Assembly: GCA_963556255.1 (NCBI GenBank) | Contig: OY744614.1 | Coordinates: forward strand, 1,336,747-1,400,746 | DNA length: 64,000 nt | From: Allolobophora icterica | Lineage: Eukaryota > Annelida > Clitellata > Crassiclitellata > Lumbricidae | Direction of reading: 5' to 3' | Part shown: positions 1-64,000 of the stretch, piece by piece | How the letters are laid out: each line of letters opens with the position of its first letter | Numbering within the stretch: position 1 is the first letter of the stretch | Made by a program: the position numbers and the translations under genes | Notes under the pieces: generated by a model | Seen by the model: the letters and a program-made list of their open reading frames with translations, nothing else | Told to the model about the DNA's origin: nothing | The model's database searches: none

Positions 1-544
1 TGCAAATTGAATTTGGATTATAACAAGCCAAATCCCGTTAAAATATCCCGTTCCTGTACCCCACAACCATAGTATATACCAAGGACACCCCAAGATATGC
101 GGCTGGTGGTCATACTGGCATATGGTTTACCAGCCAAGAAATAAATTTTTAGCGCAAGTTTTTGTAAAATACCATGTATCAGTCGAATGCAAATTGAATT
201 TGGATTATAACAAGCCAAATCCCGTTAAAATATTTCCAATCCTGTACCCCACAACAGGGAACAACTACATGCAAACAATTGAATACATGCGAAAAATCCC
301 GAAATTCCAAAAAAACTACAAAAGAGTAGGCCCCCTATTAAAGTTCAAATAAAGTTTCACCAGGTGGCGCTATTGTGAAATACCATATATCAGTCGATTG
401 CAAATTGAATTTGGATTATAACAAGCCAAATCCCGTTAAAATATTCCAATCCGTTCTCCAGATATCACAATGAAAACATTGGGGTCCGGTCGGACCCCCC
501 CGTTGGGCATTCGTGTAACAAAAAATAGCTTGGGCACTCGAGGG
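1..544. mobile_element. piggyBac-like element, terminal fragment running off the left edge
   Basis: The right boundary is CTCGAGGG followed by TTAA (545-548), so read inward the end is CCCTCGAGTGCCC next to a TTAA target. That is the classic piggyBac arrangement. A matching inward end (CCCTCGAATGCCC after TTAA) starts at 53228, and both carry a TCCGACCGGACCCC block about 15-50 bp inside. The stretch CCATAGTATATACCAAGGAC near 67-86 also recurs at 53389-53408. A roughly 44-bp segment beginning GCAAATTGAATTTGG occurs three times (about 2, 189, 400). No transposase is visible, so this is probably a non-autonomous copy. Confidence 0.6.
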
Positions 545-548
545 TTAA

Positions 549-904
549 CAATCGTTTAATCGATTGGATAGCAATCAATTGCGTCGAGTTACCATCACCG
601 ATCCTAGCCGTCACAAGATGTCGTTAGTACAACTGACAGTAATACACAAAATCCACTGCTCCACTTAGACACCTTTTAAGCGCTTTGCCCATCAGCTATA
701 GATTCATGTCAATCGCGTTTAATCGCCAGAATTTTTCAAACATTAACCTGGTGAAATGCAAGGTCGTCGTCAACTGAATGGACATCGAGAAGATGTTGTT
801 AAACACAAAGTATGGCTCCGTTTGAATTCTGGTAGCTTCAAATAATTTCTTTCGGATTCCAATTTAAAGAAGGAACGGCAAAGAAGTGTCACAGCATGAA
901 GTTT
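549..904 (+). repeat. A-repeat copy (about two 180-bp units)
   Basis: A representative full A-repeat. It contains the core CACAAGATGTCGTTAG near 614, a second core TTAGACACCTTTTAAG near 666, and a further degenerate core near 790, about 176 bp after the first. It ends in a conserved block (GAAGTGTCA..GCATGAAGTTTA) that leads directly into a TAA array. Close relatives occur at 5926-6110, 29096-29430, 31670-32000, 39330-39790, 51900-52100 and 61310-61720. No coding frame is conserved. Confidence 0.75.
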
Positions 905-1034
<130 letters not shown>

Positions 1035-1214
1035 GACGTTCGCGAAACGTCTTCTTGTTTGAACGCCTTGCGCTCACGATTCAACGTTTCAACACAGTGG
1101 CCATTAGGGGTGACTTCAACAATTTTAACCTAGACGAATAGGGCCCATTCCAGACAAATCTATTTTGTAAATAATGTTGAAGTCCCTGAATGATCCTGTA
1201 TACGTCGGGGCAAA
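1035..1214 (+). mobile_element. RFN-LINE 3' end (ORF C-terminus plus 3' UTR)
   Basis: A short frame ending at TAG (1139-1141) encodes FERLALTIQRFNTVAIRGDF. It matches the frame at 20502-20558 (RFNAVAFKGTF..TDE, stop). Both are followed by the same UTR block (AGTCCCTGA.GATCCTGTATAC.TCGGGGCAAA) and then a TAA array. I recognise the tail as the C-terminus of a LINE polyprotein common in invertebrate genomes. It is 5'-truncated to about 100 coding bases and abuts the TAA tail of the A-repeat, so it either landed in that microsatellite or was joined there. Confidence 0.6.
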
Positions 1215-1250
1215 ATAATAATAATAATAATAATAGTAATAATAGTAATA

Positions 1251-1298
<48 letters not shown>

Positions 1299-1340
1299 GT
1301 AATAATAATAATAATAATTGTTATTAATAATAATAAGCTA
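1215..1340. repeat. (TAA)n tail with TAG variants
   Basis: 3' tail of the RFN-LINE end, TAA repeats with scattered AGT interruptions. The same tail follows this LINE at 20637 and 44816. Confidence 0.9.
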
Positions 1341-1374
1341 ATAAGCCTAATAAGCCGCAGCCTCACACGCGCGG

Positions 1375-1623
<249 letters not shown>

Positions 1624-1630
1624 GACGGCA

Positions 1631-1800
1631 GTTAGGCCAACTTAGGTATATAGTCTAATTTAGGTTATTAGGCCAGGATCGGTAATTAAGCCAACGTTGG
1701 TAATAAGATCAACGTCCGTAATTAGGCTAACGTCGGTAACTAGGCCAAGTTAATAGAAAAGCCAAGGTTGATTATTAATTAGGCCATCTTAGTTAATTAT
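1631..1800 (+). repeat. 18-bp minisatellite (TTAGGCCAACGTAGGTAA type), degenerate
   Basis: Degenerate tandem copies of an 18-mer containing GGCCAACGT.GGTAAT. The same unit forms arrays at 6755-7185, 38470-38690 (reverse) and 59145-59290 (reverse). Confidence 0.75.
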
Positions 1801-1829
1801 CCTAATGCTCGGAGTACTTTGCTGAGGAC

Positions 1830-1902
1830 CATTTTTACTTCTATGCATATATTAAGAATATCTAATGATCAAGCATTGATCGACGGCTCTGAGCAATTGT
1901 AT
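1830..1902 (-). mobile_element. SINE-a 3' tail fragment (second tail type)
   Basis: On the minus strand it reads TTGCTCAGAGCCGTCGATCA then GCTTGATCATTAGATA. This matches the 3' tail of the SINE-a copies at 33110-33405 and 58860-59130. Confidence 0.55.
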
Positions 1903-2313
1903 TGTATTGTATCTAAACATTTATAAAGCGCCTCTCACAGTATTCGCTAATCAGAGGCGCTCCCAGTGCGAAAGACCCAGTGAATAGAAAGAGGTTTTAA
2001 GACAGCGGAACGAGGCACTTGGGCCACCAGCTAATAAAGAGGCACGTGTCAATGGAGGAAGTTGATTCCATAGAGCAGGAATGAAGGACTTGTTCAGTGT
2101 CCCTACACAGTAACCGTCTCACAGGAGGAGGATCGAACCCGTTCTCTCCTCCTTACAAGGTCGGCGCTTTAACCAATCGGCTACAGTGTCACATCATCAC
2201 TGCCTTTCAGCTCAGCGTTCACAGTTCGAATCCCAGTCTGTAACTGTGCTCAGAAGAATTCGGTTGGTTCGGTTCTACGTCTATGCGAGGGATCCCATCG
2301 GTGACTCTTCCAG
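1903..2313 (-). mobile_element. SINE-a, tRNA-derived head with LINE-derived 3' body
   Basis: On the minus strand this holds a tRNA-like promoter. The A box lies in TAGCCGATTGGTTAAAGCG and the B box in GGGTTCGATCCTCC (about 2190-2125). The 3' half differs from other SINE-a copies. It can be translated as LWNQLPP..ASFRCLKTSF, matching the C-terminus LWNDLPP..SSLRCLKTFLF of the LINE reverse transcriptase at 3407-5161. It ends in the same hairpin, GCGCCTCT/AGAGGCGC, then TTTATAAAT. Upstream, a second B-box-like GGGATTCGAACTGT lies near 2228-2241. The SINE was presumably mobilised by that LINE. Confidence 0.75.
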
Positions 2314-3333
2314 TTTAATTAATTTGCTCACAGGTGAAGTTCTTGTTCTAAATCCCCGACTGAAATTAGACACCTTTAACACCAGGTCAATAACAATTAC
2401 ATAGGGCCTACTCACCAGTCGCGTTCAGTCACAAGCTACTGCTTTTGCGGCTGTTGAGGCTTAAGATCGAGGGTAAGGTCGATTTCGAAGTAACTAATAA
2501 TGCACAAGATGTCACTAAACACTAAAATTACTACTACATAAGATGAAAAAATGCAGTTATACACATTCGTTTCTCAGGGCGTTGTCTGACGGAATCCGAG
2601 AATGTTATCTCCACCTACTAGAGCTGGAAAGAACAGCGAACAGGAAGAAATCAATCGACATCAGTTCTGAGCAACCACGTGTAGTAACAATTACAGAAAA
2701 AAAGTACAAATTTAAAGTGAGGTCTTTGTATAAACAAACACTTTATAAATTAGTAAATAATAATTATGTACTGGTCCCGAACTATACAGCGAAACACAAA
2801 CAATACAATTACAATTGAACTTGTTTAATGTAATAATTATAGTAAGCATTGTGTAGTGAACAAACGAACTAATGGAAAAAAAATGGAAAAGGTTTGTTGT
2901 TGTTTAACGACGCTGTGTCAGAACATAGATGATCAGCGTCACCCTCCTTCTTTATCTAGGCTTGGGACTGGCACTGCCAGATACGCGTAGTATAGCAGTA
3001 GTTACCTCTGTTTAGCGGTATCTTATTGTTGTAAAGACCGTTGGTGTCGACCTTATCCAACCTTAAGCTAATCGATAAAAAAAACTGGAGGCACGGATAC
3101 TCCTAGTGCGCAAGGCAAATTGCGCCATGTATTTACCAATCGTTTAATCGCTTGGATAGCAATTCCTTCAAATCTCCTTAGGGTTTTCGTCAACGACCCT
3201 GACAGTCGCAAGATGTCGTTAGTACAATGGACATAAATACATGAAATCAACTGCGTCAGTTTAAACACCTTTTAAACGGTTTGTTTTTGCAGGTATAGAT
3301 AACGTTGGTCGCGTTTAATTGCAAGTATATAAT

Positions 3334-5161
3334 CTTATCTTATCTTATATGATTATTTATAAAGCGCCTCTCACAGCATAGACTATTCAGAGGCGCTCCC
3401 AGCGTGTCAGCCCCGAGGGAAAAGAAAGGTCTTTAGGCAGCGGAGAGAAGAAGGCGAGATCCCAAGCAATATCTTGCTACGGAGAGAGGGGGGCAGGTCA
3501 TTCCAAAGGGAAGGGCCAAGGATGGCAAAAGCACGATGCTGAGCCATCGAAGTCCTTGCGCGAGGGACAAGCAGATCAAAGCGGTCAGCAGACCGAAGAG
3601 GGCGGGAAGAAAGAGCAGATAGAGGTTTGCGCATTAGGTCACAGAGGTATTTAGGAGCTTTTCCCAGTTGAGTCCTAGAGACCAGGAGAAGAACCTTGTA
3701 TTGGATGCGGGAAGCAACAGGAAGCCAGTGAAGTACATCAGTCATAAAGGTAGTTATGTGAGAGAAGCGAGGAAAACGGGCAATGAGCCTGGCAGCCGCA
3801 TTCAGAACAGACTGCAGAGATGAAAGGCGCGCTTTAGGGAGCCCAGCAAACAATGAATTGCAATAGTCAATGCGGCAGCAAATGAAGGCATGGACCATAG
3901 TAGTGAACACTGAAGGAGAAACTGATCTTCTTACAGCCCTCAAACGCCTCAGATGATAGAAACAGGAACGTGTCAGGTGGGAGAGGTGTTCAGAAAACGA
4001 GAGGGTACTATCAAGGGTGACACCCAAATCCCGAACACTGGATGAAAATGAAAAAGCAGGGTATATTGACGACAGAAGTGGGATATCAAGTTTAGAAAGT
4101 TGCTGTTTAGTGCCAAACCAGATCAGTTGGGTCTTAGAAGAGTTAAGGTTGAGTCGATTTGATGACATCCAAGAGTGGAGATCATGTGACAGGGAATTAA
4201 TGGATCCAACAAGGGAGATCTGCTGAGAGGATGGGCCTTGGACAAAGATCTGAACGTCATCTGCATAAAGGTGACCAGAGGTAAAGTGTTTAGTAAATAT
4301 AGAAGCTATGTCAGCTGTGTAGAGTAAGTACAGAATGGGGCCAAGAACAGAACCCTGTGGGACACCATACTCAACTCTAACCCAGGCAGTTCTGGAGTCA
4401 CCAAGGACAATCCTCTGAGTACGGTCAGAGAGGTGAGATTTAAACCAAAGAAGAGGGAGACCACTGAGACCACAAGATAGTTCAAGACGTCGAAGTAGGA
4501 TTTCATGGTCAACCATGTCGAAGGCCGAGGAAACATCAAAGAGCGCTAGAAGCGTCAAATGAGACCTGTCAATGGCAGTATAAATGTCCGAGAGAAGGGA
4601 CAGGAGGGCAGTTTCCGTAGAATGGTGACCTCTAAACCCTGATTGACTAGAAGGGAGGAGTCCAGACTGTTCAAGATAGGGCAGAAGTTGAAGCGAGACA
4701 AGTCTCTCAAGAGTTTTAGAGAGAAAAGAAAGGTTAGAAATAGGACGATAGTTAGAACATACTTGTGAGTCAAGATTAGGTTTTTTGAGGATAGGGAAGA
4801 CAATAGCTTGCTTCTGAGATGGAGGGAGATGGCCCTCTGCTAGAGACCTATTGAACAAATATATCAAAAATGGGACAACATCATCCAAAACATTAGTAAG
4901 AATAAACGGAGGAAGCGGGTCCAGTTCACAAGATTTCTGGTTTGAAGAGCTGAGAACACGTCGAAGATCAGCCTCAAGGATGGGACGAAAGTCACCAAAC
5001 TTGAAGTCCGTGCGTGTGAATTCAGGTGGAGGCGAGTCGGCGGTTGAAGCACGTAAGCCCGCAATCTTTTCTGTCATCATTCTGAGGAAATCATTGGCCG
5101 AAAACGCAGGAGAGGAAGACGAACGGGAGGCTCGGCCCAGGAGTCCCGATATGGAAGACCA
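3334..5161 (-). mobile_element. L2/CR1-like LINE, 5'-truncated, about 1.83 kb
   Basis: The boundaries come from the empty site at 23611-23640, where GCAAGTATATAAT runs directly into GAGAGTGTGATGCTAG. Here the same two halves are separated by 3334-5161. The 3' end on the minus strand has the hairpin GCGCCTCT..AGAGGCGC, then TTTATAAATAATCATATAAG and short ATAAG repeats. No clear target-site duplication is seen. The same 3' tail is found on SINE-a at 1903-1970 and on the tail fragment at 44245-44336. Confidence 0.85.
3407..5161 (-). CDS. LINE reverse transcriptase, L2/CR1-like, N-terminally truncated
   Basis: An RNA-directed DNA polymerase of a non-LTR retrotransposon, which would copy the element RNA at a nicked target. 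The frame is open for 585 codons from the truncation point to the stop. An internal ATG lies at 5080, but true upstream residues (..WSSISGLLGRAS..) precede it, so that ATG is not the natural start. Counting from that Met: NYRPISNLS near 110, FDVSSAFDMVDH near 181 (first catalytic Asp), GVPQGSVLGP near 239, and the YADD active site at 272-275. A conserved DVLHWLPV..RI and the LWNDLPP C-terminus follow. The apurinic endonuclease domain and the 5' UTR are missing. No internal stop or frameshift is visible, suggesting a recent insertion, but the copy cannot be autonomous. Confidence 0.9.
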   Translation of the reverse strand, partial: WSSISGLLGRASRSSSSPAFSANDFLRMMTEKIAGLRASTADSPPPEFTRTDFKFGDFRPILEADLRRVLSSSNQKSCELDPLPPFILTNVLDDVVPFLIYLFNRSLAEGHLPPSQKQAIVFPILKKPNLDSQVCSNYRPISNLSFLSKTLERLVSLQLLPYLEQSGLLPSSQSGFRGHHSTETALLSLLSDIYTAIDRSHLTLLALFDVSSAFDMVDHEILLRRLELSCGLSGLPLLWFKSHLSDRTQRIVLGDSRTAWVRVEYGVPQGSVLGPILYLLYTADIASIFTKHFTSGHLYADDVQIFVQGPSSQQISLVGSINSLSHDLHSWMSSNRLNLNSSKTQLIWFGTKQQLSKLDIPLLSSIYPAFSFSSSVRDLGVTLDSTLSFSEHLSHLTRSCFYHLRRLRAVRRSVSPSVFTTMVHAFICCRIDYCNSLFAGLPKARLSSLQSVLNAAARLIARFPRFSHITTFMTDVLHWLPVASRIQYKVLLLVSRTQLGKAPKYLCDLMRKPLSALSSRPLRSADRFDLLVPRARTSMAQHRAFAILGPSLWNDLPPSLRSKILLGISPSSLRCLKTFLFPRG

Positions 5162-5925
5162 GAGAGTGTGGTGCTAGTAAATTACATATATAACACATTG
5201 ATTAATGAGTATCTATATTACAACCATCCAACATTTGGTTCTTGGATGTCGCATATGGTTTGATTTGGTTTATGTATTGGAGTAAAATCAATATTATATT
5301 ATATAGTGCTGTATTATTGTGTTGCAATAAAGGAAATATACATGTAATTGTAACTTGAATGCATTGAAATCAAACTTGAGACAATTATGCTCATATATGC
5401 TTTGTTAATTAATAAAACTTATAGTTGACTGTGTTAGATACCTGAACAATTTCTTTAAAAAGGAACTTGGTATAACCATATGTTTCATTTAATGTGCATG
5501 ATGTATGTGAAATTTATTACTATTTCATACATGATATGACTGTAGTGGCAGATATTGAACTGAGGAATAAGAAATAATCAATTAAACATTTCAAAGATAA
5601 AATAAGAATATAATGTCATAATTATAATTATATGTACTGTGCATCTGAAGTTGTTTAAATATTTCTTGCGAGTGACAATAGTTGGGAAGTACTGTTTCAT
5701 TTGTATCAAAACAGTTTAGAGCTATGTGTTTTATAAATAACATTAGATATATTGCTTTAAATGATGTGAAATTATTGATATTGTAAGCTTATGTTTGACA
5801 CCTTTGAATGGTGTCTTTCGGACACTAAGTTTATCGTTTTCTGTAAACTGTATTTCTAAATTGTCGTCAACGGCCTTTGGTGTCATAAGACGACGTTAAA
5901 CTGTGGAATAAAAAAAAAATATTCG

Positions 5926-6665
5926 CAGATTAGTTAATCAATGCGAAAGAAATGCAAGGTCGTCGTCAACTGAATGGACATCGAGAAGATGTTTTTAAAC
6001 ACAAAGTTAGGCTTTGTTTGAATTGCGGTATCTTCAAATGATTTCTTTCCGATTCTGTTTTAAAGAAAGAACTATAAATAAATTTCGGGGCATGAAGTTT
6101 ACATTAATAATAACTATAATATATTAATGTTAATAATAATAAATCAGGAGTGTGTCGTCGCTGGCGCTTCCTGCATTTTTGGCTTGAGCCGCGGGCACTC
6201 TCCGCCTCTAATCCTTCATTTTAACTTTTATCCAGCTTACACCGGATGCACATCTCCTAGCATTGAAGTGTGAGTGATCCTCCAAGACGGGATCGCTGAT
6301 GCAGAGACCATGCCCTCACATCAACAGGCTCAAAGGGACAAGCCCTCGTTGAATCAAGCGGCCAACACACTGTTTCAAGGGAAAACGTTTAATCGCTTGG
6401 GTTCCCGTCAATAACCTTGGCAATCACCAGATGCGCTAGTGAAATCTACTGCTTCGCTTAGACACCTTTGAAACGCTTCCCTTTGTAGCTATAGATCATC
6501 GTCAATGGCGTCAATTCTTCAGATTTCTTCTATCTAGCCGGTGAGATGCAAGGTCGTCGTCAACTGAACGGACTTCGAGAAGATTTTTGAATTCCGAAAT
6601 CTTCAAATAATTTGTTCGGAAATATATTTTAGAGAAAGAACTGTAAAGAAGTGCTAGAGCATGAA
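5926..6665 (+). repeat. A-repeat, E-segment and second A-repeat
   Basis: An A-repeat 3' half (5930-6105, ending GGGGCATGAAGTTTACAT). Then an approximately 265-bp segment (6130-6395) carrying CTCCAAGACGGGATCGCTGA, TGCAGAGACCATGCCCTCAC and GGACAAGCCCTCGTTGAATC. Then another A-repeat (6395-6665). The same E-segment occurs inverted at 39050-39310 and 61110-61300, each time beside an A-repeat. Confidence 0.7.
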
Positions 6666-6754
6666 GTGGTATGTGCCTAACTTTTCTAGAAAAAATTCAT
6701 TTCTATAAGGGCAATTCTATTTCAACTTTCTGTTCTTGACGACTTTTAGGTAAA

Positions 6755-7185
6755 AAGGCCAACGTTGGTAAAATTATAGGCCAACGTATGTGATAAGACA
6801 AATGCCTGTTATTGGGCCAACTCAGAGTAAGATCAACGTAGGTAATTAAGTAGGAAGACCAAAACAGGTCATAATGCCAACGTAGGTAATGCGGCCATGA
6901 TCGGGTAATGAGGCCAACGTAAACAAAAAGGACAGCGGCCCCAATTTGGTCAACGCAGGCAATAAGGCCAACGTCGGTAAGTAGGCCAACATAGGGAAGT
7001 AGGCCAACGTAATTAGGATAACGTAGGGAATTAGGCCAACATAAATAAGTAGGCCAATGTAGGTAATTAGAACACGGTAGGTAATTAGGCCAACATAGAG
7101 AAGTATGCCAATGTAGGTAATTAGAACACGGTCGGTGTTAGGCCCACGTAGGTAATTAGTCCAACGTTGGTGATTAGGCCAAGTT
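6755..7185 (+). repeat. 18-bp minisatellite, largest array
   Basis: About 20 degenerate copies of an 18-mer around GGCCAACGTAGGTAATTA. The spacing is irregular and there are many substitutions. Partner arrays are at 1631, 38470 and 59145. It is not a CRISPR array: there are no unique spacers, and the repeat is contiguous. Confidence 0.8.
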
Positions 7186-7296
7186 GTATATCCGTGAGCC
7201 AGTTGCAGTTTGTATCGATCGAGGCATACGTGGTTGGGTAGTGCCGAGGACTTCAGTTTCTTGGCCTCGGCATATAAGCAAGGATGGTCTGTCCAC

Positions 7297-8822
7297 TCGC
7301 TTCAATAGATGTTTTAAACAATGTAAATTAATATATCGAGATTGATATATTGTTAATATAGCACGTATTTAGTAACGTTAAAATAGCAGTTGACATAAGA
7401 CACCTTAAAAACGATTTAAGAAATGCCATATAGTTATAATCACAACTCGCTCATTTGGATGTAGGTGAAATAAATGCTTTTCTTATCGACGTCAACGATA
7501 ACTGTCAACAATGACAGGAAAATTTCTTTGTACCGTTTGCAGGGGAGAGAGATTTTGTAGGGGAGGGGATTTTTGTAGGGGAGGGGCGATTTTTGTACGG
7601 GGTAGCAAACTGACGTTTTTAAAAACAGAAACCATGACAACTTTAAAAACAAATTATGGTCAAGGACTTTAGGCCTACCTCAATAATTGAGTGTTTTACG
7701 CATTGAAAATCGTGTTAGAACTTTTGTAATAGTCATAATACTCAAACGATTTTCTTTTTGCAAAATATGTGCAAAATCCAGCCTTGTAAAAGGCGTTCGC
7801 AGATTCCATAGTTAAAATAACACTGAAAAGGCACGACGTGGCATCTTCTTAGTGCGCGCAAAGGTAACAACAAGTTCACTTCGAGACGCAGAAGGAATAT
7901 ATCCACGGTCAGCCAGACCCGAATTTGGACAAGAGACAGGGGCGTTCCCTCACTGGCACACTCAGACTGCTATCCTAAATTCAATGCGCTGGGAAATAGG
8001 CAGCTGATGGAGAACGTCACGAAATGTAATGTGAGCCTTGATCAAGTAGTAGTTTCAGTTAAAAGACACTATGGAAACAGAAATCATCAGCTTCTCCCTC
8101 CTCCTTTAACAAGGCTTGTTACTGGCACTGCCAGAATACGAATAGTGGCGTAGTTGAGCATTGGTCAAATACCACCTTTAACACGGTGTCAACCAATGCC
8201 ATATAAATATGTTGGTTTTATGATACTTGGGTAAATTCGCTTCGGTTGACACCGTTTTAAAGGTGTCTATAGAGAGCGTTGTAACCCCCATATGCAGCCA
8301 CTCTGCCTTACGAATTGATCTTCTGGATGTTGACCTGATCACGGTTTGGTTTTGGTGCGACATCTGTTGATGCCTTGATGTGTCTGTTATTACATTTAGC
8401 TGTCCATTTACGTCTACAAAATCCGCTCCTTTTTGTTGATTCTATTTCAAATGATTATGCATCTAACAGTTGTGCTCATCTCAGATACAAATAAAGCCTA
8501 CTTTCTTTAATTAATTACTCACTCGATCAATCAATCAATCAATCACAGATCCATTAACTTGCTAACTAACTTTCTCGATCGCTTACTTACTTACCTTGTG
8601 TAACAACGTTAAAAATCAGTTAACATTCGACACCTTTAACACGATTGTAAAAAATGCTATATATACTAAACGTATGGCATCTCATATCGTGTCATCGTCA
8701 TTAGTGTTCTCTACGCGTGCTAACTTTAAAATAGCCGTTGACATAAGAAACCTTTACAACGGTCATAAACTATGCTATATATTTAAAATATGCGCGTATT
8801 CGATGATTTTCATGCGTTGCTT
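7297..8822. other. Intergenic, scattered degenerate 180-bp units
   Basis: No coding region. A G-rich tandem of about 20 bp (TTTTGTAGGGGAGGGGATT type) lies at 7545-7610. A copy of the CTGGCACTGCCAG motif family lies near 8095-8145. Unit cores (CACCTTTAACACG, GTTTTAAAGGTGTC) lie near 8180, 8250, 8630 and 8750. A short CAAT run is at 8526-8544. Confidence 0.5.
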
Positions 8823-9760
8823 TCATTCATTCAATAACCATGGGCTCAGCGCCCGTAGGTGTCTGATGCCTTCTTTACAATGTATTTCCACTCAGTTCTG
8901 TCCAGTGCCGAGTGGCTCAGTTCCTGGAGACTTGCCCGCACCATTCTTCAATGTCATCTGTCCATTCCCTGTGAGGTCTTCCTCCTTTGTTTGTGCCTTC
9001 CATCATCCCAAACATCAAAGTTTTAATTTTTCTGTCCTCCTTCATTCTGCAGATGTGTCCGAACAGTCTTAACTTCCTCTGCATAATTTTTTGCATTAGA
9101 TTTTCAGTCAGATTGATTCTTCTGTATAATTCTTCATTGCTGACCTTTTGAGTCCATCCTATTCTGAGAATCTTACGATAGCATTTTCGTTCGAATGCCA
9201 ACACTCTCTTTTGTGAAGCCTTTGTAAGCACCCATGTCTCGCACCCATACATCATGCTACTGAACACACATGCCTTTAATACACTCAGTTTAGTCCTCAT
9301 ACTAATTGCCTTGCCTTTCCAAATTTTGTCCATGGCTTTCAGCACGGCTGTTCCTTTAACTATGCGTATATTTATTTGCACTTTTGCAGTCTAAATCGTA
9401 GGTTATGTTGCTTCCAAGATATGTAAACTTCTTCACATTCTCCAACTCTATGCTATCGACCACAATCTGATGATTTATCTCCTTGTCACCAAATACCATA
9501 GTTTTTGTTTTATCGAAGTTCATAATCAAACCATATTTCTTGGCTTCAACATTCAGCATCTGTACTGTTCGTTCTAATTCCATCTCAGATTCTTCCAAGA
9601 TATCAACATCATCTGCAAAGCGAAGGTTGTTTATTCGCATTCCGTGAACTGAGATTCCTTTTTCTTCACTTTTGATTCTGTCCATTGCTCTTTCCAGATC
9701 GGTGATGAACACAGTAGGTGACACTGGATCGCCTTGTCTCATACAAGGCTTAAATCTTTC
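8823..9760 (-). pseudogene. RTE-like LINE reverse transcriptase remnant
   Basis: Two overlapping minus-strand frames (9742-9356, then 9381-8917) together encode the palm-to-C-terminus of an endonuclease-reverse transcriptase. RQGDPVSPTVF is followed by RFADDVDILEES (FADD active site), KKFTYLGSNIT, KIWKGKAISMRTKL, YGCETW and ILRIGWTQKVSNEELYRR. A frameshift near 9370 separates the halves, and a second after SRN leads to a frame with ELSHSALDRTEWK..VKKASDT near 8890-8845. The 3' end has short TGAA repeats at 8825-8835. The element is 5'-truncated near 9760. Clade assignment to RTE is by remembered motif pattern. Confidence 0.8.
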
Positions 9761-10174
9761 GTTCTAAACCACGTTGTAATCATTTTAGCCATTGCATTAA
9801 TCTGTCAAAATTTCTTATCTCAGTAAGGCATTTTGGTCTTCGATAACCTGCCACAGAGAATGCGTTCTGTCTGTCTGTCTCTTTCTTTGTCACTTTATTA
9901 AAATTCCTTATTATTAAAGGAGTGGTGACCTACTCCTGATCAGTCCTCCCTCCCCTCCGTCCTATTCCCTCTCCCCTTCCCTTCGTCCTCCCATCTCTGT
10001 GTTGGTTAGCTAAATTTGATTGGCTTAAATCTTGAAACTGGGTGACTCAATTGTTGAGCTTCTCGTAACTTAGGCGTTGTTTTCAATTCTACCATGTCTC
10101 TCACTGACCATATAAACAGTATTTCTAAGTCATCATTCGTGACAAACGCATAATTAGACGTTATGTGACCATGT
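9761..10174. other. Unassigned stretch
   Basis: No gene seen. It contains a pyrimidine-rich patch (9938-9990) and a sequence near 10040-10175 that may be the degraded upstream part of the following LINE. Confidence 0.4.
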
Positions 10175-10705
10175 CTGCAAGGACATCTCTGGCAAATGCA
10201 TTGGTTTCAAGTCGCCTAGATTACTATAACTCGCATTTACTTCTATCAATAAGTCAAATATACTGAAGTATAGAGCTCTGAACTATTTAGCTAGAGCCAT
10301 AACTAATACATCCATATTTGAACATATGACACCAATGCTTAAAGCTTTGCATTCAGTTCCTCCACCAATACCGCCACTCACTCACCGTCATCTACCTCAG
10401 GCTCCTCTACTCATCACCCCAAAGGCTTCCCACTCCAAATTGAAAACTCACCTCTTCGAGATTTCCTATCCTAGTCCATCTGATCCTCTCCCTTCCAAGC
10501 TTTCTCGTCCTCAACGAAACCCTCCGTAACAGCTGCTTTGCCTCTCTCTATCTGAGGTATCTCTGGCAACCGGACTCGGACCACCATCGGACATCCATCT
10601 CTGGACAACCCCTCCGATTGGTCGCAGCGCTCGTGAATAAGCTGGTGCACTGCGCTTGGCTTCACTGTGGCGCTTTAGAAAATTGGAGATAACGATTACG
10701 ATTTG
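10175..10705 (+). pseudogene. GATTAC-LINE (L2/CR1-like) C-terminal remnant
   Basis: Frame pieces read SSRLDYYNS, then FEHMTPMLKALH, then HSKLKTHLFEISYP. These line up with SRIDYCNS../DVLHWLP../LKTFLF of the LINE at 3407-5161, so this is the thumb and C-terminus of a related reverse transcriptase with deletions. The UTR shares GCTCGTGAATAAGCTGGTGC and GGCGCTTTAGAAA with the copy at 50940-51030, and it ends in AACGATTACGATT. Other copies are at 26455-26800 and 48690-51065. Confidence 0.7.
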
Positions 10706-10968
10706 CATTGACTTCCTGTTCAGCATAGGATTATTTTTAAATCGGGGTCATATAGCTTGTTTATAACTCTGAACTCTGGCCAATCACAATTCTTAGTATT
10801 AAACGACATCTAGCGGCTGCTGGAACTTTTGACGCCAACCTTATCTTAAAGGAAATTTAAATCACTTTAAATGATTCGTTAAAAAGTAACGTCAGGATAT
10901 AACGTCAGTGATTGTATCTTTAACGTCGATATGAATAAAATTTACTCCAGTTCTCACTGCTCAGTTTA
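10706..10968. repeat. Degenerate 180-bp unit
   Basis: Contains CGACATCTAGCGGCTGC near 10803. Nothing coding. Confidence 0.4.
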
Positions 10969-11989
10969 TAGTCCAGTCATTAAACAACAATTTTTAATAG
11001 AGGTTCAACAAAATTTGAAGAAAAGGTTTCTCGATGGGTTTCACCTCTCTGATACGTCTACATCACAGGAAAAAAAGGTTACCAAAATATGACTTGGGGA
11101 ACTATGTGAAAATGGGTCAAATCCAAGATGGCCGTCGTCAAAATTAACAAAAGTGGAAAAAAATTCATATATGGAACCACTCAAGCTAAAAACATCTATG
11201 ATGAGTCTATTCATATCAGCATATACACATACATGCTATAGAATGTAATTTTCAAGTTAAATGTTAAAAAAACAAAATGGCGACCAAGGTTTGACGAAAA
11301 CAAGCAAAATTATCATATCTACATATCTAACGGCTATAGTCCAGGCAATTTGCAGTTAGACCTGGGCGAAATTGCTTCAGAAGCTTTTTAAACGGTTTCC
11401 TGCTCAGGAACCACTGCTGAATAAGATATCCAAAATCCCCTCAAATCGGACCACGGGAACACCTTCAAATTGCCAAATCCAATATGGCCGCCATCAACCA
11501 TATTGGAAAATTCACCTTTTCTGTTTTTTAGAGTATATGCACGTGTAATACCTCTAATGTGACTGAATTCTGTATGTAGAATTCATTTCTGATGTTGTTT
11601 TCGCCAAGCGGGGTCATCTTCACCTTGAAAGGTCATGGTCAAGGTCATTTTGTTACATCGATGACGCCATCAAGCAAACTTTCCATCATTCGGTAAATGT
11701 AAATTTTTATGTGTTGCTGTTCTTCACCAAGTCTGAGCTCTGCCAATTCTTTTAAGTTTGGCCTCAGTTGGTCGCCGTCATCAAATCAAATCATTTATTG
11801 AATCGAATACACTTTTCAAATCATTTATTGAATCGAATCCACTTTGCCCGTACCAGCACGTAGTTCTAATCGAAGAAAGGTGCCCGTACCAGCACGTAGT
11901 TCTAATCGAAGAAAGAACGCTGTAGTATCTGAGAGAGAAAGAAACTGGAATATACTTGCGGCTACTGTCGAGGATTCTATGCCAATCTG

Positions 11990-12351
11990 CAGAATGTGAC
12001 TGCATCAACTTCCTGCATTATGGACCGTGGTATCTGGAACAGGTCAAAGTGTTGGAGTTCACACATCCTGAGCTCTATCGGCGCTTCTGTGTGAGCCAGT
12101 GGGTTGTTCAGGATGGCCCAGGATGGTTCTGTGTTGTCGGAGGTGGCATGACGGTCGAGCAGACCATCCAGCGAGTGTCGATGGGTCCTGGAGGTCACTA
12201 TGTGGTAGGAGCCACACGCAATGCCACTGCTGTAGCAGAGTTCGAGCTCTTGTTCCAGGATATCGGGTCTACCAGCAGCCTTCTCAATTTTCTCACCTCT
12301 AACCACCCCAACAGCCACACAGAATGCCATCTACAGAAATGTAAACACTAA
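11990..12351 (+). pseudogene. Unrecognised protein fragment 1 inside the foldback element
   Basis: The open frame (from 11956) reads HYGPWYLEQVKVLEF, GGGMTVEQTIQRVSMGPGGH and FELLFQDIGSTSSLLNFLTS, then HTECHLQ. The composition is like a real globular protein. I recall similar uncharacterised proteins in cnidarian and mollusc annotations but cannot name a domain. It ends near a direct repeat (TGTAAACACTAATTCCAGCT, near 12339) that recurs near 12676, suggesting internal rearrangement. Confidence 0.45.
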
Positions 12352-12401
12352 TTCCAGCTGCTGCAACAACATCCCTTCCACAGCTGAAGACTCCATCAAC
12401 A

Positions 12402-12660
12402 ATGGAGAAGGAGATGAACGACCTGTCATCCAAGGAGATGGCAGAGGCGCATAAAGACATGGACATTGCTAAGGAGCGCGGCATGGACCTCTGGCAGGTA
12501 CTCACACACAATTTGCTCTCAGCATCTTCACTGTTCGATAGTGATCTTCCAGCTCACATCAACAAGTCACTACTTGTTGGGGAGATTGAGCCTAGACTGG
12601 ACCTCATCCAATGGCGTGAGGAGTCTACTCTTGCCACACATGTTGCGGTAGATTTCATGT
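12402..12660 (+). pseudogene. Unrecognised protein fragment 2 inside the foldback element
   Basis: Encodes AEAHKDMDIAKERGMDLW and then NKSLLVGEIEPRLDLIQW, followed by ESTLATHVAVDFMS. The last part is homologous to the minus-strand frame at 12960-12700 (GEIEPKLNLTQW..STLVKHVVVDFMS). The same protein segment therefore exists twice in opposite directions. Function unknown; possibly part of the element's own transposition protein. Confidence 0.45.
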
Positions 12661-12699
12661 CTCAGATCTACAAAAATGTAAACACTTATTCCAGCTGCT

Positions 12700-12960
12700 G
12701 CAACAACATCCCTTCCACAGCTGAGACATCTCAATGTAGGAGGCAAGTACCTGATGGATGGATTTCACATTTTGGTAGAAGGATGAAGCTGAGGTTATGA
12801 TGGTGTCGATGGCCACACCAAGATTAGGGAATTGTGCTATTGGAATCTGCTGCATCTTAGACATGAAATCTACCACAACATGTTTGACAAGAGTAGACTG
12901 CTGAAACCATTGGGTGAGATTCAGCTTAGGCTCAATCTCCCCCAATAAGTAGATTGGCAT
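12700..12960 (-). pseudogene. Unrecognised protein fragment 3 (inverted copy, extends fragment 2)
   Basis: The minus-strand frame reads LLGEIEPKLNLTQW, then VKHVVVDFMSKMQQIP, then FPNLGVAIDTIITSAS and SIHQVLASYIEMS. It overlaps fragment 2 by about 35 residues and continues further toward the C-terminus. The two fragments are two copies of one gene, opposed across the centre of the palindrome. Confidence 0.5.
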
Positions 12961-13196
12961 AGAATCCTCGACAGTAGCCGCAATTATATTTCAGTTTCTT
13001 TCTCTCTCTCGGATACTACAGGTCTTCCACAATACTCACACACAATTTGCACGTGTGAATAACAACAGACTCTTTCAGTAATAATGTGAAACTTAATTTG
13101 AGTGTACATGGTCACAGTGAAGAACAGCAACACATAAAAATTTACATTTACCGAATGATGGAAAGTGTGCTTGATGGCGTCATCGATGTAACAAAA

Positions 13197-13665
13197 TGAC
13201 CTTGACCATGACCTTTCAAGGTGAAGATGACCCAGAAAGGCGAAAACAATATCAAAAATGAATTCTACATACCGGTACCAAAATCAGTAACATTAGAGGT
13301 ATTACACGTGCCTGTACTCTAGAAAACAACAAAGGTGAATATTTCAATCTGTCAAAATGACCTTGACCATGACCATGACCTTTCAAGGTGAAGATGATCC
13401 CGAATGGCAAAGACAATATCAGAAATGAATTCTACATACTGAAATCAGCAACATTTGAGGTATTACACGTGCATATACTTTAAAAAACAAAAAAGTTAAC
13501 TTTCCAATCTGCAAAAAAATGACCTTGTTGACCATGACCTTTCAAGGTGAAGATGACCCAGAATGGCGAAAACAACATCAGAAATTAATTCTACATACCG
13601 AAATCAGTAACATTAGAGGTATTACACATGCATATACTCTAAAAAAACAAAAAAGATGAACTTTC
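13197..13665. repeat. Tandem units in the right arm of the foldback element (3 copies, ~150 bp)
   Basis: Three copies of a unit containing GACCATGACCTTTCAAGGTG, AATGAATTCTACATAC and GAGGTATTACACGTG. The left arm has one copy (about 11530-11680). This accounts for the right arm being longer. Confidence 0.7.
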
Positions 13666-14520
13666 CAATATGGTTGATGGCGGCCATATTGGATTTGGCC
13701 ATTTGAAGGTGTTCCCGTGGTCCGATTTGGGGGATTTTGGATATCTTATTCAGCAATGGTTCCTGAGCAGGAAACCGTTTGAAAAGCTTCTGAAGCAATT
13801 TCACCCAGATCTAACTGCAAATTATGTGTATTATTATTGGCATTTCTTAGGAAACCCCCAAATCCGCCATTTTTAAATTCATTTTTGGGGGTGTTCCCGT
13901 GGTCGGATTTAGGGGCATTTTTGATATGTTATTCAGCAATTTTTTTCTGAACAAGAAACCATTTAAAAACCTTCTGATGCAATTTTGCCCAGGTCTAACT
14001 GTAAATTGCCTGGACTATAGCCATTAGATATGTAGATATGATAATTTTGCTTTTTTCGTCAAATCTTGGTGGCCATTTTGTTTTTTTTAACATTTAACTT
14101 GAAAATTACATTCCATAGCATGTATGTGTATATGGTGATATGAATAGACTCATCATAGATGTTTTTAGCTTGAGTGGTTCCATTTATGAAATTTTTTCCA
14201 CTTTTGTTAATTTCGACGACGGCCATCTTGGATTTGACCCATTTTCACATAGTTCCCCAAGTCATATTTTGGTAACCTTTTTTTCCTGTGATGTAGACGT
14301 ATCAGAGAGGTGAAACCCATCGAGAAACCTTTTCTTCAAATTTTGTTGAACCTCAACTGTTTAATGACCGGACTATTACCAATGGACAACATCTGGAATA
14401 GGAATGAGATATATCATATATATTTTCAAAAATTTCAAATGTAGAGGTGTGTAAACAATTCTATGTTTCAGCGTTCGATTGCTTTCATGGCGTGTAGCTA
14501 ACGTTACATTATATTATAAA

Positions 14521-14522
14521 TT

Positions 14523-14587
<65 letters not shown>
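14521..14587. repeat. (TA)n
   Basis: A TA array that abuts the left end of the following TIR element. Confidence 0.95.
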
Positions 14588-15763
<1,176 letters not shown>

Positions 15764-15924
15764 GGTCATCACGACCTACCTGTTCTTGTTTCATTGTCCT
15801 TTTGTAATTAAACTGAAAGTCAATGACGAAAATGTCACAGGTCAAACCAACATTGCATCAGTCAACGTACATACTTACTTTACGAAGGTACAAAATAAGC
15901 TATCCACACACAACCTCTCCCTGT

Positions 15925-16025
15925 GTATGTGTCTGTCTGTCTGTCTTTTTGTCTCTGTCTGTCTATGTGTATGTCTGTGTGTCTGTGTGTTTGTCTGTCT
16001 GTCTCTGTCTCTCCGTCTGTCTGAT
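15925..16025. repeat. TCTG/TGTC-rich simple repeat
   Basis: Imperfect GTCTGTCTGT tracts mixed with TGTGTGTCTG. No gene. Confidence 0.85.
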
Positions 16026-16039
16026 GTGCATATTCGCTC

Positions 16040-16714
16040 AATGGACGATCACACATACACACATAAATACATACATACACTGGGTCCCGATGAAAAGTAG
16101 ACCCCAAGGGGACATGCATTTGAATTACCGCACTTTAATACATTGCTACATAAGAAATCCTTCATCATTCGCTCATTGTACAACTATAAAAACTGGGTTA
16201 ATGCTGGTTGTAGTACCTGTTCTGATATCTAAACTGGCTCTTTTTGTATACCATTGTAATGCTTATGTTCCTTAGATCATAACTTTAGTTATAGATTAGG
16301 CCTATGTATGTAAATAAGACATTATCGAATTGTTTATAATACTGATTGTGTTCAAACTGTCTTACAGTGTTACTGATATTGTGATCTTTTTTGTATGTAT
16401 TGTTGTAAAGTATGAGCGTTTGTCTTGTACTAATAAAAGATTACTTACTTATTACTTACTTAAGAAAAAGTGTCATAACTCGGTCGAAACGATTGACATT
16501 TGCCTGAAATTTTAAAAACAACACTAGCCATATTACCACCAAATCCTCCTTCTACCTGTTGTGGCCTTACGAATTATCGATTTCTCCACGCTTTCTTGTT
16601 TATGGCAATTGCTGAAAAGTATTGGTTAATTCTCCAACAGATATCGTCTTATGTAAAACATACGTTATCAGCTGTATTATTTCATGTCGTTCTACAATAA
16701 ATTTTAATAGCATT
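16040..16714. other. Unassigned stretch with a possible retroelement 3' end
   Basis: Nothing coding. TACTAATAAAAGATTACTTA at 16429 on, followed by TTAC repeats, resembles a polyadenylation signal and LINE tail, but no body is recognised upstream. Confidence 0.35.
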
Positions 16715-16865
16715 GTAAAGTTCTGCTTTGACACCTTTAAATGGTGTCCTTCAGACGTTATCATTCATTTTCAGTGCACTACATAATATTATAGTCTAAA
16801 TTAATATTATGGTTTAAATTGTCGTCAACGGCCTTTGATGTCATACGACGACGTTAAACCTTAGA
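16715..16865 (+). mobile_element. R-LINE 3' tail fragment
   Basis: Contains TTGACACCTTTAAATGGTGT, then AATTGTCGTCAACGGCCTTT and ACGACGTTAAACCTTAGAA. The order and spacing match the end of the R-LINE at 24250-24375. It is 5'-truncated to about 150 bp. Confidence 0.7.
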
Positions 16866-17039
16866 ATTAATAATATAAGCGAACAGATATGTCATAAAAG
16901 AAGTGAACATTTGCATGTAACGCTCCTCTCATTGGCCACTTCCTGCTAATGAATATTAATGACCAATGTCGTCGCTTTTTAAAAATGGCGACCTTTTGAC
17001 GGACCTTCGCTTTCACATTTTATTCAAAGTAAATTTCAA

Positions 17040-17295
17040 GTAAGCGTAAACGGCTGCTCATTTGAAGTAAAGGCTTAAAACTTGCTAAAACTAATTTACT
17101 TATGGGCGAACAAGCTGAAACGAACGAACGAAAATACATTTCTAAATATTTGAAACCTTTTCTGGACGGGAAAATATCTTCCTGCGTTCTCGCCAGCTGG
17201 CGCCATGCATCCTGGAATGATATTACTAATTTACTTAGGTGGCGAACAGGCTTAAACAAACGAACGAAAGTACATTTCAAAATTGTTTTCAAACC
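17040..17295. repeat. Tandem duplication, ~136 bp, two copies
   Basis: AATTTACTTATGGGCGAACA with ACGAACGAACGAAAATACAT is repeated as AATTTACTTAGGTGGCGAAC with ACAAACGAACGAAAGTACAT about 136 bp later. No function visible. Confidence 0.6.
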
Positions 17296-17584
17296 ATCTT
17301 AATACGAACTAGCAATAAATATTAATTGATCCCGTTTGCATTGGGTACTTGTCGATAACAACAAACTGGAAGCTAATACAGAGTGCGTTGCTGTATTAAA
17401 CACCTTTAAATCGTTTCCGAGCAATAACATAAATGGCTTATTTTCGTTCAATCGCTATCTCAATCATCCTGATCTTATGTGTTATGATGGGTCAATTGCG
17501 TTGCCCAAGGGTGTAATTTTGCTTCAAAGTCGTGATATATCAGCGGACTTAACAGTCACAAGATGTCATTAAAAATAACATAAC

Positions 17585-17587
<3 letters not shown>

Positions 17588-17620
<33 letters not shown>
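17588..17620. repeat. (TTA)n short array
   Basis: Eleven TTA units beside a degenerate 180-bp unit. Confidence 0.85.
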
Positions 17621-17621
<1 letters not shown>

Positions 17622-17994
17622 TTCCTAAGTTTAAGTAACGACATCTTATGTCTGCAATGGACGTTGACGTCTTCAAAGATAAAAATTGTATTTCAGTTCA
17701 TTTTTATGAAAATGTATTCCACAATTTTACTTCTATGCAGTAATCACAAACTCAAAATTTCTAAACCGCTACCCGAAAGTTAAGTGCAGGGCACCACCTT
17801 ATTCACGAGAGCTGAGTCGTGTCAGAGGGGTTGTCCAAAATATGTGAAGGGAAGATACGAGATTCAACTGCTACATTTATATAGCGCTGGGCTAACTCTG
17901 GTCCATACCGGGCTGTAGTGTTACAATTAGAGGTGAGTACACGCTACCAGTTAGTTTTCCGCAACAAATAAGAGGTGAGTACACGCTAATGGTT

Positions 17995-18205
17995 AGTTTC
18001 CGAAACAAATTTTCTTAGCATCGGCATATGAGGCCCTCGCCGTCTCATCTTTCCACCGACGCTGCATGGTCAGTGTACTCATTTCACAGTTAGCTAGGGG
18101 TGCAGGTGGAGCAGATATTTCGAACCGAATTTCTCCCCTTGTGGGGATCTGAATCCCCGACCTCTCGAGTAACAATCAAGCACGTAAACCACTCCACTAT
18201 CGAGC
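17995..18205 (-). mobile_element. SINE-c, tRNA-derived head
   Basis: The minus strand begins GGGTGCTCGATAGTGGAGTG (A-box region) and has GGGGATTCAGATCCCC as a degenerate B box. The shared body follows: CCTAGCTAACTGTGAAATGA, then GTACACTGACCATGC and GTCGGTGGAAAGATGAGACG. Relatives are at 25575, 36290, 44950 and 58385. Confidence 0.65.
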
Positions 18206-18209
18206 ACCC

Positions 18210-19590
18210 ACTTACTAACTTCCTTACTAACGATGGCAAATTACGATTCTGGAATTACTTTCAATCGTCAACTCAAAATTTCTAAAGCGCTACTCATAAG
18301 CCAAGCACAGCGAACCAACTTACTAAAGATCGCTGCGTCTCGTCAGAAGGGTAACCAATCACCTGTACCCATAGGGGCACTGTAGGGGATGACGCGAATG
18401 GATTCTATGGATATTAGCACACGATTGCGTTGAATTAAAACAAAGAAGACTATTCTTCATTGACAGTTAGTATTATTTCGTAAGTAGAACAAAGATTTCA
18501 ATTATCGCGATCTTTGTTTCAATCTTTAGGAGAATATTTCGCATTTCAAGTCCAGCTGATCTGTCAAATGATAATATAGAATTTATTCAATTAATTTTGT
18601 ATTTTAATTTCATGTTAACGCTTAAATCTTATAACTTTAAATGTTGTACAACAGCATATGATTCGGAATCTCTATTGAGCGCATATTTATCGTAATTATT
18701 ATTATACAATGATATTTTGAATAATTGGTGTTCAATTGGATATAATATGTATTTTCTGTGCCAGGAATTTTGGTTTTATAAGACGACGTTAAAGTTTGGA
18801 TTGCCAACAATAATACATTTTCAAATAATAATAATTTCCAAGAGAGAAGCGAAAGAAAACTGAAGACGAAGTGAAAATGAACTGAAATACATCAAAACCT
18901 TTATAGACGTTTACGGCCTTTGTATAAGATGTCGTTTGCCATTGGAATACATACTTTCATTTTCCAAATAAGTTAAGTTGGAACTCCGCCAATATCCTTA
19001 GTGCCATTAGTGCCAGGTAGTTCATGTCCCAAGCCTGGAAAAGGAGGATGGCGATGTCAACGGCAGTGGTAGCACGGAAAAAATCGCTCCAATTAGTATT
19101 TTGAAGGCTATCAGCGTATACAAGCTAGAGTTTTAACGATTATCCCCTGAACGTGTTCAATACTCCACGCAAACCATAAAAAGCATTACATAGCATGAGA
19201 TGAATACTTTTTAAAGGTGTCTCAACAGCCGATCATTTTTGTAGTAGTTTTCCGTTTTTGACGACATCTTGTGACAATTGTGACCATTTCGAGCCAGGAA
19301 GCGATGTCAGGCATTTATGGATTAAATATGGTTCGCTAACGGTTCTATATGGGAACATTGTGGCATGGTTAGCGTCTACCCAACCTGAGTTATGTTAAAA
19401 TTATCGATTTACCGTCCTCATTAGATTTATTGGAAGTGGTTTTTAAATGATATAGAAGTTGCAAAAATAGAAGTTGCTTATTATAAAAAGAATTAAAAAT
19501 ATATCACCTATAGTGGATGTTCGAAAACACGAGTCAATGAGTGGATTCAGAGTTTAACGACATCTTACGGCATCTCAAAATATTAGTACT
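18210..19590. other. AT-rich stretch with degraded repeat pieces
   Basis: A GATTAC-LINE tail-like piece (18255-18340). An R-LINE-like ending TTTATAAGACGACGTTAAAG near 18775-18795. A CTGGCAC-family piece near 19005-19060. Unit cores near 19210, 19260 and 19560. No coding sequence recognised. Confidence 0.4.
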
Positions 19591-19594
19591 ATTA

Positions 19595-19770
19595 TTAGTA
19601 CTTTTTATTTACACGCATTTATTAAGCGTCAATATCAAATGCCTAAGCATCAATCGATGGCACTGAACAATTGTGAGTTAAGGTCAAGGTTCCTACAAAG
19701 TAACCGTCTCAGAGGACGAGACTTGAGACTGGAGACTCACCGTGTTACTATGCGAGCGCTGTAACCAATG
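19595..19770 (-). mobile_element. SINE-a copy, degraded
   Basis: On the minus strand it retains GAGACGGTTACTTTGTAGGA, then TTGTTCAGTGCCATCGATTG and CGCTTAATAAATGCGTG, the SINE-a middle and second-type tail. The tRNA-like head near 19740-19770 is eroded. Confidence 0.6.
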
Positions 19771-19924
19771 GAATGGATAGACGTCGACAGATATTATTTT
19801 AGTATGGAACTCAACACACCAATCGCGCACTGCGTCTCATGGTATATATAGCATCAAGTGATTCCCTTTTAAAGGTGTCTAAAGAGAGCGCTCTAACCTA
19901 TCGGCCACCGTATCCCTTGAACCC

Positions 19925-20085
19925 TAATAACACAATTCATTGGCTGCCTATTTGCCAGCGTATTAGAAAATGTTTCTGGCTACCTACGAGAGTTCTGCTT
20001 CGGCTAGCATTGCAGGTTCTCTTATCAGCTACAGAAATCACCCACGGACCCAACCTCTCTCTAATCGATCATAATCCAGTATGTT
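19925..20085 (+). pseudogene. L2/CR1-like reverse transcriptase remnant
   Basis: The frame reads NNTIHWLPICQRIRKCFW, corresponding to the conserved thumb motif (DVLHWLPVASRIQYKVL) of the LINE at 3407-5161. Only about 50 residues remain. Confidence 0.55.
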
Positions 20086-20403
20086 AATTAGACGTCTGTT
20101 AACGTGAGCTGTCCATAAACTGAAGATGATAAACTTGCTAACCTATACGAACTTCTTATAAACGGTAAAGACTGCCACGAGATGTCGCTATAAAGACTGG
20201 AATCTAATATAAAGTGCGCTTTTATATTAGACACCTTTAAATCGATTGTCTAAGATGTTATAAAAAAAACTCGTTTTCGTTCTACCGTTAGCTCTCTCTA
20301 GCACGTTGACGAGATTTTGAAGCACGTAAAATTATGTGAAAATGAACTTTACAACGTACGAAAGGAACTATTTAAAGGTGTCAAAACAGAACTCTACATA
20401 AAA

Positions 20404-20421
20404 TAATAATAAAAAAAAAAA

Positions 20422-20499
<78 letters not shown>

Positions 20500-20501
20500 C
20501 G
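20404..20501. repeat. (TAA)n
   Basis: TAA array immediately 5' of an RFN-LINE end, the same layout as at 905-1034. Confidence 0.95.
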
Positions 20502-20636
20502 CGTTTCAACGCGGTAGCTTTTAAGGGTACTTTCGCCAGCCAGAAAACAGATGAATAGGGCCATTCCGGACACCTTTTTTTTACATTAGTTAATATTGAA
20601 GTCCCTGAGGGATCCTGTATACCTCGGGGCAAAAAA
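20502..20636 (+). mobile_element. RFN-LINE 3' end
   Basis: Nineteen codons, RFNAVAFKGTFASQKTDE then TAG (20556-20558). The UTR follows with GGGCCATTCCGGACACC and CCTGAGGGATCCTGTATACC. It matches 1035-1214. Confidence 0.65.
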
Positions 20637-20656
20637 AAAATAATAATAATAATAAC

Positions 20657-20721
<65 letters not shown>

Positions 20722-20762
20722 TAATAATAATAATAATAATAACAATAATAATAATAATAATG
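20637..20762. repeat. (TAA)n with AAC interruptions
   Basis: Tail of the RFN-LINE end; it also abuts the tail of the minus-strand SINE-b. Confidence 0.95.
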
Positions 20763-20764
20763 TC

Positions 20765-21045
20765 TTTTCTTTATTTAAGCGCCTGCTAACCGCACTGCGT
20801 TGTACAGTGAACATACATATAGTAGAAACGGCAGCCACGCAGGGCGCTTTACATACATGTATTCAGTAGAAGCACATGATAACAGTTTCACTGGAGTCGA
20901 ATATAATTTTATACGGCAGCCACAGGGCGCCAATCACGGCCTACTATTCATTTAACCACCACCGCCACCTAGCGAGTGGAAGGCTGAATTAACCTTACGG
21001 GGTCTACAGGATTCGATTTTGGTACCTAATACTCTTCACGCCTGT
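20765..21045 (-). mobile_element. SINE-b
   Basis: On the minus strand an A-box-like TAATGGATGATACACAGGCG and a B-box-like AAAATCGAATCCTGTAGACC are followed by GGTTAATTCAGCCTTCCACT, the GGCGCC..GGCTGCCGT body, and a TAA tail. It is collinear with the plus-strand copy at 40105-40440. Confidence 0.7.
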
Positions 21046-21049
21046 GTAT

Positions 21050-21330
21050 CATCCATTACTCTACCATTTTCTCCATTTGTTTTCTGTCCATCGCCAGTCT
21101 TCCGATCTCATCCTACAACATCCCCAAGTCGTCCCTGGTGGTCTTCTCATTTTGTTTTCCCCTCAGAGATCCAGCTCATCAATTGGTTGGTTCTTCTGTC
21201 CTTGTCCATTTTAATCTCTTTCTGATAACGTTCTCTATATCCTCTTCTCACGTTCTTTCTCTTATGCAGAATTCTCTGTATGATGTGCAGTATCCAGTCT
21301 TTCTTGTTTGCTAATAATTATTAGATAAGA
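21050..21330 (-). pseudogene. LINE C-terminal remnant (RTE-like)
   Basis: Minus-strand pieces read DWILHIIQRILHKRKNVRRG and, in another frame, GTTWGCCRMRSEDWRWTENK, then W. They resemble the basic C-terminal region of RTE-type endonuclease-reverse transcriptases, with frameshifts. It is joined to the 5' end of the SINE-b copy. Confidence 0.5.
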
Positions 21331-21334
21331 ACGA

Positions 21335-22079
21335 ACAGTTAGTCAATACACGAATTACGCTAATTGTAATGGAAGAAGAAATTGCGCAATTTCCATAAAT
21401 TGATCGGAAATATTTGTATATCGTCTGAAAGACTCAATTTAAAGGTGTTTAAAAATGTTCAAAATAGTGTCATTGATATATATCCATCCAGAATACATAC
21501 ACTGCCAAACCAGAAACTGGTTGAAACGTCGAACACCTTGCAGTTTGGAAGCAGCCAAGTGGATTGCAATTTAATTGACTTCATATAAAACTCCATCTTC
21601 AACTTATCAATTGCCTTAACTCAACCACTTCCGCTTACGTGTGGTGCCAGTCCTAAACCATGATAAAGGAGGGCGACGATTAACATCTTTGCTAAGACAC
21701 AACGTCATTAAACAGAAACAACTACTAACTATTGTTTGTCTTTGACATCCCGATAATTCTTGGGTTTTTAATTAGATCATAAGTGTTATTGGTACTTCGC
21801 TATTAACGACATCTTGTGGCAGTCAGGGCCGTTGAAATCGATCTACGCGTAAGAGTGATTGAGTGTAACGTTTGAATGCGCTTGATGTTTATTATCTTGA
21901 AAAAATATTTTAATTAAAGGTGTCTACTTAAGCGTTATATTTCATATTTCATGTGATAATATTGGTGTTAACGGGAAATTGGGGCTCCGTCACTATACAT
22001 GTATATAAATATATTTTAATTGGTTATAAATTATATATTATAAATTCATTATAAATATATATATAATATGAATTAAATT
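21335..22079. other. Degenerate 180-bp units
   Basis: Unit cores near 21440 (TTTAAAGGTGT), 21805 (TAACGACATCTTGTGGCAGT) and 21915 (TTAAAGGTGTC), plus the GTGCCAGTC motif near 21640. No gene. Confidence 0.4.
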
Positions 22080-22095
22080 ATATATATAATGAATC

Positions 22096-22169
<74 letters not shown>

Positions 22170-22205
22170 TATATAATGAAATACATTATATATATAATGA
22201 AATAC
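22080..22205. repeat. (AT)n with ATGAAATAC variants
   Basis: TA array flanked on both sides by ATATATAATGAA(T/A)..A repeats of about 20 bp. Confidence 0.9.
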
Positions 22206-22547
22206 ATTATGTAATTGAACGAAATCCTTGATTGTGTAAGATCATCTTACTTCAAAATATCATTTCAACGATCCTTGTATTCAACCGATATTTTGCCACA
22301 ATTTTTACAACATTTTAAGGTTCAAAAGTAGTCACAGGTCTACATCAGAATATTTTATATAATTCCACAGAAAAGTGCACAAATATCATGGTTGTACCAT
22401 TCTGCCATCTATTTGCGGAATCCCTTGAGCAGTTCGCGGCACCATGATTGGGAAAGACTGATCGAATTTTGAAACACTTTTATTTCTATTTTTCATTGCA
22501 GTATAAAAGCTGTCAATTGCATTTAGTCACTAGATTAAAAAACGCTC

Positions 22548-22621
22548 TGGCCTCTCCAGCTATGATATATCTGGCCTCTCCAGCTATGATATATCTGGCC
22601 TCTCCAGCTATGAGATATCTT
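22548..22621. repeat. 24-bp tandem repeat, three copies
   Basis: TCTGGCCTCTCCAGCTATGA, then TATA, repeated three times. Each unit has a small GGCC..AGCT palindromic core. Confidence 0.85.
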
Positions 22622-22774
22622 TAAACTTTGGAGTACATATTCGTCAGATGTTCCTACATTTGAAAAAGCACTCCCTTTAAATACCCCAAGAGGCAGATGG
22701 TAATAGACGAGGACGGCTTTTATCGTTGTTGTGACCACCCAGATGCTTGCGCATGCAGGTGGTTACTTTCATAG

Positions 22775-22925
22775 GAGCTTCCCCTTACTGCGCGGATTCA
22801 GCTTAAGGTTCTCACTTTAGTCCTTCGGTCTTATACAGGCTTAGCACCCAAGTACCTCTGTGACCTCATTCGTCTGCCAGTTTCAGCTACTTCCCTCCGT
22901 CCAATACGACCGCTTATTGTACTTA
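22775..22925 (+). pseudogene. L2/CR1-like reverse transcriptase remnant
   Basis: Reads LAPKYLCDLIRLPVSATSLR, matching KAPKYLCDLMRKPLSALSSR of the LINE at 3407-5161. About 50 residues of the C-terminal region remain. Confidence 0.65.
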
Positions 22926-23337
22926 TTTTAAAAGCTAACAAAACTATGGATCCGTATTATTTTTTCGCTTCTTTGCAATGAGCAACTTCTATTGCGCCGA
23001 CGCATGATGCATATAGCATCAAAGGACAGCGCACTATAACAATCCAGTGATGAGGTCTACACCCAGAAGATATAAGTTACGAGGGACCTTTAATAAATCT
23101 GATCTAGACTGTTAATCGATAATATTAATATAACTCAGGTAATATAGACGTTAAGTCGTTAACCATTACAAAATATTCCCACATAGAACCGATAGATAAC
23201 CTATTTAATCCACAAAATGTCTGACATCTCTTGCTGGCTGCGAACGATCCCAGCAATCACCAGATGGCGTTCAGAAACCAAAATCATCGGCTCTAGGCCT
23301 AATACACACCTTTAAAAAGGATGTATCTTCTGCTATG

Positions 23338-24380
23338 TAAATCAATTCATGCTCTACTATTCACCACCTCCTACTTGAATGCAAAAACGAAGATATATCG
23401 AAGTTGTTGCGAGATAAATGTCAACTGTATAAAAGGGACATTTCTATTTCAACCCTTTTGACAGTAAATGTATTACAAAACGAAGTGTATAGGGTAGTTA
23501 AACAAATTACTAAAGGTCAAATTTTGTAATGATGTTCTTGTGTATTAACCTTAGTTATATCCATTACATATTGGTTATTTGAGAACCTATATAACCGTTT
23601 CTTTTCAATTGCAAGTATATAATGAGAGTGTGATGCTAGTAAGTTGCATATATAATACATTGATTAATGAGTATCAATATTACAACCATCCAACATTTGG
23701 TGCTTGGATGTCGCATATGGTTTGATTTGGTTTATGTATTGGAGTAAAATCAATATTATATTATATAGTGCTGTATTACTGTGTTGCAATAAAGGAAATA
23801 TACATGTAATTGTAACTTGAATGCATTGAAATCAAACTTGAGACAATTATGCTCATATATGCTTTGTTAATTAATAAAACTTATAGTTGAATGTGTTAGA
23901 TACCTGAACAATTTCTTAAAAAAAAGGAACTTGGTATAACCATATGTTTCATTTAATGTGTATGATGTATGTGAAATTTATTACTATTTCATTCATAATA
24001 TGATTGTAGTGGCAGATATTGAACTGAGGAATAAGAAATAATCAATTAAATATTTCAAAGATAAAATAAGAATATAATGTAATAATTATAATTATATGTA
24101 CTGTGCATCTGAAGTTGTTTAAATATTTCTTGCGAGTGACAATAGTTGGGAAGTACTGTTTAATATGTATCAAAACAGTTTAGAGCTATGTGTTTTATAA
24201 ATAACATTAGATATATTGCTTTAAATGATGTGACATTATTGATATTGTAAGCTTATGTTTGACACCTTTAAATGGTGTCTTTCGGACACTATAAGTTTAT
24301 CGTTTTCTGTAAACTGTATTTCTAAATTGTCGTCAACGGCCTTTGGTGCCATAAGACGACGTTAAACTGTGGAATAATAA
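23338..24380 (+). mobile_element. R-LINE 3' end, fullest copy in the window
   Basis: ORF C-terminus (to TAA at 23527-23529), then about 850 bp of UTR, ending ATAAGACGACGTTAAACTGT and then GGAATAATAATAATA. It holds the uninterrupted site of the L2/CR1 insertion seen at 3334 (23611-23640). The UTR ending contains both cores of the 180-bp unit (TTTGACACCTTTAAATGGTG and the GACGACGTTAAAC motif) in the same order and about the same spacing as between adjacent units. Confidence 0.8.
23341..23529 (+). pseudogene. R-LINE ORF2 C-terminus
   Basis: Sixty-three codons to a TAA stop, with CSTIHHLLLEC (the H and final C of a retroelement-type zinc knuckle), then LLRDKCQLYKRDIS and NEVYRVVKQITKGQIL. The layout resembles I/Nimb-type LINEs, whose ORF2 ends in such a knuckle. 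Compare CDHCNTQETITHFLFEC in the LINE at 54035-55618. It is 5'-truncated. Confidence 0.65.
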
Positions 24381-24389
24381 TAATAATAT

Positions 24390-25570
24390 AATAACTGCAG
24401 CAGGCTCAACGACTTAAAAATACCATGGACATTAGTTCTTCATAATACAAAGAACAGTTCAAACAATGAGACCCATGCATTACTTCTCCTTGACACCTAC
24501 GCCTAATTGTAATTATAATTATGACATTAGATTGTTGTTCCATTTTTGGAAATTTTAAGTGATTATTCATTGATCTTCAGTTTAATGACATCTTACGGCA
24601 ACATCCACCGTTATCATCATATCAGGCATCAAGTAATAATAGGCCTACTTTCCCAAACAGGATGCACAACCTTTTTCTGCATGGACTCGACGAATTATAT
24701 TCCTCAAATGTGGTTTAAATAAATAGACTAATTCACACTAATTATTACTAATTGGTACTAACTAGTTGGTACTAATAAAGAAAAATTTACTTAAACCACA
24801 CAAACGTTATGCCTGCTGCATTTTTTAAACAGACGAATATGCATACATACATACGTTGAAGGAAACAGGTAGTTTTCAAAGTTTCTCTTTTAAATTGGGC
24901 GTTATATTTTCTGTTTGACGACATCTTATGGATGCCAGGGTCGTACATAATACTACTAAAGCCAGTAAAACTGGGATTACATTTCCAGCAGCAAACCACC
25001 CGAATGTAGGGTATATTCCATATTCTCACCATAACTTCAAAATATTGTAATTGTAATTTGAACTAGTTGCTACTATCTCGACGTATTAGGACCAATGGCT
25101 TTCTACCGTTGATCAGTTTGGCAGTGTTTTATATATAGCCTCAAAAGTACGAGAATTAAAGGTGTGTTAACGAGATTTAATAGAGACGTACAAAACCTCA
25201 TGAAATCCATAATCGTGGAATTACATCCCCAAATGAACTGAAATACAATTGTCATCTTTAAGGACATTAACGGCCATTGTAGTCACAAGGTGTTATTAAA
25301 CTTTGGAAACAATTATATTAAGTAAAATTTATACGCTTTCTAAAAGCACATTCAAATCGTAGAATACAAAGATAATATATAGTTCATTTTTTGCTTCTTG
25401 ACGGCTCCTTCTTGACGGTAAATGGCCGTGGAAGTCGTGAGCTGTCCTTAATATACTAAAATACAAAACATCTTCAAAATGAATTCCACTGCTCCTGTTT
25501 AAGCTTCTATTGAAATAACTTCGGCTTTATTTAACAACATTAACTAACAGCGAAGAGGAAGAAGAAAAAC
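24390..25570. other. Unassigned, degraded 180-bp units
   Basis: Unit cores near 24590 (TGACATCTTACGGCAAC), 24915 (GACGACATCTTATGGATGCC), 25165 (ATTAAAGGTGTG) and 25285. No coding sequence recognised. Confidence 0.4.
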
Positions 25571-25574
25571 CGTC

Positions 25575-25805
25575 CCTTAAGCCATCCCTGATAGGCAGCC
25601 ATGGCTATGAAGTGCTAGTTCTCTATCTCACCGTCTTATCTTCCAACTCTCAGTGTACAGTCAGTGTACTCTCTATAGCTGAGTTAACTAGGCAGCGCAG
25701 GTTGAGCAGATTGAGCAGAAATCTTAAAAAATATTTATACTCTGACAGGGATTTGAACCCCGAACTCTCGGGCGGACATCCAGATAGCTAACAAGGCGCA
25801 GATAA
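25575..25805 (-). mobile_element. SINE-c with well-preserved tRNA-like head
   Basis: The minus strand reads GCGCCTTGTTAGCTATCTGG (A-box region), then GGGGTTCAAATCCCTGTCAG, a perfect B box. The shared SINE-c body follows (GAGTACACTGACTGTACACT, then AGATAAGACGGTGAGA). Confidence 0.7.
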
Positions 25806-25809
25806 TTTC

Positions 25810-26450
25810 TGATCGAAGTCAACGGCCTTTGATGTCATTTGATGCCGTTTAATGTCGGAATCCATTTCAGTCTTTCAGACAATTGTAAAGGTTAGATCTA
25901 ATAATAGTGAGTACTGTACAACAGTTTTGCCTTTTTTCAACGGGCTTTGACGTTATTAGATGTCGTTAAACTGTTGGTAGCGATAATTATAACGTCATGA
26001 GATCATTAGGTCGTTGAAAAATCCTAGCTTCACATTACGCAAAGCAACATTGGCGTAAATGACTCTGGCAGCCGTAAGATGTCGTTAAATACATGATCGC
26101 AGCGAATTAAATTAGGTTAATCTTAGACACCATGAAATCGGATATTAAGGACTTTATATATTTATTTCGTACAAGCAAAGTGATACTTCAACGCTACGTA
26201 CTTTACCAAGTCACAGCGCTTAATTTGAGCCATATGAAATTTTCGAAATTTAGTTTAAATACCCTAATGACCTATTTAGCGCCGTAATTATAAGTTTATT
26301 GCCCAAAACATCAGTGAAATCGAGAAAATCACAATTCATTGCTATAGCCCGGTCGAAAGAGAAAAATGTCAAAAATAATCGAGATAAATTAACTCACACT
26401 TAAGATCACAATTACGAGCGCCATCAAAAATTGACAGCGACGAGAAGTCT
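25810..26450. other. Degenerate units
   Basis: R-LINE-like GTCAACGGCCTTTGATGTCA near 25817, and further cores near 25945 and 26075 (CCGTAAGATGTCGTTAAATA). Otherwise nothing. Confidence 0.4.
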
Positions 26451-26454
26451 TTTA

Positions 26455-26800
26455 AAAGCTTGACTCACTAATGTCAATCTCTCCCATCCCACAGTCACTA
26501 CTCACCTCAAGTTCTCCGTCCGATCCATATCCAAAGCTGCACCACAACTCCGGAACGTATTTCCCTCTGAAATCCGCATATACTCAGTTGCTCCATCAAT
26601 GCCATTCATCGTCATCTGCCTCAAGATCTTCTGCTTTTCACAACTCGGGTTTTCCACTCCAAACCGAAGTCTCACCTCTTCAGGAATACCAATCTTAGTC
26701 CGTCCTCAACGAGACTCCCATAACAGCTGCTCTGCCTCTCTGCACGGTCTCTCTGACAACTGGACATTGATCTCTGGACAACCCCTACGATACAACGTGT
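26455..26800 (+). pseudogene. GATTAC-LINE C-terminal remnant
   Basis: Aligned in nucleotides with 48950-49220 and 10330-10600: TCACCTCAAGTTCTCCG, then AACTCCGGAACGTATTTCCC, GGTTTTCCACTCCAAACCGA and CCGTCCTCAACGAGAC. No long open frame remains. The A/T-rich 3' end is missing. Confidence 0.6.
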
Positions 26801-27114
26801 CTGTACACCAAAATGCGGTTCGTAATTGAATTAGTAAAGAATATTTAATTCTATTCTATAATAACTTCCATTAAACCCTTATATATATATTTAACGAGTA
26901 AAACGCTTTTAAAAATCTGATACGGCAATTTTTAATACCAATATCCTGAGATTTTCAGATTTCATCGAATACAATGCCTGGCAATACAGAAGGTTTACGT
27001 AAACGGTCCTGGTAGCCGCAAGATGTCGTTGAAAAATGAAGAATGTGAGAAAATTCTGTTATTTAGACACCTTTTATACAGATTTCTCTTTCTGTTTAAA
27101 AGGGCGGAACAATT

Positions 27115-27262
27115 GTGACATTATTGATATTGTAAGCTTATGTTTGACACCTTTAAATGGTGTCTTTCGGACACTATAAGTTTATCGTTTTCTGTAAACT
27201 GTATTTCTAAATTGTCGTCAACGGCCTTTGGTGTCATAAGACGACGTTAAACTGTGGAATAA
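27115..27262 (+). mobile_element. R-LINE 3' tail fragment leading into a GGAT array
   Basis: Nearly identical to 24235-24375: GTAAGCTTATGTTTGACACC through ACGTTAAACTGTGGAATA. It is truncated to about 145 bp and followed by AAATCT and then a GGAT array instead of the usual TAA tail. Confidence 0.8.
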
Positions 27263-27268
27263 AATCTT

Positions 27269-27462
27269 GGATGGATGGATGGATGGATGGATGGATGGAT
27301 GGGTGGAAGGATGGGTGGGTGGGTGGGTGGGTGGGTGGATGGATGGATGGATGGATGGATGGATGGAAGGGTGGATGGATGGATGGATGGATGGATGGAT
27401 GGATGGATGGATGGATGGATGGATGGATGGATGGATGGATTGGTGGATGGATGGATGGATCT
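27269..27462. repeat. (GGAT)n with GGGT stretch
   Basis: GGAT array with a central GGGT block. It borders the 3' UTR of a globin-derived repeat on the minus strand. Confidence 0.95.
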
Positions 27463-27469
27463 AGGAAAC

Positions 27470-27560
27470 GGACGCTTGGTTTCTTTCTTCATTTGAGCTG
27501 AGGGTATCCAGCGTAGAGCTAGCGCTCAACTGCTGCATCCGGTAACCCTCGAGAAGCTTC
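27470..27560 (-). pseudogene. Globin-derived repeat, last ~15 codons plus start of 3' UTR
   Basis: The minus strand reads [13 protein letters not shown], matching KVLEIYRLQELSA at the end of the globin pseudogene at 57605-58091. The stop codon position is AGC here. The same UTR follows (ACCCTCAGCTCAAATGAAGA, then AAGAAACCAAGCGTCC) and an ATCC array. Upstream coding sequence is replaced by a second array (27557-27692). Confidence 0.6.
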
Positions 27561-27692
27561 CATCCATCCATCCATCCATCCATCCATCCATCCATCCATC
27601 CATCCATCCATCCATCCATCCATCCATCCATCCATCCATCCATCCATCCATCCATCCATCCATCCATCCATCCATCCATCCATCCATCCATC
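27557..27692. repeat. (CATC)n array
   Basis: About 33 CATC units directly upstream (minus sense) of the globin C-terminal fragment. It ends at ATCGTAATCGTAACGTC, a flank shared with other globin-derived copies. Confidence 0.95.
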
Positions 27693-27699
27693 GTAATCG

Positions 27700-28305
27700 T
27701 AACGTCTACTTGTCCACGCAACTGACATCCACAAACTTTCGTTAAACACCGACAGCTACATAAATCCACGACTTCAATTAGACACCTTTTAAATGCTTTC
27801 TTTCACAGATACATACTCACCAGTCGCGTTCACCAACTGGATGAAAGGTTGTTTCGGCTCAAGAAGCGTAAGGTCGACGTAAACGGAACTAACATCCACA
27901 AATGTCGTTAAACACTAAACATGAAACCATTGTTCCATTTGTACACATTTACAACACTAAATACAACTGCTGAATAAAATCCACGACTGAAGTTGGACAC
28001 GTTTAAAATGCAGTTATTCTCAGTTATATGTTTACCATACGCGTTCAATCGTCTCAATCGTTAACAAATAATTTATAACAGTCTTTTGTCATAAGATGTT
28101 GTTACACCTTGGATCAATACATCGATCGCCAAATTTTTAAAAGCAGTCATCTTCAGTTACATATTTACCAATAACGTTAAATGGTCGGTCACATACTATA
28201 ATTGTAGGGCAGTGTCGACGTTAACTCTTCTCCTCTGTCGCTTTTCGCATAAAGACTATTTTTGACACATTACACTGATTGTGAAACGCTGATGAGCTTA
28301 CCTCA
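27700..28305 (+). repeat. Run of 180-bp units
   Basis: Successive cores: CATCCACAAACTTTCGTTAA (27728), TTAGACACCTTTTAAATGC (27779), CATCCACAAATGTCGTTAAA (27892), TGGACACGTTTAAAATGC (27992) and AAGATGTTGTTACACC (28094). This is a good place to see the head-to-tail arrangement, about 165-200 bp apart. Confidence 0.6.
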
Positions 28306-28309
28306 ATAA

Positions 28310-28397
28310 CGGCAATTTTATCGTCTTTAATGTCATCTCAATGTGATCTTACTGCGTTTGTCGGTTTGAATTAATAAAGAAAAAGATTATTATTATA
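28310..28397 (+). mobile_element. SINE-b 3' tail fragment
   Basis: Ends CTTACTGCGTTTGTCGGTTT, then GAATTAATAAAGAAAAAG and ATTATTATT, as in 31170-31220. Confidence 0.6.
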
Positions 28398-28509
28398 ATT
28401 ATTATCTACTCGTTTTCGTTTTAGAACAAATTTATTCATTTCCCTATCAGCAAAATCCAACACGACGTGTATAAGTCAAAATTAGCGACGTCTTAAATGA
28501 TTATTACAA

Positions 28510-29095
28510 TTTAACGGACGGATCTTTCTTCAGCTATCGGGCTCGGATATGTTTTACCAAGGACAGTCATTGATTCTGAAATTGTGAGGGGACTAGTGGG
28601 TGAAGTGTCGTATAAATGCCGACAACATGAGTGTTGGTCCAAATGCGGACTTGTAACTGATGAAGGATTTACAAGTTTGCGTGTTGACCTATATCTCCGC
28701 ATCCAGATATGACTATGATGAAAACCAAAAGGCGGTGAATGAGGGCGATGTAAGATTTTTCCAAGAAGAGTGTAGCCGTGTCCAAAATCTGTGGCGCCTG
28801 CGAGCGGGATACGGCGGTCAGTCTATAGGGTTACCTGTGTGGCCGAAAGTCTGCTTGTGACTCAGTTCGTATGGCTCTCGGCTTACCTGTGTATCTAAGT
28901 GCCTTCATACTTTTGTGGTGCGGATTCCTCACTTTGTCAACGTACACGAAGACAAGGGGAGAGTGCGCTCTCTGGGAAGCCACAAAATGATAAAAAAATA
29001 TTGATTGGCACTGTTTGAAAAGTGTGGGAGCGCACTCCAGTCCAAAAGATGAAGACACGGGTACATCTAGTACCCACAAGAAATTACGTCTATGT
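28510..29095 (+). repeat. Dispersed ~580-bp repeat, inverted partner at 61725-62260
   Basis: Shared blocks on opposite strands: AACTGATGAAGGATTTACAA (eroded partner), GCGCACTCCAGTCCAAAAGA (eroded partner), TTCTGAAATTGTGAGGGGAC and GATATGTTTTACCAAGGACA. Each copy is followed by an A-repeat, so the composite of about 940 bp is duplicated. The small frames here are not conserved between copies. Confidence 0.6.
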
Positions 29096-29430
29096 ATTTA
29101 CCAATCATTTAGTCGCTTCCCGTCAACGACCCTGACAGAAACAAGATTTTGTTAGTACAATTGACATCAATACATGAAATCCAAGGCACCAGTTTAGACA
29201 CCTTTTAAACGCCTTCATTTCTAGGTATAGATATACGTCAATCCCGTTTAATCGCCAGAATACGTAAACAGCCCCTTTGAAAGTTAAGGTCGTCGTCAAC
29301 TGAACGGACATCGAGAAGATGTCGTTGAACACAATCTAAGGCTTTGTTTGAATTGTGGTATCTTCAAATGATTTCTTTCGGATTCTATTTTAAAGTAAGA
29401 ACTGAAAAGAAGTGTCAGGGCATGAAGTTT
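29096..29430 (+). repeat. A-repeat copy, full length
   Basis: Contains TTAGACACCTTTTAAACGCC (29193), AAGGTCGTCGTCAACTGAAC (29287) and GAAGATGTCGTTGAACACAA, and ends GTCAGGGCATGAAGTTTAGA before a TAA array. Confidence 0.8.
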
Positions 29431-29431
29431 A

Positions 29432-29529
<98 letters not shown>

Positions 29530-29547
29530 TAATAATAATAATAATAA
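29431..29547. repeat. (TAA)n
   Basis: Tail of the A-repeat. Confidence 0.95.
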
Positions 29548-29662
29548 CGGCCCGCCGTGTGATTAAATTGCGTCGAATAAAAAACACGTTGTCAGTGCGA
29601 CGTCTTTGTGACGCAAACACGCCTACGCCAATCAGAAGACTATTAAAATAACCCAAAGATAA

Positions 29663-30000
29663 TTAACCCCTTGCCTGGGGAAGCCGCATATATACGTCAT
29701 AGCGTAGCCTTCCGGCAGCCGGGGAAGCCGTATAGACATGTATGCGTCAAGCACGGTATTGATTTTCGCAGGCTTGTGCAGGCACGTAACTAGGATTTTT
29801 CGTTTGGGGGCTTAAGCCTTGAACATGGCAACATTTATACAGTGTTCATACGAATTTTAGCCGTAAGCATACAACGGCTTGACTTGTTTGGGGGGCTTCA
29901 ACTTCGTTTGGGGGGCTTAAGCTCCCCAAGCCCAACGCTAGATACGTCCCTGGGCTTGTGGATGCCGAATAAATACGTCGTACAAGAGTAGCGACCCTTG
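29663..30000 (+). mobile_element. Possible piggyBac-like terminus with ~50-bp internal repeats, split by a hAT MITE
   Basis: TTAA (29663-29666) followed by CCCCTTGCCTGGGGAAGCCG. Three imperfect copies of a GCCG.ATA..TACGTC.TA motif follow at about 29685, 29723 and 29965. The last copy lies beyond the hAT MITE (29779-29952). The distal end was not found. Confidence 0.4.
29779..29952. mobile_element. hAT-type MITE, 174 bp, perfect 8-bp TSD
   Basis: Ends CAGGCACGTAACTAGG and, inverted, CAGGGACGTATCTAGC, flanked by GGCTTGTG on both sides (29771-29778 and 29953-29960). An 8-bp duplication and CA(G)G termini fit hAT. The interior has TTTGGGGGGCTTAAGC repeats. Confidence 0.8.
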
Positions 30001-30480
30001 GCCGTAGCACAGGCATAGGCTAATCCTAGCCAGAGGTGATCCCCAGATATAACTTTTAAGGACATGGAAATGGATACCAACGCTTGGGATAGGCTGCCTA
30101 GTAGTCGGAGCTAGCATTGATAGCCTAGACTGGAGAGAGGGAGAAAGTAACCACGGAGGATGGGAGATAACCTGGCCCGAAGATAGACGATAGCGAGTTT
30201 TCCTCCGAGTAAGAGAGCTAAGCCTAGGTCTGAGGATAGGGCTGGCTAGTGTTATTTTAGAGGACTGGCTGAGGAAGTGTTGAAATATAGGCGAAGATTG
30301 AAAGAGAAGTTTGAGATAGTTGGGTTCTGGTCGTTCTCGCAATCGGACGCTCGCTTCTGAGGAGGCAGAACCTTATGGGCGAGAATGAACTCAAACAGTC
30401 GTTGTAGAATCATGTCTAATACCAAGTACTGTAGATACTACAGCAGTTGTCTCGTGTAGAATAGTTCTTAATTCATTGCT
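29961..30480. other. Unassigned stretch
   Basis: A 134-codon minus-strand frame (30342-29938) crosses the MITE boundary and is therefore unlikely to be a gene. Composition is balanced and I recognise no motif. Confidence 0.4.
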
Positions 30481-30482
30481 CC

Positions 30483-30760
30483 ATCAATCAATCCATCCAT
30501 CCATCCAACTCGACTGAATATTATAAGAACAGTTGCGTGTCACAATTTGGCAACTCTCCACTTAAATTCGAAATTAGTAGTGTCAAGATAGAATTGCCTT
30601 AAACGTGCCGGTCTTGGTTGAGGTGTGCCACTCCACCTGGATTTTCAGGCTCTCGAACGTCTGGAAAAAAAACAGCGCCGTGCTTCGTCAAGAATTCATT
30701 AATCGTAATCGTATCCTTGGGTATTTTTGTATGGAAGGAAAGGTCGCGGTCAGCCCAACA
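30483..30760 (+). repeat. 3' flank of a globin-derived repeat (coding part absent)
   Basis: A short ATCC run (30489-30507), then TTTGGCAACTCTCCACTT, GTGCCACTCCACCTGGATTT, TCAGGCTCTCGAACGTCTGG and AAGAATTCATTAATCGTAAT. The same flank follows the globin copy at 47440-47751 and lies inverted at 46290-46512 and 57225-57470. Confidence 0.65.
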
Positions 30761-31029
30761 GACAGCCACAAGGTGTCGCCAAACACTTTTACAATTCTAC
30801 ATGAAATCCACAGTTCCAGTTAGACACCTTTAAAAAGGTGCTTTTCTCAACTACGTATTCACCAGGTTCATTCGGTAAATTTAATCTTCGGGTACATTAC
30901 GAGGTCGACTTTAACGTAAGTGACAACCTCAAGGTGTCGCTAAGCACTAAATAATGCTGCATTAAATAATTAACTTCTATGTTCAGTTGTATTTTATTGT
31001 ACTGTATAATTTTTTTTGGAAGTTCATGA
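30761..31029 (+). repeat. Two 180-bp units
   Basis: Cores GACAGCCACAAGGTGTCGCC (30762), TTAGACACCTTTAAAAAGG (30819) and CCTCAAGGTGTCGCTAAGCA (30928). Directly downstream of the globin-repeat flank, as at 27700. Confidence 0.6.
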
Positions 31030-31230
31030 TTAGGGAGGGGATAGAGTAATGGTAGCACTCATGGCCAGGAGAGCATATAGATAGCGGATAGATTCCCGTA
31101 ACCCCCTCTAGGACGGCGCCTTGCATGGCTGCCAAACCGTGTGTTTAGTCAAGATTTGATTTTACTGTCATGGTTGAATGTAATCTTACTGCGTTTGTCA
31201 GTTTTAATTAATAAAGGAAAGTATTAAATT
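31030..31230 (+). mobile_element. SINE-b copy
   Basis: A-box-like GATAGAGTAATGGTAGCACT, a degenerate B box GGATAGATTCCCGTAACCCC, and GACGGCGCCTTGCATGGCTG. The tail CTTACTGCGTTTGTCAGTTT is followed by TAATTAATAAAG. Confidence 0.7.
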
Positions 31231-31234
31231 TTAA

Positions 31235-31665
31235 ATTATTACATCCGCGACTGAAGTAAGAGACCCATTCTCAGCTACATATTCACCAATCGCGTTTAAT
31301 CGTTCTCAGCTGTTAAGTGTAACAGGGCTGGATAGAATAGAGGGTGGGTCAATAGGAGGCCCCAAAAGGACCAAGGTCCCGCTGGACAAGGCCCCTATTT
31401 ACCGAATTGAGTGTGCACCTATGGCCATAATGAGCCAGAAGTGAACCAGAGGATCAATTGTTTCCCACTTAGCATTTGAAGCCTTCATCGGAAGAACCAC
31501 TAGAGTCCATTTTTGACATTTTTGAGTTAACTGTGTCCTGTGATACTTAATGCTATAGAGCATGGATTTACAAGTGTGTTTTTCAGAAAATTCACGTCAT
31601 TCCAGAGTTACAGTGGGAAGAAAATATAATGTTCATGCAAAAACCACTAGAGTCCCTGGACTTAA
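31235..31665. other. Unassigned stretch
   Basis: A degraded unit near 31260-31310. Beyond that, a segment in which AACCACTAGAGTCC occurs twice (31495, 31647), about 152 bp apart, suggesting a duplicated unit or element. No gene. Confidence 0.35.
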
Positions 31666-31669
31666 TATT

Positions 31670-32002
31670 ACTATTATTATTATTATTATTATTATTCTGA
31701 CACTTCTTTACAGTGCTTTCTTCAAAATAGAATGCGAAAGAAAGCAATTGAAGATAACGCAACTCAAACGAAGCCTTACTTTTTGTTTAACAACATCTTC
31801 TCGATATCCATTCACCTTACTTTCGGCAAAAGCTGAGACATGGCTGATCTGATCTAACGATTGAATGCGATTAACGAATATCTATAGCCAAGACTGGAGG
31901 CGTTAAAAAGGTGTCTACACTAGGGAAGTGGATTTCATGTATTAATGACCGTTGCACTAACGACATCTTGTGACTGCAAGTTCTAGGTGCAATTGCGCCA
32001 GA

Positions 32003-32003
<1 letters not shown>
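31670..32003 (-). repeat. A-repeat copy
   Basis: Begins with its TAA tail (ATTATTATT at 31670-31696), then TCTGACACTTCTTTACAGTG, AACAACATCTTCTCGATATC, GGCGTTAAAAAGGTGTCTAC and ACTAACGACATCTTGTGACT. Confidence 0.8.

Positions 32004-32080
<77 letters not shown>
32004..32080. repeat. (TA)n
   Basis: TA array fused to the following GA array. Confidence 0.95.
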
Positions 32081-32259
<179 letters not shown>

Positions 32260-32329
32260 TTGACATTCTGTGTGTTCTTGGTTGTTAGTTTGGTCTGACC
32301 CTGGTCGAACTGGATAGTGGTCAGGTTAC

Positions 32330-32935
32330 TCTTTAGACCCTTTTTGACATTAGCTCTGCATTTGACTCAGTTGACCACATGTGCACCATCCTTCTCCAGC
32401 GCCTTTCAGTCTATTTGGAGTGGTTGGCAAACCATTGGACTGGCTCTGCTCTTTTCTTACTGGTCGCTCTAACTGTGTCGTGATTTGCTCTTCTAGGTCC
32501 TCCTGGGTTCCTGCTTTGTTTAGTGTTCCTCAGAGGCAGTGGCGGCGCCACGATTTGAGAAGTGGTAGGGCAAATAAGAGGGTCTGGGTAAAAATGTACG
32601 GTAGAATTATGTTTTTCCGTGAAACCTTAAAAAGTGGTACGGCAAAAGCCGTAAAACAAACATAGGCGATATCAGTTCCTTGCTGCAGTCTTGTGGGCCA
32701 CTGCATCACGCCTATGCTGATGACATACAAGCATACGTGCTTTGCCGTCCTACAGAGGCAGCTGCTTCTGTTGGTCTGATGTGCCATGCTGACACCTTAT
32801 CTGGATGGATGGCTTCTAATTATTGGTTACTGTTGAACTCATCTAAAATTCAGTTTATTTGGCTTGGTGGTCGCAGACATTCGGCAAAGGTTGACCTGCA
32901 CTTGTTACACTATTGAAACCCCCCAGCGCCTTCTA
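32330..32935 (+). pseudogene. L2/CR1-like reverse transcriptase core, interrupted
   Basis: Pieces in shifting frames: SAFDSVDH-like near 32360, LLQRLSVYFGVVGKPLDW, CSFLTGRSNCVV, then after about 120 bp HHAYADDIQAYVLCRP (YADD active site), LSGWMASN and LLLNSSKIQFIWLGGRRHS. Between GVPQ and the YADD block, the segment that should encode GSVLGPLLF is missing. It is replaced by 32535-32658, which begins CAGTGGCGGCGCCACG, a hAT-like start. It is a different LINE lineage from 3407-5161. Confidence 0.7.
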
Positions 32936-33109
32936 AGCGTTTGTCCAAAGCGCTGTGCTCGCTGACCAATGCGACGCAATCGCTCACGAAGAACAATAAC
33001 TTCACTTGTAAGCATCGCCAAACAGAGTTACTCAGAAAATTGAATAAATCACAAAAATCAGACCGCGAGAAGTTTTCTTACTTTCCATTCTCGTCTGGTC
33101 TTTCATAAT

Positions 33110-33405
33110 AAATCAAGGTACCTGGACCCGAACCAACGGAGTTCTTCTGAGCAAAGTTGCAGACTGGGATTCGAACTGTGGACGCTGAGTTGAAAGGCAG
33201 TGAAGATGAGACACGGTAGCTGATTGGTTACGACGAAGGCATTGTAACGAGGGCATTGTAACGAGGAGAGTACGGGTTCGATCCTCCTCCCCTGAGACGG
33301 TTACTGTATAGGGACATTGAGCAAGTCCTTCACTGACAGTTGCTCAGCGCCATCGATTGATGCCTGATCATTGAATAGTGGCGCTTAATAAATGCATAAA
33401 AGTAA
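33110..33405 (+). mobile_element. SINE-a with second tail type
   Basis: The upstream part has CAGACTGGGATTCGAACTGT. Then an A box in GACACGGTAGCTGATTGGTT and a B box in GTACGGGTTCGATCCTCCTC. Next come GAGACGGTTACTGTATAGGG, AGCAAGTCCTTCACTGACAG, and a tail with inverted GCGCCA..TGGCGC before TTAATAAATGCATAAAA. A small tandem duplication (GAAGGCATTGTAACGAGGGC) sits between the boxes. Confidence 0.75.
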
Positions 33406-33545
33406 TAATGCCTTACTTTGTGTCTAACAACATCTTCTCGATGTCCGTTCAGTTAACGACGACCTTACCTTTCACCAATGCTGAGCAAAGTGATTTAAAT
33501 GCAATTGACGTATATCTATAGCAAGGAGTCGAAACGTTTTAGAAT
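33406..33545 (-). repeat. A-repeat fragment
   Basis: CTAACAACATCTTCTCGATG, GTTAACGACGACCTTACC and TCGAAACGTTTTAG. Confidence 0.7.
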
Positions 33546-33699
33546 TTTAATACATGGCGAATCAGCCAGATCTTAAATTGCAGTCTACGCTTAGTGATTT
33601 AGAAATTAGATATAGTCTTCTTCAGCATTTCCCTGAATTGGCTAATTATAGCATGTTTCAAGATCTGGATATAGTTGAGGAAGTAGAAGAAGAAGAAGA

Positions 33700-33795
33700 G
33701 GTTGGGGTGGGGGAGGGTCCATAGAGTAGTGGTAACATCACTGGCGGCATGAAGAGCAAGAGGTAGCGGGATCGTGATGTAGGACGCTAATATTT
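33700..33795 (+). mobile_element. SINE-b 5' fragment
   Basis: GGGAGGGTCCATAGAGTAGT (A-box region) to GGTAGCGGGATCGTGATGTA. No tail. Confidence 0.4.
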
Positions 33796-34139
33796 TCACG
33801 ATATATTATAACTCGTTACTCAGTTTCATGGCATGTGAGCTGTTCTGTGGTTGACTCTAGGGGGGGGCGGGGGGTCAACGCCCCGTATTTCCTGTCTCTA
33901 TATTGTTTTTGATTTTTTATGTAGCTTTCGCCTTTGGTTACGATGGATGAAGATTGGAACTTGCAGACACTTCCAGCTTAGCTAAAAATGTCGAAGACGT
34001 TGGCTACGACGCTCGTTTATGAATGGAAACGAACGTCGCTAAAATGGGTGTCTAAAAAGCTAGCGTTTTTCACATGGCGAAAAAAAGGACTTTTTCAAAC
34101 GGTTGTATCTTGGCCGTTTGTATTCCTTTTAATGGGATG

Positions 34140-34560
34140 TTTTTTCCGCCAAGGAACGACCTCTGGACCAAGGTATTATTGTGACTCCGTCAGGCCTTTA
34201 GCCGTCAGATCTGGAGAGGCCGTTGGACTCTTCGATGGCCTGTATTTTGGCTGTAGTGAAAGCCCGCCAGATCACGGCATAGATCATGCCATGTCGCTGT
34301 TGCCTTCCCGCTCCTTTGACACCAGAGAATCGGTGATGACCATTGCGTTCTACTATGGCACCACATTTACATATGTGTTTTCACACAACGCAGTCCCCAG
34401 CCGGCTGCCGGCTGCGATTCTTAGTACTTCCTCTGGCATCCGTAATCCTTCTGTTGTTATGGGAAGTGCATGAAGCCAGTCTCCTGAGTGTGGTGATTGC
34501 ACACCCAGCAGTCTGGCTTTAACAGCTGCAGAGTCACTAGTTTTTCTGATAGGCCTTGAA
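34140..34560 (-). pseudogene. RFN-LINE ORF fragment (upstream part of the same family)
   Basis: Minus-strand frame pieces: ARLLGVQSPHSGDWLHALPI, GLRMPEEVLRIAAGSRLGTA, then in a shifted frame YAVIWRAFTTAKIQAIEES and NGLSRSDG-stop-RPDGVTIIPW (stop at 34199-34201). I recognise these as successive segments of a LINE polyprotein whose C-terminus is the RFN motif seen at 1035 and 20502. At least one frameshift and one stop. Confidence 0.6.
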
Positions 34561-34699
34561 GTGCACGTCTTCCTGTGCGATTTGCCGTTCGGACAAAATA
34601 CCTCCTTACAAATGTAGAAACCGGAAATTAAATCTCTTCTACAACCACAGCAGTGACGAGAGCGCAAACCAAAAGATGGCACGAGAGCTGGATCTGGCG

Positions 34700-35758
34700 A
34701 TTATTTTTATTAATCCAAACATTTAACGTCGTCTTATGGCATCAAAGGCCGTTGACGACAATTCATAAATGCAATTTACAGAAAACAAGATACTTATAGC
34801 GTCCGAAAGACACCATTTAAAAGTGTCAACCAGAGCCGTACAATGTCATAGAATGTCACATCATTTAAAGCATTATATCTAATATTGTTTGAGATTATAA
34901 TACACATATTAGTAAAATGCTTGATGCAATTTAAACAGTATTTTACAACAACTACCACACATAAGATATATTTAAACAATTTCAAATATAAATGCACAGT
35001 ACATATAATTATAATTATGACATTATATTCTTTTTCTACATTTGAAATTTCTAAGCAATTATTTCTTATTCTTCAGCTTAACGACATTCCATGGTAATAT
35101 CAACTGCTACAATTACACCATGCACGAAATAATAACAAATTCACAAACCGCATACACATTAAATGAAACATATGGTATACCAAGTTGCTTTTTTTTACAC
35201 TGTTCAGATATTTAACACACTCGACCATAAATGTATTTAATTAACAAAGCATATATAAACATATAATTACAATTGTTTAAAGTTGTGTTTCAGTGTATTG
35301 TATTCACATTTACCTTATATTTCCTGTATTGCAACACAATATTGTAACACTATACAATATAGTATATTTTCCAATACATAAACCAAATCATACCATATCT
35401 AAACAACAAAATGTTAGAGGGTAGTAACATAAATACTCAATAATCAATATTTTATATATGTAATTTACTAACATCAAATTTTTATTACATATATAATATA
35501 ATATAACAACTGATAAGAAAATGGTCATACAGGGTCTCCAATAACCAATATGCAAAAGATACAACTAAAGAATGTTGCATAAGGGTATTATTATAAAAAG
35601 TGTATTATAATAATGTAATGCCTAATACAATAAAATAAAATGCACAAAGAAAACATATACAAAAAAAAAACTAGTGTTAACAAACTGTTTACAGTAGCAA
35701 ACATAACATATCTATTTACAAAATTTGACCTTTAGTAATTATTTTATTATAATTATCT
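34700..35758 (-). mobile_element. R-LINE 3' end, older copy
   Basis: On the minus strand it runs from the last ORF codons (ACTAAAGGTCAAATTTTGTA, 35747-35728) through the UTR to GACGACGTTAAATGTTTGGA and ATAAAAATAA. It is diverged from 23490-24380 but collinear with it. A 5' truncation lies near 35758. Confidence 0.75.
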
Positions 35759-35761
35759 GGC

Positions 35762-36235
35762 GATTAGAAGCGATTGAAGTATATCTATAGCTCGGAATGA
35801 AAACGTTTAAAAGGTGTCTAAACTGGAACAGTGGATTTCACGTTTTAATGTTCATTGTACTCACGACATCTTGCGACTGCAAGGGTCGTTTACGAGAACC
35901 CTACCGAAATTCGACGCAATTGCCATCCAATCTATTAAACAATTGGTAAATATAAAGGCGTAATACAATACAATACAACACATACAATACAGAAGTGTAT
36001 GATATAATGCAGCATTATTTTTTTGTAAAACGGCATCTTGTGGATGTCAGTTCCGTTGACGACGGCCTACTAGATGATTGTAGAAAGTTTGGCGACGGAA
36101 CGCGATTGAGGAGTATTTATAATTGGGGAACGAATCGTTTTAAAGGTGTGTTACTGGAGCAGTGGATTTCAAGTATTAATGTCCAGTATAGGCATCGTAG
36201 GGACATCTTGTGACTCGAACCAACTGCTATTCAAG
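35762..36235 (-). repeat. A-repeat/unit copies in tandem
   Basis: AACGTTTAAAAGGTGTCTAA (35804), ACTCACGACATCTTGCGACT (35859), a TACAA pentamer run (35962-35990), AACGGCATCTTGTGGATGTC (36029), GTTTTAAAGGTGTGTTACTG (36138) and GGGACATCTTGTGACTCGAA (36200). Confidence 0.7.
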
Positions 36236-36289
36236 CGATTAAATGGAATTACACACACACAACAGGAGTGGTTGGAAGAGTTGTTATTA

Positions 36290-36645
36290 ATGATAATTTT
36301 CAGTTAGGGCGACGATGATGATTTTGATCGTAGTTGAGGTAACGAAGTCCGAAAGGGAATAAGAGGGACTGGAACAGTCTGGAAGTGGAACATAGAAGGC
36401 GCGGATAGAGGAAGAGAATGTTGAAGGAGTGAGGGCAGGATGGAAGGATACAGCGAGGGAGAGCATGGATGACAGAGGGAGTGAAAAGAAGCGTTGAATA
36501 ACGTTGTACGATTGGTTTACTACTTGAAGAAGGGCATTCCTTAGGTTAACTCTGAGGCAGCCATAGGTATGAAGTATTAGCGACTTCATTTTCTTAGTCG
36601 TATCATCTTTCCACCGACAGTGTACGGCTAGTGCACTACTAATCA
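36290..36645 (-). mobile_element. SINE-c family body, head lost next to the ATC array
   Basis: Minus strand: GTGCACTAGCCGTACACTGT, CGGTGGAAAGATGATACGAC and ACTTCATACCTATGGCTGCC. The frame encodes LHTYGCLR, also seen as LHTYGCLG at 44986-45429. It is collinear with 44950-45357. Confidence 0.6.
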
Positions 36646-37452
<807 letters not shown>

Positions 37453-37689
37453 ACCTTATCAGCGCTTCTGATTAGGTTGTACGGCGAAAGCCGCTTTATA
37501 AGTCTGTAAATGCAATGCAATACAATTCAATACAATTATCATTGTCATCGTCAAGGCTTACTCCGCTTGATGTTGTAGTTTTTTGTAGGCGCCCTTGTTA
37601 CGGCAAGGCTGTGTTGTGGCACCATAGAAATTGACGTTGTTATTATAGTTTTCATTATTTGTTTATTATCATTATTATTATTTTCTCTG

Positions 37690-37790
37690 ACAGTTCGTAA
37701 TTCTAATCGTAATCGTGAACTCCAAATGTCTAAAGCGCCAATCGAAAGCTAACCGCAGGGCACTAGCTTATTCACGAGCGATGAATTTCA
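37690..37790 (-). mobile_element. GATTAC-LINE 3' tail fragment
   Basis: Minus strand: GTGAATAAGCTAGTGCCCTG, GCGCTTTAGACATTTGGAGT and ACGATTACGATTAGAATTAC. Confidence 0.6.
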
Positions 37791-38104
37791 AGAAAACTGG
37801 CGATTGAACCCCATTGGCATTATGTGTAATTGTAGTGTTTAGCTGGAAGTCAATCTAAATCTTCGGTCGGTGTGACTGATGAACCTGATGAAATACGCGA
37901 CAGGTGAATATGTAGCCTGGAATAGCGGTGTTTGAAAGGTGTCTAACTTCAGTCGTGGATTTAATCATGAACTTCTATACGCAGTGCAATAGAATAACAA
38001 CACAATACACTACAACTGTGCATAGATGAAGTCGGTAAACACTAAACAATGCTGCATTAAATCATAAACTACTATAAGATGCAGTTGTAGGCAGAAATCA
38101 GCGC

Positions 38105-38185
38105 AAACTCACAATTGTTCTGCGCCATCGATTGATGATTGATCATTAAATATAGTGGCGCTTAATAAATGCGTAGAATAATTAT
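38105..38185 (+). mobile_element. SINE-a 3' tail fragment (second type)
   Basis: TTCTGCGCCATCGATTGATG and ATATAGTGGCGCTTAATAAA, then TGCGTAGAATAATTATG. Confidence 0.6.
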
Positions 38186-40104
38186 GATCCTACAGAGATT
38201 ACTCGGTGCTTGGTCCTGAGACAGACCATACGATGCTCTATGACACCAGCTGCTGAAGCCAGGATGACGATCGAGCATCACGTGTCCCAATCTACGCCCA
38301 CAGGGCTACAAAATAATCGTTAGGTGGCGCCAGTAACGATGAAAGGCGGCATCTTGAACGAGTGGACAGGACATTCTCGCTTATATGCTGAGGGCTAGAA
38401 AATGATGTCGCCGGCACTACCTAACCACGTATGCCTCGATCGATACAGACTCTAACTGGCTAGGATATGCAGGTTGGCCTAATTACCTACGATGGCCTAA
38501 TTACCTACGTTGGCCTAATTACCACATTGACCTAATTACTTATGTAAGCCTAATACTGGCCGTGTTCTAATTACCTACATTGGCCTACTTCTCTATGTTG
38601 GCCTAATAACCGACGTTGGCCTTATTGACTGCGTTGACCGATTTACCAACGTTGATCTTATTACCGATGTTGGCCTTGTTACCTTAAAGTCATCAAGAAC
38701 AGGAAGATGAAATAGAATTGCCCTTAGGCCTATAGAAAAGAATTTTTTTCTGTAAAAGTTAGGCACATACCACTTCACGCTCTAGCACAGCTCTACTGTA
38801 GTTCTTTCTCTAAAATATATTTCAGAACAAATTATTTGAAGATACCGGAATTAAAAAATCCATTCAGTTGACGACGACCTTGGAATTAACCGCAAAGAAA
38901 TGTGACGTATAAACGCCGTTGACGATCATCTATACCTACAAAAGGAAGCGTTTAAAAGGTATCTAAGCGGGGCGGTGGATTTCACAAATAATGCCCATTG
39001 CACTAAAGACATCTAGTGATTGCCAGGGTTGTTGATGGGAACCCAAGCGATTAAACGTTTTGCCTTGAAACAGTGATATATGCTGGCCGCTTAATTCAAC
39101 GAGGGCTTGTCCCATTGAGCCTGCCAATGTGAGGGCATTGTCTCTGCGTCATCGATCACCGTCTTGGAGGATCACCCACACTTCGCGGCTAGGAGCTCAG
39201 CATCCCGTGTAAGCTGGGTAGAGGTTAAGATGGAGGATTAGAGGGGAGAGTGCCCGCGGCTGAAGCCAAAAATGCAGGAAGTTCCAGCGACGGCACCCTC
39301 CAGAATTATTATTATTATCATTAATATATTATAGTTATTATTAATCTAAACTTCATTCCCCGAAATTTATTTGCAGTTCTTTCTTTAAAATAGAATCCGA
39401 AAGAAATCATTTGAAAATACCGGAATTCAAACAAAGCCTTACTTTGTGTTTAACAACATCTTCTCGATGTCCGTGACTCCGTTCAGTTGACGACGACCAT
39501 GCATTTCACCGTATTGATTAACTAATCTGGCGAATAAACGCGACCTACGTAATCTACGCCTGGATACGAAACGTTTTAAAGGTGTTTAAACTGACGCAGT
39601 TGATTTAATGTATTATGTCCATTGTACTAACGACATCTTGCGACTGTCAGGGTCGTTGACGAGAACGCTAAGGAGATTCGAAGGAATTGCTATCCAAGCG
39701 ATTAAACGATTGGTTAATACATGGCGCAATTTGCCTTGCGCACTAGGAGTACCCGTGCCCCACCTTTTTTTAAATCAATTAGCTTAAGGTTGGATAAGGT
39801 CGACATCAACGGTCTTTGCAACAATAAGATATCGCTAAACAGTGGTAACTACTGCTACTACGCGTATCTGGTAGTGCCAGTCCCCAAGCCTAGATAAAGA
39901 AGGAGGGTGACGCTGATCATCTATGTTCTCAAACAGCCTCGTTAAACAATAGCAAACCTTTTTCCATGTTTGTTATTAGTTCATTTGTTCGCTACACAAT
40001 GCTTACTATAATTAATAAATTAAACAAGTTAAATTGTGATGGCAATTGTGACAATTTCTATAATATCGTCAGTAGCAAGTTACTTCTAGGATGCTATAGA
40101 ATGG

Positions 40105-40440
40105 CAATGGGGGGGGGGGCTTATAGTAATGGATAACACACTGGCGTGAAGAGTAGTATGTACCAAGATCGAATCCCGTAGACCCCATAAGGTTAATTCA
40201 GCCTTCCACTCGCTAGAGGGCGGTGGTGGTTAAATGAATAGTAGGCCGTGATTGGCGCCATGTTGGCTGCCGTATTAACAGTTTTATACTACTCCTGTAA
40301 AACTGTTATCATGTGCTTCTACAGCATACATGTATGTAAGGCGCCCTGTATGGCTGCCGTTTCTACTATATGTATGTTCACTGTACAGCGCAGTGCGGTT
40401 AGCAGGCTCTTAAATAAAAAAAAGATTATTATTATTAACT
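40105..40440 (+). mobile_element. SINE-b, longest copy
   Basis: A-box-like TTATAGTAATGGATAACACA, B-box-like CAAGATCGAATCCCGTAGAC, GGTTAATTCAGCCTTCCACT, GCGCCATGTTGGCTGCCGTA and GTGCGGTTAGCAGGCTCTTA, then AATAAAAAAAAGATTATT. It contains an internal duplication of the GGCGCC..GGCTGCCGT block (40253, 40341). Confidence 0.75.
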
Positions 40441-40972
40441 CCTGGCGCAACTTACATAGTAAGTATATGGTCTCATAATGTAGCGATTAATATTTATAAC
40501 TGGAGATAATGCTGAGAGTTACATATGGTAATTGAACGCGATTAACGATTATTTTTAGTTGAAAATAGAAGCCTTTAAAAGGCGTCAAACTGGAACCGTA
40601 GGTTTTATGTAACAATATTTAGTGCTTAGCGACATCTCGTGGAAGTAAGTTGCGTTAACGTCGACCTCAACCGAAATACAAATCCGCGTATAAGATTGTA
40701 ATTATAATTGAGATAATTTATATAGGATCGTCAGTAGCAAGCCACTCTATGATCATAGGCGTAGACTCTGAGATGGACTGTACATTTAATGCAACAAGTG
40801 TAGAATGAATAACCAAATGCCCCCAATATTTTGGACAAGTTTACACCAGTGTATATGATGTATAAGAAAGTCAACTGTCGGCGCAAAGGCTTAGAATTCC
40901 AGAGCAAGTACAGTTTTAACTGTTTAACTTAGTTGCTTATTAAAATAAACTAGGGCTTCTCGTCATCTAGCA
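40441..40972 (-). repeat. Units and unassigned DNA
   Basis: A unit pair near 40500-40680 (CCTTTAAAAGGCGTCAAACT and TAGCGACATCTCGTGGAAGT). 40690-40960 shows nothing recognisable. Confidence 0.45.
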
Positions 40973-41316
40973 CATAGGTTTTCAAACTGTGGTCCGCGGA
41001 CCAAGAGGGGTCCGCGAAGGATATGGCGGGAGTCCGCGAGAGCGTTCTGAAAACATTCATTAATGATTAACACTGCATTGTAACCGAAATGGTAACAGAA
41101 AACTTATATAGCGCCACTCAGATCAGCATTAACAAACTGTGTTTTCAACTTCATACACTAGGCCCCTACTTATAAGCAAGCTTGTATTTTGGAAATAGTC
41201 TGCCTGTAATTTTGTTTAAATTTTAAGTGACAAATTTTACGTTTTAAATGCTTGGGTCCGCGAGCTATGCCTAGAAAAAATAAGGGTCCCTGGTCCAAAA
41301 AGTTTGAAAACCTCTG
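40973..41316. mobile_element. hAT MITE, 344 bp, perfect 8-bp TSD
   Basis: Ends CATAGGTTTTCAAACTG and, inverted, CAGAGGTTTTCAAACTT, flanked by ATCTAGCA at 40965-40972 and 41317-41324. The subterminal GTGGTCCGCGGACC and GGGTCCGCGA motifs are typical of hAT MITEs. Non-coding. Confidence 0.85.
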
Positions 41317-42419
41317 ATCTAGCATAGTTCTTCGCTATTACACGAATTTTCAGTGTTCAGCGATATCTAATGACTGCTAGGACCGTTCGCGTGGCCCACC
41401 GTTCCAGCCTTTAAACACCTTTAAAACGTAGCCATTCCCAGCTACATAAAAGAAAACCAATCGCGTTCAATCGCTATTTAAAAAAAGAGCTGTAATATGC
41501 CAAACCAATTTCTTTCGATAGATACAATACAATTTATTATACAATACAATACAATACAGCGTCGTTATACAGCAACCAACACCAACCAATCTGTTTAGTT
41601 TATCTCTATTTATGGGATTTTCGTTGACATGGTGAAGTCGCTCTTAGTCTGTCAGCCATAAGAAGCTGAAAAGTTCTGTTCCGCTGCGTTCGTCTTAAGT
41701 AATCAATTTTAATTTTAAGCCTTTTCACTGCCTCACAAAGGCTGAAATTTTATTGTATCGTCGTACATTGTGTTCTATTATTGTATTGTTTTTTTATTTT
41801 ATTTTATACATGCTTCAAGTATTTGCGAGTAACTCGGAAAAGCGTTGCAGTTGTATTGTGTTGCATCGGATTTTGTATTGCGTTGTCTTGTAGTGTATTT
41901 GTAGTGTATTCCATTATATTGTATTGTTTGTGTTTCGCTGCTACTAATTTATAATGTGTTTGTTCAAACTAACACCTCACTTTAAAATTGTACTCTTAGT
42001 GTGATTGTAACTACAAATGGTTGCTCAGTTATTCATTAATTTCTTCGTTCGCCTGTTCGCTGTTCTTTCCAGCTGCCGTACGTGAAGATAACATTCTCGG
42101 ATTCCGTCAGACCACGCCCTGAGAAACGTTCTGTTCTCGTCAACGACTGTGTATAACTGCATTTTTACATCTTATGTAGTAGTAATTTTAGTGTTTAGCG
42201 ACATCTTTTGGATTATTAGTTACTTCGAAATCGACCTTAACCTTGATGGGCTGTCTTCGATTACGTCTATCCATTGAACGCGACTAGCGAATAAGTAGCT
42301 AAGAATAACGTCGTTTTCAAGGTGTTTTATCTTCAGTCGTGGATTTAATCATGACCACCTAAATACAATACAATACAACACAACACAATACAATAGAACT
42401 GTGTATAATTATATGTTCA

Positions 42420-42960
<541 letters not shown>

Positions 42961-42999
42961 TCGCAAAACTGATTTAAAGACGAGCTAACTTTTTATTAT

Positions 43000-43290
43000 T
43001 AATCCAAAGTTTACCGTCGTCTTTTGACATCAATGGCCGTTGACGACAATTTACAAGTACAATTCACAGAAAACAAAATACTTATAGCATCCGAGAGACA
43101 CCATTTAAAGGTGTTAAACAGAGCTGCACAATATCACTATTGTCACATCATTTAAAGCAATATATCTAATATTGTTTATGATACACATATTAATAAAATG
43201 TTCGATGCAATTTAAACAGTATTTTGGAACAATTACCACACACAAGAAATATTTAAACAATTTCAAATATAAATGCACAGTCGGCCCTAT
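43000..43290 (-). mobile_element. R-LINE 3' end fragment
   Basis: Minus strand ends GACGACGGTAAACTTTGGAT. It includes TTAACACCTTTAAATGGTGT and AATTGTCGTCAACGGCCATT. Most similar to 34700-35000. Confidence 0.7.
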
Positions 43291-43530
43291 TTTCTTATTT
43301 CTTAACGATTGAACGCAATTGCTGAAAATGTAGTTGTGAATGGCGTGTTTTAAAGGTGTCCAGATGGGAAGAATGGGTTTTTATGTAGTATTATGAATTG
43401 GTGCGTAATGGCCTTCGTGACCTCATCTCTGTTATTTTGAGAATCATGGGCTGATTCAATTTCTGCATCTTTGTTTTCTACTGGAACCATTTCAAATCTG
43501 TTTTCCTTTACCTTAATTTTATTTATTTTA

Positions 43531-44410
43531 TTACTCTGAGGATCTTGGGTGGTTTATGTTCTGTATTTTCTGCATGTGGGGATTGCACAATATATCGGAC
43601 TCATTCACAACCATCTCGGATTGTTGAGCAATAATTTCCAATAGATCACCATGCAAGATGGACTTATGAACATGTAAATCAAAAGCCCCTATTGCACCAT
43701 CTTCAATTTTGGTACTTGTCTTAATATTTTTAGTTTCATCTTCAATTTTCTTTACATCAACTTCATGAGCATTTTCTGAATGAACGTCTTTTGACATACA
43801 CGTAATCACAGAATTTGGAATTCTATGTACTGATTTGCATTTATCAACAAATTTATTCACTGGTTGTATTTTCTGCTTCTTCTTCTTCTTAGGTTGAGAG
43901 ATATGCTTATTTCTACCAACCAATTTGTTGTCAAGGTGATCTTTGCGAAGTTCTTCTTTCACCATTCTCCCTCGCAATCCAGTCGATTTCATTGGAACGA
44001 CAAAATAAATCTTCTTCCGAGATGAAGTCGATTGATTTCAGAGATTGGGAGATGGAAGCGAAGTAGCTGTAGTTGTAGATGTAGATGTAGTATGCTTCAT
44101 CAAATGTGAAAGAAGATACGGGACGATCGATTCTATTTTCAAGGAAGGAGGGACGGACTTGGAATTGGTCTCCGAAGACAGGTCGAAAAGAGAGGAGACG
44201 TTGATATCTGAATGCACCGTTTCTGTAGTTTCTACTACAGAAACCGGGCTTGGGTCGGGAGCGCCTCTGAGTAGTCGCCTTGAAGAGGCGCTATATAAAT
44301 TTCGTTGATTGATTGATTGATTGATTGATACAGGCAGCATGGAAGTAGAAAAGGAATTTATTCCCGAAATATCTGAAGAACTAGTTGAAGAGTACAGCTC
44401 TCTTTTTCGT
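43531..44410 (-). pseudogene. Possible degraded exon or retrocopy of an unknown Lys/Ser-rich protein
   Basis: One minus-strand frame is open from about 44410 to 43531 except for a TGA at 44038-44040, over 290 codons in total. It starts KRKRELYSSTSSSDISG. Then comes an inserted LINE tail (44245-44336) translated through. Next are ETVHSDINVSSLFDLSSETN and LKIESIVPYLLSHLMKH, a Thr/Ser run, KKIYFVVPMKSTGLRGRMVK, a basic patch QPKKKKKQKIQP (possible nuclear signal), and FDLHVHKSILHGDLLEIIAQ. I recognise no domain. Codon-like composition over this length is unusual in this window, but the stop and the insertion argue for a decayed copy. Splice sites were not evident. Confidence 0.4.
44245..44336 (+). 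mobile_element. L2/CR1-like LINE or SINE 3' tail
   Basis: GGGAGCGCCTCTGAGTAGTC, then the hairpin partner GAAGAGGCGCTATATAAATT, ending in ATTGATTGATTGATTGAT. It is the same 3' hairpin as at 3345-3400 and 1903-1970. Only the last ~70 bp inserted. Confidence 0.65.
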
Positions 44411-44679
44411 TTCTATTTTCCCATTTTTTTTCAATCATTTCTGTTGTATTTATTTTATTTTTGCGGACTGTTTAATGTATTTCTCACCCAAAATTTCTTC
44501 ACTCCCCTGTGTCGCACTAGCGATTGAACGCGATTGTTAAATATGTAGCTGAAAAGGATGCGTTTTAAAGGTGTCTATATGCAGTCGTGGATTAAACGCA
44601 GCAGCATTTGCATTCCCAGTAACATTTCTTGAGATTGGCCGAGGTGTCACGAAGACTTACTGCAGTGATGATGGTGATA

Positions 44680-44681
<2 letters not shown>

Positions 44682-44775
<94 letters not shown>

Positions 44776-44862
44776 GGTGTGACGCCCGAGGGATCCTGTT
44801 TACCTCGGGACAAAAAATAATAATAATAATAATAATAAAAATAAAAAATAAATAATAATATT
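44682..44862 (+). repeat. (TAA)n, RFN-LINE tail remnant (44775-44815), (TAA)n
   Basis: Between two TAA arrays lies ACGCCCGAGGGATCCTGTTT, then ACCTCGGGACAAAAA, the last 40 bp of the RFN-LINE UTR. The layout array-LINE end-array repeats that at 905-1340 and 20404-20762. Confidence 0.8.
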
Positions 44863-44949
44863 AATAGTAAAAATAACAACAAGACAAGGTTGTTCCGAAT
44901 TATTTATAGTCTTTTCAGAACCTTTGCGTTTACTTCCGGTTCAAATACA

Positions 44950-45357
44950 GCAACAATTGTGTTAATAGCAACGACAGAAACGTTATCAGTTATGGTCATG
45001 ATAATGATGATCATAGTTGAGGATACAAATTTTCAAAGGAATAGGATGGACTGGGAGAGGAACAGCGGAGGCGCGGATAGAGGAAGAGAGGATTGAAGCG
45101 GCGAAAGCAAGAAGGATGGAGGCAACGAGGGAAACAGAGGGAGTGGAAAGTGGCGTTGAATAACGTTGTAGGATTGTATTGGTAGCTGAAAAAGAAGAGC
45201 AGTCCCTTAAGCTAGACCCGAGGCAGCCATAGGTATGAAGTGTTGGCAACTTCATTTTCTTAATCTCGACATATGAGATCGGGTGGCCAGTCCTCTCCCT
45301 CGCTGTCTCATCTTCCCACCGACAGTTTACGGTCATTGTACTCATTAGTTGAGCAGT
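44950..45357 (-). mobile_element. SINE-c family body ending at an ATC run
   Basis: Minus strand: AATGAGTACAATGACCGTAA, CGGTGGGAAGATGAGACAGC, ACTTCATACCTATGGCTGCC, and a pyrimidine-rich part to ACTATGATCATCATTATCAT. The tRNA-like head is replaced by a short ATC run (45357-45385). It is collinear with 36290-36645. Confidence 0.6.
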
Positions 45358-45629
45358 CATCATCATCATCTTCATCGTCATCACCATATTCAGTATAGAA
45401 AGTCTTCGTGACATCTCGGCCGCTCTCATGACACCTTAATCGGCAGCGTGACACTTCGATACAACCTTCAAGACAACGTGTTGTCAAGACAAGGCAGCGC
45501 GAAATGAAGAACGTTTGTTCAATCGTTGCAATAACGTGGTTGATAGGGGGCTTATATAGTTACCATCGAAATCCTATGAGTTTTCAACGCCATTGATGAT
45601 GACCTTAACGTACTATTACTTTTTGAGAC

Positions 45630-45740
45630 AGTTAGTAATTCTTATCGTAATCGTAAACTCCAAATTTCTAAAGAGCCAATCGAAAGCTAAGCGCAGGGCA
45701 CCAGCTTATTCACGAGCGATGAATTTCGAGAAATCTGTTG
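45630..45740 (-). mobile_element. GATTAC-LINE 3' tail fragment
   Basis: Minus strand: CGTGAATAAGCTGGTGCCCT, GCTCTTTAGAAATTTGGAGT and TTACGATTACGATAAGAATT. Confidence 0.65.
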
Positions 45741-45889
45741 ATTAGTTTAGTTTAATTAGTTTCTGTTTAAAGACACACTGTGTGATCACATAAGATTAGT
45801 GTTACCCTCCTCCTTAAGCGCCAGTCCAAAGAGTGCTAATCAAGTTTGCCATCCGAATTGCTGAATGAACGGAATTCCTAGATTATATT

Positions 45890-46240
45890 GCTGAGAACGG
45901 CTGCGTTTTAAATGTATCTAACTGTAGCCGTGGATTAATTGCTGCATTATTCAGTGTTTAGCGCCATCTCGTGGATGTCAGTTACGTTGAAATCGATCTT
46001 CCACTTCTGATCCCATGGGTCATCATTATCCGTAACAGCTACTAACTGCTGAAAGCGATTGAATATTATAGCTCAGAATAGTTCAGTTTTAAAGGTGTCT
46101 AAATTCAGTCGTGGATTTAATCAAAACCTTCTATATACAATACAATACAATAGCATACAATCTAATACAACTGTGCATAGAAGATAATGATTTAAAGCAG
46201 CATTATTTAGTGTTTGGCGACAACTTGTGGCTTTTGGATG
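45890..46240 (-). repeat. Two head-to-tail 180-bp units
   Basis: TGCGTTTTAAATGTATCTAA (45901) and AGTTTTAAAGGTGTCTAAAT (46084) are about 183 bp apart. GCCATCTCGTGGATGTCAGT (45963) and GCGACAACTTGTGGC (46217) follow at matching offsets, with a TACAA run at 46136-46150. A clear example of the unit period. Confidence 0.75.
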
Positions 46241-46289
46241 CGTTGACACAAGTAGATAAAAAAAAGTTAAGATTACGAATAGTGAATTC

Positions 46290-46512
46290 TTGACGAAACA
46301 CGGCGATAAGTTATACAAGTTTTTCAGATATTTGGATAACCTGAAAATCCAGGTGGAATGGCAAGCCTCAAACAAGACCAGTGTAGGACTATTTGAGGCA
46401 CTTCATCCTTGTCTCTCCTAACTTCGTAGTTAGGTAGAGGGTTGCAGAATTGCAACAGTTATCGAACACAACATGCGGGAAGAATGTATAAAAGTCCATT
46501 TCGTTCCAATTC
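46290..46512 (-). repeat. 3' flank of a globin-derived repeat
   Basis: Minus strand: GAACGAAATGGACTTTTATA, TTTGAGGCTTGCCATTCCAC, CTGGATTTTCAGGTTATCCA and CGTCAAGAATTCACTATTCG. Matches 57225-57470 and 47839-48110. Confidence 0.65.
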
Positions 46513-46513
46513 A

Positions 46514-46690
46514 GTGGATGGATGGATGGATGGATGGATGGATGGATGGATGGATGGATGGATGGATGGATGGATGGATGGATGGATGGATGGATGGATG
46601 GATGGATGGATGGATGGATGGATGGATGGATGGATGGATGGATGGATGGATGGATGGATGGATGGATGGATGGATGGATGGATGGATGGA
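46514..46690. repeat. (ATGG)n, about 44 units
   Basis: Array upstream (minus sense) of the globin-repeat flank. On its right is GACACGGTAGCCAATTGGTT, a SINE-a head piece, not globin. Confidence 0.95.
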
Positions 46691-47162
46691 TGGTTGGATC
46701 GATGGATGGATGGATGGATCGATCGATTGATGGACACGGTAGCCAATTGGTTAAATCAGTTCCATGAATTGTCATTAATTAATCCATCCGTTAATATATA
46801 GCATCAGGAGGAAATATTTTCTTAAACTGCCATAATGTCTGTGCTCAGCATCTACTTTCCAGAAATCGCTTTCTTGACATAAGAAGGGTCTTCTATGAGA
46901 AGTGAAACCGTATCCAGCAACATTTTTAACTGAAGAATATTCCAATCGATTGAGACGCGGACAAATCTATACAACACGTGGAGTATACGTGCGTATGTGT
47001 ATAAATGTCTCTATCTGGCTCTCTGTATGAGTGTGAAGGTTAACGTTGTGATTCAGATCAACGTAGGAACCGTTTCTTCCGTTCATATTTTAACCTGAAG
47101 ACCAAGAATAAAGACGTTCGATCCCAAGACCAAGACCAAGACTTAAAAAAACGGACACCTGT

Positions 47163-47200
47163 GCATTAGAGACCAAGACCTTGGTCTTGGTCTCGAATGC
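47163..47200. other. Near-perfect 38-bp palindrome
   Basis: Arms of 18 bases with one mismatch around a TT centre (inner half GAGACCAAGACC / GGTCTTGGTCTC). CCAAGACCAAGACC repeats lie just upstream (47128-47144). Confidence 0.8.
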
Positions 47201-47439
47201 ACTGGTGCACACTGGTGCACAACGAATGCACAACAAGACTGCGTAACTGACATTAACAAGATGTCGCTAAATTCTAAATATTAAATCATGAACTTATATT
47301 CACAGTTGCATCGTATTGTGTTGTATTCTATATAGAACTTCATGATTTAATCCACGAATAACGGTTAGACACCTTTAAAATGTGTTCATTCACAGCTACA
47401 TGTTCTCCAGTCGCGTTACTAGCGACATTGTTTCCCCCA

Positions 47440-47751
47440 GACGAATTTCTGTATGACTCGTTGTTCAAGAGCCACGGCTCGAAGTTCATGCACGCCGTCG
47501 ACCTCGTTCACCTCAACCTCGACGCACTTAACATCATCATCACTCAGAACCTCATCTGGTTGGGTGGGGGGGATCATGCGAGGATCAAAACTTCGGGTTG
47601 GACTTCCTCGACGTCTTCCAGGCGGCGATGATGGACGTCTGGCGGATGGTTCTCGGTTGGAGGAGGTTCGACCGGATATGCAGGCGCTCTTGGAAAAAGA
47701 TCTTCCGACTAATCACTTCGAAGGTTCTCGTGGGTTACCTGTTTCCTAAAC
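47440..47751 (+). pseudogene. Globin-derived pseudogene, 5'-truncated copy
   Basis: The frame reads FLYDSLFKSHGSKFMHAVDL, HLNLDALNIIITQNLIWLGG and DHARIK. A frameshift follows near the F helix, and a second frame continues FGLDFLDVFQAAMMDVWRMV and WKKIFRLITSKVLVGY. It is homologous to 57605-58091. His in KSH (E7 position) and in GDHAR (F8 position) are both present. The start is about residue 50 of the globin. It lies directly after a 180-bp unit (core TTAGACACCTTTAAAATGTG at 47367) and leads into an ATCC array. There are no introns. Confidence 0.75.
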
Positions 47752-48110
47752 CCATCCATCCATCCGTCCGTCCGTCCATCCATCCTTTCGTCCATCTATC
47801 CATATATTCATCCATCCATTCTTCCATCCATCCGTAACACGGACGGCAGTTGATCTGAACTTTATTTACATTCTTCTCACTTGGGGTTGTGTTCATTGCG
47901 TTTAACAATTTGGCAATCCTCTTCCTAACTTCGAAGATAGGAATGGCAAGGTTGAGGTTCCTGAAATACGCTGGTTATGTTTGAGGTTTGCCACTCCACC
48001 TGGATTTTCAAGCTCTCTAAAAATCTGGAAATAACTTATTTGCCGTGTTCCATGAAGAATTCACTAATCGTAGTAGTAACCTGGGAATTTTTATTTACCT
48101 GTCTGAAAGG
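47752..48110 (+). repeat. (ATCC)n and 3' flank of the globin-derived repeat
   Basis: An imperfect ATCC/GTCC array (47752-47838), then TTTGGCAATCCTCTTCCTAA, TTTGCCACTCCACCTGGATT and GAAGAATTCACTAATCGTAG, shared with 30483-30760. Confidence 0.75.
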
Positions 48111-48114
48111 AGAG

Positions 48115-48688
48115 CAAATAAGGTCCTCAAATTTAAAAATAAAGTAAAACAATTAATTTCACGTGGCCTCGACGCGCACAGAAGTGAAACTTCTTAACCT
48201 GTAAAGAATCAGCTTCGCAGCATAAATGGAGCAGCAACGTTTGAACTGCCTTTCACTCGTGTTCATAGAAAATCACACCCTGAAGACCACTGACTTAAAA
48301 AATTATAAATCCACTATCTGCAAAGAAATTTTTGTCAAACGTTAATGTTGATTAATATTAATTAGTGTTGAAAATGGTACCTTCTCGAACTCTTCACTAA
48401 CCAGCCACCCCGGTCTACCCGTTCATCCTCATCACATTTACATTGCATTTCTGTACTTGACAGTGATATATATATATGGTTTCTTATGACTCGTCTGAAA
48501 AAGTAGACCTCATAAATATTCAGTAGATCCTACTTCGACTGTCAAAATTAATTAAAAGTATCAGAAAGTAAGATTAAATTCGTTCAAAATTAGGAGCGTA
48601 CCCAGTACTAACCAAATCATGCACTTATTGAACAAACCGCTCCTTCTAGTTGCCTTCTGTGACAAACCCGGGTGACTAGATACAACCT
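48115..48688. other. Unassigned stretch
   Basis: No gene seen. AAAATTAAACAATTAATTTC-type AT-rich DNA; possible LINE debris (short open pieces around 48150-48350), not assignable. Confidence 0.35.
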
Positions 48689-49232
48689 CAACCTTGAATC
48701 CACCCAAATCAAGAGTCTTCAACTTACCGTGTCCAATACTCACTAGCAATGGCTTTCATTATAACGCCCAAACATCATCATATTACCACTGGCTACTACT
48801 GGTTCCACAGCGAATTCACTTCAAAGTCCTATCACTATTTACAAGTCCCTACAATATTCCCAGCCCGAATACCTCCGTGCTCTCTTCACCATCCCGGAAA
48901 CCCGCTCCACCCGATCATCCTATCTCAATCTTTCTCGACCCCCTTCACCTCCAGTCACTATATACTCATCTCAAGTTCTCCAACCGAGCCATATCCAACA
49001 CAGCAACACGCCTTGAGATTTCCCTCTGAATTCCGCAGATTCTCGGTTCATTGCTACTCGTCCTCCATCCTCCTCCTCATGTCCCTGTATCTATCACCCC
49101 GGGCTTTCCACTCAAAACTGAAGTCTCACCTTTTCAATTACTCCTACCCTGACTCATCTGCTCCTCCGCCATCCAATTCTTCTTGCCCCAAAACGACACC
49201 CGCCTCTACAGCTGCTATGCCTCCTCTCTTAA

Positions 49233-50893
49233 CCTTCGCAGGACGGAAAGGGGTAAATAATTACCCCAGCGGTGTTTGGATGTTGATTGCGGAGCAACTG
49301 TAGGTAGGTATCATTTGTCGTTCCACATGTTTACAAGTTACCACCAATGACATATTCTGACTGCATACCCACCACATTGCCATGTGGTGGGAAAAAGATA
49401 TTTCAATCCAAAGTGTCCTGGGGTAAAAATTTACCCCTCTTCGTCCTCGACGTCGTTATTTTTTCGTTCCTAGGGCAGATATGTTTTTTAAAGATATGAG
49501 CTCATAAGTGACTTGCAATCATAAATCAAGTGTGGAATCTACCACGGAATTGATTGTTAACAGTTTCATAATTGTGGAGAGTTTATTTTCCAAGATGGCC
49601 GCCAATATGGACGCCAAAACAAAAATGTGTATGTCTGAGCTCATAGGTAAGCTACAATGACAAATGAAGTGTCAATTGCAATATTTCCAAAGTCAAGGAA
49701 TCGATTTATCGTAGTGCCAATCGTGTATGAGTACTACTGTCCAAGATGGCGACCAACATGGCCGCCAAAACACAAAAATGTGTATATCTCGGCTCGTAGG
49801 TAAGATACAATGACAAATGAAGTGTCAATAGTAGCATTTCCAAGGTCAGGGAATTCATTTATCGTAGTGACAATAGCGTGGGAATGCTAATATCCAAGAT
49901 GGCGGCCAATATGGCCGCCAAAACAGAAAATAAGGGATTATCAATCAACTGACTGATCGGTCGCTATTGCCACTGCGATAAATCGATTCCTTGACCTCGG
50001 TAATGTCACAATTGACACATCATTTGTCATTGCAGCTTACCTACAAGCTGAGATATACATATTTTTGTGTTTTCGCGGCCATGTTGGCCGCCATCTTGGA
50101 AATTAGTATTCCCACACGATTGCCACTACGATAATTTGATTTTCTGACCTTAGAACTGTTACAATTGATACCTCATTTGTCATTGTAACCTACCTATGTG
50201 CTGAGATATACATATTTTGTGTTTTCGCGGCCATTTTGGCCGCCATCTTGGAAAATAGTATTGCTACACTATTGTCACTATGATGAATCGATTCCTTAAC
50301 CTTGAATATGTTACAATTGACACTTAATTTGCAATTTTAGCTTACCTATGAGCTGAGACATAATATTGTTTGTCTGGCAGACATATTGGCCGCCATCTTG
50401 GAAAATAATATTCCCACACTATTGCCACTACGATAATTCGATTCCTTGACCTTGGGAATGTTACAATGGACACTTCATTTGTCATTGTAAATTACTTATG
50501 AGCTGAGACATACATATTGTTATGTTTTGGGCGGCCATGTTGGCCGCCATCTTGGAAAATAGTATTCGCACACTATTGCCACTATGATAAATCGATTTCT
50601 CGACCTTGAAAATGTTGCAATTGACACTTCATTTGTCATTGTAGCTTACCTACGTGCTGAGATACACATTTTTGTGTGTTTTGGCGGCCATATTGGCCGC
50701 CATCTTGAAAAGTAGTATTTGCACACTATTGCCACTATGATAAATCGGTTCCTTGACCTTGGAAATGTTACAATTGACACTTCATTTGTCATCGTAGCTT
50801 ACCTGTGAGCTGAGATATTATACATTATTTTGGGGTAAAAAATTACCCCTCTTCGTCCTCCGTGTATCGTAAAATCTTTCCGTCCTGCGAAGG
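49233..50893. mobile_element. piggyBac-like non-autonomous element, TTAA duplication
   Basis: TTAA at 49229-49232 and 50894-50897. Inverted ends are CCTTCGCAGGACGGAAAG on both sides (18 bases identical). A subterminal GGGGTAAA..TTACCCC..CTTCGTCCTC block near the right end also occurs internally at 49423-49455. No transposase. TTAA targets and C-rich terminal repeats fit piggyBac-type cut-and-paste elements, though Kolobok also uses TTAA. Confidence 0.8.
49586..50820. repeat. Palindromic array of ~152-bp units (3 forward, 5 inverted)
   Basis: Forward units carry CCAAGATGGC(G/C)(G/A)CCAA at about 49591, 49741 and 49893. Inverted units carry GGCCGCCATCTTGGAAA at about 50086, 50239, 50388, 50541 and 50694. 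Each unit also has ACAATGACAAATGAAGTGTC and a GATAAATCGATTCCTTGACC-like block. The switch of orientation is near 49930-49970. Confidence 0.85.
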
Positions 50894-51179
50894 TTAATCT
50901 GGCCCTCTGCAAACCGGACTCGGATCTCCTTTGGACTACTCTCCGAAAAACACTCTCTGATATGACGTATCGCTCGTGAATAGGCTGGTGCCGTGCGCTT
51001 GGCCTTCGAGTGGCGCCTTAGAAATTTGGAGATCATGATTACGATTACGACTACAACAGATTTCCAATCCTGACATAGACTGAAGCATTGAATAAATATA
51101 TATTCGATACACACAAGTAGGCCCTATTTGGTGTGACCAGAAGATTAGGCCTTTTAATTGATTTTAGAAAAGGACTTTA

Positions 51180-51350
51180 GAAAAATATTTTGGAGAAAGT
51201 ATTTTGTAAAAGTATTTTGAATTCTCCAAAAATACTTTTAGAAACTATTTTGAAAATACTTTCACAAAATACTTTTCAAAAGTATTTTGAAAATACAAAA
51301 TAAAATAGTATTTTCTATTTTGAAAATAGAAAACTATTTTCAAAATACTA
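51180..51350. repeat. AAGTATTTT / AAAATACTT palindromic cluster
   Basis: More than ten copies of AGTATTTT or its complement in both orientations, making multiple short hairpins. Possibly a terminus of a DNA element; the boundaries are unclear. Confidence 0.6.
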
Positions 51351-51735
51351 TGGTGCCATCATTGGTTACAAGGATCAGAAACATGGGCCATGAGGAAAGA
51401 AGACACCAAGAAACTGGAGGCTTTGGAGAGGTGGATTTGGAGAAGAATGGAGAAGACTATATTATATTGGCTGCACAGAACATAAAAGAAATGAAAGCGT
51501 GATGTGAGTAATTGGAGAAGAGGGATCCTTGATAAACACACTAAGAAAGTGGCAGATGAATTGGACCGTGCACACGCTGAGAGGGGACTCTGTCATAGGA
51601 TGTGTCATCGCGGGGAGAATAGAGGAGAGGAGGACAAGGGAAAGACCAAGACAGATGATGTTAAATTGGATGATGAAGACAGGATACAGAAGACTCAAAG
51701 AATATGCTCAAAGTCGAGAGGAGTGACAACGTCGG
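51351..51735 (+). pseudogene. RTE-like LINE C-terminal remnant
   Basis: First frame GSETWAMRKEDTKKLEALER, then WIWRRMEK. After a frameshift: DSVIGCVIAGRIEERRTRER, then PRQMMLNWMMKTGYRRLKEY and AQSREE. This is the post-catalytic region of an RTE-type reverse transcriptase (compare GCETWVLTKA at 8917-9381). At least two frame changes. Confidence 0.75.
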
Positions 51736-51739
51736 ACTT

Positions 51740-51899
51740 TTGAACGTGCCCGAGGCAAAGAACCGGAAGAAGTTAAACGGGGAATTAATCGTTTCAAAGG
51801 GGTGCAACTGGAGCAATGGATATGTTGTATAGGCTTCCTTGTATCGGTGCCATGGAAATTTGCGTTGTTGTTGTTGTTGTTGTTGTTATCATTATCATT
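51740..51899. repeat. Unit and GTT run
   Basis: GTTTCAAAGGGGTGCAACTG near 51790, the SINE-b-like CGGTGCCATGGAAATTTGCG near 51845, and a GTT run at 51863-51886. Confidence 0.45.
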
Positions 51900-52100
51900 A
51901 TTATTATAAACTTGCCCTGACACTTCTTTGCAGTTCTTTCTTAATTTAAAGCAGGATCTGAAAGAAATCATTTGAAGACACCGGAGTTCAAACGAAACCT
52001 TACTTTGTGTTTAACAACACCTTCTCGATGTCCGTTCAGTTGATGGCGACCTTAACTTTCACCAGGCCACAACAGGGACTTGATGGTACATCTGGCGATA
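51900..52100 (-). repeat. A-repeat fragment
   Basis: AAACTTGCCCTGACACTTCT, AACAACACCTTCTCGATGTC and GTTGATGGCGACCTTAAC. Confidence 0.75.
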
Positions 52101-52111
52101 AAACACGATTG

Positions 52112-52116
<5 letters not shown>

Positions 52117-52149
<33 letters not shown>
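52117..52149. repeat. (TA)n
   Basis: Left-flanking TA array of the mariner element. Confidence 0.9.
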
Positions 52150-52151
<2 letters not shown>

Positions 52152-53114
52152 CGTGTCTCAAAATAAACTGTGCAAAATTGTTTCTTTCAGAACTTCGTCA
52201 AATTTCCACCAATTGTAATAATTTTTGGTAGGTAGATGGCAAAATGGCTGAAATTTTATGCTATACATAAATTTTCCACCTCACCTGACTCATGTCACCG
52301 CACTACCTTGTTAAACACAGATGTACCAATTTCTTATAAAACGCTTAAATTTTATTACATGCAACAAACTATCTGACGACTTAATTAGCACGCAGTAAAG
52401 TAAAATATGGTTTACTTAGCAGAGTTTTTAATTGTTATGACAGATCTGCTTAAAAGTGTTAGAATTGGTCCTCGAAATGTGCCCGCTTACACGGACACAA
52501 GCGCTTAGACGGCCGATAGCAGCATCAACGATCGACTGGTCAAAGCGCGCCCACTCGTCGATCAGACGCGTTTTGAGTTCGTCGACGTTGGCTGTTCTGG
52601 AGCGGTAAACCTTTTCCTGCAGCACACTCCATATGCTATAGTCGACTGGGTTAAGATCCAGTGAATTCTGCGGCCAGTGTTGGAGGTATGAAGTCGGGCG
52701 TTTCTCGCTCCAGGAAAGAGACAGTGTCGCATGTGCTCGATGCGCCGGGGCGCCATCCTGTTGAAAGACAAAAACTCGCCCTGGGATATCCGGCGTATGT
52801 CTGGCAGTAGCTTCTGGGAAAGAAGGTTGTCGCGATATTAGGCCCCATTCACTTTGACACCCGGCTCGATGAAATGGATTTCAGTGCAGCCAAGTTTCGA
52901 GACGCTAGTTGTTAAAATTTAAGCGTTATATAAGAAATTGGTACATCTGTGTTTAAAAAAGTAGTGCGGTGACATAAGTCAGGTGAGGTGGAAAATTTAT
53001 GTATAGCATAAAAGTTTAGCTATTTTGCCATCTACCTACCAAAAATTATTACAATTGGTGGAAATTTGAGGAAGTTCTGACAGAAACAATTTTGCACAGT
53101 TTATTTTGAGACAC

Positions 53115-53117
<3 letters not shown>
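52150..53117. mobile_element. mariner-like element with ~205-bp inverted repeats, in a TA array
   Basis: The outer ends are ACCGTGTCTCAAAATAAACT at both sides (inverted). Identity continues inward for about 205 bp (52150-52360 and 53117-52912) with few mismatches. The middle holds the C-terminal part of a mariner transposase on the minus strand. TA tracts flank both ends. TIRs of this length are unusual for mariner, whose TIRs are usually about 30 bp, so the copy may be a rearranged, partly palindromic derivative. Confidence 0.8.
52440..52900 (-). pseudogene. mariner-type transposase, C-terminal remnant
   Basis: DDE/D transposase of the Tc1/mariner superfamily, which cuts and pastes the element into TA. 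The minus strand reads FVFQQDGAPAHRAHA (second catalytic Asp in QQD). After a frameshift near 52735 it continues WPQNSLDLNPVDYSIW (third catalytic Asp region), then LQEKVYRSRTANVDELKTRL and the end VDAAIGRLSACVRVSG. The N-terminal helix-turn-helix and first Asp are absent. The copy is inactive. Confidence 0.85.

Positions 53118-53206
<89 letters not shown>
53118..53206. repeat. (TA)n
   Basis: Right-flanking TA array of the mariner element. Confidence 0.95.
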
Positions 53207-53208
<2 letters not shown>

Positions 53209-53227
53209 AGAGATGGGAAGCGTTTAA

Positions 53228-53515
53228 CCCTCGAATGCCCTCCGACCGGACCCCAGACCCACTTTTCCACGAATAACTTTAGAACGGCAGCGAAATTGTG
53301 AAAATGGTTTTAGGACTTCCTAAAGCCTTCAATTGGGCTTCGTATGATATATTTTGCGTGATTATTCTACCACCCTGTAGCCCACAACCATAGCATATAC
53401 CAAGGACACCCCCAAGATATGCGATTGATGGTCATACTGGCACATGGTTTACCAGCCCAGATATAATTTATTTAACGAACGTTATTGTGAAATACCATAT
53501 ATCAGTCGATGTCCG
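53228..53515. mobile_element. piggyBac-like element, one end
   Basis: TTAA (53224-53227) then CCCTCGAATGCCCTCCGACC, related to the terminus at 544 (inverted). The interior shares CCATAGCATATACCAAGGAC and GGTCATACTGGCACATGGTT with 60-130. It is truncated near 53515, where an A-repeat segment (GTCCGTTCAGTTGACGACGA) begins. Confidence 0.65.
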
Positions 53516-53566
53516 TTCAGTTGACGACGACCTAAGTTTCACCATTCAAGACGGAAATAATCTACA

Positions 53567-55618
53567 GTTGTTGTTGTTTATTGGAATTTTGGGAGCACTC
53601 ATGACTAAGATGATGGCCCCCTTACGCAGTATACAACTATAGTCTACATGTTGTTAAAATAGTGTCTGTCTCTGAGAACATATGTACAAAAGTTTTTTCT
53701 GCTTTTAGTTAATATATTCGATGATTCCACTGTCTTAGAGCTGCTCTCGGGGGTTGCTGCGAGCCGGCTACCCGACCCTAGTCCCTGCCATTGCAGGATG
53801 AGGGAGGTAGGATTTATCCAGTGCTCCAGACCAGCTTTAGGAAGTTTACTCTTCCTCCCCAGTTCAGCTGTTTTGTTGGAGAGTCTCTTTGATGTTTCAG
53901 GCTGCTTCCAACTGTAGATGTCATCGAGTTTCTGTTTCGCTCTTTGCGGCGTTGTCTTTTCATATTCTTTTCTGAAAGATCAAGTGGTGAAACTTTTTGC
54001 AGTATCATCTTATCATTAAACAACATTTATACGTCTATAGTAATCTATTTGTTTTATTTATTATGGAGTGTAGTGCGTTGTCATATGATCTATTGGATAG
54101 AAGTTCTTGAACTGTTTTTGGTTTAACATTGCCACCAGTATTCTTTACCATTTGTGCTGTTAAGTTATAGTGCTTGCATTCGAATAGAAAGTGTGTTATC
54201 GTTTCCTGAGTGTTGCAGTGGTCACATTTTCCGGTTGGATGTTGACCTATTTTAAAAAGATAATGGTTTAGTCTACAGTGTCCTAGCCTTAGTCTGGTAA
54301 TTAGTCTTTCTTTACCCCGTTTATTCACATTGAGCTTTATTTTATTACTTACAGTTGGCTCCAAAGTTTTATAATGCAATCCTGTTGTCTGGCTATCATA
54401 TTCTTTCTGCCATAGTGCTATGATATATTTATCTATGTCATTATATGCGTCTTTTAATTCGTTACTTACTTCAAGGTCGATAGTGGGGTGTGCGGTTGCT
54501 TCCTTACATAATGCGTCAGCTTTCTCATTCCCTGCTATACCCACGTGGCTTGGTATCCATGCAAAGGTAACTGGGCAGTTTTGAGGTTGCAGAATTTTTA
54601 ATAATTTCATAATTTTAAGGACCAGGTTCGGCTTGGAGTCCGATGTTCGAGCCTGAATGGCTTCGACGCTGCTTAAGGAGTCAGTAAAGATTACAACTGG
54701 CTCACTAATCCGGCTAGAGATTAGCCAATTTAAAGCTTGTTCTATTGCTACTAATTCTGCAGTGAAAACTGACGAATGATCGGTTATTCTGAGCTTTTCC
54801 ACTTTTAGTTCAGGGATATAGTAAGCCGATCCCACTTGGCCTTTCTCGGTTTTAGAGCCATCCGTGAATATCTTCCTTACGTTTTTATACTTTTCCATGA
54901 ATTCAAGAGCATAACATTTTATTATCTCTGGGTTATCTTTCTTACTTATAACCTCTCTAAGTTCCATATCGGTGTCTGCGTGGGGGAAGTGCCAGGGCGG
55001 TGTGTCAGAGATAATTTGCCCTTCTATTTCATTTTCAAGGGTCCCCAGATATTCCTTAACAATTGTGCTCATTGGTTCGGCTCCTAATTTGAAATTTCCG
55101 TACTGAGTTTCCCATGAATCTGCTGTAATTGATTTAGCTGGATTGTTTTTTGATGTCTGTAGTTTAGTGACGTATTGTAGCTGCAGTTTATGCCTCCTTA
55201 AGGAAAGAGGCATCTCACCGCATTCTTGTTGGAGGGCATGGATTGGGGTGGATTTCATTGCTCCACAGCAGATTCGGAGACAGGTTGATTGGATAATGTC
55301 AAGTTGCTTTAGAAGTCGTTTGCTCGCTGTATACAGAACCTGACACCCATAATCTAGTCTAGACCTGATAAGAGTTCTGTAGATTGTTAATAGAGATCTT
55401 TTGCTGGCACCCCATTTCTGGCCTGTAAGACTCCTTAACAAATTTATTTTGCATTTACTTCTATTTACTAAGTGTTGAATATGTTCTTTCCAAGTCAGTC
55501 TGGGATCAAAAATTAATCCAAGGAATTTAACCTTATCCACAATTTGAACAATTTTATCGTTAATTTTTATATTTAAATTAGAATACTTTGCTACACTTTT
55601 TCTACAGGATAAATGCGA
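53567..55618 (-). mobile_element. I/Nimb-like LINE, 5'-truncated
   Basis: ORF2 3' half plus about 470 bp of UTR. The 3' end on the minus strand is CCAATAAACAACAACAAC (53585-53567), an AATAAA signal fused to a short CAA repeat. It inserted between A-repeat or unit sequences; the 5' break is near 55618. Confidence 0.8.
54035..55618 (-). CDS. LINE ORF2 C-terminal half: RT thumb, RNase H, zinc knuckle
   Basis: Open for 528 codons with no stop up to the truncation. The codon at 55540 is GTG (Val), not a true start; in-frame residues such as SCRKSVAKYSN precede it. Counting from 55540: KFLGLIFDPRLTWKEH (thumb, near 4-20), SRLDYGCQVLY near 60, then an RNase H domain with FTDGSK (Asp 227), AELVAI (Glu 262), FTDSLS (Asp 287) and WIPSHVGIAGNEKAD (His 332, Asp 342). 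A CCHC knuckle follows, CDHCNTQETITHFLFEC. The RNase H places it with I/Nimb/Jockey-group LINEs that degrade their RNA template. The polymerase active site and endonuclease are lost. Confidence 0.9.
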   Translation of the reverse strand, partial: SHLSCRKSVAKYSNLNIKINDKIVQIVDKVKFLGLIFDPRLTWKEHIQHLVNRSKCKINLLRSLTGQKWGASKRSLLTIYRTLIRSRLDYGCQVLYTASKRLLKQLDIIQSTCLRICCGAMKSTPIHALQQECGEMPLSLRRHKLQLQYVTKLQTSKNNPAKSITADSWETQYGNFKLGAEPMSTIVKEYLGTLENEIEGQIISDTPPWHFPHADTDMELREVISKKDNPEIIKCYALEFMEKYKNVRKIFTDGSKTEKGQVGSAYYIPELKVEKLRITDHSSVFTAELVAIEQALNWLISSRISEPVVIFTDSLSSVEAIQARTSDSKPNLVLKIMKLLKILQPQNCPVTFAWIPSHVGIAGNEKADALCKEATAHPTIDLEVSNELKDAYNDIDKYIIALWQKEYDSQTTGLHYKTLEPTVSNKIKLNVNKRGKERLITRLRLGHCRLNHYLFKIGQHPTGKCDHCNTQETITHFLFECKHYNLTAQMVKNTGGNVKPKTVQELLSNRSYDNALHSIINKTNRLL

Positions 55619-55619
55619 C

Positions 55620-55720
55620 TGATAATATAGCTAAGAATGGCTGCGTTTAAAAGGTGTGTAACCGGAGATGTGAATTTTGTGTATTAATGTCTATTGTACT
55701 TACGACATCTCGTGACTGCC

Positions 55721-55797
<77 letters not shown>

Positions 55798-55895
55798 TCT
55801 TGCACCTTGACATCTTGCGGATGTCAGATCTTACGGTTCACTGAGCGTCACACAAATAAACCTAGCGAATGAACGAGATTGGTAAGATAATATAA
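55620..55895 (-). repeat. 180-bp unit and (CAGA)n array
   Basis: TGCGTTTAAAAGGTGTGTAA (55643), TACGACATCTCGTGACTGCC (55701), a CAGA array (55719-55794), then TGACATCTTGCGGATGTCAG (55808). The array sits exactly inside the unit core, between the two halves of a repeated ACATCT motif. Confidence 0.75.
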
Positions 55896-55897
55896 TG

Positions 55898-57066
55898 CAG
55901 TGGTTTTCAACCTTTTTGTAGTGACGGAACCCTACACAAGCACTCATTTGCTCGCGGAACCCCGGGGCGTTTTAGCCGTCCATTTTTCCAAGAAATTCAA
56001 GTAATTGTAACTTGTATTGTTGATATATAATGTTTAAATTTTAGAATGTTAAACTTGTAATATAAGTTTTTTGCATCTCTGGTGCAGGCTATTATAAATA
56101 CATACTTTAGTCTAGCGCTCTAGAGTAGTGCACAGAAACAATGTCGGTAAACAACATGTATTTTACTGTATTGTGCCGGCAACCAATTCTGACAGATGGA
56201 TAGAAGAGTTATAGAAACGCTGCAGGGCTGTAAGTAATTAACTTCCAAAATTTCCTTAACTTGAATTATCCTTAAGAGAATAGGCCTACTAGTCACTACC
56301 GCTTTTACCCTTGAGTTTCACCCTAACTCTACTGACGGGTATTGGGACACTCGTCCACGGAGTGCCTTGATACAGCTTCCATCGCTAGTTCCAAGTAGGC
56401 AATAGTGAGCCCCCTGGGGGTCGGGGATTCCAGATTTCGTCCTGCACGCAACAGAACGGCAACAACGGACCAACAACAATTCGCTTACAGGCGGCCGCAT
56501 AGCAGTTTCCGGTCCACTCTAGGGTACCTGCCTCTCTCCCCTTGGTCCTCTCTCGTGGTCCTACCAACGTCTGTAATGGTATGTACCAGTCCTCCGCCCA
56601 GGCTACATATCAGGTTCTACACAACGGTCAGTTAACACGGTGCAATCACAACTGCACCAAGTGGTTGGCACTCGGCTCGACCCAAGGTAATCTCAGCAAT
56701 TCAGGGCTATTGTTGGCACATCCTCCCTCTATCCCAAACGGGAACAGGTCGGGGTAATTAAACTAATTCCACGCCAAGAGGGTTGGCTATATCAGAGCGC
56801 CTAGTTAGCGTATACCCCGCCGTTTACCCGCGTAAAAATGCAATGCAAATATAAAATGCAACGATGCATTCCCGTAATAATGTTAACTATGTTAACATAG
56901 AATTGTGTTTAGCATGAACGCCGGAAAGCTGTGAAGAATTCGGTTATTTGATCATTCTTTTGTGAAATCAGTTGGTGGTTTTAAAATTTAAGACTGCTGT
57001 CGCGGAACCCCTGGCCGACGCCCGCGGAACCCCTGGGGTCCGCGGAACCCCGGTTGAAAACCACTG
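55898..57066. mobile_element. hAT element, 1.17 kb, non-autonomous, perfect 8-bp TSD
   Basis: Ends CAGTGGTTTTCAACCTTTTT and, inverted, CAGTGGTTTTCAACCGGGGT, flanked by ATATAATG at 55890-55897 and 57067-57074. Subterminal GCGGAACCCC repeats occur on both sides. No frame inside resembles a hAT transposase. The middle (56320-56760) is GC-richer and of unknown origin. Confidence 0.85.
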
Positions 57067-57069
57067 ATA

Positions 57070-57224
57070 TAATGTATCTGACAACGGCTCCGTTTTAAGT
57101 GTAGACGTGGATTTTATGTAGCAGTATTTAGTGTTTATCAACATCTTGTGGATGTCAGTTGCGTGGACGGCGACATTACCTTTCAAACAGGTAGCGAAGA
57201 ATAATAATTATTTAGAGGCTACGA
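57070..57224 (-). repeat. 180-bp unit
   Basis: CAACATCTTGTGGATGTCAG (57139), continuous across the hAT insertion with 55895. Confidence 0.6.
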
Positions 57225-57538
57225 TTACGATCAGTGAATTCTTAATGTAACACAACGTTATGTTTTACAAGTTTTTTAAAGATTTTTTTGGAATGTCGAA
57301 CCTCAGCGTGTTTCAGGCAATTCCACCTGCCACTATTAATTCAGAAGTTAGGTAGCGTGTTACCGAAATGCGATAAGTAATGAACACACCTGGAGAAGAA
57401 TGTATATAAAGCCAATTTTGTTCCAAGCAGTCGTGTTGATGCATAAGTGTTCTGTTCCAGCCACTCGCGATGGATGGATGGATGGATGGATGGATGGATG
57501 GATGGATGGATGGATGGATGGATGGATGGATGGATGGA
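57225..57538 (-). repeat. 3' flank and (ATCC)n of the globin-derived repeat
   Basis: On the minus strand an ATCC array (57538-57470) follows the globin UTR. Next come GGAACAAAATTGGCTTTATA, TAACTTCTGAATTAATAGTG and AAGAATTCACTGATCGTAAT. Shared with 46290, 47839 and 30483. Confidence 0.7.
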
Positions 57539-57604
57539 CGCTTGGTTTCTTTAATCATCTGAGCTGAGAGTAGATATCGTCGTAGGGATGCTGTCCATCG
57601 TAGA

Positions 57605-58091
57605 TCAAGCGCTCAGCTCCTGCAACCGGTAAATCTCGAGAACCTTCGAAGTGATCAGTTGGAAGATCTTACTCCAGGTCTGTCTGCACTTCCGGTCGAA
57701 GGTTCTCCGACCGAGAACCATCCTCCAGACGTCCATCATCGCCGCCTCGAAGACGTCGAGAAAGTCCAACCAGAAGTTGTTTATTCTCGCATGATGCCGG
57801 CCCAACCGGATGAGATTCTGAGTGATGATGATGTCGAGCGCGTCGAGGTTGAGGAGGACGAGGTCGACGGCTTGCATGAACCTCGAGGCGTGGCTCTTGA
57901 TGAATGAGTCATTCAGGAGGTTCTCTCTGACAGGAACCGGAAATTGAAGAGACTTTTGACCGACGAAGAGAATTTTCCGGCGAGATCTCGTGACAATTCG
58001 TGAGATCTCGCGCCAAGTCTCGCGGATCGAGCGGAACAGACGAACGGTGCTTCCGGGCAACGGACTTGACGGACGATGAAATACAACCCAT
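57605..58091 (-). pseudogene. Intronless globin pseudogene, globin-X-like
   Basis: A heme-binding globin fold. ATG at 58089-58091 gives MGCISSSVKSVA, an N-myristoylation/palmitoylation-type start as in globin X. Frameshifts follow: IRETWREI in a second frame, then LSRDLAG and VKSLFNFRFLSE in a third (Phe at the CD1 region), then the second frame again to the stop at 57605. That last part reads LLNDSFIKSHASRFMQAVDL (His in KSH = E7), NLDALDIIITQNLIRLGRHH (second His = F8), LDVFEAAMMDVWRMVLGRR and QTWSKIFQLITSKVLE. The usual globin introns (B12, G7) are absent, so it derives from a processed copy. Partial copies lie at 47440 and 27470. Inactive. Confidence 0.8.
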
Positions 58092-58099
58092 CACAACGA

Positions 58100-58275
58100 C
58101 ACTCCTTTCTTCCTTTCACCCTTCTGTCTTCCTTCCTTCTTTCTTTCCTTGTTTCTCTCTCCCTTCTTTTCTTCCTTCTTTCTTTCTTTCGTGCCTTCTT
58201 CCTCCTTACAACGTGCATCCTTTTGTTGTTCCCTTCCTTTTTCCTTGCTTCCTTCTCTGTTTCTTCCTTCTTTCC
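58100..58275. repeat. TTCC/TTTC pyrimidine tract
   Basis: About 175 bp of C/T-rich sequence on the plus strand, immediately 5' of the globin pseudogene start (minus sense, so a GGAA/GAAA-rich leader). Confidence 0.85.
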
Positions 58276-58384
58276 TCCTGATGAGCTGTAATGTAGTTCA
58301 CTTAAGTGGTATGCAAAGTCTCAGAATATTCACATACAGAATGCATGTATTCTTATCTAATCTTATCTACTGAATTCTATGGCG

Positions 58385-58575
58385 CCACAATCCTCTCCCT
58401 CGCCGTCTCATCTTCCCATCGGCAGTTTACGATCAGTGTACTCAATACAGCTGAGTTGGTTAGGGGTTCAGGTGGAGCAGAAATCTCGAAACCAATTTCC
58501 TCGCTGGCGGGGATTTGATCCACGGACCAATCGATTGACAGTCCAGCACCCTAACCACTGCACTATGGAACATTC
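58385..58575 (-). mobile_element. SINE-c
   Basis: Minus strand: AGTGCAGTGGTTAGGGTGCT (A-box region), GTGGATCAAATCCCCGCCAG (B-box-like), GCTCCACCTGAACCCCTAAC, AGTACACTGATCGTAAACTG and GGGAAGATGAGACGGCGAGG. The breakpoint at which ATC arrays start in other copies is intact here. Confidence 0.7.
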
Positions 58576-58599
58576 CTGCAGCGCGTGTCGAAAGCGATG

Positions 58600-58858
58600 C
58601 GCTCGATAACCTAGGTGCGCAATCGCTCACGAAGAACCAGAACTTCACTTGAAAGCAAATGATGAAACTGGAAATGTCACAGATGGAAGCCCTCGCATAC
58701 ACGTGGAACCGAACCAAAAGAGTTCTTCTGATCACAGTTGCAGATTGGGATTCGAAGTGTGGACGCTGAGCGGAAAGGCAAAGATGATGGGACACGGTAG
58801 CCGATTGGTTAAAGATCCTCCTCCTCTGAGACGGTTACTGTGTCGCCGATGAGAGCCC
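58600..58858 (+). mobile_element. SINE-a, copy truncated before the tail
   Basis: GATTGGGATTCGAAGTGTGG, GACACGGTAGCCGATTGGTT, then directly CTCCTCTGAGACGGTTACTG. The first half of the B-box region is deleted. Confidence 0.65.
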
Positions 58859-58859
58859 T

Positions 58860-59130
58860 CGCATACATGTTGAACGCAGCCAAAGGATTTCTTCTGAACA
58901 CAGCTATTTGAACTGTGGACGCTGTATTGAAAGGCAGTGATGATGGGACACGGCAGCCGATTGTTTAAAGCGCCGACCTTGTAACGAGGAGAGTACGGGT
59001 TCGATCCTCATACTCTAAGACGGTTATTGTGTAGGGACCTTGAGCAAGTCCTTCACTCGCAATTGCACAGCGCCATCGATAAATATTTGGTCATTAGATA
59101 GTGGCGCTTAACAAATGCATAAAACTAATA
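58860..59130 (+). mobile_element. SINE-a with second tail type
   Basis: Head-to-tail with the previous copy: GACACGGCAGCCGATTGTTT, GTACGGGTTCGATCCTCATA, GAGCAAGTCCTTCACTCGCA and ATAGTGGCGCTTAACAAATG, then CATAAAACTAATAAG. Confidence 0.75.
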
Positions 59131-59144
59131 AGTACTCTGGACTT

Positions 59145-59290
59145 GGACTAATTACCTACTTTGGCCCAGTTACCTACGTTGGCCTAATTACGTACGTCTG
59201 TCTTATTACCGACTCTGGCCTAAATACCTAAGCTGACCTATTTACCTAGTTTGACCTAATTACTGACGTTGGGCTTGTTACCTGCGCTGC
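59145..59290 (-). repeat. 18-bp minisatellite
   Basis: TTACCTACGTTGGCCTAA units, degenerate, followed by the same flank as the arms at 6670-6755 and 38690-38780 (AAGTCATTAAGAACAGACGG, then AAATAGCAGCTCCCTTG). Confidence 0.7.
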
Positions 59291-59379
59291 TAAGTCATTA
59301 AGAACAGACGGTGGAAATAGCAGCTCCCTTGTTAAAATGAAGTTTTTATTCTAAAAATGTTAAGCACATACTAGAAACA

Positions 59380-59480
59380 TACACACATGCAAATATACGC
59401 GCACATCAACAAACATATGCACACAAACACACAGGCAAACATAGGCACTTACCACAAAGGCACACATATATACATCAGGG
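59380..59480. repeat. CA-rich simple sequence
   Basis: ACACACATGC..CAAACACAC-type cryptic CA repeats. Confidence 0.7.
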
Positions 59481-59584
59481 TAATCCAAGTTGCATCGTTT
59501 AACTATCCAACCACAACTTTAATCTCAATCACAACGTTGATCATAATGACTATGTCACACGGAAGCGCGAAATTGAAATTGTCG

Positions 59585-59978
59585 TGTGATACGAATAATT
59601 TGAGCAGCTATTCGGCCGAATACGAATACGAATAGCGCACAAAATAGGTCTACCGACAACATAAAAATTTCAAATGCAAGCAAAATTTAAGTCAGTAAAT
59701 TCAATACATAAACTAAAAGTAAACAGTTAACTACATGTAATTTTTGCATCCTTCTGCCAGTCTGTGTAAATTAGGCATAGAACTAATTTAACTAAACTTG
59801 GAAATTCTCACTTACTTAACGTTCACTCCACTCGCTATAGCAGCCGCATATGCAGAAACAGATGTCACGTGACCACTATTCGTATTCGGTCCGACCGCTA
59901 CTATTCGGCCAAATACCGAATAGATATTTGGCCCACTATTCGGCCTCGAAGCGAATACGAAGCGAATATTCGGTACAG
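59585..59978. mobile_element. ATTCG-rich inverted element, possible hAT-type MITE
   Basis: The left part CTATTCGGCCGAATACGAAT and the right part CTATTCGGCCTCGAAGCGAA (with CGAATACGAAGCGAATATTC) carry clustered ATTCG/CGAAT motifs in both orientations around an unrelated AT-rich middle. I could not define a target duplication. Confidence 0.4.
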
Positions 59979-60121
<143 letters not shown>

Positions 60122-60124
60122 ATT

Positions 60125-60230
60125 TTGTGAGACATCTCGTAATCTTATTCGTAAGAGTAAACCTCAAATGTCTAAAGAGCCACTCGAAGCTGAGCGCAGG
60201 GCACCAGCTTTATCACGAGTGCTGAATTTC
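60125..60230 (-). mobile_element. GATTAC-LINE 3' tail fragment
   Basis: Minus strand: CGTGATAAAGCTGGTGCCCT, GCTCTTTAGACATTTGAGGT and ATAAGATTACGAGATG. Confidence 0.55.
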
Positions 60231-60239
60231 GAGAAAACT

Positions 60240-60560
60240 GGCGATTGAACGCGATTGGCATATATGCAGTTGATAATGGCAGCGTTTAAAATAGGGTGCA
60301 GAAGTGAATTCTTGGATCTTGTGTAGTAGTAATTTTAGTGTTTATCGATATATTGTGGATGTCATTTACGTTAAGGTCAACCTTACTCTTTGCGGGGCAT
60401 TCTACTGACTAGCGAATGAGCGGATTTGGTTTATATAGCTGAGTATAACAGCGTTTTAAAGGTGTCTAACTGGAATCGTTGATTTTATTTTAGCATTGTT
60501 TAGCGTTTAGAAACAGCTTCTGGAAGTCAGCTAGCGATCAGGCCGCGTTTTAAAGGGGTC
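60240..60560 (-). repeat. Tandem 180-bp units
   Basis: AGCGTTTAAAATAGGGTGCA (60281), GCGTTTTAAAGGTGTCTAAC (60453) and GCGTTTTAAAGGGGTCAAAC (60545). The first two are about 172 bp apart. The partner core TATCGATATATTGTGGATGT is near 60342. Confidence 0.65.
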
Positions 60561-60599
60561 AAACGCTAGAAGAGAGCCACAGACAGACAGGCTGAGACA

Positions 60600-60657
60600 T
60601 AGACTGAGACATAGACAGAGACAGAGGGAGGGAGAGAGGGGGAGAGAGGGAGAGAGA

Positions 60658-60751
<94 letters not shown>

Positions 60752-60880
60752 GGAGGGAGGGAGGGAGGGAGGGAGGGAGGGAGGGAGGGAGGGAGGGAGG
60801 GAGGGAGGGAGGGAGGAGGGAGGGAGGGAGGGAGGGAGGGGGGAGGGAGGGAGGGAGGCAGAGGCAGATGTAGAGGCAGA
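60600..60880. repeat. (GA)n and (GGGA)n
   Basis: GA array (60665-60750) passing into GGGA repeats (60750-60857). Confidence 0.95.
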
Positions 60881-60884
60881 GGGA

Positions 60885-61109
60885 GCGGTAAATGATGTCG
60901 TTGATCGTACTGTGTCTGGCCGTTCTACTAAAACCGAGTGGCATCAATCCATGTGCCGCACGGATCCATGTGTGGCTCGTATCTTGAGGTTCCCGTGTTG
61001 TCTAATCTCAGTTGTTTTCGGTAAGGAATACAACCAATCACTGGCGTGTAGTGAAGAGACTGCTTTTAAACGTGAGATGTTGCATGAGTCTGTTGTGCTT
61101 TGAAAAAGT
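60885..61109. other. Unassigned stretch
   Basis: No gene. GATGTCGTTGATCG at 60894 may be an eroded unit core. Confidence 0.35.
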
Positions 61110-61300
61110 ATGTTGGATGTTTGATTAAACGAGGGCTTGTCCCATTGAGTCTTCTGATGTGAGGGCATGGTCTCTGCATCATCGATTCCCGTCTTAGAGG
61201 ATCACTCGCACTTCATGGCTAGGAGATATGCATCCGGTGTAAGCTGGATAGAGGTTAAAATGAGAACAAAAGTAGGACGGCACCCTCCACAATTATCATT
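61110..61300 (-). repeat. E-segment
   Basis: AAACGAGGGCTTGTCCCATT, ATGTGAGGGCATGGTCTCTG and GTGTAAGCTGGATAGAGGTT, inverted relative to 6140-6395. Next to an A-repeat as in the other two copies. Confidence 0.75.
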
Positions 61301-61309
61301 ATCATTATC

Positions 61310-61720
61310 AATAATATCATTATTATTATAAACTTCATGCCCTGATACTTCTAACTTCTTTACAGTTATTTTTTTAGAATAGAAACCGAAACCAATCATT
61401 TGAAGATACCGCAATTCAAACGAAACCTTACTTTCTGTTTAACAACATCTTCTCAGTTGACGACGACCTTAACTTTCAGTGGATCATGACGTAGTGGCCT
61501 GCCCGATCTGGCGATTAAATGTTATTGAGGTTCATCTATTGCTTTGAAAAGAAGGGTTTAAGAGGTGTCTAAACCGGAGCCGTGGACTTCATTTATTATA
61601 ATGTCCATTGTACGATTGATAGGGTCGTTGACGGAAACCCGACGGTGATTTATAGGAATTGCCAAACCAGTGATTCAACGATTGGTAAATACATAAGCGT
61701 AATTCTTTTTGGGGGTGGGG
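61310..61720 (-). repeat. A-repeat, full length
   Basis: AAACTTCATGCCCTGATACT, AACAACATCTTCTCAGTTGA, TAAGAGGTGTCTAAACCGGA and TTGCCAAACCAGTGATTCAA. Confidence 0.75.
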
Positions 61721-61724
61721 TTGT

Positions 61725-62260
61725 ACTAAGTTTACCCGTGTCCCAACTTTTTGGATTGCGGGTGCCGCATCTCCGCCTTCCACTTTTTAAACAATGCCAA
61801 TCAATATTTTCTTACTGTGCCTTTCCCAGAGAGCGCAATCTCCGTCTTGTTTCCGGTATTTTGACAAAGTGAGGAGTATATACCACAAAAACTGAGAACC
61901 AGACGACAGTCAGACAGGCAGACTCTCAGCCACACAGAAACCCAAGAGACTGACCGCAGTGACCAGCTAGCAGGCTGCAGGCGCCACAATTCTGGGGCAC
62001 GGCTACACTCTTCTTGAAAAGATCTTATATCACCCTCACTCTCCGCCTTATGGTTGTCATCTTAGTCATTTCGGGATGTGGAGATATAGGTCACAACGCA
62101 AGCTTCTATATCCTTCGTCAGTTACAAGTCCGTATATAAGCCCACACTTGGCCTTGATATGACTCATCACCATCAGTCCCTCCCCCCACAATCTCAGAAT
62201 CAATAACGGTCCTTGGTTAAACATATCCGAGCCGGCTAGCTGAAGAAAACTCCTTCCGTT
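61725..62260 (-). repeat. Inverted partner of 28510-29095
   Basis: GATATAGGTCACAACGCAAG, CAATCTCAGAATCAATAACG and GAGAGCGCAATCTCCGTCTT match the plus-strand copy inverted. A CAGA-like patch (61905-61925) is specific to this copy. Confidence 0.6.
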
Positions 62261-62379
62261 GCATAATAATCATTTGAAACGTCGTTGATTTTGACCTATA
62301 CAAATGGTATTTTACTGATAAGGAAATGCATAAATTTGTTGCCTTTCATTATAAGTTACTGGCAGTGTAATGCGAAAGT

Positions 62380-62780
62380 GGAGAAGAATTATTGGATAAC
62401 CCACACTGTTTAGTTATACCCATGGATAAATATGTATCTGAGAATGACGGTGCTTTATGTAGTAATTTCAGCGTTTAACGACCTCTTGTTGATGTTAATT
62501 ACGTCGAAATCGAACTTACATGTACCATTGATGCAGCCTTCGATGTCATACCTAGCAATTGAACGCAACTGGGGCATATGTAGCTAAGCAGGGCTATGTA
62601 TTAAAGGTGTGTAACTTCAGTCGCTTTAATCATGAATTTCTAGATACAATACAATGCAATAAATATTACAATACAACACAACACACTACGACTGTGTATC
62701 ATTATTTAGTGCTGAGCGACATCTCGTGGATGATAGTTTCGTCGAAGACTATCTTAACCTTCACAGGGCATGGTGCTTAG
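62380..62780 (-). repeat. Tandem 180-bp units
   Basis: TTAACGACCTCTTGTTGATG (62465), TATTAAAGGTGTGTAACTTC (62600), a TACAA run (62645-62690) and TGAGCGACATCTCGTGGATG (62713). Confidence 0.65.
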
Positions 62781-62831
62781 AAATCCAGCGATTACATGAG
62801 GAGGAGTTAAACGAACAGGGAGACAGAAAAC

Positions 62832-63276
<445 letters not shown>

Positions 63277-63349
63277 TACTATTTCCTAAGCCTTAAAGGC
63301 TACGAGTTGATACGCGATGCTGGAAAAGCATATATTAAAATGCTGGCTA

Positions 63350-63440
63350 TCAATTGGCGCCAGTCCAAGAGCTGTCTAATGGAGGAGGGCGACGCTAATC
63401 ACCTTCGATATGGCCAAGTGTCGTTGAGCAGAAACTACAT
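63350..63440 (-). repeat. CTGGCAC-family motif
   Basis: TTGGCGCCAGTCCAAGAGCT, GGAGGAGGGCGACGCTAATC and AAGTGTCGTTGAGCAGAAAC, as at 39870-39960 and 21635-21720. Confidence 0.55.
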
Positions 63441-63494
63441 AACTACACAACTCTCTTTTAGGGAAGTTTAAGAAAATGTTTCCTGGTGATGCTG

Positions 63495-63670
63495 TTTTAC
63501 AAGATTTCGAAGGATAAAGAAACAGAGGTAGACCAATTAAGTCTACGCTGGATAAAAAATTTAAATGAAGATATAACATCACTTGGACTAACACTAACGG
63601 ACTTGCAAATGGCCGAGGACAATGAAGTTCACTTGTTTGTACCCATCGCTACCAAAGTTCTGGCGTAAGG
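63495..63670 (+). pseudogene. RTE-like LINE C-terminal remnant
   Basis: The frame reads RWIKNLNEDITSLGLTLTDL, then QMAEDNEV; a neighbouring frame holds RGRP just upstream. This is the usual GRP..RW.D..KEDI..LGLTL..A..LAQDR ending of RTE-type ORFs, here with a frameshift. Confidence 0.65.
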
Positions 63671-63679
63671 ATCTGATGT

Positions 63680-64000
63680 TAATGACAGTTGCGATGAGTT
63701 GCCGTAAGTTTGCCCTCAACGAACCATCGTCACAAGACGTCTTGAGTGTTGTGACATTAAATCCACTGCTCCAGTTGGAAACCTTTAAAATGCTGCCATT
63801 CTCAGCTACATATTCAATGGCTGGATTTCTTTAGTACTATGCGTTCAATCGCTAAATTTAACAAACTGAAACTGTAGGCAACGAAAGAGATGGTCCACGT
63901 CAGCTAAGCGCTAGACGATGCTAAATAAAAATCAACAATTCCAGTTAGACGCCTTTCAAATGGTGTTATTCTCAGCTACATAATCGCCAATCGCGTTCAA
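63680..64000 (+). repeat. 180-bp units running off the right edge
   Basis: CATCGTCACAAGACGTCTTG (63725), TTGGAAACCTTTAAAATGC (63775), a degenerate core near 63905, and TTAGACGCCTTTCAAATGG (63944), then CAATCGCGTTCAA. Confidence 0.6.

Follow-up and report, generated by a model that had tools for sequence, protein, structure and literature searches.

In the human macrosatellites D4Z4/DUX4 and RS447/USP17, each repeat unit carries an intronless coding sequence, and the units, which are a few kb long (3.3 kb in D4Z4), are arranged in regular head-to-tail arrays. Chromosome-specific centromeric and pericentromeric satellites have monomers near 170 bp and occur on one chromosome. In bivalves, the elements HINE/Pearl/Cg_HINE, which are non-autonomous Helentrons, are described as having central tandem repeats of about 160-170 bp, a 4-nt microsatellite and a fixed orientation of the repeats relative to the flank (PMC7492417).

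The window analysed here is a stretch of 64,000 nucleotides from Allolobophora icterica (C14:1,336,747-1,400,746). The assembly comprises 1.118 Gb in 328 contigs, here treated as chromosomes on account of their size; C14 is 50.6 Mb long. The locus resembles D4Z4/DUX4 and RS447/USP17 in that a single-exon coding sequence, here a globin, has been multiplied along with a repeat that occupies only one or a few sites on the chromosomes. However, the arrays of those systems are regular, whereas the globin units of C14 are decayed and lie about 80 kb apart on average, on both strands, over about 9 Mb. The monomer length of about 170 bp and the confinement are shared with chromosome-specific centromeric satellites, but the monomers here are highly decayed, cover about 8% of the window and are interspersed with a coding gene, and there is no centromere evidence. 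All three of the HINE/Pearl features listed above are also found here. The differences are that HINE/Pearl elements are genome-wide and the present unit is on one contig, that the order of the parts is not the same, and that here a globin is carried and ends were not found. Whereas a typical satellite is regular and has no coding content, the satellite-like domain of this chromosome appears to carry a host globin as a rider. No description of such a globin satellite was recognised in a literature search of titles and abstracts.

Globin copies in the window

The features that belong to the repeat are as follows, in window positions.

57536-58091, minus strand: globin copy 1, with both coding-region ends kept, a single exon, five frame-changing indels and two stops
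58100-58283, minus strand: purine-rich (AAGG-type) microsatellite leader, upstream of the copy 1 ATG
57469-57538, minus strand: (ATCC)n array directly after the copy 1 C-terminus
57195-57468, minus strand: conserved 3' flank of copy 1
57051-57168, minus strand: satellite-like monomer of about 170 bp, on the copy 1 strand
47449-47743, plus strand: globin copy 2, 5'-truncated, 84.5% identical to copy 1
47240-47417, plus strand: monomer pieces directly upstream of copy 2, on the same strand
47752-47833, plus strand: (ATCC)n array of copy 2
47856-48110, plus strand: 3' flank of copy 2
27473-27558, minus strand: globin copy 3, 3' end only, 86 bp
27268-27460, minus strand: (ATCC)n array after copy 3
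27559-27692: second ATCC/TGGA array beside copy 3, in the opposite sense
30480-30728, plus strand: orphan flank, a short ATCC run and 3' flank with the globin absent (flank match 30533-30728, then monomers 30748-30967)
46248-46734, minus strand: orphan flank in inverted orientation to copy 2, with a (TGGA)n array (flank match 46248-46498, array 46515-46734)
45862-46247: monomers continuing from the 46248 orphan flank
29122-31304, plus strand: run of decayed same-strand monomers, one of several

The initial annotation described copy 1 as an entire intronless globin at 57605-58091. It is indeed a single exon with both ends, but the frame is broken and at least 45 bases are missing in the first third. 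Coding similarity to P0001, an intact protein of 206 aa, continues for about 69 bp beyond 57605, to 57536. The copy begins ATGGGTTGT (MGC), its second half is one reading frame, and it contains the segments LFNFRF, KSHASRF and RLGRHHA, which we take to carry the CD1 Phe, E7 His and F8 His respectively, as well as the C-terminus. Compared with L009, an intact genomic copy, it has deletions of 32, 7, 5 and 1 nt, one inserted nucleotide and two stops. Pfam Globin (PF00042) is matched by the second half alone with 29.5 bits and by a four-piece read-through with 33.4 bits, both passing the gathering score of 22; the first 60 residues alone have no Pfam match. P0001 was the sole protein retrieved with the read-through (one of 49 candidates at E <= 0.01), with 67% identity over 99% of the query. 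It carries PF00042, and its best matches among solved structures are neuroglobins. Rfam and tRNA searches of the window gave no match.

Further partial globin copies had been proposed near 47440-47751 and 27470-27560, and both are real (copies 2 and 3 above). Two flank-only loci, proposed at 30483 and 46290, also hold up: the flank is matched at 30533-30728 (plus) and 46248-46498 (minus), in neither case with a globin match. The ATCC array and downstream flank said to be common to the copies were found where expected. The match of copy 2 to copy 1 scores 322 bits and copy 1 has 48 matches in the genome, so the globin copies in the window are not chance similarities. Copy 3 lies between inverted arrays, because the second array at 27559-27692 runs in the opposite sense. 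The inverted flanks prompted us to consider a foldback element with long terminal inverted repeats; arrays in inverted orientation do occur (46515-46734, 27559-27692), but a search of the surroundings of copy 1 and of the 30483 orphan gave no inverted repeats of at least 20 nt, and this candidate was rejected. The monomer has 56 matches in the window.

By eye, the N-terminal acylation motif is MGCISSS in L009, MGC in P0001 and MGG in the paralogues on C2 and C6 described below. The globin X and globin X-like membrane globins (GbX and GbXL) are similar in three respects, namely an MGC/MGG start that fits N-myristoylation, a single globin domain and a C-terminal tail. GbX and GbXL are reported to be acylated, and arthropod GbX typically to have three introns (PMC7457136), in contrast to the genes read here, which have none.

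Confinement to one contig

When copy 1 was used as a DNA query (40 of 145 candidates scored), all 48 matches were on C14, at 75-87% identity to copy 1. With P0001 as a protein query there were 159 matches, of which 150 are listed (from 150 scored candidates out of 253); the remaining nine, and the candidates left unscored in this and the other searches, could hold weak copies off C14. The globin had been called a dispersed repeat, which is not what was found: 144 of the 150 listed matches lie within 9.25 Mb of C14 (1,065,007-10,310,782), at 112 places (59 plus, 53 minus), a minimum for the family, and the other six, two on C1 and one each on C2, C5, C6 and C13, are to judge from their sequences diverged paralogues (32-44% identity). 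With the 3' flank (query 57190-57445; 40 of 48 candidates scored), every one of the 47 matches fell on C14, and the monomer gave 46 (40 of 1043 candidates scored), 45 of which are on C14 between 1.38 and 14.36 Mb. The only listed monomer elsewhere is a single full-length unit on C9 (L056 753-892, C9:60.219 Mb), and its surroundings contain only weak partial matches, on the other strand and about 500 bp away.

A reverse transcriptase from the window served as a control. Of its 40 matches (from 40 scored candidates out of 3,647), 37 are on C1-C9, C11-C13 and C19 and three, including itself, on C14. Since the control is mostly off C14, the confinement is a property of the globin family and not of the search. 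A genome-wide mobile element was rejected, because the matches of globin, flank and, but for the unit on C9, monomer are confined to C14 with a working control.

A monomer HMM was also run on stretches of 2-4 kb picked without regard to globins. Between 1.38 and 14.36 Mb of C14, monomers are present in nine of 12 samples (2.75, 3.75, 6.05, 7.2, 9.05, 10.7, 11.5, 12.6 and 14.0 Mb) and absent from three (10.45, 12.0 and 13.2 Mb). Outside this range they were found in none of 13 samples, taken at C14 0.5 (with only 1,241 readable bases), 0.95, 1.035, 1.055, 16, 20, 30 and 45 Mb and once each on C1, C2, C3, C5 and C6. They are also absent from two gene-centred 1.2-kb stretches (L029 and L030), which are left out of these counts. 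But for the lone copy on C9, the monomer shows the confinement to one chromosome that is looked for in a satellite, in its listed matches as in the outside samples. The right edge of the domain is bounded only, by the monomer at 14.36 Mb and by the empty 2-kb samples at 16 and 20 Mb. Globins and monomers do not always travel together, because the listed globins end at 10.31 Mb and the monomers reach 14.36 Mb.

The repeated unit and its decay

Of the 112 or more places, 22 copies were read, namely those of 20 loci plus copies 1 and 2 of the window. Six loci contain stretches that are masked or withheld. The usual order, from a consensus of 18 copies, is a short leader ('...TTCATTTACATTACAGCTCATCAGGAGG'), an AAGG-type purine-rich microsatellite, ATGGGCTG and about 200 globin codons, (ATCC)n, a flank of about 300 bp, and monomers. 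By eye, 18 of the 22 copies have the purine stretch (the exceptions are L016, L017, L027 and window copy 2), and of the 14 whose downstream part is visible, 12 have an ATCC-type run (the exceptions are L010 and L021); the leader of several copies is interrupted by other inserted repeats. In the copies shown, no poly(A) tail precedes the ATCC array. Degenerate 18-bp tandem repeats of the GGTAATTAGGCCAACGTA type are seen in the window at 6943-7182, 38473-38684 and 59143-59272, and recur in several loci of the domain.

The old copies have in common a unit of about 1.25 kb, from about -250 to +1000. In pairwise comparison, 98-100% of pairs have collinear non-monomer homology across the globin; this falls to 48% at -250, to 28% at +750 and to 0-11% further out (120 pairs from 16 copies, with six near relatives left out), and the outer flanks differ between copies. 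Large ancestral segmental duplications as the sole process were rejected on this ground. Of the monomers at +600 to +1500, 37 of 38 share the strand of the globin, as do 13 of 16 at -1000 to 0 (18 copies, with four near-identical ones left out). Farther than about 1.5 kb from the globin both strands occur; at -3000 to -2000, for example, eight monomers agree with it and nine do not. Same-strand neighbours have a spacing mode of 160-180 bp, so that head-to-tail monomers of one length, as in a satellite, are present in degenerate form. A long uninterrupted array was not found in the window, where the monomers form short runs and cover 8.2%. Alignment of 52 of the 57 full monomers with 260 bp on each side revealed no conserved outer flank besides further monomers, and no transposon ends were established for the globin unit.

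A full open frame is kept only in L009 (205 aa) and in L011 (201 aa), and the other 20 copies read are broken or partial. The same stop, at codon 5, is present in three copies (L010, L013 and L014), and hence copies that were already broken have been multiplied. A tree of 18 copies, from which the near-identical L020, L023, L024 and L028 were left out, is star-like, with support below 80 for 12 of 15 inner branches and a median end branch of 0.086. On the same 18 copies, nonsynonymous and synonymous changes number 320 and 141 on end branches and 85 and 61 on inner branches (ratio 1.39), where about 2.75-3.14 is expected without selection; the median pairwise dN/dS is 0.605 (153 pairs). The end branches are therefore near neutral and the older history is partly constrained. 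CpG decay is not the driver of the divergence, since CpG observed/expected is 1.07-1.30 in the 22 copies. Most copies are probably without protein function.

Recent copies are duplications of 2.5-6.5 kb, in both orientations. L022, L023 and L024 (C14 8.41, 2.02 and 7.63 Mb) have 6.5 kb in common at 98.8% identity, and L026 and L028 have 3.1 and 2.7 kb at 99.3 and 97.3%. Two pairs are on opposite strands: L019 and L020, with 3.0 kb in common (94.8%), and L015 and L021, with 2.5 kb (92%). L010 and L013 have 2.0 kb in common (91%). On coordinates alone, matching pairs are also found at 3.25-3.30 against 4.12-4.17 Mb, and at C14 5,263,244-5,336,528 the globin and flank matches are in mirror order, as in a large palindrome with arms of at least 25 kb, with a third copy near 9.27-9.30 Mb. 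These pairs suggest inverted duplications of tens of kb.

Origin and spread of the unit

No intron-bearing source gene is present among the matches listed. The paralogues on C2 and C6, as read from the sequence, each have an intact frame in a single exon (237 and 231 aa), and the globin lineage was therefore probably intronless before the amplification. The processed globin that the initial annotation took to have been captured is not needed. Intact members of the amplified subfamily are only on C14 among those found. L009 has the lowest start of all listed globin places (1,065,007), 7 kb to the right of a monomer-free 3-kb stretch (C14:1,055,000-1,058,000), and the first monomers seen are at its locus, from 1,063,531. 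It thus seems to lie near the left edge of the domain, and may be the source or its closest survivor. The empty 3-kb sample does not fix this edge, because the inside samples at 10.45, 12.0 and 13.2 Mb are also empty. The end branch of L009 is short (0.031), and shorter ones are found only in L010, L015 and L021, each of which has a close sister. Its own changes relative to the majority of the other copies are 17 nonsynonymous and nine synonymous, which makes it weak as a source because the constraint is not clearly above that of other copies. L009 was not accepted as a proven source, since its support stops at the intact frame, the place near the apparent edge and the short end branch.

We hypothesise, with a probability of roughly 0.6, that a resident intronless globin became a passenger of a chromosome-specific compound satellite, now decayed, and was copied along with it, with later segmental copying within the domain. 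The domain, from about 1.06 to at least 14.36 Mb of C14 (about 13 Mb), would have been built on the tandem satellite-like repeat of about 170 bp, for which the searches gave hardly any match elsewhere. A resident single-exon globin, together with the microsatellites and the 3' flank of about 300 bp, would have joined this repeat and then multiplied with it as a compound unit. The first spread would have been by satellite-type copying (unequal exchange, or break-induced or rolling-circle copying). Most copies would later have decayed, with transposon insertions presumably separating and diluting them, and later copying would have consisted of larger segmental duplications, in both orientations, inside the C14 domain. 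This proposal draws directly on the confinement, the unit, the orientation of the nearest monomers, the decay of most copies read and the recent duplications. An originally continuous array would be a step further from the data, because monomers make up only about 8% of the window today and were nowhere seen as a long regular array. Further observations run against a satellite: the monomers are of mixed strand away from the globin, the listed globins end before the monomers do, the lone full monomer on C9 is what a mobile element might leave, and a defined unit of about 1.25 kb would fit local transposition too.

The strongest rival, given how short and discrete the unit is, is a non-autonomous transposon of HINE/Helentron type with a strong local insertion preference, which captured the globin. 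It would account for the lone monomer on C9 and for the combination of a 4-nt microsatellite with tandem repeats of about 170 bp, which is as in the oyster HINE/Pearl elements; oyster HINEs, however, are reported to be dispersed over the genome (PMC7492417), whereas here all matches but one monomer are on one contig. In addition, a flank of about 300 bp intervenes between the microsatellite and the repeats, and the 52 aligned monomers have nothing conserved around them but further monomers. We regard such a transposon as possible but doubtful. It is distinctly less probable that a functional globin family grew by segmental duplication in a region of low recombination (for example sex-linked or pericentromeric), with the monomers as bystanders. 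The two intact frames, an inner-branch ratio below the neutral expectation, and recent duplications in both orientations with the mirror order near 5.263-5.336 Mb would all be expected, but the old copies have about 1.25 kb in common and no long segments, 20 of 22 are broken or partial, a stop is shared by three, and two intact frames could be luck.

Independent retropseudogenes of one globin mRNA, made by a LINE, are very improbable. The copies are single-exon, and the genome has a LINE-type reverse transcriptase with many copies at 99% identity, but so are the C2 and C6 paralogues single-exon, all 112 places are on C14, and the 5' leader, the 3' flank and monomers of the same strand are common to the copies, with no poly(A) before the ATCC in those shown. 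A highly repeated domain on a single contig might also raise the question of an assembly artefact, or of a collapsed or misplaced contig; with matches only 75-87% identical to copy 1, outer flanks that differ, and the genome-wide LINE present in the domain as elsewhere, we give this hardly any credence. The initial annotation had proposed a repeat unit with common flanks rather than isolated retropseudogenes, and was right in this. It called the unit mobile or satellite-like, of which the second is the better term. The genome search that it suggested, with the globin protein and the flanks, returned many copies, common flanks and no intron-containing source among the listed matches, and thus none of the results that it had named as contrary.

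Within the compound-satellite hypothesis, a more specific and rather speculative version, which we think unlikely, is that the domain of at least 13 Mb began beside the intact globin at its left edge, grew from the 3' flank of that gene and kept copying it, and that it may mark a non-recombining (sex-linked or centromeric) region. The domain is in any case a candidate marker for a sex-linked or centromere-near region. Its copies are of graded age, from segments 99% identical to ruins, with an apparently intact gene near the edge, and could make it possible to follow the uptake of a gene by a satellite domain, the spread and dilution of the domain, and its change from short-unit to segmental copying. 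The strict confinement beside genome-wide LINE insertions is a natural test of what holds a repeat on one chromosome.

Other repeats were seen in the window. The reverse transcriptase used as a control is a frame of 588 aa at 3407-5173 (minus); all 39 other scored matches are full length over the 1-kb query and 99% identical, 37 of them off C14, and this LINE has therefore been active very recently. Tandem repeats of 153 bp, in both orientations and 82-85% alike, occupy 49589-50818 and are by eye unrelated to the monomer of about 170 bp. At 52116-53151, inverted repeats of 239 nt (95%) surround a weak DDE_3 transposase frame (52428-52880, below the Pfam cut-off), which we presume to be an element of mariner type. 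Finally, inverted repeat arms of 278 nt, 97% complementary and 2.8 kb apart, are found at 11000-14354, and this is likely to be a DNA transposon with long terminal inverted repeats.
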